A stretch of 32,836 bases of DNA, taken from positions 1 to 32,836 of IMG/VR virus record IMGVR_UViG_3300045933_000240; one strand, written 5' to 3'. A program made the translations under genes and the position numbers. Shown piece by piece: positions 1-32,836 of the stretch. Each line of letters begins with the position of its first letter. Position 1 is the first letter of the stretch. The stretch is from a virus. The notes below the pieces were generated by a model. It was given only the letters and a program-made list of their open reading frames with translations. It ran no database searches and was not told where the DNA came from.

Positions 1-103
1 ATTGTCCGACCCTGACGGACCAGCGAGACTGCTGGCAGGCGGTCCGCGCCCCGGCGGCCAGATTCCCGTCAGCGACCGGCCCCCCCACCCCACGGAGTCG
101 CAT
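1..103 (-). CDS. 5' part of a small unknown gene cut by the window edge
   Basis: An ATG at 103-101 overlaps the TGA of nothing on this side but sits as ATGA with the VRR-NUC gene stop at 105-103. The frame stays open for 34 codons to base 1. If the window ends are joined, base 1 followed by 32836-32835 makes the codon TTG and the frame continues without a stop into the partial gene at the right end, stopping at 32769. The joined protein would be 56 residues, with a basic first half and an acidic end (DMDEAGW). I do not recognise a family. The start is supported by the coupling pattern only. Confidence 0.55.
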   Translation of the reverse strand, partial: MRLRGVGGPVADGNLAAGARTACQQSRWSVRVGQ

Positions 104-585
104 CATCGCAGCGCCTCGGCGATCTGCTCGAGGTCGGACGGCCGCCAGACGAACACCTGGATCCACGGCGGGCAGCAGGCATGCCGTCGCTCGCCGCGGC
201 CGAGTCGGTCCTCACCCTCGTGCATTCCCCGCGGAAACTCGCCGCACGTCGCCGGCGCGTCGGTAGCGAAGGCCGACAGCAGGGCGAGCACTCGCCCCTG
301 GTCCTCGCGCAGCCGGCCGCTCTCGGCCTTCAGCTCGGCGAACACCAGCCGCCGGTCGCGCTCGCGCAGCAGGGTCAGGTCCGGCCAGCCCTTGGCCATG
401 GTGCCGGTGCCGGGCGTGCGCCAGCCGTGGGCGGTCTGCGCCGCCCGCCAGCCGACGTGCTCCCACCCGAAGATCTCGGCGAGCCCCTCCGTCCCCACGA
501 TCTGCCGCCGGAAGTCGAGCTCGGTCAGCTTCTTCGGCCTGGCGCCGAGCAGCTGACGTTCCCCCCGCGGAGTGGCGAAGGTCAT
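103..585 (-). CDS. VRR-NUC domain nuclease
   Basis: This 160-residue protein has the arrangement of a VRR-NUC nuclease, a compact PD-(D/E)XK fold found in phages and in FAN1-type repair enzymes. Visible motifs are GWPDL (residues 66-70, catalytic D69) and FAELKAE (82-88, catalytic E84 and K86), followed by the Q96-containing helix typical of the family. An early acidic residue (E22 or D24) could complete the metal site. Such proteins cleave branched or single-stranded DNA during phage replication and recombination. The ATG at 585 overlaps the stop of the RecB-like exonuclease upstream as ATGA, so the two are probably co-translated. The C-terminal 50 residues hold several Cys residues but no clear zinc motif. 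The family call is firm; the exact substrate is unknown. Confidence 0.85.
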   Translation of the reverse strand: MTFATPRGERQLLGARPKKLTELDFRRQIVGTEGLAEIFGWEHVGWRAAQTAHGWRTPGTGTMAKGWPDLTLLRERDRRLVFAELKAESGRLREDQGRVLALLSAFATDAPATCGEFPRGMHEGEDRLGRGERRHACCPPWIQVFVWRPSDLEQIAEALR

Positions 586-1340
586 GCCGCCCCCTTCCAA
601 CCCTGCCGCCAGTTGTAGACGTACAGGCAGGCCCGGAAGGTGATCCAGTCCTGCTCGGTCACGGCCGCCTCGTACAGGCGCGTCCCGCCGTCGGTCACGT
701 GCAGAATGCCGTAGCGCGTGATCGCCGGCACCGCGTAGCGCTCGGCGTCGCCGACGCGGGCGATGAGCTCGGCGTTGGCGTAGGCGGCCAGCTGCAGGCG
801 GTACTCGTCGAAGACCTTGCCGTTGGCGAAGGCAACCGACTTCGAAGTCTTCCAGTCGAGCAGCCACGTCTCGCCGGCGATGGTCGCGACCAGGTCGCAC
901 GTGCCGCCGTAGCCGAGTGTCTCGTTGATCATGAACGCCTCGACCTCGAGCGGCATGACCTGGTTCTCGTTCAGCCAGCTGCGCGCACCGGCGATGGCCG
1001 GCTCGTCGCGCGGGTCGATCGCCGGTCCTTCGCGACGCAGCACACCCTCGAGCGTCTCGTGTAGCCGGGATCCGCGCTCGCGGCTGTTGGTGCCCTCGTT
1101 GCGCGTCTTGAGCAGGAAGGCGATCGCCGCCTCGACGTTGCCCTTGGCCTTGTCGTCGACCAGGCGCTCGGCGTGGTCGAGGGCGGCAGCTGCGACCTGC
1201 CGGCGCTTCCACTCGACCAGCGCCGGCTTGTCCAGGACGCCGGTGACCGTCGTCACGCCTGGCCACGGCCCGCGGCCGTTGAAGTAGTAGAGGTTGCGGG
1301 GTGTCCGGACGACGCCGGTCGGCGCGACGAGGCTGGCCAT
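582..1340 (-). CDS. RecB-like PD-(D/E)XK exonuclease
   Basis: This 252-residue protein carries the ordered motifs of the RecB/Cas4-like nuclease family: RLHE (H94), an acidic VEAF (132-137), GTCDL (D149), LLDWKTSK (D162, K164) and QLAAY (Q183, Y187). These residues bind the catalytic metal and the DNA end. In phages such enzymes resect double-stranded ends for recombination or process replication intermediates. The ATG at 1340 overlaps the stop of the primase-helicase as ATGA. An in-frame upstream start at 1439 lies inside the primase gene and is not needed. The gene is followed by a second nuclease, also through an ATGA overlap, so three nucleases flank the primase. Confidence 0.88.
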   Translation of the reverse strand: MASLVAPTGVVRTPRNLYYFNGRGPWPGVTTVTGVLDKPALVEWKRRQVAAAALDHAERLVDDKAKGNVEAAIAFLLKTRNEGTNSRERGSRLHETLEGVLRREGPAIDPRDEPAIAGARSWLNENQVMPLEVEAFMINETLGYGGTCDLVATIAGETWLLDWKTSKSVAFANGKVFDEYRLQLAAYANAELIARVGDAERYAVPAITRYGILHVTDGGTRLYEAAVTEQDWITFRACLYVYNWRQGWKGAA

Positions 1341-3511
1341 CAGTGAACCTCCGGCGAGCAGATGTCGCACTTCCAGCCGGCGCCGACGCGGCGGTGGCCG
1401 TTTCGGTGGTTGTCGTAATCCCGGCACGGTTCGAGCCACTCGCCCGCAGCCGTCCGCGCGTCCGCGCGTGTGTGTCCCTCGTTACTCCCCTTACTTTCAG
1501 AGGAAGAGGAGTAAGTGGGGACAGAATCGGGTTTGACGAAGTTCAGGCGCACGCCGGCCACCGCGTAGCCACCCTCGACCCGCATTACCGAACCTCCCGC
1601 CTCCAACTTCTTGATGCGCATCTGTGCCGCTTCGCGGGTGATGCCCAGGGCATCGGCGACTGCCTTGGCGAAGATCGGCTTGCCCGCCTGCTCGATCACC
1701 CGGTACGTCTCGCTCTGCTCGAATGTCGCCTCGGGCGCCCAACCCGGCGCCCCCTGCCAGAGCAGCCCGTCGAAGCGCACCGGCAGCGTCGCGTCCGGCG
1801 CATCGCGCCCGGTGACGTGGATCTGGCCGAACGCCTCGCTGCGCTTTCGCTGCACCACCACGATCGTGTCGGCCGAACCGGTGATGCCGTAGGTGCCCGA
1901 CACCGATGCGAGGAAGTCGTCGCGCTTCTCCTTGGCGGAGTGGTGGACGATCACCAGGGCGACCGGCAGGTCACGAAACAGCGCCTGCAGCCGATTCAGA
2001 TGCTCGACGTCGACCTCGTAGGCGTTGCGCTGACGCGGGCCGCCCGGTGGTCGTACCTTGCCCAGCGTGTCGACGGCGACCATGACCGCGTCGGGGTGGC
2101 CGTCCAGCCAGCTGGCGATCTCCTCCTCCAGGCCCATGCCGATGGGCGGAGCAGCCCAGCGGACCTCGAGGCGGCCACGCGGCATGGTGCGACCGGCCAG
2201 GACGGCGCGCAGGCGATCCTGCCCACGTCGTTTGCCGTCCTCGAGCGCCAGGTACAGCACGCTGCCGGGCGACACGCGGCGGCCCAGCAGGTCGCCACCG
2301 ATCGAGGCCTCGACGGCCATCTGGTAGACCAGGCAGCTCTTCCCGACTTTCGGCGGCGCAGCCAGGACGGTCGTGCCTTCGGGCAGCAAGTCGGGCACGA
2401 TCCAGCGCAGCGGCGGCAGGTCCAGGGCCAACAGGTCGGCTGCGTCCATGCCCTTATCGGCCGGCTGCTCCGGATCCGGCCGCATGGCGATCGGGAAGGG
2501 CAACACGTTCGTGTCGAGCCCCAGCGCGGACTTGAAGTCCTGCCACCCCTTGCCGGCACCGCGATTGTGGAAACAATAGCCGAGCGCTTTGCCGTCGGCG
2601 TCCTCACCAACCCCGCAGTCGCCACCCTGGTCGTCGTCCGGGTGGAACGGGCATTGCTGTAGCCGGTACCAGGTGCGGCCGCTGCGCTGGCCCTCACGGA
2701 ACGGAATGCCGGCATCCTCGAGCAACTTGCGCACCCAGCCGGCGGGCATGCGGCCGACCTGGACGAACGGGCGGCCAACGGTGATGGCCGGTGCGGGCGC
2801 CAGCTCGGCCAGCAGCTGCTGTGGCACTGGCAGCAACTCGGGCGGGCAGTAGGTGAGCAGTGATCGTCGATGTGGCCGTTCGGCGGTCGGATCGCCCTTG
2901 ACCTTCATGGTGCCGATCAGGGCGACGATGCGCGCCGCGTTGGCGACGGTCGTGTCGATCGCCACCGTCGGCGATCCGAACTTCTTGGCCAGGTGGCCCA
3001 GCACGCCCTCGACGAGTGTCTTCGCCTTGTCGTCGTTGGGTAGCTCGATCGGGTAGAGCAACCAGTAGCCGTTGCCGCTCATGGTCGTGACTGGATCAGG
3101 CCAGCCGAGCTCGTGCAGGTAGCTGTAGATCGCCCTGGTCGTGCCCAGCGCATGCTCGCGCTCGTCCTCACTGGCGCTGATGCCGGTCGGGCGCTTCGGG
3201 TCAAGGTCGATCGGCAGCCAGCGCCGACTGACGACGTCGACGTCGGCTGTGGTCGTTCGTGCCTTCGGCAGGATCCGGTTCGCAGCTCGAGCAAGCAGGG
3301 CCGGCGCCACAGGGTTGATCGTCACGTAGATGTTCTCGCGCCCGTCGTAGCGCGCCACCGCTGCGCTCAGCTTGTCGACGTCGTCGAAGTAGCCGGAATC
3401 AGTCCCCCGCGGCCCGCCCGGAATCCGGATTTCGCGGACGTCGCCGGGCTGCCAGATCACGTCGAGGAAGCGGTCGAGGTCGCTGGGCTGGGCCTGCAGG
3501 GCCACGGTCAC
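1340..3511 (-). CDS. AEP-type primase fused to RepA-like helicase
   Basis: This 723-residue protein appears to be the replication primase-helicase. The N-terminal third resembles archaeo-eukaryotic primases: LPIDLDP (99-105, metal-binding D102 and D104), SGNGYWLLY (145-153) and a later acidic VAID (183-186). A zinc-binding segment follows at about 287-315 (CPFH, then C299, then CFH). Residues 382-392 form a Walker A motif (AAPPKVGKS), 476-481 a Walker B (VMVAVD), and 520-524 a sensor-like VIVHH, matching RepA/AAA_25 helicases. A winged-helix-like segment lies at about 613-640, and the C-terminus has a CDIC pair. The start codon is GTG, overlapping the upstream stop as GTGA. Short primer synthesis and unwinding at the phage origin are the expected roles. 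Confidence 0.9.
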   Translation of the reverse strand: MTVALQAQPSDLDRFLDVIWQPGDVREIRIPGGPRGTDSGYFDDVDKLSAAVARYDGRENIYVTINPVAPALLARAANRILPKARTTTADVDVVSRRWLPIDLDPKRPTGISASEDEREHALGTTRAIYSYLHELGWPDPVTTMSGNGYWLLYPIELPNDDKAKTLVEGVLGHLAKKFGSPTVAIDTTVANAARIVALIGTMKVKGDPTAERPHRRSLLTYCPPELLPVPQQLLAELAPAPAITVGRPFVQVGRMPAGWVRKLLEDAGIPFREGQRSGRTWYRLQQCPFHPDDDQGGDCGVGEDADGKALGYCFHNRGAGKGWQDFKSALGLDTNVLPFPIAMRPDPEQPADKGMDAADLLALDLPPLRWIVPDLLPEGTTVLAAPPKVGKSCLVYQMAVEASIGGDLLGRRVSPGSVLYLALEDGKRRGQDRLRAVLAGRTMPRGRLEVRWAAPPIGMGLEEEIASWLDGHPDAVMVAVDTLGKVRPPGGPRQRNAYEVDVEHLNRLQALFRDLPVALVIVHHSAKEKRDDFLASVSGTYGITGSADTIVVVQRKRSEAFGQIHVTGRDAPDATLPVRFDGLLWQGAPGWAPEATFEQSETYRVIEQAGKPIFAKAVADALGITREAAQMRIKKLEAGGSVMRVEGGYAVAGVRLNFVKPDSVPTYSSSSESKGSNEGHTRADARTAAGEWLEPCRDYDNHRNGHRRVGAGWKCDICSPEVH

Positions 3512-4104
3512 CGACCGTTCTCGAAGCGAGCGGACCAGCCTGCGCGGTAGGCCGCCACCAGCTTGGGGACATTGCCATTATGGCCTCGATCGCCGTGGCC
3601 TGAAACGGCATGGCCATGCGTCCGCGCGACCCGATCGCCGCGTGCCTCGAAGGCAATGCCGGGCTCTCCGCAGCGGCCACAGACTGTGAACGCATAGTGC
3701 ATGTCCCAGAACTCGGGCCCAACCGCGATGAAAGAACCGTTCGAATATTCGTCTCCTTCTGGCCCACCCAACCCAACGCGAGAGGGATCAGGAAACCCAT
3801 ACGCGACGAATGCTGGAAAGCCAGTCGCATCCGACAACTGCATTGCCATCTTCTCGGCCTGTTCGTTCCAGCCTTCGGGCTTGACTTCGATCCAGGCATC
3901 TATTTCGGGCAGAAAGAAGTCGGGCAGGTAGTTCCCGGCCGGCAGCGCATAGCCTTCGGGCTCGTACTGCCAACGAAGCCCGAGAGCGTCGAAGAAGATC
4001 GCCCAGCGAGCCTCGAGGCGCGACCGGAAAGTCGTGCCATGCCAGTAAGTGGGAAGGGCGAAGCCCGCCGAGGCTGGCCGACGGGCTTCGCGGGTGAGCT
4101 CCAC
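3508..4104 (-). CDS. PD-(D/E)XK nuclease with C-terminal zinc pair
   Basis: The 198-residue protein has a clear PD-(D/E)XK core: FRSRLEARW (E31), YLPDFFLP (D62) and WIEVKPEG (E73, K75). These are the metal-binding and catalytic residues of the fold, in the usual order and spacing. A CGRCGEPG segment near residue 142 may bind zinc with partners further on. Phage proteins of this type sit in replication cassettes and are thought to cut DNA junctions or host DNA. The start is a GTG directly next to the TAG of the upstream gene, and no Shine-Dalgarno sequence is visible, so translation probably relies on coupling. The 3' end overlaps the primase GTG. The substrate cannot be told from sequence. 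Confidence 0.8.
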   Translation of the reverse strand: MELTREARRPASAGFALPTYWHGTTFRSRLEARWAIFFDALGLRWQYEPEGYALPAGNYLPDFFLPEIDAWIEVKPEGWNEQAEKMAMQLSDATGFPAFVAYGFPDPSRVGLGGPEGDEYSNGSFIAVGPEFWDMHYAFTVCGRCGEPGIAFEARGDRVARTHGHAVSGHGDRGHNGNVPKLVAAYRAGWSARFENGR

Positions 4105-4602
4105 CTAGAAGGGCATATCAGGCTGCACCTGGACCTTGGCGCCTGCTGCGCGCGGCTTGACCACGGCGGTGTTGTCCGTCGGCTGTACCGGCGCCGGCTG
4201 CTGCGGCAGCGGCATGGTGTTCGGCACCGCGCCCAGGTTCTCGATCCTCGGCCAGCCCGATTCGTCGGTGCGGATCGTGGCGATCGCGCCGCGGCCGATC
4301 AGGTCGGTCTTCTCGAGGCCGGTGCCGGCCGGCGGCGTCTTGCCGAAGAGGGCGGTCAGGAAGGCATACATCTTCGAGCGTGGTCCGCTGGATGTGCTGG
4401 TCGATGCGTCGATCTCGGCGCCGGCGTTCGGTTGGCCGTCGTCGATGGCGAAGGTCCAGTCGATCAGGTCGACGTCCTGCCCGGCGCGCGGACCGCGCTG
4501 GGCGGTGACGGTGCGCGGGTCACTGATGCGGGTGAGCGTGACGTAGTAGGTGCCGTCGGCGATCTCCGACTGTGCTCCCTGGCTGACGATGATGAATGGC
4601 AA
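4105..4602 (-). CDS. possible single-stranded DNA-binding protein
   Basis: The 165-residue product begins with beta-rich sequence (YYVTLTRI, DVDLIDWTFAIDDG) that could be an OB fold. It ends in a Pro- and Gln-rich linker and the tip PDMPF, resembling the acidic DxxPF tail by which SSB proteins recruit partners. That tail and the position just before a nuclease and the primase support an SSB-like role, but the core lacks a family signature I can name, so this is inference. I prefer a TTG start at 4602 because GAGGAG lies nine bases upstream. An ATG at 4644 would add 14 residues that include that Shine-Dalgarno site. Confidence 0.65.
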   Translation of the reverse strand: MPFIIVSQGAQSEIADGTYYVTLTRISDPRTVTAQRGPRAGQDVDLIDWTFAIDDGQPNAGAEIDASTSTSSGPRSKMYAFLTALFGKTPPAGTGLEKTDLIGRGAIATIRTDESGWPRIENLGAVPNTMPLPQQPAPVQPTDNTAVVKPRAAGAKVQVQPDMPF

Positions 4603-4657
4603 GTGACTGTTCTCCTCGGTAGCTTGCTTGCGGGCGTGGCCCATGACGACGTTTTGC

Positions 4658-4915
4658 TCAATCCTCGATAAGCGCCTCCGAGCCGAGCGACGCCCACTGC
4701 ATCCACAGCCACTCGCGCAGGCGCACGGCCTCGCGGTGGGCCTCGGGCAGGTGGGCGACCTCGAGCGCCTCGGCCAGGCTCTTGGCCAGCTGGTAGGCGC
4801 GCATCAGCTCGTGGCCGACGGTCACGTGTGGACGGTCGGGGGACGGCCGCGCAAGTTCACGCGATTCCGTGGACAGTTTCTGTGGCGCGTGCCCGGCCGC
4901 TGCCGGTATCGTCAT
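4658..4915 (-). CDS. small helical protein, unknown function
   Basis: An 85-residue protein that I do not recognise. The first 30 residues are Pro- and Ser-rich; the rest is a likely helical hairpin (ELMRAYQLAKSLAEALEVAH, then EAHREAVRLREWLWMQW). The ATG at 4915 has GGAGG about eight bases upstream and also overlaps the stop of the preceding short gene as ATGA. There is no membrane segment or metal motif. It lies between the HTH protein and the putative SSB, so a small accessory role in replication is possible but unproven. Confidence 0.7.
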   Translation of the reverse strand: MTIPAAAGHAPQKLSTESRELARPSPDRPHVTVGHELMRAYQLAKSLAEALEVAHLPEAHREAVRLREWLWMQWASLGSEALIED

Positions 4916-5085
4916 GCGAAGGCCTCCGTTCGTTGGTTGTTGCCCTGGTAAGCACGACCATGGTCGGAGGCCTGTTCGTCGACTACAACGGGTTTATGTA
5001 CGACTTCTGTCCACGAACCTTCCACGATCTGTGCGAACGTGGGATAAGTCATGCCGTGGGCCGCGAAGAGCTCGCGCTCGCTCAT
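4912..5085 (-). CDS. 57-residue unknown protein
   Basis: A short open frame bounded by ATGA overlaps on both sides: its ATG at 5085 overlaps the stop of the large HTH gene, and its TGA at 4914-4912 overlaps the ATG of the next gene. The product starts MSERELFAAHGMTYPTF and continues with an acidic and polar C-terminal half. No family is recognised. The first 25 residues (HGMTYPTFAQIVEG) resemble the spacing of a small DNA-binding helix pair, but this is weak. The double coupling is the main evidence that it is translated. Confidence 0.65.
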   Translation of the reverse strand: MSERELFAAHGMTYPTFAQIVEGSWTEVVHKPVVVDEQASDHGRAYQGNNQRTEAFA

Positions 5086-5975
5086 TGGGCGGACCTGGCC
5101 AGCAACGACTCGAGGCGATCGAAGTACGCGCCGACCACGTAGTCGGGCCCGTCAGTCGCCCGGATGAGCAGGCAGTCGAAGTACCGGCGGCGCGCCTGCT
5201 CCCACCAGCTGGGCTCGTCATGGATAGTGACCGGCACAGGTTCCGGTTGCGGTTCGACTTCCGCCTCGTCGGTCTGGACCCGCTCGTTGGGCCGCGCATC
5301 GAAGATGCCCGCCTTGTGCAGCTCGCGCGCCGACTCGTTCCAGCCCTTGATCCGCTGGCGGTCGTGGTCGGACAGGCGGCTGGCGGTTCTCTTCGCCCCC
5401 ACGCGCCGGGCGTGACCGTCAGGCAACAGCCCCGGCCGCGGTCCCTTGATGCCGTTCGCCTTCATGTAGCGGTTGAGGGCGGTCTGCAGACTGCCCTGCG
5501 TCCATCCCAGCTCCTTGGCCGCCGCGACCTGTGTGCCGAGACGTTGCACGGCCTCCCACGCGAAGGCAGCCTTGTCCAGGGCGACCTTGCGGCGCGACGC
5601 CTTCTCGATGCCGCGCTCGGGCCTGACGACCACCAGCGGTGGCAGCGACTTGATGATCGGCTGATCGACCTTCCCCAACCTGGCCACCTCCTCCTGTGTC
5701 ATGCGGCTGCCGTCACGCCGGGTGAACGACGCCGGCCGCGCGGCCGGTTCGCCTAGGTCCTCCCACGCTCCGTTGGCGCGCTTCACGCGGACCATCACCA
5801 GCCCCCGCTCGCGCCATACACCGACGCGGCGGTCCCACTCGAGCTCTGATGCGCGGACGCTCACCCAGCGGTTGCCAAATGAGGACCGGCAGTCGAGCCG
5901 GTCACCGCTGCCGGCCAGCCGGATGCTGTACTTGACGCCGTCGACCACGACCGGGTCGCCGACGGCGGGCGTCAC
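5082..5975 (-). CDS. HTH-containing early protein
   Basis: A protein of 297 residues with a likely helix-turn-helix in its middle (VAAAKELGWTQGSLQTALNR), followed by a basic stretch (KGPRPGLLPDGHARRVGAKR). The N-terminal part is beta-rich and may fold separately. A third region is acidic and Pro-rich (EAEVEPQPEPVPV). The C-terminus has aromatic residues (PSWWEQARRRYFDCLLIRA). I chose the GTG at 5975 because it overlaps the upstream stop as GTGA, the rule in this operon. A GTG at 5987 would add four residues. A DNA-binding role in replication or regulation is plausible, but no named family is recognised. Confidence 0.75.
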   Translation of the reverse strand: MTPAVGDPVVVDGVKYSIRLAGSGDRLDCRSSFGNRWVSVRASELEWDRRVGVWRERGLVMVRVKRANGAWEDLGEPAARPASFTRRDGSRMTQEEVARLGKVDQPIIKSLPPLVVVRPERGIEKASRRKVALDKAAFAWEAVQRLGTQVAAAKELGWTQGSLQTALNRYMKANGIKGPRPGLLPDGHARRVGAKRTASRLSDHDRQRIKGWNESARELHKAGIFDARPNERVQTDEAEVEPQPEPVPVTIHDEPSWWEQARRRYFDCLLIRATDGPDYVVGAYFDRLESLLARSAQ

Positions 5976-6223
5976 TCGGGCGTCCACGTGCCCAGCCCTG
6001 ACCGCGCGTTGACGTCCGCCACGAAGCGGATCGCCTCGCGCGGGTACTCAAAAATCGGACCGAACCATTCGCGCTGGCGGCCGGCGTCACGGCCCCAGAA
6101 GGCCTGGTAGCGGAGACGCCCGGCCTCGTTGGACACGACGGCGATGTGGGCGCGGAGCGGCCGGCCCTGCTCAACCGGCGTGGCCAGCGTCGCCATGACG
6201 TCGCGGATCTCGGCCTGCAGCAT
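5972..6223 (-). CDS. 83-residue unknown early protein
   Basis: The product (MLQAEIRDVMATLATPV at the start, WFGPIFEYPREAIRF near the end) looks like a compact alpha/beta protein of about 83 residues. No family is recognised. It ends as GAGTGA, giving the GTG of the next gene. An in-frame GTG at 6232 lies inside a 23-base tandem duplication and overlaps the second copy of the preceding gene's stop. That GTG may have been the original coupled start. The ATG at 6223 has no good Shine-Dalgarno site, so the start is uncertain by three codons. Confidence 0.7.
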   Translation of the reverse strand: MLQAEIRDVMATLATPVEQGRPLRAHIAVVSNEAGRLRYQAFWGRDAGRQREWFGPIFEYPREAIRFVADVNARSGLGTWTPE

Positions 6224-6269
6224 GCTGTTCACCGCAGCACCAGGACGCTGTTCACCGCAGCACCAGGAC
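6224..6269. repeat. perfect 23-bp tandem duplication at a gene junction
   Basis: Bases 6224-6246 and 6247-6269 are identical (GCTGTTCACCGCAGCACCAG plus GAC on the plus strand). Each copy carries the last codons and TGA of the upstream leftward gene, including its GTGA overlap motif. The duplication therefore creates two copies of a stop/start junction. Confidence 0.95.
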
Positions 6270-6455
6270 GAGGAACACCCACACCACGATTGCCAGGCAG
6301 GTGGCCTCGAGAAGCACGCTGGCCCACGACAGGCGCGGCTGGTCGGCCTCGACCAGGTATGAACCGTCCGGCCAGACCACGAGCTTCCGCTCGGCCGCGC
6401 AGTGCTCGCACGGGTCACCGTGCAGGTGCGCCATGTGACGTTCGGTTGTCCTCAT
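6252..6455 (-). CDS. small zinc-motif membrane protein
   Basis: A 67-residue protein with an N-terminal CEHC motif (residues 16-19) and one hydrophobic C-terminal segment (LLEATCLAIVVWVFLVLVL), so probably a tail-anchored membrane protein with a cytoplasmic metal-binding or redox tip. The ATG at 6455 has AGGAG upstream at good spacing, which favours it over an in-frame ATG at 6512. Its last codons and stop lie in the first copy of a 23-base tandem duplication. No family is recognised. In the early region such a protein could modify host envelope functions, but that is speculation. Confidence 0.75.
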   Translation of the reverse strand: MRTTERHMAHLHGDPCEHCAAERKLVVWPDGSYLVEADQPRLSWASVLLEATCLAIVVWVFLVLVLR

Positions 6456-6634
6456 ACCCCTCTCCTGTTGTCGATCGAGAGCGCACCGCCTGGCGTATCC
6501 GCCGCCCGCCACCCCTCCCAGAGGCTTCGCGCGGCCGTTGCGCTCAGGCGGCTTCTACGACGCTCCTTGGCGGTCGCCTTGACCCATAGCCGCGGCCGCC
6601 AGCGAGCGGCTGGGCTCTCTCTGCGGGCGAACAC
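6452..6634 (-). CDS. possible 60-residue basic protein
   Basis: This frame starts at a GTG (6634) and ends in GTATGA, overlapping the ATG of the next gene as ATGA. The product is basic and Trp-rich (WRPRLWVKATAKERRR, then ARSLWEGWRAADTPGG). Support comes only from the overlap pattern and a plausible composition. There is no clear ribosome site before the GTG. A competing frame at 6785-6555 also begins with an ATGA overlap and looks less protein-like. It is uncertain which, if either, is expressed. Confidence 0.4.
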   Translation of the reverse strand: MFARRESPAARWRPRLWVKATAKERRRSRLSATAARSLWEGWRAADTPGGALSIDNRRGV

Positions 6635-6781
6635 GCAGAACCAAGCGCAGCAGCTCGCTGGGTGCCGTGAAAGAAGGAGTGGCCGCCCGTCCCAGAGCGG
6701 CCACCCTCCGGCTGGCTGGAATGCGAGTGAGTGCGCTAACGCCCGGGTAGGCGTCGAGGCGGCTGGTCGGGCGGAAGCGGG
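6635..6781. other. spacer between early HTH gene and short genes
   Basis: Together with the weak frame to its left, this makes about 330 bases without a confident gene. A leftward frame 6785-6555 (76 codons) overlaps the HTH gene stop as ATGA, but its codon choice is mixed and its product is low in information. I see no strong promoter, hairpin or RNA gene here. Confidence 0.4.
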
Positions 6782-7006
6782 TCATGCCGTCAGCTCCAGG
6801 GCCGGCCGATCCTCGCGGCTTATGCCGAACCGCTCACGCCAGACGCGGATGGTGGACAGAGAAATGTCGGTGCCGACGAGCTTAGAGAACGCATCCGCGA
6901 TCTCCTGATCGGAATGCCGCTTGGCGACGTAGAGCTCCCTCAGCAGCTCCTCGATCTCGCGGCCGGTGCTTTGCTGCACCGCCATCTGCAGTCCGGTCTT
7001 GCGCAT
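6782..7006 (-). CDS. small HTH regulator heading the early operon
   Basis: A 74-residue protein with a helix-turn-helix in its C-terminal half (SDQEIADAFSKL, then SLSTIRVWRERFGI), of the kind that pairs a helix with a recognition helix ending in WxxRFGI. The N-terminal part has REIEELLRELYVAKRHS. It is the first gene behind the leftward promoter. The ATG at 7006 falls about seven bases after the -10 box, so the transcript would be leaderless. A later in-frame ATG at 6985 has no Shine-Dalgarno site. It could control early transcription or act at the origin. The family is common in phages, but its role is not established. Confidence 0.75.
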   Translation of the reverse strand: MRKTGLQMAVQQSTGREIEELLRELYVAKRHSDQEIADAFSKLVGTDISLSTIRVWRERFGISREDRPALELTA

Positions 7007-7042
7007 GTGCGATTTGTACCAATACTTGTGATTGCATGTCAA
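7007..7042 (-). promoter_or_regulatory. sigma-70-type early promoter, probably leaderless
   Basis: On the minus strand a perfect TTGACA (7042-7037) is followed after 18 bases by TACAAA (7018-7013), which matches TATAAT at four positions. The first base after a six-base discriminator is 7006, the A of the HTH gene ATG. A small CCCC/GGGG dyad lies just upstream (7043-7057) and could be an operator. Confidence 0.65.
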
Positions 7043-7143
7043 CCCCTAGATTTGGGGGAATAAGCGAGGCGCGGACCCAAGCGTTGGATAGCGCCCCGCT
7101 TTTGACTGTTCAGCTCGCCCTTGGACTCCGTAGCCTCGCGCTG

Positions 7144-7482
7144 GTGGATGACGACGCGGAAATGCGGCGGAGGTTCGCTTATGCAATCCGAGCGGCGATG
7201 GCGGCCAAGGACTGGAAGGTGCCCGACCTGGCGCGCGCACTCGGCCGGGACCCGGGCACCGTCGATCGGTGGGCCAACGGCAGGAGCGTGCCCAACCTGT
7301 TCCAGGTCAAGCAGATCGCGGCCGTTCTCGGGGTCAAGCCTGAATTCATCTACGACCCGCCGCCAGTCCCTGACTACCCGCTCAGCGAGTACCTGGTACG
7401 CCAGGCGACGGAGCAGGGGATGGCTCATGGAGTGGCGGAGGATCGTCGACGCCGGCGTCGCGCAGGCGGCGCAGGGTCCTGA
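7144..7482 (+). CDS. XRE-family (Cro/CI-like) HTH repressor candidate
   Basis: The only regulator that reads rightward. The 112-residue product contains a classic XRE helix-turn-helix (FAYAIRAAMAAKDWKVPDLA, then DPGTVDRWANGRSVPN, then AAVLGV) followed by a short basic C-terminus. It faces the early leftward promoter and so is the natural candidate for an immunity or early repressor. I place the start at the GTG at 7144 because codon use upstream is not coding-like. TAGCCT at 7131-7136 fits the TAnnnT -10 element of actinobacteria seven bases before that GTG, which would again be leaderless. The frame could extend to an ATG at 7036, and an ATG at 7162 is also possible. Confidence 0.75.
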   Translation: MDDDAEMRRRFAYAIRAAMAAKDWKVPDLARALGRDPGTVDRWANGRSVPNLFQVKQIAAVLGVKPEFIYDPPPVPDYPLSEYLVRQATEQGMAHGVAEDRRRRRRAGGAGS

Positions 7483-7588
7483 CGGTCAGCCGCGCCACCG
7501 TGGCGCGGTGCTGCTCGAGGATGGCCTGGACGGTGGAGTCGGCCTGGGCACGCACGACGGCATCACCTTGTTGTGTCCGCCCGCTCAT
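7382..7588 (-). CDS. possible short leftward gene opposing the repressor
   Basis: A 68-codon frame on the minus strand. From about the tenth codon nearly every third base is G or C, and the product has a plausible amphipathic helix (STVQAILEQHRATVARLTVR). Its last 100 bases overlap the 3' end of the repressor gene on the other strand. No Shine-Dalgarno site is seen before the ATG; an inverted repeat lies just upstream instead. It could be an antisense-oriented small protein or chance. Confidence 0.3.
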   Translation of the reverse strand: MSGRTQQGDAVVRAQADSTVQAILEQHRATVARLTVRTLRRLRDAGVDDPPPLHEPSPAPSPGVPGTR

Positions 7589-7591
7589 TCA

Positions 7592-7612
7592 GTACCGGAG
7601 GGCGCTCGGTAC
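7592..7612. repeat. inverted repeat, possible operator or terminator
   Basis: GTACCG (7592-7597) and CGGTAC (7607-7612) are perfect inverted copies separated by nine bases. The site lies between the repressor and the zinc-ribbon membrane gene. There is no T-run directly after it, so a protein-binding site is as likely as a terminator. Apart from this and the DnaA-like box, I see nothing defined in 7483-7707. Confidence 0.4.
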
Positions 7613-7678
7613 GCCACTTTTGGGCGGCCCAACGTCTTGCGGCACCGTGCCAACTGGCTGTCACGGCCAAGAGGGGAG

Positions 7679-7687
7679 TTATCCACA
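7679..7687 (+). promoter_or_regulatory. perfect DnaA-box sequence
   Basis: TTATCCACA matches the nine-base consensus DnaA box exactly. It lies 20 bases before the rightward membrane gene. No second box or AT-rich unwinding element was noticed nearby, so an origin role is unproven and a chance match is possible. Confidence 0.35.
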
Positions 7688-7707
7688 GAATGAGGAAGGC
7701 CTAGCGA

Positions 7708-7980
7708 ATGGACGACCTGGTCCTGGTCTACGTCTTCTGGATCGTGGTTGGGGCGATCCTCGGCGCGGTCGTGAATGACAGCAAGGGCCGATCACCCGGC
7801 GTGGGGGCAGTGGTCGGTGGCTTACTCGGCCTCATCGGCGTGCTCATCCTGGCTGTCCAGTCGAACCTCAAGAATCAACCCCAACCGGCGCCACAGCTCT
7901 GGCCGTGCCCGAACTGCCACAGTCACATTCCGTCGTCGAGCCAGTTCTGTCCGGTCTGCGGCTTCCGGCTGGTGAACTAG
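7708..7980 (+). CDS. zinc-ribbon membrane protein
   Basis: A 90-residue protein with two hydrophobic segments (about residues 5-22 and 33-50, the second glycine-rich) and a C-terminal zinc ribbon (CPNCHSHIPSSSQFCPVCG, residues 67-85). Proteins of this build occur in bacteria as small envelope proteins of unknown function. It is the second gene of the rightward island, after the repressor candidate, a position where temperate phages often keep genes expressed in the lysogen, such as superinfection exclusion. That role is inference. GAGGAAGG precedes the ATG. The TAG stop shares the palindrome CTAG with the stop of the convergent tail gene. Confidence 0.8.
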   Translation: MDDLVLVYVFWIVVGAILGAVVNDSKGRSPGVGAVVGGLLGLIGVLILAVQSNLKNQPQPAPQLWPCPNCHSHIPSSSQFCPVCGFRLVN

Positions 7981-8933
7981 GCGATCCGCCGGTAGCGCAG
8001 GGTCGAGCCGGCCACGACTCGGAGGTCGTTGGCGTTGCCGACGTTCTGGCACCAGCGCAGCCGGAACGTGCCACCGGCGGCCGCGCCGTAGCCGCCTATG
8101 AAGCGCCAGATGAACGGGCTTGTTGCGCTGTTGATCACGTGGGCGGTGAGGCCGGTCTGGACGCTGCCCTGGACGATGTCGCCGGTCGCCGCAACGATGA
8201 GGTGCCAGAACCCTCGAAAGGTCCCGTCCTCGCCTATCTCGAACTTGAAGTCGGTCGAGTTGTTACCGCCGGGGTGGTCGATGATCAGCGTCATGTCCCA
8301 CTCGTACTGAGCGCCGCTGACGCCGACGAACTGTAGCTCGTCGTCGTCCTGCAGCACGGTCGACGACGCAACACTCTCTGTCGTCTGCTTGACGATGTAG
8401 GTGTAGTCCGTCGAGATGACCGTCGTGCCGCCGCCGCCGCCCCTGGCGCCGAGCAGCTGCACGCTGGCGTAAGTCGCGCCGGTCGAGATGTCCTGGCTGT
8501 CGATGATGAGCCCGAACGCACCGGGCCCGGTGGCGGCGTTGCTGTACATCGTGCCGTCGGTGGCGGCCGCGAAGGCGTACTCGCCGCGGGTCACGGCATC
8601 CTCGATCAGCACGCGGGCGAGGCCGGCGATCTGCACGGCGACCTCGTAGCCGTCGGGCGCGTCGTCCTCGACCAGCTCCGTCCCGTCGTAGTAGCCGACG
8701 ACGCTGCCCAGGACCGTTGGGCTGTCCTTGGCGGCGACCGCCCTGACCCGTCCCGAGTTGGCCGCGAAGGTGAACTCGACGAGCGTGTACAGGTCGAGGT
8801 CGGCGCCGGTCGTGTTGAACGCCTTGATCACCGTCCGCTGCTCGCCGTAGGTCGAGCCGGTGCCGCCGTGCGCGGGCTGCAGGACGTTCGCCACCTGCCG
8901 CAGCAGGTCGGTCACCATCGAGTACAGGCTCAT
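7977..8933 (-). CDS. distal tail or receptor-binding structural protein
   Basis: The last late gene, 318 residues. The first half holds repeated beta-rich sequence of the kind seen in virion decoration proteins (VLGSVVGYYDG, YAFAAATDGTMYSNA). A Gly-rich linker (ARGGGGGTTV) then leads to a C-terminal beta-domain that ends in TFRLRWCQNV and LRYRRIA, typical of phage fibre or tail-tip knobs. The start overlaps the stop of the large tail protein upstream (ATGA). It probably forms part of the tail tip and contacts the host. No enzymatic motif is visible. The family is not certain. Confidence 0.7.
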   Translation of the reverse strand: MSLYSMVTDLLRQVANVLQPAHGGTGSTYGEQRTVIKAFNTTGADLDLYTLVEFTFAANSGRVRAVAAKDSPTVLGSVVGYYDGTELVEDDAPDGYEVAVQIAGLARVLIEDAVTRGEYAFAAATDGTMYSNAATGPGAFGLIIDSQDISTGATYASVQLLGARGGGGGTTVISTDYTYIVKQTTESVASSTVLQDDDELQFVGVSGAQYEWDMTLIIDHPGGNNSTDFKFEIGEDGTFRGFWHLIVAATGDIVQGSVQTGLTAHVINSATSPFIWRFIGGYGAAAGGTFRLRWCQNVGNANDLRVVAGSTLRYRRIA

Positions 8934-10960
8934 CCGCCCGTCTCCGCCCTGTAGAACACCTGGCCGGCCATGTCGGCCGGCGGTGGCTGGGTCAGGGTCG
9001 CTTCGAGCGCGCCGCTGTCGACGGTGTACTCACCCATCGTCAGGATCGCGTTGCCGACGCGCAGCTCGGGCAGGCCGTTACCGTTCCACAACGGCAGGCT
9101 GAACGTGTCGTTCGTGCCGTCAACGGCGCCGATGGCGGGCAGCCAGGGCGACAGGCCCGAGCCCGAGAACGTGATCGGCACGGCGCTGACGATGCTCGAA
9201 GCGTTCGTGTCGTGGCCGGTGTTGCCGTAGCCCCACGGCTTGTTGCCGGCGTCGTTGCAGATGAGCAGGCCCGAGCTGATGTTCCAGTTCGGCGCGAGCA
9301 CGATCCAGTTGTAGCCGTCGGCCACGTCGATCAACAGGCTCGACGGGATCACGACCTCACCGCCGCTGGCGCCGACCGTGCCGACGGGCGTGTACTGGTT
9401 CTGGTCGGTGACCTCGCTGCCGGAGCTGTCGGCACCGGTATGGATGCCGACAATGACCGTGTCGGCGCCGTCGAGGAAGCCGCCCGGGCTCTCGGTGTAG
9501 CCGCTGCCGCTGGTCAGGAACGGTGCCACGGTGACTCTGACGCCCATCACGTCGCCGTCGGACAGGTCGATGGTGAAGCGGTGCCAGACGGCCCGGCTTT
9601 CGAGACCGGCAACGGCGCCGGTGCCGACGCCGCAGTCGGTATAGGAGTGGCTGATGTTGCCCTCGGGCGCCCGGCTGACGACGCCGTCGTTGGCGCCGGC
9701 CAGGCTGTTCAGGTCGAAGTCGGGGGCGATGTTCTCCCACAGCCCGGCCGCCGGTCCGAACTGGCCCGAGCCAGTCTCCTGGCTCATCTGGTAGCGCGAC
9801 AACGTGATCGCGCTGCCGTCGGTCGTCGTGGCCGTGTCGACGTCATCGCCGGGGCGTGAATCGTTGAAGCTCGTGATCTTGACGTCGGCGGCGAACTCGA
9901 GGTTGAGCCGGTAGGCCTCACGGCTGACGCCCTGGGTTGTCTCGGCCAACTGCAGCACGCAGCGCGTGATACGGAACCAGGTGAAGGCCGAGTAGCCGAG
10001 GTGCGGCACCTTGATCTGGATGCGCATGCCTGCCTGGATCTCGCCGGCGAACTGGGCGGGCAGCTCGGTCGAGCAGGTGAAGCGGACGGTCTCGTTCGAT
10101 GCGGCGACCAGGTACTTGTCGGCCTTGGCCGTCGCCTTGGCCGAGCTCTTGACGGTCGAGTCGTCGACGACCGTCTCGCGCCGGCGGAAGTCGGACGAGG
10201 TCGTGACGCCGGCGTCGGTATCGGTGCGCGTGACGTGGCCGCCGTCGTAGTTGTAGACGACCTTCGACCAGATCTCGCTCGGGTCCTGCTTGCGCTCGGC
10301 GCCGTCGAGGATCCAGAACACCTCGGCCTCGTCGACGTCGGCCCTTACTGTCGACAGCTTGAGGGTGCTCGACAGCGACGTCCCGGTGTGTTTGTCGTAG
10401 TACAGCTTGGCGCCAGCGCCGTAGTCGTAGATGAAGTAGTTCTTCTGGGCCGCCTCGGCGCAGTCGGACAGGACGCGCCGCGCGCCGCCCGCCTCGCGCC
10501 GGTAGTCGCTGGCGTCGAGGTTGACGGTGTTGGTGTTGGGTACGACGCCGGCGGCCACGCCGATGGCAGCGAAGTCCGACGTGGAGAGCAGCCAGCTGAC
10601 GCGCGCGTAGTCGGTCTCGGCCGGCCGCTTGGCGTCCGAGCTCTCGAGCACGACCGATTCGAGCAGCGCGTTGAGGTCGAGCAGCGTCACGTCCCACGTG
10701 CGGTCGGTGTCCTGCTTCAGACGTCCGCGGTTGATCGTGCGCTCGCCGACCATGCCGGTGAAGAGGCGCGGCGTGTCGGCCCGCGCATCCTCGACCGTCA
10801 CGTCTTTCCACGCGGGCACGTCGGACAGCGAGTCATCTTCGCGGTCGAAGCCGCCGCTGCCGATCTCGCCGCCGTCGGCCACCTGCTCGAGCGAGATCGT
10901 CTCGTCGCGCACGCCGAGCAGCTCGTCGCCGTCGACGACGATTTCCAGTCGGCTGGGCAT
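8930..10960 (-). CDS. large tail-tip protein
   Basis: A 676-residue protein directly after the tape measure, where siphophages encode the distal tail and baseplate-hub proteins. The N-terminal 350 residues contain segments such as VTVEDARADTPRLFTGMVGE and TWDVTLLDLNALLES, which fit a tail-hub (Tal/gp27-like) beta-barrel. The C-terminal part is Ser/Gly-rich and beta-like, with a carbohydrate-binding feel (YNWIVLAPNWNISSG). Its ATG begins directly after the TAG of the tape measure gene. It probably closes the tail tube and carries receptor-binding domains. The hub assignment rests on position and fold impression, not on a signature motif. Confidence 0.75.
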   Translation of the reverse strand: MPSRLEIVVDGDELLGVRDETISLEQVADGGEIGSGGFDREDDSLSDVPAWKDVTVEDARADTPRLFTGMVGERTINRGRLKQDTDRTWDVTLLDLNALLESVVLESSDAKRPAETDYARVSWLLSTSDFAAIGVAAGVVPNTNTVNLDASDYRREAGGARRVLSDCAEAAQKNYFIYDYGAGAKLYYDKHTGTSLSSTLKLSTVRADVDEAEVFWILDGAERKQDPSEIWSKVVYNYDGGHVTRTDTDAGVTTSSDFRRRETVVDDSTVKSSAKATAKADKYLVAASNETVRFTCSTELPAQFAGEIQAGMRIQIKVPHLGYSAFTWFRITRCVLQLAETTQGVSREAYRLNLEFAADVKITSFNDSRPGDDVDTATTTDGSAITLSRYQMSQETGSGQFGPAAGLWENIAPDFDLNSLAGANDGVVSRAPEGNISHSYTDCGVGTGAVAGLESRAVWHRFTIDLSDGDVMGVRVTVAPFLTSGSGYTESPGGFLDGADTVIVGIHTGADSSGSEVTDQNQYTPVGTVGASGGEVVIPSSLLIDVADGYNWIVLAPNWNISSGLLICNDAGNKPWGYGNTGHDTNASSIVSAVPITFSGSGLSPWLPAIGAVDGTNDTFSLPLWNGNGLPELRVGNAILTMGEYTVDSGALEATLTQPPPADMAGQVFYRAETGG

Positions 10961-13036
10961 CTAGGTCACGCGCGGGCGGTTGATCGACCAGAACTTCTCG
11001 GTCGCCTGGGCGACCGCCCGGCCCGAGACCGAGAACGTCGACTTGACCGACACCGGCACCGTGATCGTCGGCGTCCAGTCTTTGTTCTTGATCTTGGTCG
11101 TGTTGGCCGCCGTCTTGCGCGCCTCCTCCTTGAGGGCGCGCAGCTGCTCGACCGAGATGCCGAGCTTTGCGGCGATCTTCTCCTCGTTGAAGTTGAAGGT
11201 CCGGTTCAGGTGGCGCAGTTCGCCGGTCGTGATGCCCAGCTCGGATGCAAGGCTGGAGCGGAACGACTCGCGCAGCGCCTTCAGCGTGCCGATCGTGATG
11301 CCCAGCTTCGAGGCGATCTCGCGCTTCATGGCGGCCGTGCCGGCCTTGAAGCCGGCCGCGAGGGCATCGGACTTGGCCGACGCCCAGCGCTCGATGAAGC
11401 TCGAAATCCTCGAAGGCAGGCTGGTGATGTCGCCCGTCATCTGGCCGAGCTGGTTGGCGGCCTGCTGGTGGAAACGCTGCAGCTCCTGCTTCTGCGCTTC
11501 CGTCTGCTGCGTCTGGTTGCGCATGTAGTCGTTGAACCCGGGGCCCGGTTCCACAACCGTCGGACCCCTGAGCGTGTCGGTCGCCTTGGGCCCGCCGGGG
11601 AAGGGCGTTGTCCCACCGAATATCTGCGGGAACTGCTTCTCGAACCAGTCGCGGAGTGGCTGCATCGCGGTCAGGACCGTCGAGCCCTGCCAGAGATGCT
11701 CCCAACCCGCCTTCCATTCGGCCAGCGTCTTGGCGTTGAGCGTCTCCTGGGCGCCCTGGATATAGGTTGGCAGGCGGCCCAGCTGATCAACGGCAAGGAA
11801 GATGGTGCCCGCCAATAGTCCGCCTGCCACCACCCCGCCAGCGATGCCACCTGCGCCTTTGCCTGCGGCGCCCGGGATGCTGCCCGCCCCGTTGACCGTC
11901 GCGGCATTGATGTTGACGACGGCAGCCGTCATGCCGAGCACGCCCTTGATCAGGCCCTTGCCGAGCTCGCTGACGATGCCGCCCAGGGCGCCGCCGGTCA
12001 GCTTGTTCAGCCCCCAGCCGGTCAGCACCGCCGTCTTGAGCCAGTCGGGCATGCCGTTGAAGATGTTCCACGCCGCCTGGGCACCCTGCCCCATCAGGCT
12101 GAAGGCATTGGCGATCGTGTCCCACGGGATGCTCTTGGCCGCCTCGAAGGCCGACGACAGCAGCCCGGCCCCTTTCTGGCCGAAGTCCTTTATCGCCTGG
12201 ATCACCTTCGGATCGCGCAGCTTCTCGTTGAGCCAGCGTGTGACCTCCTGAATGATCGGCAGGAAGCCGACGGCGAGTGCCTGCTGCGCGCCCTCGATCG
12301 CGTCCTGGAAGCGGCGCATGTCGGCGCCGAAGCCGGTCCCGGCAGCCTCGCCCGCCTTGCCGAACTCGGTCTCGAGCTCCTTCAGGATGATCGTCTGCGC
12401 GCCGGCCACGTCGCCGGCCTCGACCATCGCCTTGATCTGTTCCTTCTGTTGCTCGGTGAAGCTGACGCCGACCTTCGACAGCGCGGTCACGCCCTTGATC
12501 GGGTCGTTCAGCGCCTTGCCCAGCTGGATGGCCGTCGCCTGCAGGTCGACCGCTGACGCGTCGCCGCCGGCCATCGCCACGCCCATGTTGACCATTGCCT
12601 TGGTCGCGTCGGGGAAGACGTCCTTGCCGATGTTGGTGAACGTCAGCAGCATGTTCTCGCCGCTCTGGACGACCTTATCGTCGACGGTCGTCAGGTCCTC
12701 CAGCGAGGAGGCCAGGTCCTGCACCTGCTTGGCCGTGACGCCGGCCTTGCCGCCGGTCGACTCGATGACGGCCGCCGTCTGCTGGTTGGCGCGCTCGAGC
12801 TCTTCGAGCGACCGGATGCCGGCGAAGACGTTGGCCGCCACGAAGCCGGCGCCGATGACGCCGATGCGGGCGACGTTGGCGGCGGCGGTTTGCACGCCCT
12901 GCTTGGCCAGCCCGCCGATCCTGTTGAAGCCGCCCTCCAGCTTGCCCAGCGACGTGAGCGCCTTGCCGACGCCGGGCGTGAACTGGTCCTTCAGCTCGAG
13001 GCTGGCGATCAGGGCGGCGGTGTCAGCGGCGGCCAC
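10961..13036 (-). CDS. tape measure protein
   Basis: A 691-residue protein that fits a siphophage tape measure by length, position and sequence. The N-terminal region has typical helical sequence (SLEELERANQQTAAVIESTGG, residues about 76-95) and the common TMP block with FTNIGKDVFPDATKAM and DLQATAIQLGKALNDP. A hydrophobic Gly/Ala-rich stretch lies in the middle (about 370-410). The C-terminal part has heptad-like helices (LGITIGTLKALRE, then ELGITTGELRHLN and KLGISVEQLRALKE), three related short repeats. At roughly 1.5 angstrom per residue the tail would be near 100 nm. The start is GTG with GGAGG seven bases upstream, overlapping the frameshifted chaperone frame. Confidence 0.92.
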   Translation of the reverse strand: MAAADTAALIASLELKDQFTPGVGKALTSLGKLEGGFNRIGGLAKQGVQTAAANVARIGVIGAGFVAANVFAGIRSLEELERANQQTAAVIESTGGKAGVTAKQVQDLASSLEDLTTVDDKVVQSGENMLLTFTNIGKDVFPDATKAMVNMGVAMAGGDASAVDLQATAIQLGKALNDPIKGVTALSKVGVSFTEQQKEQIKAMVEAGDVAGAQTIILKELETEFGKAGEAAGTGFGADMRRFQDAIEGAQQALAVGFLPIIQEVTRWLNEKLRDPKVIQAIKDFGQKGAGLLSSAFEAAKSIPWDTIANAFSLMGQGAQAAWNIFNGMPDWLKTAVLTGWGLNKLTGGALGGIVSELGKGLIKGVLGMTAAVVNINAATVNGAGSIPGAAGKGAGGIAGGVVAGGLLAGTIFLAVDQLGRLPTYIQGAQETLNAKTLAEWKAGWEHLWQGSTVLTAMQPLRDWFEKQFPQIFGGTTPFPGGPKATDTLRGPTVVEPGPGFNDYMRNQTQQTEAQKQELQRFHQQAANQLGQMTGDITSLPSRISSFIERWASAKSDALAAGFKAGTAAMKREIASKLGITIGTLKALRESFRSSLASELGITTGELRHLNRTFNFNEEKIAAKLGISVEQLRALKEEARKTAANTTKIKNKDWTPTITVPVSVKSTFSVSGRAVAQATEKFWSINRPRVT

Positions 13037-13295
13037 GCGGCACCCTCCGCAGCTCGCGCACGCGCTGATCCTCGGCGCGCTGCGCCATTCGGACGCGGCT
13101 ACCGACGGTCATCTCAGCTATCACCTGCAGACGCCAGCGCGCCACTAGGCCGTCAGCGCGGTGGCGCCCGTCCGGGAAGTGGAAGTCGAGGATCGCTTCG
13201 ACGGCTTCCGCATCGGCGTTGGCCCATCGCTCGTCGGCTGAGACGTCGATGACTCCGTCGGCGAAGTCGGCGATGAGTTGGACGCCCGGCCCACT
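13023..13295 (-). CDS. frameshift extension of the tail chaperone (gpGT-like)
   Basis: This frame has no start of its own. It is entered by a -1 shift at CCCTTTA (13301-13295) and adds 90 residues to the first 123 of the short form, giving a 213-residue fusion. The extension is well-formed (GVQLIADFADGVID, EAVEAILDFHFPDG, GLVARWRLQVIAEMTV) and ends in a basic tail (VRELRRVPRGRR) with a TGA at 13025-13023, overlapping the tape measure start. Reading would be 13663 to 13295, then again from 13295 to 13023. Confidence 0.85.
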   Translation of the reverse strand, partial: SGPGVQLIADFADGVIDVSADERWANADAEAVEAILDFHFPDGRHRADGLVARWRLQVIAEMTVGSRVRMAQRAEDQRVRELRRVPRGRR

Positions 13296-13663
13296 AAAGG
13301 GACGAGGACTGCCTCCGAGTAGAGCTCGTCGGCGACGTCGGCGACCTCGATCGCCACGTCTGGCTGGCTCAACAGGTAGGCGGTGATGGCGTCGCGCTCG
13401 GGCTCGATCGGCTTGCGTTTGCCCTTGGCGTCGACTTCGACCAGCGTCCAGGCCTCCAGGCAGTGCAGCAGGTAGACCTCCTGCAGCAGCGCGAGGATCT
13501 CGGCCACGTCAGCGTTGGGCGAGGTGGCCTTCAGGATGCGGACCGACTTGACGCAGACCGACAGCTGGCGGAAGTCCAGCTTGTCGGGCAGCGTGATCTC
13601 GTCGCCCTCGGCGTGAGTGGTGGGGTCCGGGCAGATGCACCGGACCCGTACCGTTCGGCTCAT
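13145..13663 (-). CDS. tail assembly chaperone, short form (gpG-like)
   Basis: The 172-residue zero-frame product lies between the major tail protein and the tape measure, the standard site of the lambda G/GT chaperones that coat the tape measure during tail assembly. Up to residue 123 the sequence is well-formed (FRQLSVCVKSVRILKA, EILALLQEVYLLHCLEAW). After the CCCTTTA heptamer it turns into Ser/Thr/Pro-rich low-complexity sequence, as expected where the other frame is the constrained one. The ATG overlaps the stop of the major tail gene as ATGA. The longer form is given in the next entry. Confidence 0.88.
   Translation of the reverse strand: MSRTVRVRCICPDPTTHAEGDEITLPDKLDFRQLSVCVKSVRILKATSPNADVAEILALLQEVYLLHCLEAWTLVEVDAKGKRKPIEPERDAITAYLLSQPDVAIEVADVADELYSEAVLVPLVGRASNSSPTSPTESSTSQPTSDGPTPMRKPSKRSSTSTSRTGATALTA
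13295..13301 (-). promoter_or_regulatory. programmed -1 frameshift site CCCTTTA
   Basis: Read leftward, the heptamer is C-CCT-TTA in the zero frame, a perfect X-XXY-YYZ slippery site; after slipping the codons are CCC and TTT. It joins the two tail chaperone frames. TTA is otherwise an unusual codon for such GC-rich genes, which supports selection for the site. I did not identify a definite downstream stimulatory structure. Confidence 0.85.
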
Positions 13664-14727
13664 AGCGTGGCCTGGGTGCAGACCACATCGGCGGTGAAGA
13701 CGCCTTCGAGGTCGTCGGCGTCAAAGAAGGCGTGGCCGGTGAGGGTCACGACCGTGTTGCCGCCGCTGTCACCCTCTTCGCGCGTGTAGTAGCGCAGCGG
13801 CATGATCAGGTCCATCGAGTAGAAGATGTCCGGGTCCTCGGGCTCGATCTTGACGAGCGACGTGGCCTTGAGCTCGATGTAGCGGGTAACCGCCGAGTCG
13901 CTCATCCAGGCGTCCGACTCCGAGCCGATGCCGACGGTGTCGGACGTCTTGGCGAACATCAGCTCGACCTCGATGAGGCGGGTTGCCCGACCGTAGGCGT
14001 CGATGTCGAAGCTCTGGTCGCCGTTGGCGAAACGCTTCTGGTCGAGGTCGCCCGAGATCCGCAGCGTCACCGCATGCAGGGCATCGGTGACCTGGCCGGC
14101 GGCAAGCCCGGCCACGGAGCTGGCGATGTAGATGCCCAGGTCCTTCAGGTAGAGGATGGCGCCGTCGGGGTCGACGTCCAGACTGGTCGGCACGGCCGGG
14201 CTGTCGGGCTCGTCGGTGCTGCCCGAGCTGTTCATCGAGCCGAAGCGCCAGGTCATCGACGCCGTGAACGGGCCGAGGCCTTCGGGCCCGGCGAGCTCGA
14301 GGCTCTCGAGCAGGCCGTCGCCCAGCTGGTACCAGTCGGTCGTGACGTCGTCGCCGAACTCGTAGGTGAAGACGTCGGGCTCGTCGACCGTCTCGGATGC
14401 CGGCGCCCAGGACCAGGCCTTGGCCGTGCCGTCGCCGGGCGTTGTCGGGTCGACGGAGCCGCCGAAGATGGCCGCGAACATCAGCGGCAGGCTGTTGTAC
14501 TCGACGCCTGGATCGGAGAGTGAGGCGGTCAGGTCACCCGCCCCACGGAGGGGCGCCGCGACCGGGTCGATCGAGCCGACGTCGATCTCGCGATCGGTCC
14601 AGCCGAGGTCGACCGAGGGAACGCCGGAGAAGGGATAGGCCTTGACCGCGGCGACCGGCGTGTTGAGCGCGGACTGGCGGCCGAACTGGTGCTTGCGCAT
14701 CCTTGTGAAGCCGGCTACGGGACTCAC
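13660..14727 (-). CDS. major tail (tube) protein
   Basis: A 355-residue protein in the position of the major tail protein, just before the tail chaperones. It is beta-rich and acidic, with the pattern of a tail-tube protein: GVPSVDLGWTDREIDVGSID near the N-terminus, LMFAAIFGG, TASMTWRFGSMN and AVTLRISGDLD in the core. The tube is formed by stacked hexamers around the tape measure. At this size it probably has an added domain on the outside of the tube (for example around residues 270-355). The start is GTG with AGGAG nine bases upstream. The preceding 66 bases hold no gene. Confidence 0.82.
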   Translation of the reverse strand: MSPVAGFTRMRKHQFGRQSALNTPVAAVKAYPFSGVPSVDLGWTDREIDVGSIDPVAAPLRGAGDLTASLSDPGVEYNSLPLMFAAIFGGSVDPTTPGDGTAKAWSWAPASETVDEPDVFTYEFGDDVTTDWYQLGDGLLESLELAGPEGLGPFTASMTWRFGSMNSSGSTDEPDSPAVPTSLDVDPDGAILYLKDLGIYIASSVAGLAAGQVTDALHAVTLRISGDLDQKRFANGDQSFDIDAYGRATRLIEVELMFAKTSDTVGIGSESDAWMSDSAVTRYIELKATSLVKIEPEDPDIFYSMDLIMPLRYYTREEGDSGGNTVVTLTGHAFFDADDLEGVFTADVVCTQATL

Positions 14728-14793
14728 GGGAATGTTCTCCTTTCGTGTGGGGCATTTGCGCGTACAGACCCGCGCTGGTCGACGTTGCCGGCG

Positions 14794-15240
14794 TCAATCC
14801 AAGCTCAGGCCCTCCAGCGAGAAGACGGTGGCGTAGTAGGCGCGCTGGCGATCAGGGCTGAGCCAGACCGGCACGTAACCGGGCTCGTCCTTGGTCGCCG
14901 TGATGGCGAAGAGCGTGTTGACGCCGGCGGCGTGGGCGCGGTCGAGCGTGTACTCGAGAAAGCCGTCGACGAACCCGTCGGCGGCGTCGACCGCGTCGGC
15001 CGAATCAAAGAGGCCGTGGACGACGACCAGGTCGAGTGTCGGAATCCGCCGCCGGCGGACCGGGCCGACCATCTCGATGCGCTCGTCGATCGCGTCGACG
15101 AATGCCGTCGGCGGATAGAGCGAGGCGGGCCGGCCGGGATAGGCCTGCAAGTCGACGCCGGCGCTCGCGGCATAGGCCTTGACGAGGTCGACGGCGGCAT
15201 CGCGCAGGGCGCTGCGGAAGGCGTAGCGGGTCAGCGTCAT
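14794..15240 (-). CDS. tail terminator / neck protein candidate
   Basis: A 148-residue protein between a gp10-like connector and the major tail protein, the usual place of the tail terminator (lambda gpU-like). The sequence has an N-terminal helix (RYAFRSALRDAAVDLVKAY) and alternating beta strands (IPTLDLVVVHGLF, NTLFAITATKDEPG), consistent with that alpha/beta fold. It would cap the tail tube and join it to the head. Its ATG overlaps the stop of the upstream gene. The call rests mainly on order and fold pattern; the sequence itself carries no diagnostic motif. Confidence 0.65.
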   Translation of the reverse strand: MTLTRYAFRSALRDAAVDLVKAYAASAGVDLQAYPGRPASLYPPTAFVDAIDERIEMVGPVRRRRIPTLDLVVVHGLFDSADAVDAADGFVDGFLEYTLDRAHAAGVNTLFAITATKDEPGYVPVWLSPDRQRAYYATVFSLEGLSLD

Positions 15241-15653
15241 GCGGCCTTGTTCCAGGCGTCGATGACGTACTGCAGGATCGGTCGCCGGCGCAGCGCCTCA
15301 TCGGCCGATGCCCTGCGAAACGGTCGCGCCTTCGTGGCCGGGTGGTGGACCTTCTTCGCGAACATGATGTGGCCGCCCTTCGTCGCGAAGCGCATGGCCT
15401 TGGCCCTGCGCGGCCGCTCGTCGTGGGCGCGCGTGCCGGCGTCGATGAAGTAGGCGCTGTAATGGCCGACGACCGTGGCCTTGCGCTGCGAGGCGTTCTT
15501 GACGCGGAACGACCGCTGCAGGCGGCCGCTACGCACCGGCACGGCCCGCTTGGCCAGGTCACGTGTCTCCTCTGCCCACTCCCGGCCGATCGGCTTGAAG
15601 ACGGTCTTGAGCGCCTTCAGCCGGGCGCGCAGCTCAGGCGCCCCCTTCAGCAT
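15237..15653 (-). CDS. HK97 gp10-like head-tail connector
   Basis: A basic 138-residue protein with the pattern of the HK97 gp10 family: LRARLKALKTVFK at the N-terminus, AKRAVPVRSGRLQRSFRVK (the very typical PVRSGxLxxS segment, about residues 36-54) and GHYSAYFIDAGTRAHDERP (the GTxxH segment). The C-terminus has ARPFRRASADEALRR, again as expected. These proteins sit at the head-tail joining region. I start it at the ATG at 15653; a longer frame to 15722 would be the shadow of the small Lys-rich gene it overlaps by 20 bases. Confidence 0.85.
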   Translation of the reverse strand: MLKGAPELRARLKALKTVFKPIGREWAEETRDLAKRAVPVRSGRLQRSFRVKNASQRKATVVGHYSAYFIDAGTRAHDERPRRAKAMRFATKGGHIMFAKKVHHPATKARPFRRASADEALRRRPILQYVIDAWNKAA

Positions 15654-15762
15654 CCTTTGGCGCCTCTGGTGGTGCGGCCGGCTTGGCGGCCTTGGCCTTC
15701 TTGGCGGGCTTGGTGCGCGCATCCTCGCGCGCCTTGATCGCGTCCTGGACGGCCTTGCTCAT
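15634..15762 (-). CDS. 42-residue Lys/Ala-rich small protein
   Basis: A short frame with GAGGTG six bases before its ATG at 15762, close behind the stop of the upstream connector gene (15775). The product is a charged helix followed by an Ala/Lys/Pro tail (ARTKPAKKAKAAKPAAPPE), like histone-tail-like segments. It overlaps the gp10-like gene by 20 bases in another frame. It may be a minor virion or DNA-binding protein. No family is recognised. The ribosome site and spacing are the main support. Confidence 0.65.
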   Translation of the reverse strand: MSKAVQDAIKAREDARTKPAKKAKAAKPAAPPEAPKDAEGGA

Positions 15763-15774
15763 CGCTGCACCTCG

Positions 15775-16416
15775 CTAGTCGTTGGCGAACAGGCAGGCGC
15801 TGAAGCGCCCCCGCTCGCGCTTCAGGAAACGGAAGAACACCTGTGGCCAGCGGTCGGTACCGAATGCCGGCACCTCGACCATGCCGTCGGCGCCCGACAC
15901 CGCGCCGGCGAAGCCGCCGTCGCCGTAGGCGATCTGACGGGCCCGTTCGGCGCAGGCCTCGACCAGGGCGGCCGGGATGGCCGGCCAGCCGCGCACGCCC
16001 TCGAGCTCCGTCTTGGACGCGTCGCGCGGGAAGCGGCCGCTGCGCAGGACGACGTGGAAGGCCGGCTCGCCGTAACCGGGTGCGTCGCTGGGCGAGCTGC
16101 CGCGCAGGTCGTAGTCGGTGCGCTCCTCGTCGCTGACGGTGAGTGTCGTGAGCTCGACGATGCCGTAGTGGCAGTGCAGGACGGCGCCGTCGATGTCGAC
16201 CGGCGACGGCGACCAGGTCTCTGGGTCGTCGTCGGCAGCTGCCGGGTGACGGAAGTAGTCGCGGCCGGCGAGTTCCTCGACGAGCTCGTCGGTGGCGATG
16301 TTGAGGGCCGAGATCAGGCGCGGCGAACTGGAGTCGCGCGGCGTCGTCTCAAACAGGTCCTGGAGCTGCTGCAGCCTGGCGTAGCAGTTCTCATCTGTCT
16401 GCGTCAGCGCAGGCAT
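15775..16416 (-). CDS. head-tail connector (gp6-like adaptor)
   Basis: A 213-residue protein in the place of the head completion or adaptor protein, after the capsid genes and before gp10. The N-terminal helical part (ISALNIATDELVEELAGRDYF, about residues 35-54) matches the usual start of gp6/DnaT-like connector folds, in which a helix bundle carries Rxx-binding to the portal. The later part has strands with acidic loops (VDIDGAVLHCHYG) and a helix AALVEACAERARQIAYGDGG. GGAG precedes the ATG. The connector assignment is fairly secure by context; the exact subfamily is not. Confidence 0.72.
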   Translation of the reverse strand: MPALTQTDENCYARLQQLQDLFETTPRDSSSPRLISALNIATDELVEELAGRDYFRHPAAADDDPETWSPSPVDIDGAVLHCHYGIVELTTLTVSDEERTDYDLRGSSPSDAPGYGEPAFHVVLRSGRFPRDASKTELEGVRGWPAIPAALVEACAERARQIAYGDGGFAGAVSGADGMVEVPAFGTDRWPQVFFRFLKRERGRFSACLFAND

Positions 16417-16431
16417 GGCAGCTCCAGCGCC

Positions 16432-16779
16432 CTAGCGCTCGTAGGTCAGGACGACCCTGCCCGACTTGCTTGCGCCGCCGCTGGCGACGACGATCTGGAT
16501 GCGGTCACGGACGACGACCGGCACGGCCGAGCCCGTCACGGCGGCACCGGTCGAGTCGGTGCCCTCGAAGGTCGGGTAGTAAGTGGCGTCAGCAGCCAGG
16601 GCGTTGACCGACAGGATGACCGTGCCGGCATCCTCCTCGGTGATGTCGACGTCGGGCGTCGTCATGGTGCCGATCTCGACGTCGATGCGTTGAAGGACGA
16701 TGCCGCCGGCACGAACGGTTGCCTGGGCGTCACCCGAGCCGTCGGTGACCAGGGGAACGCTCTTGACGGCGATGCTCAT
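16432..16779 (-). CDS. small beta-rich head protein, possible decoration protein
   Basis: A 115-residue protein made almost entirely of likely beta strands (GIVLQRIDVEIGTMTT, AGTVILSVNAL, RIQIVVASGGASKSGRVVLTY), with no charged helices. Short all-beta proteins in this position, between capsid and connector, are often capsid decoration or minor head proteins. Its ATG overlaps the stop of the preceding short gene as ATGA. I cannot name a family. A head-associated structural role is inferred from fold type and position. Confidence 0.65.
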   Translation of the reverse strand: MSIAVKSVPLVTDGSGDAQATVRAGGIVLQRIDVEIGTMTTPDVDITEEDAGTVILSVNALAADATYYPTFEGTDSTGAAVTGSAVPVVVRDRIQIVVASGGASKSGRVVLTYER

Positions 16780-17009
16780 TGGGCTGCCTCCGGCTCAGCT
16801 GCCGGGGCCGGTTCGGGCTCGGCAGCCGGCTCGGGCGCAGCTGCCGGCAGCGGGAACTTTGGCGTGAACGGCTTGAACAGGTGCTTGCGGCCCTTGAGCA
16901 ACGGATGCCCGTCGGCGACGGTGTCGCCGACGTAAACCGTCTGGTGGCCATGGCCACCGAGCACGAACGTCGTCGTGGCCTGCCAGACCTTGAGCTGCTT
17001 CTCTGCCAT
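16776..17009 (-). CDS. small protein with Pro/Glu/Ala tail
   Basis: A 77-residue protein: an N-terminal half with QTVYVGDTVADGHPLLKGR and a C-terminal tail of alternating Ala, Pro and Glu (PEPAAEPEPAPAAEPEAAQ). The first half, containing VGDTVxxxHPLxKGR, is a common signature of short phage proteins encoded beside the capsid gene. The ATG at 17009 has AGGAGG seven bases upstream; the GTG three bases earlier is too close. The flexible tail may interact with another virion protein. Function is unknown. Confidence 0.75.
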   Translation of the reverse strand: MAEKQLKVWQATTTFVLGGHGHQTVYVGDTVADGHPLLKGRKHLFKPFTPKFPLPAAAPEPAAEPEPAPAAEPEAAQ

Positions 17010-17030
17010 CACTGGTCCTCCTTGTGGTGA

Positions 17031-17056
17031 GGGGACCGGGGCACGGTCCGGTCCCC
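17031..17056. terminator. strong hairpin downstream of the capsid gene
   Basis: GGGGACCGG (17031-17039) and CCGGTCCCC (17048-17056) form a perfect nine-base-pair stem with an eight-base loop. It lies in the spacer after the capsid stop and before the next leftward gene. No U-run follows, so it may be an attenuator, an RNA-processing or mRNA 3'-stabilising structure that raises capsid expression, rather than a full terminator. Confidence 0.55.
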
Positions 17057-17073
17057 TCGATTGGCCAGTGGGG

Positions 17074-18531
17074 CTACTTGACCTTCAGCAGGCGGAAGGC
17101 GTTCGGGAAGAGCAGCTTCGACGTGTTCCGCCAGGCGGCGTAGATCGTCGAGTTGCCGGTCGGGCGGCCGTTGGTGTCGCGGCTGTCGACGACGCGCGTC
17201 ATCAGGCCGAGGCGGTCGACGATCACGAAGCCGGCCTTGAAGTCGCCGAAGAGGACGATCTCCTTGGCATCGGCGACGGTGTCGTCCATGGCCGGTGACT
17301 CGAAGGCGGGGTAGCCGCGCAGGATCTTCGACACCGGGTCGTAGATCGAGCCGGCCGTCTGACCCGCGTCGCCGAACCCGCGGGTGTACTGCAGGATGGC
17401 CAGGTTGGCCAGGAACGATGCCCGGCCCGGCCGGCGGAAGCGCGGCCCGAGGGCGGCGATCAGCGCGTCGAGGTCGTCGAGCACGTAGACGTTGTCAGTC
17501 GCCGTCTCGACGATCGACGTCGTGTCGGTGATGAGGGCAGCCACGACGCCGTCGGGGTTGCCCGAGCCATCGCCCATGACGAACTCGGTTGCCTCGAGGG
17601 TGTCCTTGGCGTCGCTGATCAGCGTGCCGAGCTCGGAGAGCAGGGCGGCCGAGCCGTAGTCCTGCAGGTACTCCATCGAGACGTCGACCGCGACATCGGC
17701 GCGGATCGGCTCGATGTCCGCCCCACCGAAGTCGGTCGGAGCTCCGTCGCTGGCGCCGGTTGTCGTGCGCTCGCCGACGTAGGCGGCCGTGACGCCGGCC
17801 GTGGTGACCGGGTGCCAGGCCTTGCCGGAGATGGTCTCGACGCGGGCCATCGCGCGCAGCGGGTTGACCGAGCCGTCGCTGGTGTTGATGAAGGTCGGGT
17901 CGATGGCGACCGGCAGGGCCTCTTCGCCGTCGGTGGCGCTGTAGCTCTGCAGGATGGCCAGCGGGCGACCGGACAGCGGCTTGCCGGAGACGCGGGCCGC
18001 GTAGGCGTCGACGTAGGCCGGGTCGCTCGTGCCGATGATGTGGCGGGCGATCTTGCCGCCCTCATCGTCACCATGCTTGGCGAGGATGTCGATCAGCTGC
18101 TCGTGGCCCTTGGCCGAGTTGCCCAGCGGGAACGACATTGCGTCGATCGCGCGCTTGGCGCCGTCCTTGAGCAGGCGCGGCAGGTCGTCGAGCGACTTGG
18201 CGCGCTGGCGGTAGGCGGCCATGTCGTAGATGTTCTCGGGCACTTTCACGACGTTGGGCGCCGAGAAGGTGCGCTCGACGCGCGGTGATTCGGCCGGCTC
18301 ACCGGCGGCGTCCTTGATCACCTGCTCGCGGATCTCGAGCTGCTTGATCGTGGCGTCGACCTGGGCAAGCAGGCCGCCTTCGCCGGCGATCTCCTCGAAC
18401 TCGCCGAGGGCCTCCGCCGAAAGGGGAGCTCCGGCGGCTTCGGCGTCGATGTCAGACAGGCGGGCGACGAGCTCAGCGCGGGCGCCGCGGAAGGCGTCCA
18501 GGCCGCGCAATGTCGAAAGGTCGAGCTTCAT
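17074..18531 (-). CDS. HK97-family major capsid protein
   Basis: A 485-residue capsid protein. Residues 1-95 are a charged helical region (ELVARLSDIDAEAAG, QVDATIKQLEIREQVIKDAA) like the delta domain that acts as an internal scaffold and is removed by the head protease. The mature part shows the usual HK97-fold signatures: SMEYLQDYGSAALLSELGTL for the long spine helix, and near the end LFGDFKAGFVIVDRLGL, which is a hallmark strand pair of the family. GAGGAG precedes the ATG at 18531, which also overlaps the protease stop as ATGA. It directly follows the S49 protease, as expected. Confidence 0.93.
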   Translation of the reverse strand: MKLDLSTLRGLDAFRGARAELVARLSDIDAEAAGAPLSAEALGEFEEIAGEGGLLAQVDATIKQLEIREQVIKDAAGEPAESPRVERTFSAPNVVKVPENIYDMAAYRQRAKSLDDLPRLLKDGAKRAIDAMSFPLGNSAKGHEQLIDILAKHGDDEGGKIARHIIGTSDPAYVDAYAARVSGKPLSGRPLAILQSYSATDGEEALPVAIDPTFINTSDGSVNPLRAMARVETISGKAWHPVTTAGVTAAYVGERTTTGASDGAPTDFGGADIEPIRADVAVDVSMEYLQDYGSAALLSELGTLISDAKDTLEATEFVMGDGSGNPDGVVAALITDTTSIVETATDNVYVLDDLDALIAALGPRFRRPGRASFLANLAILQYTRGFGDAGQTAGSIYDPVSKILRGYPAFESPAMDDTVADAKEIVLFGDFKAGFVIVDRLGLMTRVVDSRDTNGRPTGNSTIYAAWRNTSKLLFPNAFRLLKVK

Positions 18532-19502
18532 CGGGTACTCCTCAGCTGCTTGGCGAACCGGGCGTTCCACGCCGGGTCCGGCTTGGAGGCGACGAGCGGC
18601 AACGGCTGCTCCGTTGCGGCGGCTCGCTGCCGCGTCGGTTTCGGTTGCAGGCGCTGCACCGTCGCCTCGAGCGTGTCGATGCGATCGACCATTCCGGCTG
18701 CTTTGGCCGGCCTAGCGAGGAGGGTGCGCCCCTCGCCGTACCTCTCGGCCACGAGCTCCTTGGTTGTGTTGCGGCCAGCGGCGACGTCGGCCAGGAACAT
18801 GTCGTAGTAGGCGTCGACCTGGCCCTGGATCTGGCCGCGCGCCGTGTCGTCGAGGGGCTCGTAGGGGTTGCCCTCGACCTTGTACTTGCCGGCGCTAACG
18901 AGCGTCGTCTTGACGCCGGCGGCCGCAGCGGCCGCGCTGATGTCCTCGTGGGCGGCGTAGACGCCGATCGAACCGACCTCGCCCGAGGGCGTGGCCACGA
19001 TCTCGCTCATGTTGGCGGCCAGCCAGTAGGCGGCGGAGGCGGCCATCGTGTTGACCTGGCCGACGATCGGCTTCTTGTCGCGGCTGGCGCGCAGCTCGTT
19101 GGCGAACTCGGTCAGCCCGTCGACGGAGCCGCCGGGGCTGTCGATCTCGAACACGATCGCGCTCACCTGCGGGTCGTTCATCGCCGATCGCAGGGCTTCC
19201 TTCATGTCGTCGATCGACGTGCCGCCCGAGAAGTCGGACATCTTCGAGGCGCGCTGGCTGATAAGGCCGTACAGCGGCAGGACCGCGACCGAGCCGGCGC
19301 GGTAGCCGCCGAGCCGTGGTCCGTTCTCTGCTCGAGCAGCTGCCAGGCGGTCGGTGATCTCCTCGGCGCTGAGCATGCCGCCATCGGAGCGGAAGTGGAC
19401 GAGCTCAGCCATGAAGGTCAGCACGCCAGGCAGCAATGCCCAGGGCCGGCCTTCGACGAACTTGAGGACGTGGTCGTAGCGACGGGGCGCTGAGGTCTCC
19501 AC
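18528..19502 (-). CDS. S49-family head maturation protease
   Basis: This 324-residue protein is an SppA/S49-type serine protease, which cuts the capsid delta domain and scaffold during head maturation. IDSPGGSVDG (residues 120-129) forms the oxyanion region, NTMAASAAYW (151-160) carries the nucleophile S156, and AGKYK (204-208) supplies the lysine, probably K208, at the spacing seen in SppA. The N-terminal segment HVLKFVEGRPWALLP is typical of phage members, so I place the start at the GTG at 19502 rather than at the ATG at 19412. The 77 bases before it hold a short direct repeat. The C-terminal 45 residues are a basic, Pro/Gln-rich tail. Confidence 0.88.
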   Translation of the reverse strand: METSAPRRYDHVLKFVEGRPWALLPGVLTFMAELVHFRSDGGMLSAEEITDRLAAARAENGPRLGGYRAGSVAVLPLYGLISQRASKMSDFSGGTSIDDMKEALRSAMNDPQVSAIVFEIDSPGGSVDGLTEFANELRASRDKKPIVGQVNTMAASAAYWLAANMSEIVATPSGEVGSIGVYAAHEDISAAAAAAGVKTTLVSAGKYKVEGNPYEPLDDTARGQIQGQVDAYYDMFLADVAAGRNTTKELVAERYGEGRTLLARPAKAAGMVDRIDTLEATVQRLQPKPTRQRAAATEQPLPLVASKPDPAWNARFAKQLRSTR

Positions 19503-19538
19503 GGAGAAAGCCTGCTCAGCAGCAGGGGTGCCAGGGAA

Positions 19539-19581
19539 GGGGTGCCGGGTGCCTTTTTCGGGGTGCCGGGGGTGCCTTTTT
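19539..19581. repeat. direct repeat of GGGGTGCC-type units with T-runs
   Basis: Two near-identical units on the plus strand, 19539-19558 and 19560-19581, each consist of GGGGTGCC, GGG and GTGCC followed by five T. A third GGGGTGCC lies just to the left. They occupy the spacer between the portal stop and the protease start. On the transcribed strand they give A-runs between CACC blocks, with no obvious hairpin. Confidence 0.6.
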
Positions 19582-21091
19582 AGTCGGCCACTCCCAGCCG
19601 CCGACGAATCGTGGTCGGCGAGACGTTGAGCTCGCGCGCCAGTGAGTCGTAGCCGGCCGACTGCCCTGAGGCCTCGAGCTCGGCCCGCTTGGACAGCACC
19701 TGGGCGACTGTAACGAGCGGCTCGGCGAGGGCGGCGCTGCCCTGGTCGGACGGCAGGGCCGTGGCCGGCTGCAGCTGCACCGACGGCAGGCCGGTGTGGA
19801 CGAGACGGGTGTAGTCGCCCGACACGACCGCGTCGACGGCGCTGTCGGGCGTGAAGCCCTGCTGCACGAAGTTGGTGATGGTCTGGCCGTTCTTCTGTAG
19901 CACGTCGGCCTTGTCCTGGACGTCGGCCTGCAGGAACGGGATCGAGCCCTCGTCGTACCACAGCCGGCTGCCACCGGGCGCGGTGATGATGGTCTCGAGC
20001 GAGCCGCAGAAGTTGGCCCACAGGAAGCGCAGCGTCACGTCAGCGGTGGCTCGCGCGGCGGCCGTGAAGTTGCCGGCGTTGAGCGAGCTGCCCTGCAGGC
20101 CCTCGCTGAAGCCGACGACCGAAGGCAGCATGCCGGTGATGGCGGCAAGGCGCGTCTCGGCCTTGCCCTGCAGCGCGTCGAAGGTCATCTGCTGGAAGTT
20201 GCTGCCGACCGTCTCGGCCTTCATGCCGGCGTTGAAGTAGATCGTCCGGTAGGCGCGCAGCGCGCCGGTGTTCTTCTTCTCGAACGCGTCGATCCACTTC
20301 TTGGCCTTCTCGCTGTCCCAGCCCTCGGGCATCGAGATCGCGACAGCGGCCGTCGCGCCGTTCTTGAAGAAGGCCAGCTTGTGCTGCGTCGCCGCCTGGT
20401 CGGCCTGGATCTCGTGCAGCGCCGACATGATCAGCGGCATGCCGCGGTAGCGCGACAGCGGGTTGATATTGGGGTGGAAGTGGGCGACCTCCTCGGGTCC
20501 GAAGGCAACCACGTCGTTGCCGCTTGCCGCACCGCCGGGCTGGTAGCCGTAGCCGATGACTTCGGCGTCGGGGTCGAGGCCGATCACGGCCGGGTCGACG
20601 TCGGGATTGCGCGAGCCGATCACGACCGCCGTCCAGTCGGGGCGCAGGCGCTTCAGCCTCCGCGTCCGGCCGACCTCGCGCAGGGCACCGAACCAGTCAC
20701 CCTCGAGGTCAGCGTCACTGATGGCGCGCAGCGCCAGGTCGACAGTCGTCTCGCCCGGTTCCGGGTGCTCGAGGACGGCCAAGGCTGGTGAGCCGAAGAG
20801 CGTGCCCTGCCGACCGCCGAACATCTGCTGCCACTGGAAGCGCGCCTGGCTGAACACCTTCCAGCGCGCCATCAGGGCGGCGAAGGCGATCGGGCTGCGG
20901 CTGAAGATGGCCGTCGTCAGGCCGGCGAACGAGACGCTCGGGTCCTCGACGTTGGCCTTCAGGCCGGCCAGGTTGGGGAAGATGGCGTTCTCGAGGCTGA
21001 GCGTCTGGAGCATCTCGTCGAGCGACAGGTTGGAGAAGGCCTGGGGCCGCGCCGGCACCAGTGCCCGGGTGAGCGCCTGCCAGCCGTTCAT
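19580..21091 (-). CDS. portal protein with C-terminal HTH-like segment
   Basis: A 503-residue HK97-type portal. Typical features are IFSRSPIAFAALMARW near the N-terminus, VAHFHPNINPLSRYRGMPLI in the wing/stem region, AFFKNGATAAVAI, and the crown-region block ending in LPSVVGFSEGLQGSSLNAGN. The protein forms the dodecameric DNA gate and the terminase docking site. The last 40 residues are odd: SLARELNVSPTTIRRRLGV reads as a helix-turn-helix of the sigma/AsiR-like type. GAGG precedes the ATG at 21091, which overlaps the stop of the upstream small membrane gene. The portal call is secure; the HTH-like end is a sequence impression. Confidence 0.9.
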   Translation of the reverse strand: MNGWQALTRALVPARPQAFSNLSLDEMLQTLSLENAIFPNLAGLKANVEDPSVSFAGLTTAIFSRSPIAFAALMARWKVFSQARFQWQQMFGGRQGTLFGSPALAVLEHPEPGETTVDLALRAISDADLEGDWFGALREVGRTRRLKRLRPDWTAVVIGSRNPDVDPAVIGLDPDAEVIGYGYQPGGAASGNDVVAFGPEEVAHFHPNINPLSRYRGMPLIMSALHEIQADQAATQHKLAFFKNGATAAVAISMPEGWDSEKAKKWIDAFEKKNTGALRAYRTIYFNAGMKAETVGSNFQQMTFDALQGKAETRLAAITGMLPSVVGFSEGLQGSSLNAGNFTAAARATADVTLRFLWANFCGSLETIITAPGGSRLWYDEGSIPFLQADVQDKADVLQKNGQTITNFVQQGFTPDSAVDAVVSGDYTRLVHTGLPSVQLQPATALPSDQGSAALAEPLVTVAQVLSKRAELEASGQSAGYDSLARELNVSPTTIRRRLGVAD

Positions 21092-21249
21092 CGTTTGACC
21101 TCGAGCAGCAGCATGCCGGTCGCGAAACATACGACGCCGGCGGTGGCCACGCCGAGTACGGGCGCCAGCATCGCGGTCGCGGCCACGAACAGGCCGGCGC
21201 CGATGGCGCTCAGCGCAATGGCGAGCTGCTGGCGACGAGCCTTGGTCAC
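21088..21249 (-). CDS. 53-residue membrane protein between terminase and portal
   Basis: A short frame with a GTG start at 21249 that overlaps the terminase stop (GTGA) and an end that overlaps the portal start (ATGA). After a basic N-terminus (TKARRQQ) come two hydrophobic stretches (LAIALSAIGAGLFVAATAML and LGVATAGVVCFATGMLLLEV), consistent with a small membrane hairpin. A holin-like or injection-related function is possible, but the location beside the portal is not usual for a holin. No family is recognised. Confidence 0.72.
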   Translation of the reverse strand: MTKARRQQLAIALSAIGAGLFVAATAMLAPVLGVATAGVVCFATGMLLLEVKR

Positions 21250-22919
21250 TGGACGAACACGAACGGCTCGGAGTTGTCGACCTCGACGTTCAGCGCGCCA
21301 TCGGTGATGGCGTCGTTGCGCGCCTCCCAGCTGAGCGTCGCCGCGACGGCCGTGTCGATCTTCTCGCCATCGGATGGCTTCTCGATCGTGTAGAGCTCTC
21401 CGCCGTCATCGCGGTAGCCGGTCGGGTGCATGACCGCGTTGCCGACGTGCTCGCTGAAGAGCGCGCACAGCGCATCGGTCTCCGGGCAGTGCCAGACGGC
21501 GCCGGTGTTCATGGCCTCGCGCCAGGCCCGGATGGCGTAGGCCATCTGGCGCGGCCGGCCGGTCAGCCACTCGACGACACGGTCCTTGCCGTAGCGGCCC
21601 GCCCATACCGCGACCCACTCGACCCAGAACGGCGGATCCGCATACATGCGCCAGACGTCGAACCGCTCGAAGGCCTGGTCGACCGCCGCGTCGACGAGTT
21701 CGCCCGGGATCTGGTGGCCCTTGTAGTCACCGGGTCGCCAGATGCCGAGCGGCCACTGATAGCCGGATGCGACCTCGGTGGCCACCAGCGCCGTGTGGTC
21801 GCGTGACCGGCTGCCATCGAAGCCGAGAACGACCAGGGCGCCTTTCGGCACCTTGTGCGGCTTCTTGGCGGACAGCCCATTCCAGCGGCCGAGCTCGAAC
21901 GCGCGGCCGGCGCCTTCCTCGAGCTTGTTGCCGAAGAAGCGCGCAGCTTCCGCCGGCGCCTTGGTGATCATGTCGGCCGCCTCGGATTCGATGCTCTCGA
22001 GCTCGACGTGACCGCCGTTCTCGCGCAGCAGGTCGGGCTCGTAGACGGTGCGCAGGATCTTGCGCCGCTCGCGCTTGTCCGAGAACGACAGGTTCGCCGG
22101 CGGCTGGACGAAGTAGGTCCAGACGTTCGAGTGCTCGCCCGCCTTGCGCATCTTCGCCGCCTGCTCGAAGTCGACCTGCGCGACCGAATGCAGGGCCGGG
22201 TCCCAGGCGTTGGTCGTCTCGAGCGCGCGGCCGCCCATGCCGGCCAGGTTGCGGTACTGGGTCCGGGCGACCTTGGACATGCCGTTGCGATCGGTGTACA
22301 GGCCAGTCTCGCCCTGCACGACGTAGGTCGTCCGCTGGCCGAGGCGGGCCGGCGCCGAGCTGGTGACCGTTTCGATCTTGCCGCCGCGCGGTAGCCGGAT
22401 GAAGTCCTCGCCCGTCTTGGGGACCAGGTCGGCGAGGCGGCCGAGCTCGATCATCGGCCGCAGTGCGTCGTAGGTGTTGTCCGTCGAGCCTTCCGACACG
22501 CCGGTGATCTGGATGAGCGGCGTCGGCCAGGGCATGCCCTTGGGCTCGCCCTCGTCGTATGGATACTCCCAGCCGCAGCGACAGCCGAAATCAGCGCAGA
22601 TGTAGCCCTCGTCGCGCCCCGCCCAGCCGGCGAACAGAGCAGGGCCGGTGCCCTCGAGGCAGATCAGCGCGGCCGCCAGCGGATCCTTGCCGATCTTCTG
22701 CGGCCCCACAACCAGCCCGCGCAGCTGGTGGACGAACGCGGTCCGGAGCATCGGCCGCTCGGGTTCGAACGACGCGCTCAGCCTGACCTGGTACATCGCC
22801 ACGGTCGTGGCGCGCTGGTAGCCGTAGAGCTTTAGCGGCCGCCCCCGCAGAAAGCCATCGGGCACGACGCAGTGCTGCTGGATCCAGAAGGGCACGACGC
22901 CCATCACCCGGCCGTCCAT
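21246..22919 (-). CDS. terL: terminase large subunit
   Basis: The 557-residue packaging motor. The ATPase half has a deviant Walker A at 71-79 (VGPQKIGKD, with Asp after the Lys instead of Ser or Thr) and a Walker B at about 199-204 (YVVQGE, E204). A Cys-containing stretch CADFGCRCG lies at 108-116. The nuclease half shows GFDGSRSRDHT (366-376, metal-binding D368), YADPPFW and a final KIDTAVAATLSW block, as in terminase_1/HK97-type enzymes. It translocates DNA into the prohead and cuts it. The ATG at 22919 shares one base with the small subunit stop (TGATG). A longer upstream frame is a shadow of that gene. Confidence 0.92.
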   Translation of the reverse strand: MDGRVMGVVPFWIQQHCVVPDGFLRGRPLKLYGYQRATTVAMYQVRLSASFEPERPMLRTAFVHQLRGLVVGPQKIGKDPLAAALICLEGTGPALFAGWAGRDEGYICADFGCRCGWEYPYDEGEPKGMPWPTPLIQITGVSEGSTDNTYDALRPMIELGRLADLVPKTGEDFIRLPRGGKIETVTSSAPARLGQRTTYVVQGETGLYTDRNGMSKVARTQYRNLAGMGGRALETTNAWDPALHSVAQVDFEQAAKMRKAGEHSNVWTYFVQPPANLSFSDKRERRKILRTVYEPDLLRENGGHVELESIESEAADMITKAPAEAARFFGNKLEEGAGRAFELGRWNGLSAKKPHKVPKGALVVLGFDGSRSRDHTALVATEVASGYQWPLGIWRPGDYKGHQIPGELVDAAVDQAFERFDVWRMYADPPFWVEWVAVWAGRYGKDRVVEWLTGRPRQMAYAIRAWREAMNTGAVWHCPETDALCALFSEHVGNAVMHPTGYRDDGGELYTIEKPSDGEKIDTAVAATLSWEARNDAITDGALNVEVDNSEPFVFVQ

Positions 22920-23422
22920 CAGTTGACGCCCATCCGGCTCTTCTCGGCAGCCCAGTCGACCATCACGCCCTTGACGGGCACCTCGGCGAGCTCCTCGTCG
23001 GGCGCCGTCTCTGCCGCGGCCGCCATCGCGAACTGGCGGGCGAGAGCCTCGATCGCCGGCGCGGATCCCTCGATGACGTAGCGCGCTCGAGCAAGCGAAT
23101 CGGCGGTCAGCAGCAGCGAGTTCTGCTGGTCGCGAACCAGCTTGCGCAGCGAGCTTGCGCCCTTCTGCTCCCAGACGCGCCGGCCCTCGGCCTCGACAAG
23201 CGTCCGGACATGCAGCGCCACCTCGATCTCGGACTGGTTGCGCTCCCAGATCAGGGCCTGCGGCTTCTGCCAGTAGTCGGCCCACAGCGTGAGCTCGCGC
23301 CTGGTCGGCCGGACCAGCGGCCACTTGGGCAGTGCTCCCTCGCGCCTCGACGGCAGGACGGTCCAGCTGGCGGCGTCCCGCTGCCGGCGGAGCGCGTCGA
23401 GCTCAGGCGCCGGGCCCGGCAT
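22919..23422 (-). CDS. terS: terminase small subunit
   Basis: A 167-residue protein directly before the large subunit. It has the P27-like pattern of small subunits: an N-terminal region with LPSRREGALPKWPL and RRELTLWADYWQKPQALIWERN, a helical core (EVALHVRTLVEAEG) and LRKLVRDQQNSLLLTADSLARARYVIEG, which are conserved in many actinophage-type terminases. It recognises the packaging site and loads the large subunit. Start and stop are coupled to the neighbours as TGATG on both sides. The order HNH, small subunit, large subunit, portal is the standard one. Confidence 0.85.
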   Translation of the reverse strand: MPGPAPELDALRRQRDAASWTVLPSRREGALPKWPLVRPTRRELTLWADYWQKPQALIWERNQSEIEVALHVRTLVEAEGRRVWEQKGASSLRKLVRDQQNSLLLTADSLARARYVIEGSAPAIEALARQFAMAAAAETAPDEELAEVPVKGVMVDWAAEKSRMGVN

Positions 23423-23754
23423 CAGGCGTTCCTCGAGTTCGTAAGCGCGGCGCCGCGAGCGTAGTTACACTCGCCGCAACTCGCGACCAGGCCAGCCAGC
23501 GTGCCTCCCTGTGAGTGCGGCTTCGCGTAGTCGGCCGTCGTGGCTCGTCGACCACAACCCCAGTAACACAGCGGATCGCCAGCGAGCAGCTCGCGCCGGC
23601 GACGGTCGTAGTCGGTGCCGTGGCCGCGCAGCTGGCGCGGGATCCCGCAATGGTTCCGCGTGGAAACCTTCGAGTCCTGGGCGCAGTAGCGGCCGACGGT
23701 CAGCCGCGGACAGCCCGGCCTGGCGCACACGTGGAGCTTGCGCATGTCGATCAT
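23422..23754 (-). CDS. HNH-like protein beside terminase, with altered active site
   Basis: A 110-residue HNH-fold protein in the position of the packaging-associated HNH nuclease. It has the usual RGHGTDYDRRRRELLAGDP lead-in (43-61), zinc ligands C63, C67, C93 and C96, and the terminal CGECNYARG (93-101) with N97. The usual ADH motif, whose His is the general base, reads ADY (74-76) here, so the catalytic His is replaced by Tyr. The nearby H80 might substitute, or the protein may be structural. An extra N-terminal Cys cluster (C10, C15, C24) may bind zinc. The ATG overlaps the upstream stop. Confidence 0.85.
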   Translation of the reverse strand: MIDMRKLHVCARPGCPRLTVGRYCAQDSKVSTRNHCGIPRQLRGHGTDYDRRRRELLAGDPLCYWGCGRRATTADYAKPHSQGGTLAGLVASCGECNYARGAALTNSRNA

Positions 23755-24047
23755 GGCGCCGGCACCATGCGATCGACGACGACGAAGCGGTTCTGCTCGA
23801 TCACCGAATCGCCGTTCCAGCGATACCAGTGGATGCCCGACTCGTCGGGCGTGTAGTCGGCGTAATAGAGGCCGGTGCTGCTGGTCTGCACATCGTCCGT
23901 CAGGTCGACGGTCGTGCCCGACGGCGTCCTCAGCGTCAGCTCGACGTCGACCGGGTCGAACAGCGTGCCCGCCGGCTTCGTCTTGAAGCCGTCGCCGTTC
24001 GTGATACGCACGACCTCGCCGACATCGATGTGGTCGGTGCTACTCAT
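23751..24047 (-). CDS. small Ig-like beta-sandwich protein
   Basis: A 98-residue protein that looks like a single Ig-like or related beta-sandwich domain: VGEVVRITNGDGF, VDVELTLRTPSGTTVDLT, STGLYYADYTPDESGIHWYRW, a pattern common to phage decoration and fibre domains. The ATG at 24047 overlaps the end of the repeat-protein gene by eight bases. A longer frame to 24209 is a shadow of that gene. It probably sits on the virion or on the repeat fibre. No enzyme motif is seen. Confidence 0.7.
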   Translation of the reverse strand: MSSTDHIDVGEVVRITNGDGFKTKPAGTLFDPVDVELTLRTPSGTTVDLTDDVQTSSTGLYYADYTPDESGIHWYRWNGDSVIEQNRFVVVDRMVPAP

Positions 24048-25827
24048 TGCCCGTACCCACGTGGCTGGCACTGTCGGCATCGCCGTCGACGGTGGCCAAG
24101 GTCGCGGCATCGGCGCCGACCGACTTCCGCGCGGCCGCCTCACCACCGACACTCGACATGGCAAATGCGTCCCCGCCGACAGTTGCCAGCGTGGAGTGCG
24201 CCGCCCCAACTGTGCCGCGGCGCCCGAACCGAACGCGACCTGCGAGGCCTGATAGCAGGGCGTACAGCGTGACGAAAACGAACTTGACGAGACCCGAACT
24301 CGTCGACAGCGTCGCCTCGAGCGCCTTGAGCACCAGCTTGACCAGCGTGGCGGTCAGCGTCAGCGCGCCGGCGAAGCTCAGGGTGACGCGCTTGCTCAGG
24401 TCGCCCGTGAGTCCGAGCGAGCCGCCCAGGTCGAGCGTGTTGCCGCTGGTGATGTGGGCAGTCAGGTCGCCGGCGAGGTCGAGCAGGCCCGCCAGGTAGA
24501 TCTGGGCCTGTTTGCGGACCGCGCCGGCGGTCGCCAACGTTGCGAGCAGGACCTTGCTGGTCAGTCGTATCAGTGAGCCCGAAGTGGCCAACGTGCCGGT
24601 CAGCGTCTTCGCGACTTGGGCCCGCACGGCGCCGGCACTGGTCAACGCTCCCGAGAGCCGGGTCGTAGCCGCCTGCCGGATAGCGCCGGCGGTAGTCAGT
24701 GTCGCTGCCTGGTTCGTCTGCGCGCGCTTGATCAACGAGCCGACTGTCGTCAGGGTTCCGCTCAGCACCTTGTTGACTCGATCGGTGATGGCACCTGATG
24801 TCGTAAGCGTTCCGACGAGGAACCGCGAGGCTACGAGGCGCAGGGATCCGGAGCTCCCCAGACTGCCGGCGAGGCGCTTGAGCACCAGCTGCGTAATAGC
24901 GCCGGTGTCGCTCAACGTCCCACCCAGCGCCAAGGCGAATCGGATGGTAAGGGCGCCCGTCGTTGTGAGCGTCCCGCTCAGGCGCTTCTGGGCTTGATTG
25001 GCAACCGCGCCGGCCGTGCTGAGCGTACCGGTGAACAACCGGCTCACGAGCTTGCTCAGAGAGCCTGCCGTTGTCAGCGAGCCGCTCAGCACCTGCTCGA
25101 CCAGGTTCATGATCGAGCCGCTCGAGGTGAGCGTGCCGGTCAACGTGAGCACCGCGACCTTGACGTTGGTCACGGCGCTCGACGTCGCCAGCGTGCCAAC
25201 CAGGTAGATCAGCGCGTTCTTGACCAGCGTCCCTGCGCTGGCAAGGGTCCCGGCGAGGAAGGTTTCCACGAGGAACGCCAGGCTGCCTGTGCTCGCTTGC
25301 GAGCCCGCCAGTCGTTTCTGCCCTTGGTTGACGGTGGCGCCGGCGCTGCTGAATGTCCCTGCAACCGGCTTGTTCGCCTGGTTGGCATCAGCACCTGACA
25401 TCGACAGCGTCCCGGCCACCGACTGGCTGACGAACTTCACCAGCAAGCCGGCAGTCGTCAGTGTGGCCAGCAGGACTTTGAGAACCAGGAAGACGATGGT
25501 TGCGGAGGTCGTGAGAGTGCCGGCGAGGAGCTTCTTGGCCAGCAGCACCAGCGAGCCGGTCGAGGTCAGCGTTCCGGCCAGTGGCTTGTTGCCCTGGTTG
25601 CGCGGCGTCCCCGAGCTGCTCAGCGTCCCGGTCAGGAACTTGTTGACTCGCTTGACCAGTGCGCCAGCTGAGGCCAGAGTGCCCGCGAGTACCTGGTTGT
25701 CGCGCTTGACCAGCAGTCCCGAACTCGCGAGCGTTCCGTCGAGGCTGAGCGTGTACAGGATCGACGACGAGCGCCCACCGGGCAACAGCCTCGACTGGGC
25801 AGGGAATGAGCGACCAAAGATAGGCAT
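24040..25827 (-). CDS. giant tandem-repeat protein (18-residue repeats)
   Basis: A 595-residue protein made almost wholly of tandem 18-residue repeats with consensus like xLxGTLTTxGSLVKxxxK, about 28 units between residues 28 and 537. The regular GTL, S/T, G and L positions and the basic or polar end of each unit suggest a beta-solenoid or a long repetitive fibre. The final 58 residues switch to a second repeat of about 10 residues (xxVGGDAxxx, six units). There is no signal peptide. It lies between the propeller protein and the terminase genes, so a fibre or virion surface role is likely. I do not know a named family for certain. The upstream TAG is three bases before its ATG. Confidence 0.85.
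   Translation of the reverse strand: MPIFGRSFPAQSRLLPGGRSSSILYTLSLDGTLASSGLLVKRDNQVLAGTLASAGALVKRVNKFLTGTLSSSGTPRNQGNKPLAGTLTSTGSLVLLAKKLLAGTLTTSATIVFLVLKVLLATLTTAGLLVKFVSQSVAGTLSMSGADANQANKPVAGTFSSAGATVNQGQKRLAGSQASTGSLAFLVETFLAGTLASAGTLVKNALIYLVGTLATSSAVTNVKVAVLTLTGTLTSSGSIMNLVEQVLSGSLTTAGSLSKLVSRLFTGTLSTAGAVANQAQKRLSGTLTTTGALTIRFALALGGTLSDTGAITQLVLKRLAGSLGSSGSLRLVASRFLVGTLTTSGAITDRVNKVLSGTLTTVGSLIKRAQTNQAATLTTAGAIRQAATTRLSGALTSAGAVRAQVAKTLTGTLATSGSLIRLTSKVLLATLATAGAVRKQAQIYLAGLLDLAGDLTAHITSGNTLDLGGSLGLTGDLSKRVTLSFAGALTLTATLVKLVLKALEATLSTSSGLVKFVFVTLYALLSGLAGRVRFGRRGTVGAAHSTLATVGGDAFAMSSVGGEAAARKSVGADAATLATVDGDADSASHVGTGNE
24217..25746 (-). repeat. array of about 28 coding 18-residue repeats
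   Basis: The coding region for residues 28-537 of the repeat protein divides into about 28 units of 54 bases, with a few units of 57 to 63 bases. Neighbouring units differ at many bases, so the repeat is kept at the protein level. Confidence 0.9.
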
Positions 25828-25830
25828 CGA

Positions 25831-27306
25831 CTACCAGCGACTGGCGCGCACGACGGCTTGAAGGACTGCCAACGGGGCCATAAAGCCCCCGGGACGGTCG
25901 GTTGTGGCGGCGGTATAGGTCACGATGAAGTCGAAGGTGTCGATGAACCACGTGATCGTGTCCGCGCTCATCGAGGTCGTGCGGACAAAGTTGAACTCGA
26001 CACGCGCGTCATCCCACTGAGCCTTAGAAGCGCCGGTGTTGACGTAGCCAAAGCTGACGGCCGCGTTGTTGCCGTAGGTGGTACGGAAGGCGTTGTCGGC
26101 GCCGACGCTCTGATAGGTGCCGCCTGAATTCGCAGCTGCCAGCACGACGCCCGCGCTTGTGCGCACGCGCACGTTCCAGGTCATACCGTCATCGCTGCGG
26201 CCGGACTGCTTATGTCGGAGCTGGAACGTGGCGGCAGTCACCGGCGCTATGGCGCTCGATGCGGTGATCGTGGCCCCGGAGGCGCCCACGCCAACCCACG
26301 TCGCGCCGTAGACAACGGAATTCAGCCCTGTGCTGCCCTGGGCGTTGCTTGTCCAGGCGCCGGTCGGGTCGGTGGCGCGGTAGTAAAGCGTTCCAGCAAA
26401 TCCAAGCGCGACCCAGAAACCATTGCCATAAGCGACGCCATAGAAGCCGCTGGTGCCCTGGGCGTTGCTTGTCCAGGCGCCGGTCGGGTCGGTGGCGTAG
26501 TAGAGACGGTTGGCGTTCGTGCCCTTTTTGCCGACCGCCACCCAATAGCCGTTGCCATACGCGACTGACGCGAACAAATCCTGCGCATTGCTGGTCCACG
26601 CGCCGGTGGGGTCGGTGGCTTTGTAATACAGGTTTGATGTGCTGCCGGTGGCATCGCCGACCGCCACCCAATAGCCGTTGCCATACGCGACTGACGCGAA
26701 CGCGACAGAGCCCTGCGCATTGCTGGTCCACGCGCCGGTGGGGTCAGTGGCGCGGTAGCGCAGAACACCAGAACTGCCGACGGCCACCCAATAGCCGTTG
26801 CCATACGCGACACTGTTGAATTGGGTGCCCCCCTGAGTGTTGCTCGTCCATGCGCCGGTGGGGTCGGTCGTATACAGAACGGCCCCATTTGCACCGACCG
26901 CGACCCAGTATGTGCCGTCGAAGGCGACCCCTCTGAGCGTCTCTGAACCCTGTGGGTTGCTCGTCCAGCTGAGGCCGTCGGAGCTCCAATAAAGCGCACC
27001 AGACGCTCCCACGGCGACATATTTCCCGTTACCGAACGCAACAGCATTCAGATCCGCCGCACCGTTGGTGGTGGACAGCCAGGACGCCAGGCTCGGGTCC
27101 TGCGGCGTATAGGCATCGACCAGATCGCCCGGCGAGTTGCTCAGTCCGAAAGACAGATCGGCCTCGCCCGTCCGCTTGACGCCAGTGCTGTCGGCGGCGG
27201 CTATCCCTTCGTCGACCTCGCCAAAGATGGGCGTGCCCGCACCGGTCTCCTTGGCCCACGTGCCGATCGAGACATCCGCGTCGGCAGCTGGTGTCCACGT
27301 GGCCAC
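25831..27306 (-). CDS. seven-bladed beta-propeller fibre or receptor-binding protein
   Basis: A 491-residue protein. Residues about 85-352 hold seven repeats of about 40 residues, each like xxSVAYGNGYWVAVGxxG, then an LYY strand and ATDPTGAWTSNAQ, which fits a seven-bladed beta-propeller. The N-terminal 84 residues (IFGEVDEGIAAADS, LSFGLS) and C-terminal 140 (FQLRHKQSGRSDDG, WNVRVRTSAGVVLAA) look like two halves of one beta-sandwich, so the propeller seems inserted in it. A virion receptor-binding or glycan-binding role is likely. I start it at the GTG at 27306, two bases after the Cys-rich gene stop. The frame stays open much further upstream, but that part overlaps the Cys-rich gene and looks like its shadow. 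Confidence 0.82.
   Translation of the reverse strand: MATWTPAADADVSIGTWAKETGAGTPIFGEVDEGIAAADSTGVKRTGEADLSFGLSNSPGDLVDAYTPQDPSLASWLSTTNGAADLNAVAFGNGKYVAVGASGALYWSSDGLSWTSNPQGSETLRGVAFDGTYWVAVGANGAVLYTTDPTGAWTSNTQGGTQFNSVAYGNGYWVAVGSSGVLRYRATDPTGAWTSNAQGSVAFASVAYGNGYWVAVGDATGSTSNLYYKATDPTGAWTSNAQDLFASVAYGNGYWVAVGKKGTNANRLYYATDPTGAWTSNAQGTSGFYGVAYGNGFWVALGFAGTLYYRATDPTGAWTSNAQGSTGLNSVVYGATWVGVGASGATITASSAIAPVTAATFQLRHKQSGRSDDGMTWNVRVRTSAGVVLAAANSGGTYQSVGADNAFRTTYGNNAAVSFGYVNTGASKAQWDDARVEFNFVRTTSMSADTITWFIDTFDFIVTYTAATTDRPGGFMAPLAVLQAVVRASRW
26531..26701. repeat. 45-bp perfect direct repeat within propeller blades
   Basis: Bases 26531-26575 and 26657-26701 are identical, 126 bases (42 codons, one blade) apart. 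A third, slightly altered copy lies near 26775-26812. The flanking linker sequence coding TDPTGAWTSN is also nearly identical between blades, pointing to recent duplication. Confidence 0.9.
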
Positions 27307-27307
27307 A

Positions 27308-27679
27308 TCAGGCCCCGGTGTAGGCGGTGGTGGTCCGGTCGGGACCGGTGTCGGGCAGTTGCCCTGCCTCTGCTGACCCGGCGGGCATTTCTGTGAAGCA
27401 GCATTGGAGCTGTCCTTCGCCGGCCCGATTGAAGCCCGCGAACTCGCCGCAGTCCACGACTCCGTTCCGGTCCCATGCTGGCCGGACGATGGCGAGATAG
27501 CGAGGGTCGGCGTGAACAGCGTCCCAAGAGCCAAGCTCGCGGCGAAGGCCGCAGACAAAATGGCGGCCGGGAACCGTGTCGATCTCAAGGAACGGGCACT
27601 CCTTTCCCTCGATGTAGCAGCAGTGATCGGCGCAGTTGCCATGGCACGCGCGACCCGCAACAACCGTGCCGTCTAGCAC
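27308..27679 (-). CDS. cysteine-rich protein, unknown
   Basis: A 123-residue protein starting at a GTG (27679) that overlaps the stop of the upstream gene (GTGCTAG). It is rich in Cys: CHGNCADHCC (12-21), KECPF, HFVCGLRRELGSWDAVH, VVDCGEF and LQCCF. The conserved-looking core and the paired Cys spacing suggest a small zinc-binding or disulfide-stabilised domain. The gene is easily missed because the propeller frame stays open across it. It sits among fibre genes. I do not recognise the family, and the C-terminal 25 residues are less ordered (AGSAEAGQLPDTG). Confidence 0.68.
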   Translation of the reverse strand: MLDGTVVAGRACHGNCADHCCYIEGKECPFLEIDTVPGRHFVCGLRRELGSWDAVHADPRYLAIVRPAWDRNGVVDCGEFAGFNRAGEGQLQCCFTEMPAGSAEAGQLPDTGPDRTTTAYTGA

Positions 27680-28134
27680 CTGCTGACGCGCATCAGCGCC
27701 CGCGCGTCGACAGCATTGGCCGCCGTGCAGCGGATCACGAAGCCCTCGGCGAGCGCCGAGTCGTACTCGTCGCCGAGCGGAATCTGGTAGATGAGGCCCG
27801 CCTGCGGGTGGATGAATAGCGGCTCCAGGACGGTGATCGTCGTCGGCTCGGACGACCACGCCCGGCCAGCAGTGAAGCCAGCCGTGAGAACCCGGCCCGA
27901 GGCCTGCACGACCGTCTCCGACGTCGAGTTGGTGCCGGGCGAGTTCGTCGCCCATGTGCAGTAGCCGAGCTCGATGAGCACCGGCTCGTTCGTCGGCGAC
28001 GTGCCCTGGAACATGATCGAAGCCGCCTTGAGGATCAGCCCGGAGTTGGCGTGTGCCTTTACCCCGAGGATCGTCTTGACGGTGCTGAAGTTGACGTCGG
28101 CACTCGTGTACGCGACGTAGATGGGTGCGCCCAC
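27673..28134 (-). CDS. small virion structural protein
   Basis: A 153-residue beta-rich protein (PIYVAYTSADVNFSTVKTIL at the start; TTITVLEPLFIHPQAGLIYQ; GFVIRCTAANAVDARALMRV at the end). The mix of short strands and the Gly/Thr/Ser content fit a virion structural or fibre-associated protein, and similar short proteins are found in tail-fibre clusters. It starts with a GTG three bases after the stop of the tail-fibre-like gene. No catalytic motif is seen. The structural call is by pattern and context. Confidence 0.65.
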   Translation of the reverse strand: MGAPIYVAYTSADVNFSTVKTILGVKAHANSGLILKAASIMFQGTSPTNEPVLIELGYCTWATNSPGTNSTSETVVQASGRVLTAGFTAGRAWSSEPTTITVLEPLFIHPQAGLIYQIPLGDEYDSALAEGFVIRCTAANAVDARALMRVSRC

Positions 28135-28137
28135 GGC

Positions 28138-28818
28138 TCAGCCGCCGGCGCTTGCGGTCATGTCGTAGGTCGTCTGCAATCCGTCGCCGTTGGCGCCGAC
28201 CAGGTTGATCGCGCTGAACTTCGAGCGGTCCCACAGCGTGCCCGCGGAGCTGGCCGAGAACAGGCCATGCTCGGTCACAGCGGGCGTACCCGAGTCGAGC
28301 GTGTTCGTGCCGACGGAGCGGTAGATATTGGCCGAGGCGCCCTCGGTCTGGCTGCCTGTCGCGCGGGTGCTGTCAGGGTTGTACTCGGTGGTGAGCTCGG
28401 TGCCCAGGGCAGTGTCACCGTTGGCCTCGGCGCCGGTACCGGTGCCGATGCCGTGGTACTTGAAGTTCTCGAGCTCGGTCAGGTTCTGGAAGGCATCGAC
28501 GAGGAAGTTGACACCGGCGGTCGTGATGACCTTGCGGCTGACTACGCCGTAGTCCTCGACGACCAGCTCCTCGCGCGGGATGAGGCCCTGCTGGAACAGG
28601 CCGAGGCCGCGGACGACCCGCGCCCGCAGCGCGGACTCGAACACGACCGACCGAGCAAGGATGTCGCGCAGCTCGTCGGCCAGCTCGGCCGGCAGGAGCG
28701 GGATGGCCCGGCTGATAACCAGGCCGAGCGCCGTCTTCGGATCGCCGGCCGCCTGGCGGACGATGCGCGTCTCGCGGGACGGGCGCAGGACTTCGGGAAC
28801 GGCGAGCGCCAGGCTCAC
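28138..28818 (-). CDS. tail-fibre-like protein
   Basis: A 226-residue protein with a helical N-terminal third (AELADELRDILARSVVFESA) and a beta-rich rest: GVVSRKVITTAGVNFLVDAF, KYHGIGTGTGAEANGDTALG, TEYNPDSTRATGSQ, AVTEHGLFSASSAGTLWDR. The HGIGTGTGAE block and the TExGLF block are characteristic of a widespread group of phage fibre or virion proteins. It starts with a GTG overlapping the stop of the coiled-coil gene (GTGA). It probably forms part of an adhesion fibre. The exact family is not named here. Confidence 0.72.
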   Translation of the reverse strand: MSLALAVPEVLRPSRETRIVRQAAGDPKTALGLVISRAIPLLPAELADELRDILARSVVFESALRARVVRGLGLFQQGLIPREELVVEDYGVVSRKVITTAGVNFLVDAFQNLTELENFKYHGIGTGTGAEANGDTALGTELTTEYNPDSTRATGSQTEGASANIYRSVGTNTLDSGTPAVTEHGLFSASSAGTLWDRSKFSAINLVGANGDGLQTTYDMTASAGG

Positions 28819-29045
28819 TCTGAGGCCTCCTTCTTGTTGACGTCGCCCTCGGCCTTGAGGCCACCGGCGAGGCCGATCTGGACGATGCGCCGCGTCTCGG
28901 GCGAGAGGTTCGCCGTCGCTGCGCGGACTTCCTGCTCCCGCTGGACCGCCACCTGTGCCTGGCGGATTTCGGTGCGCTGTGCGGCGAGGCCCGCAGCTAC
29001 AGCGGCGAGCTCCTCATCCGTCATGTCGCTCAGTGACTTGGTCAC
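28815..29045 (-). CDS. small coiled-coil protein
   Basis: A 76-residue acidic helical protein (MTDEELAAVAAGLAAQRTEI, QVAVQREQEVRAATANL) that probably forms a coiled coil. The GTG at 29045 has AAGGAG upstream at good spacing. It lies between the holin candidate and the first fibre gene, and ends overlapping the fibre start. Function is unknown; a fibre-chaperone or linker role would fit the place. Confidence 0.7.
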   Translation of the reverse strand: MTKSLSDMTDEELAAVAAGLAAQRTEIRQAQVAVQREQEVRAATANLSPETRRIVQIGLAGGLKAEGDVNKKEASE

Positions 29046-29063
29046 GGTTGCTCCTTCTGGCTG

Positions 29064-29339
29064 CTACTTGGTGGGTTCTGTTGGCGGCGGAATGGACGGT
29101 GGCCCGGCCTGCGTGTTGACGCCGAGCTGCACCTGGCGCTCGGTGCTGCGCGCGGTCCGGGTCGAGTTCTCCTGGACGAACAGGAAGGTCAGCGCGGATC
29201 CGATGAAACCGCCGATGAGCAGCTGCATCGACTGCGCCGAGGCATCGAGGCGGGTGAAGTAGATGAGGACGAACCCGCCCACGACGACCGCGAAGGCCGT
29301 CAGGTAGGTGAAGATCGCCTTGACGATGTCGACATTCAC
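29064..29339 (-). CDS. holin candidate, two membrane segments
   Basis: A 91-residue protein with two hydrophobic segments (about residues 8-27, YLTAFAVVVGGFVLIYF, and 39-55, LLIGGFIGSALTFLFV) joined by a short charged loop and followed by a polar, Pro-rich C-terminus. This is a class II holin layout. It lies one small gene downstream of the putative endolysin, in the lysis part of the late operon. Start GTG, overlapping the stop of the acidic gene (GTGA). Two other membrane proteins in the cluster are rivals for the role. Confidence 0.68.
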   Translation of the reverse strand: MNVDIVKAIFTYLTAFAVVVGGFVLIYFTRLDASAQSMQLLIGGFIGSALTFLFVQENSTRTARSTERQVQLGVNTQAGPPSIPPPTEPTK

Positions 29340-29467
29340 TCGTCGTCCTCCGGCTCGTCGTCGCCCGGGTCATCACCGACAGGCAGGCCGGGCTCGACCA
29401 CGCCCTCGTCTGCGCCGTCTTCGTCGGGGTCCTGCTCGTTCTTGGCGAGCTCGGTGTCGTCGGTCAT
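29336..29467 (-). CDS. 43-residue very acidic protein
   Basis: Coupled on both sides: the ATG at 29467 overlaps the peptidase stop as ATGA, and the TGA overlaps the GTG of the holin candidate. The product is almost entirely Asp, Glu, Gly and Pro (DEDGADEGVVEPGLPVGDDP). Such acidic peptides may act as inhibitors or DNA mimics, but nothing specific can be read from the sequence. Its position between peptidase and holin hints at a link with lysis. Confidence 0.65.
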   Translation of the reverse strand: MTDDTELAKNEQDPDEDGADEGVVEPGLPVGDDPGDDEPEDDE

Positions 29468-30282
29468 GGCAGGGCTCCTATCTCGTCGAGCAGTGGCTTG
29501 GCGTTGTCGAGCGCCATCTGGCGCGTGGTCATGTCGCTGTTCTCGTCGCCGGCGATGGCCAGCTGGACATCCAGCTCGCCCTCGAGGCGGGCGCGCTTCT
29601 GGTCAGATGTCTCGGCGATGCGGATCGCGCTCCAGACGCCGACACCCTTGCCAATGGCGTGCGTTGCACCAGCCGGTCCGACGCGCAGGCGCTCCATGAA
29701 GCCCTTGGCGTGGCGCCAGGCGATGCGCTGCGGGCCGTTCGGCACTGGGTAGGACTTCGGCCGGCCGTCCTGCAGGCCCTCGCTGAACAGGACCGAGCGG
29801 TTGCCACCGAAGGCCGGGTCGTTTGCGATCGGGTCGGACAGCATGGCGGCATGGTTGCCGTTGAAGTTGCGATCGCCGCTGATCTGGCGGAGGTTGTTGT
29901 TGATGTAGCCGTAGTAGCCCCCGACGTCGAGCACATAGCCGGTCGTCAGCTGCTGCCAGGCGGTGGATAGCGACTCGCCGTAGTAGCGCTTGGCGGTCGC
30001 ATCACGTGGCACGCCGAGGGCAGCGAGGGCAGTCTCGTGCTCGGCGCTGGACAGGCCGCGCGGGTTGCCCTGACTGTCACGCGGGTCGCCGGCCGCCTTG
30101 CGGAAGTCGAGCATCGTCGGCGCGACGACTGAGGCGTCGAGACCCAGCCCGATGTGGGCGCCGGCCGAGCCCGACGCGCAGCTGCAGTTGCGGCTGCCCT
30201 CGAGCACCGACCGGGCCGGGCCCTGCTGCGGGCGGTACTGGACGTTGTGCTTGTTGACGAGCTGCGGGTAGACGCGGCTCAT
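29464..30282 (-). CDS. papain-like (C39-type) cysteine peptidase, endolysin candidate
   Basis: A 272-residue protein. The pattern NCSCASGSAG (32-41) followed by a long helix resembles the nucleophile region of papain/C39-like peptidases, with C35 (or C33) as nucleophile. H144 (FNGNHAAMLSD, 140-150) with D150 or D155 could complete the triad. The intervening VLDVGGYYGYI strand fits the fold. A helical tail (LEGELDVQLAIAGDENSD) forms the C-terminus. It is the only hydrolase-like gene in the lysis cluster and is followed by a holin candidate. So I infer a peptidoglycan-cleaving role. Start at 30282: the ATG overlaps the upstream stop as ATGA. No classical amidase or lysozyme motif is seen. Confidence 0.68.
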   Translation of the reverse strand: MSRVYPQLVNKHNVQYRPQQGPARSVLEGSRNCSCASGSAGAHIGLGLDASVVAPTMLDFRKAAGDPRDSQGNPRGLSSAEHETALAALGVPRDATAKRYYGESLSTAWQQLTTGYVLDVGGYYGYINNNLRQISGDRNFNGNHAAMLSDPIANDPAFGGNRSVLFSEGLQDGRPKSYPVPNGPQRIAWRHAKGFMERLRVGPAGATHAIGKGVGVWSAIRIAETSDQKRARLEGELDVQLAIAGDENSDMTTRQMALDNAKPLLDEIGALP

Positions 30283-30461
30283 GGCTGGCACCTGGCGCAT
30301 TCACGCTTGGCCTTCGCAGCAGCCTCGGCGCGGGAGTTGTAAGCGTCCCTGTCGCCAGCGGAATCGAGATTGCACCCCTCGGCCGTGAGCGTCACGCCCG
30401 CATCCGTCCGCTCGGCGACGTGAAGCGTGCGCCTAGTGCCGGCCACGATGTAGACCTTCAC
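30279..30461 (-). CDS. 60-residue small protein, unknown
   Basis: A short protein (VYIVAGTRRTLHVAERTDAG near the start, a helix with EAAAKAKRECARC near the end, one CARC pair) with a GTG start overlapping the stop of the upstream gene (GTGA) and an end overlapping the peptidase start (ATGA). It may be a small regulator or accessory lysis protein. No family is recognised. Confidence 0.65.
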   Translation of the reverse strand: MKVYIVAGTRRTLHVAERTDAGVTLTAEGCNLDSAGDRDAYNSRAEAAAKAKRECARCQP

Positions 30462-30670
30462 GTCAGCCCCTCCCGGTCGAAGCGGGCGGCCAGCAGCTCG
30501 ACGCGCGTCTGGAAGGCGGCCTCTTCAATCTGGCGATCGGTCGGCTCCGGCATCGAGGACGGGCCGAGCGCGTGCAGGAAGTCGGCGATCGTCGCCTCTT
30601 GGATGAGCCGCCGCTCGCGCTCCGACAACGGCTCGAGGTTGTAGTCACCGCGGTGGTCGACGATGCTCAT
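30458..30670 (-). CDS. 70-residue helical protein, unknown
   Basis: A helical, acidic protein (LSERERRLIQEATIADFLHAL; TDRQIEEAAFQTRVELLAARF). The ATG at 30670 overlaps the stop of the membrane protein upstream. The longer frame to 30907 is that gene's shadow. Two predicted helices with a Pro linker suggest a small helix bundle. Function unknown; it is part of the lysis-region string of coupled genes. Confidence 0.68.
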   Translation of the reverse strand: MSIVDHRGDYNLEPLSERERRLIQEATIADFLHALGPSSMPEPTDRQIEEAAFQTRVELLAARFDREGLT

Positions 30671-31005
30671 GGCCGCCACTTCCGACGCTCCTTGCGCCAC
30701 AGCAGCGCGTCGTCGATCACGCCGACCATGAGGACGACGACGGCAGCGGCGATCACGAGCGCTCCCCATGGGCGGCCGAGGGAGTAGCCGAGGAGGGCAG
30801 CGGCGATGTAGACGCCGATGATGAGCGCGGCGGCCGAGCAGCGGAGATCCCGCGTAACGAGGCGGGCCAGGAATAGAGCCTCCTCGTTGCGCTGTCGGTA
30901 CACCCATGCGATGTAGGCGCCAGAGGCGACAGCCGCAACGGCCACCGCAATGCAGACCACGGTGACGAGGAGCGTGACGAGCGCGGTGAAGTCATCCCAG
31001 CTCAC
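30667..31005 (-). CDS. three-segment membrane protein, possible holin
   Basis: A 112-residue protein with three likely membrane segments (about residues 7-34, VTLLVTVVCIAVAVAAVASGAY as the first; then ALIIGVYIAAALLG and LVIAAAVVVLMVGVI) and a basic C-terminus (RKERRKWRP). This is a class I holin layout. It begins with a GTG overlapping the stop of the preceding gene (GTGA). It competes with the two-segment protein at 29064-29339 as holin or antiholin. Confidence 0.68.
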   Translation of the reverse strand: MSWDDFTALVTLLVTVVCIAVAVAAVASGAYIAWVYRQRNEEALFLARLVTRDLRCSAAALIIGVYIAAALLGYSLGRPWGALVIAAAVVVLMVGVIDDALLWRKERRKWRP

Positions 31006-31196
31006 TTCGCCGGCCGCGGCGCGTGGCCGGCCTCACGCACGATGCGCTGGGCGCGGACAGCTGCCTCAGCGGTGAACACAACATCCACCAGCTTGCCGAC
31101 ACGACGCGCCTGTTCCTCGAGCCGGCGCTTGGCCCGCTGCAGGTCGGGATCCTCGGCGTGTCCACTGCTGCTTGACGCCATCGACCAGACCGTCAT
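31002..31196 (-). CDS. 64-residue helical protein, unknown
   Basis: A basic helical protein (PDLQRAKRRLEEQARRVGKL; VVFTAEAAVRAQRIVREAG). Its ATG at 31196 overlaps the upstream stop as ATGA. The helix pattern suggests a coiled coil or small helix hairpin. No function is recognised. It is the second gene of the late operon. Confidence 0.62.
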   Translation of the reverse strand: MTVWSMASSSSGHAEDPDLQRAKRRLEEQARRVGKLVDVVFTAEAAVRAQRIVREAGHAPRPAK

Positions 31197-31498
31197 CCGT
31201 CAGAACCGCCATTCGCCCTAGCCCCGACGACCACGCGCCAGGCCTTCTCGGCCGCTTCGGGACCAAGGACGCGCAGCAGCTGCGCCGCCTCTTCGGGCGT
31301 CATGGTGGCGACCTTCTCGGCGGCCGTCGCGACACGCTCGGTGTTGCCGAGCGCCTTCAGCGCGACTTCCTTCCAGTCGTCGCGGTCCTTGAGCGTCTGC
31401 ACGTAGACGGAGTTCGGCACCCACGTCTTGACCAGCCACGCGGTGAAGCTGCCGAGCGCTGCGAGCGCGGCGGTGAGCCAGACGACCAGCGGATCCAA
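31193..31498 (-). CDS. single-pass membrane protein, first late gene
   Basis: A 101-residue protein with one hydrophobic N-terminal segment (LVVWLTAALAALGSFTAWLV) followed by a charged helical region (VQTLKDRDDWKEVALKALGN; TPEEAAQLLRVLGPEAAEKAW). The only usable start is a TTG at 31498, as a stop lies just upstream and no Met follows early. The spacer before it holds two hairpins. A helper role in lysis (spanin-like or signal-anchor) is possible. It opens the late operon, so its unusual start may tune expression. Confidence 0.6.
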   Translation of the reverse strand: MDPLVVWLTAALAALGSFTAWLVKTWVPNSVYVQTLKDRDDWKEVALKALGNTERVATAAEKVATMTPEEAAQLLRVLGPEAAEKAWRVVVGARANGGSDG

Positions 31499-31518
31499 GC
31501 ACGATCAGGAGGCGCGGC

Positions 31519-31548
31519 CGGGCGAGCTGGTCACTCTCAGCTCGCCCG
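31519..31548. terminator. ten-base-pair GC hairpin before the late operon
   Basis: CGGGCGAGCT (31519-31528) and AGCTCGCCCG (31539-31548) form a perfect ten-pair stem with a ten-base loop. It lies about 20 bases before the first late gene on the transcribed strand. No U-run follows, so it may be a GC-type terminator, an attenuator or an antitermination site at the early/late boundary. Confidence 0.55.
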
Positions 31549-31609
31549 CCTGAATGCCGCGCCCTGTCGTCCGCCGAGGGGGAGGAAGCGAACGAACAAG
31601 TCCGTGACG

Positions 31610-31623
31610 GGGCCCATCGGCCC
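31610..31623. terminator. small hairpin just after the LuxR-type gene
   Basis: GGGCC (31610-31614) and GGCCC (31619-31623) pair around a four-base loop, 17 bases beyond the stop of the LuxR-type gene. Weak on its own, it adds to the case for a transcription boundary in 31500-31640. No clear sigma-70 promoter was found for the late operon in that gap. Confidence 0.35.
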
Positions 31624-31639
31624 GGCAGTATGCCGAGCG

Positions 31640-31921
31640 TTACGACCCTTGCAAGCCCATTGCTGGTGCCCTCACTCGTGAACTTGGTACGTTTTCTCTA
31701 TAAAGCACCACGGCCACCGCGGCGCCCAGATGTTTGACACCGAGCCGTCGGCGAAGGTTCGTGGACGTGTTGCGCGCTGTCTGCTCCGCCACGCCAAGAG
31801 CCTGGGCGGCAGCCTTCATTCCGTCGCAGGTGACGTATGTGGCCAGGAAGCGAGCCTCGGCCTTGCTCAACCCCGCGGCGCGCCCGGCCCACATGACGTG
31901 CTCTCGCAGCTGCTCGTTCAC
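31640..31921 (-). CDS. LuxR/GerE-type HTH protein, possible late activator
   Basis: A 93-residue protein with a GerE-like four-helix DNA-binding pattern: LSKAEARFLATYV, then GMKAAAQALGVAEQTARNTS, then NLRRRLGVKHLGAAV. This is the C-terminal domain only, without a receiver or ligand domain. It starts with GTG at 31921, which overlaps the upstream stop (GTGA). AAGGG precedes it. Being the last early gene next to the late-operon leader, it is a good candidate for a late-gene activator. That role is inferred. A TTG/TATAG-rich stretch inside its 3' end is coding. Confidence 0.75.
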   Translation of the reverse strand: MNEQLREHVMWAGRAAGLSKAEARFLATYVTCDGMKAAAQALGVAEQTARNTSTNLRRRLGVKHLGAAVAVVLYRENVPSSRVRAPAMGLQGS

Positions 31922-32130
31922 TGCGCGCCCTTCGGCCTGACCCACAACCGGAACGGCTGGCCGGGTCGACCGCCCTGCGGCGTTGCCTTCTTAGCGCGCC
32001 GGCGGCTGGCGTCGCGGCGATGCTGCTCCCAGTCGGCGACGGTGCCAGACCAGGCGCAGATGCAGGTGATCGGGGCGGTCGAGCTGGGCTTAAAGTGGTC
32101 GAAGTGGACGGCGTCGACAACGTGGTTCAC
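31918..32130 (-). CDS. 70-residue unknown protein
   Basis: A short basic protein (DAVHFDHFKPSST; ITCICAWSGTVADWEQHRRD; RRRAKKATPQGGRPG) starting with a GTG overlapping the stop of the HNH gene (GTGA). The CICAW segment has two Cys but no full zinc motif. The ICAWSGTVADWEQHR pattern is common to small phage proteins that resemble a one-finger domain. Function is unknown. Confidence 0.65.
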   Translation of the reverse strand: MNHVVDAVHFDHFKPSSTAPITCICAWSGTVADWEQHRRDASRRRAKKATPQGGRPGQPFRLWVRPKGAQ

Positions 32131-32606
32131 GGCGGAGGCAGGCTCCGCCGTCCCTTGCCCAAGTTGCAGTCACGACACGATGCGACCAGGTTGGACTCGT
32201 CGTCTGTCCCGCCATCGGCGACCGACTGAACGTGGTCGACGTGCAACGTGACCTCCGGCGTGCCGCGGCCGCAATAGCGACACCGGAATCCGTCGCGTTC
32301 GAGAATGCGGAAACGCAGGTCGACCGGCATCGGTGGGCGAGCGGCGCGCTGTGGCTTGTCGCGCGCCATGAACCAGCGCGTGACGCCGTCGTCGCACTCG
32401 GCCTCGATGTACCACCGCTCGCCTGTCGAGTCATGCAGTACCTGGTCACGCAGAGCAGCAGGGTTGCGAACCTTCTCCGCGGCCTTCGCGGTACGGGCGT
32501 AGCGGTACACCCGTTTGCCGCCCGGCATGGTCATGCTGACCTGGTAAAGCCCGTCGCTCTTGCGTCGGCTGATCGACCCCTCGCCGTGTGTCCCCATGGT
32601 CAGCAT
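32127..32606 (-). CDS. HNH endonuclease with integrase-arm-like N-terminus
   Basis: A 159-residue chimera-like protein. Residues 7-46 (HGEGSISRRKSDGLYQVSM and PGGKRVYRYARTAKAAEK) match the arm-type DNA-binding domain at the start of tyrosine integrases. The C-terminal part is a complete HNH nuclease: RFRILERDGFRCRYCG (98-113; zinc C109, C112), VDHVQSVADGG with H125, and ESNLVASCRDCNLGKG (zinc C144, C147, then N148). No integrase catalytic domain is present. I start it at the ATG at 32606, with GGAGGGG six bases upstream. GTG at 32636 is possible. It follows the excisionase-like gene, where an integrase is usual. Confidence 0.82.
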   Translation of the reverse strand: MLTMGTHGEGSISRRKSDGLYQVSMTMPGGKRVYRYARTAKAAEKVRNPAALRDQVLHDSTGERWYIEAECDDGVTRWFMARDKPQRAARPPMPVDLRFRILERDGFRCRYCGRGTPEVTLHVDHVQSVADGGTDDESNLVASCRDCNLGKGRRSLPPP

Positions 32607-32772
32607 TCTGGACCCCTCCAAGCAACCGTTCGACACTCGCTCGGCGAATGCGGACCGTCCGTCCGAGCTCGGGCACGCGCTCGAGGCGCCCGTCGCGCGT
32701 CATCGCGTACACCGTGCTCAACGGCACCGCGAGTAGCTCCGACGCCTCCGCCGGCGTGCAGGCCCGATTCAC
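32446..32772 (-). CDS. excisionase-like (MerR/HTH_17) DNA-binding protein
   Basis: The first 53 residues are a classic excisionase-type winged helix (TPAEASELLAVPLSTVYAM; DGRLERVPELGRTVRIRRAS; VERLLGG). The frame then runs on for 55 residues inside the HNH gene, a segment with no order that is the shadow of the other frame. So the functional protein probably ends near residue 55 and the stop has been lost, or the tail is simply tolerated. The start is a GTG overlapping the preceding stop (GTGA). It could be Xis or a small regulator; no integrase is present in the window. Confidence 0.7.
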   Translation of the reverse strand: MNRACTPAEASELLAVPLSTVYAMTRDGRLERVPELGRTVRIRRASVERLLGGVQNADHGDTRRGVDQPTQERRALPGQHDHAGRQTGVPLRPYREGRGEGSQPCCSA

Positions 32773-32836
32773 CAGCCGGCCTCATCCATGTCGCCATCGA
32801 CGTTGGGCAGGCCGATCCGCTCGTCGTCCCACGGCA
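32769..32836 (-). CDS. 3' part of a small gene cut by the window edge
   Basis: The last 22 codons of a gene that begins beyond the right edge: it ends in DDERIGLPNVDGDMDEAGW and TGA at 32771-32769, overlapping the excisionase start as GTGA. Its frame joins exactly to the open frame at bases 103-1, so the two partial entries are probably one 56-residue gene on a circular genome. Confidence 0.55.
   Translation of the reverse strand, partial: PWDDERIGLPNVDGDMDEAGW

Follow-up and report, generated by a model that had tools for sequence, protein, structure and literature searches.

In phage phi29, the gene of the head fibre gp8.5 lies near the capsid gene, and canonical tail fibres are attached through their N-terminus. 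The neck passage structure (NPS) of lactococcal siphophages (936 group, TP901-1) is an adhesion fibre at the neck in which a shaft is combined with a BppU-like beta-sandwich and a carbohydrate-binding module (CBM) (PMC6669499, PMC4493119). Here we describe a gene for a long repeat protein in a virus record, IMGVR_UViG_3300045933_000240, whose entire 32,836 bases were analysed (the window). The repeat constitutes an undescribed family, and its general role is ordinary: as judged from sequence and gene context, the protein is probably a sugar-binding fibre shaft on the particle, perhaps on the head or neck.

The repeat protein, which has 595 aa and begins at an ATG, is encoded on the minus strand at positions 24040–25827, and the GC content of its three codon positions (0.60/0.56/0.83) shows the pattern of a real gene in this frame. 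The protein begins with a short basic arm (residues 1–30, MPIFGRSFPAQSRLLPGGRSSSILYTLSLD; 25738–25827, minus strand), and similar short, Arg-rich starts were found in about 12 relatives that carry no N-terminal domain. The arm is followed by the repeat array (residues 31–540; 24208–25737, minus strand), which lies within 9 bases of the range given in an earlier note on this DNA (24217–25746), and by a C-terminal tail (24043–24207, minus strand) that contains a second repeat of 10 residues (STLATVGGDA / FAMSSVGGEA / AARKSVGADA / ATLATVDGDA; best lag 10, z 4.6). C-terminal tails with a comparable repeat of 9–11 residues, or a doubled one of 17–18, occur in many relatives. The same note had seen few other features in the protein, a description that is not supported as worded, given the basic N-terminus, the C-terminal repeat and the N-terminal lectin domains of relatives.

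The surrounding genes named below lie on the same strand. The ATG of the repeat-protein gene is located 3 nt past the stop of the upstream gene, while its own stop overlaps by 8 nt with the start of a gene (23751–24047, minus strand) for an Ig/BppU-like beta-sandwich protein of 98 aa. This small protein showed a weak match to PHROG 442 (head-tail adaptor, E 0.0014) and belongs to a single-linkage cluster of 10 loci. The gene of the terminase large subunit (21246–23324, minus strand) serves as the landmark directly downstream. The upstream gene (25831–27663, minus strand) has no family match; by inspection it encodes propeller-like YGNGYWVAVG repeats, and we regard its product as a candidate for a separate sugar-binding partner of the repeat protein. 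The blades are encoded by a repeat that is tandem at the DNA level as well (26455–26779, 126–132 bp). Further upstream lies a conserved neighbour (28138–28818, minus strand; PHROG 5417, function unknown) with weak tail-fibre similarity; of 85 relatives, about 44 have a homologue of it close to the array gene. This phage family is marked by the motifs DYGVVxxRVxTTAGV...FHxxGTG...ITEHGLF...DRS; its member in the window had no match among PDB sequences, nor did tblastn return any in phages. The placement of the array in a fibre region, as proposed earlier, is right as far as structural genes and adhesin-like neighbours are concerned, but loosely worded for a gene directly upstream of the terminase. 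A protein outside the virion, be it secreted, displayed on infected cells or acting as a host-binding decoy, would be consistent with the lack of an annotated homologue of known role. Since a gap of 3 nt and an overlap of 8 nt couple the gene tightly to structural genes, and terminase or neck genes adjoin it in many contigs, we consider this very improbable.

The array comprises 28 tandem units, in agreement with the figure of about 28 in the earlier note; 26 of them are 18 residues long, with one of 20 (residues 211–230) and one of 22 (residues 447–468). A regular chain was scored for 27 units, the final one being degenerate. Identity at lag 18 amounted to 0.307, whereas 10,000 shuffles averaged 0.104 with an sd of 0.012 and reached 0.161 at most. 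The consensus of the window units reads G-T-L-[TSA]-[TS]-[SAT]-G-[AS]-L-x-[KN]-x-[VA]-x-K-x-L-A. The observation that the units differ in DNA and still keep their pattern also held: mean identity between units was 49% for DNA and 35% for protein, and Tandem Repeats Finder did not flag the array. Since the units have diverged in their DNA and adjacent ones resemble each other no more (36%) than distant ones do (35%), the array must be old. Codon positions 1 and 2 agreed between units in 54% of cases, position 3 in 39%. The array is under purifying selection at the protein level, in line with the earlier proposal, with a dN/dS of ~0.3 (0.032/0.107) between two close relatives.

That the repeat had not been characterised before was borne out by our searches. 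No family in Pfam, NCBIfam, PHROGs or the PDB sequences covers it: the window protein had no Pfam or NCBIfam match and a best PHROGs E-value of 0.29, a profile search of the PDB with the repeat gave no match, and 40 relatives compared with Pfam, NCBIfam and PHROGs yielded only scattered weak matches with unrelated names. The open-access papers that we searched contained no account of this repeat. A tblastn search of 50,697 phage records with the window protein returned nothing that covers the protein, even at E 10, and no relative was recovered by a peptide-pattern search. Because tblastn filters out low-complexity sequence and has probably hidden the repeat in this way, we searched with degenerate DNA patterns. 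The patterns for two and for three units each retrieved 78 stretches from IMG/VR, and these were scored with an HMM built from the window's own units, loci above 45 bits being accepted. The HMM confirmed 87 loci, or 89 ORFs when the window gene and the additional array of L102 are included, placing the repeat in at least 87 other IMG/VR phage contigs. Of the real loci, 68 were recovered with one pattern and 59 with the other, 40 of them with both, which corresponds to about 100 loci in IMG/VR at the same stringency, a lower guide because the patterns are not independent. L040, with its six-residue FTGTLG repeats, and loci below 45 bits were dropped as chance matches or other repeats. In 84,980 bacterial and archaeal genomes, the three-unit pattern hit 15 stretches, none of which was convincing by HMM; they were not counted, their HMM matches being weak or absent (best E 5e-8, L088, 31.6 bits).

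Some arrays are unusual in number or size. L102 carries two separate 18-residue-repeat genes on the same contig (255–2375 and 4613–5743). L069 (3437–7948, ORF of 1504 aa) and L023 (3–3182, ORF of 1060+ aa) have very long arrays with some 30 units, many of them of 20 residues. In L028 (2–2263), three units are duplicated together as a 54-residue block inside the array, suggesting a recent expansion, unlike the window. The sister contigs L015 and L054 are 91–98% identical in their array DNA, but L054 has a shorter array (by ~42 residues) and carries an extra N-terminal domain.

Across the relatives, the unit follows the consensus GTLT-[SPF]-[AS]-GAL-[VT]-[KR]-Q-[TA]-x-[KR]-A-L-A. Spacings of 18 residues (953) and 20 residues (240) dominated, while just 28 measured 17, 19 or 21, and the lengths 18, 20, 22 and 24 together greatly outnumbered the odd ones. 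In the 18-residue units, K/R occupied position 11 in 83% and position 15 in 78% of cases, and D/E made up 1.2% of the residues. All 68 distinct arrays had a net positive charge, with about +1.7 per unit. Such a charge would also suit a DNA- or membrane-binding protein whose cationic repeats are helical or partly disordered, such as a capsid protein that is internal or ejected. Averaged over the units, the hydrophobic moment of positions 8–18 likewise peaked near 90–100 degrees, as in a helix, and not at 160–180, raising the option of a continuous helix or a helix-strand solenoid. However, Gly or Pro occurs at unit positions 12–16 in 29% of units, which argues against a helix there, and we placed the helical option second to a beta fold because of these positions and the length parity. 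The even length steps, the Gly/Pro positions and a KQGNK turn in a podovirus version of the repeat are independent signs that point toward beta structure. With unit lengths and Gly/Leu positions strictly kept, lectins fused to the N-terminus and a beta-sandwich partner encoded downstream, we judge a disordered or helical cationic protein to be clearly unlikely.

Structure prediction gave beta models. AlphaFold2 folded the full protein, supplied with 39 relatives, into beta strands with a pLDDT of 70–87 over approximately residues 190–420 and a pTM of 0.52, and a second model, of a relative with 7 others, showed two strands and two turns per unit at a pLDDT of ~50. AlphaFold2 is, however, known to produce confident, unrealistic beta-solenoids from random repeat sequences (PMC11795689), so that the models alone do not settle the fold, and this bias also speaks for the helical or disordered alternative. 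No PDB entry matched the AlphaFold2 model at E ≤ 0.001 in Foldseek. VIA aligned the model to beta-helices, best to 3p4g (Z 21.2, rmsd 3.2 over 266 residues), in a match list that leaves room for other folds. Two known solenoid types did not fit the unit. A hexapeptide left-handed beta-helix would carry an aliphatic residue at every sixth position; the unit is hydrophobic at positions 3 and 9, yet 78% of units have K/R at position 15, and lag-6 identity in the window was 0.16 against 0.31 at lag 18. An RTX-like calcium-bound beta-helix would require regular Asp in Gly-rich turns, while acidic residues account for only 1.2%. A beta repeat fold is the best available model, and to this extent the idea of a long solenoid or fibre spike stood; as for the spike, a fibre of the head or neck is at least as likely as one of the tail, as follows from the position of the gene.

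To place the array genes, we used profiles of TerL, portal, capsid and neck proteins. The repeat gene lies no more than about 5 kb upstream of the terminase in the window and in about 10 further records. In about 9 relatives it follows the capsid gene or directly precedes neck genes, beside or between capsid and neck genes, and in 5–7 it is distant from both the terminase and the capsid/neck genes; these counts cover the placeable records, since many records lack one or more markers. The last group, with the gene far downstream of terminase/neck genes in a frequent place for tail fibres, is what would be expected if the protein were the shaft of a common type of tail fibre or spike, mounted on the baseplate or the tip of the tail, a reading close to the fibre spike of the earlier note. 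N-terminal lectins and adhesin-like neighbours agree with such a shaft, and on a circular map the genes upstream of the terminase would form the end of the late operon. In the window, however, the tape measure gene (10961–13036) and the tail genes (8930–10960) lie beyond the terminase, portal and capsid genes, thus on the opposite side of the head genes from the repeat gene, which is found neither in nor after the tail-tip genes; relatives vary in this respect. Moreover, the relatives with the gene beside or between capsid and neck genes argue against a tail fibre, as does the presence of lectins at the very end by which canonical tail fibres are attached. We therefore regard a tail-tip shaft as rather unlikely. 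The position beside neck genes in about 9 relatives is only suggestive of a neck location on the virion, but since the gene is found by terminase or neck genes, we consider a head or neck fibre no less likely than a spike on the tail.

The domains attached to the array fit a fibre shaft. A Laminin_G_3 lectin-like domain was detected in 10 of 32 long N-termini (best E 4e-23), and in the remaining ones Pfam recognised nothing at E 0.001. In the relatives, the array gene is often followed by one for a small Ig- or BppU-like beta-sandwich; in L016, L062 and L046, a domain of this type is joined to a connector-like protein (Phage_connect_1 match in L062, E 0.003). BppU_N was recognised in the downstream genes of three relatives at E 0.02–0.12, under the Pfam cut-off.

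We propose that each 18- or 20-residue unit would contribute two turns and two short beta strands, and that the stacked units would build a stiff rod along which lysine and arginine run in two rows. A sugar-binding module would sit at its N-terminus, as a fusion in many relatives and possibly as the product of the separate upstream propeller gene in the window phage. The C-terminal 10-residue repeats, together with the co-translated Ig/BppU-like protein, may dock the rod onto the particle, with the head or neck a more likely site than the tip of the tail, and the cationic rows could hold the phage loosely to anionic polymers of the cell surface. More generally, it is conceivable, albeit tentative and open to doubt, that many uncultured phages bear undescribed polycationic beta-repeat rods as head or neck adhesion fibres with swappable lectins and a separate BppU/Ig-like dock. 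If true, such rods with exchangeable lectins would represent a second place, besides the tail tip, at which phages meet their hosts.

A diverged version of the repeat is present in one deposited complete genome, that of a podovirus from Manatee Spring (MW202615.1), where an ORF at 4710–7712 encodes a protein of 1000 aa with 18/20-residue repeats (...KQGNKVLSISTSLVPTI...). This ORF lies directly upstream of the terminase, and its version, which reads KVLSISTSLVPTIIKQGNK, differs from ours in lacking the glycines of GTL..G and, by inspection, in having an Ig-like N-terminal region. In the public record, an antisense ORF (5774–7585) over the real plus-strand repeat gene is annotated as 'hypothetical protein' (UOF79353.1). 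As no library names the repeat, such genes read as hypothetical, in this case on the wrong strand; a profile of the 18/20-residue units would annotate them directly.

Among structures, the bacterial antifreeze/adhesin beta-helix 3p4g and other beta-solenoids come closest to the model, in which one unit per coil is plausible. However, 3p4g shares 8% identity and no sequence relation with the repeat, which lacks the Asp/Gly calcium motif, and the Foldseek E-value was 1.4; because of the AlphaFold2 bias, the match may mean a generic solenoid only. The phi29 head fibre resembles the relatives with the array downstream of the capsid gene in having its gene by the capsid gene, but shows no sequence similarity in the PDB profile search and another repeat organisation. 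With the NPS, the cassette shares the same three kinds of parts. The NPS fibre is one protein in the order BppU-like domain, helical coiled coil and CBM; here, the beta-sandwich is encoded by a separate, next gene with sub-threshold BppU_N similarity, the shaft is built of 18-residue units, and the lectin stands either at the N-terminus or apart from the protein. As the repeat protein has neither a BppU-like domain (no Pfam match to BppU_N in the window protein) nor a coiled coil, it does not belong to the NPS/BppU group. With this membership set aside, the parts read as lectin, rod and dock, and we put a fibre shaft first, a tail fibre second and a helical or disordered cationic protein third. 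That the repeat protein forms the shaft of a virion surface fibre, with the head or neck slightly favoured, seems to us evenly balanced. In layout, the NPS is the nearest described system.
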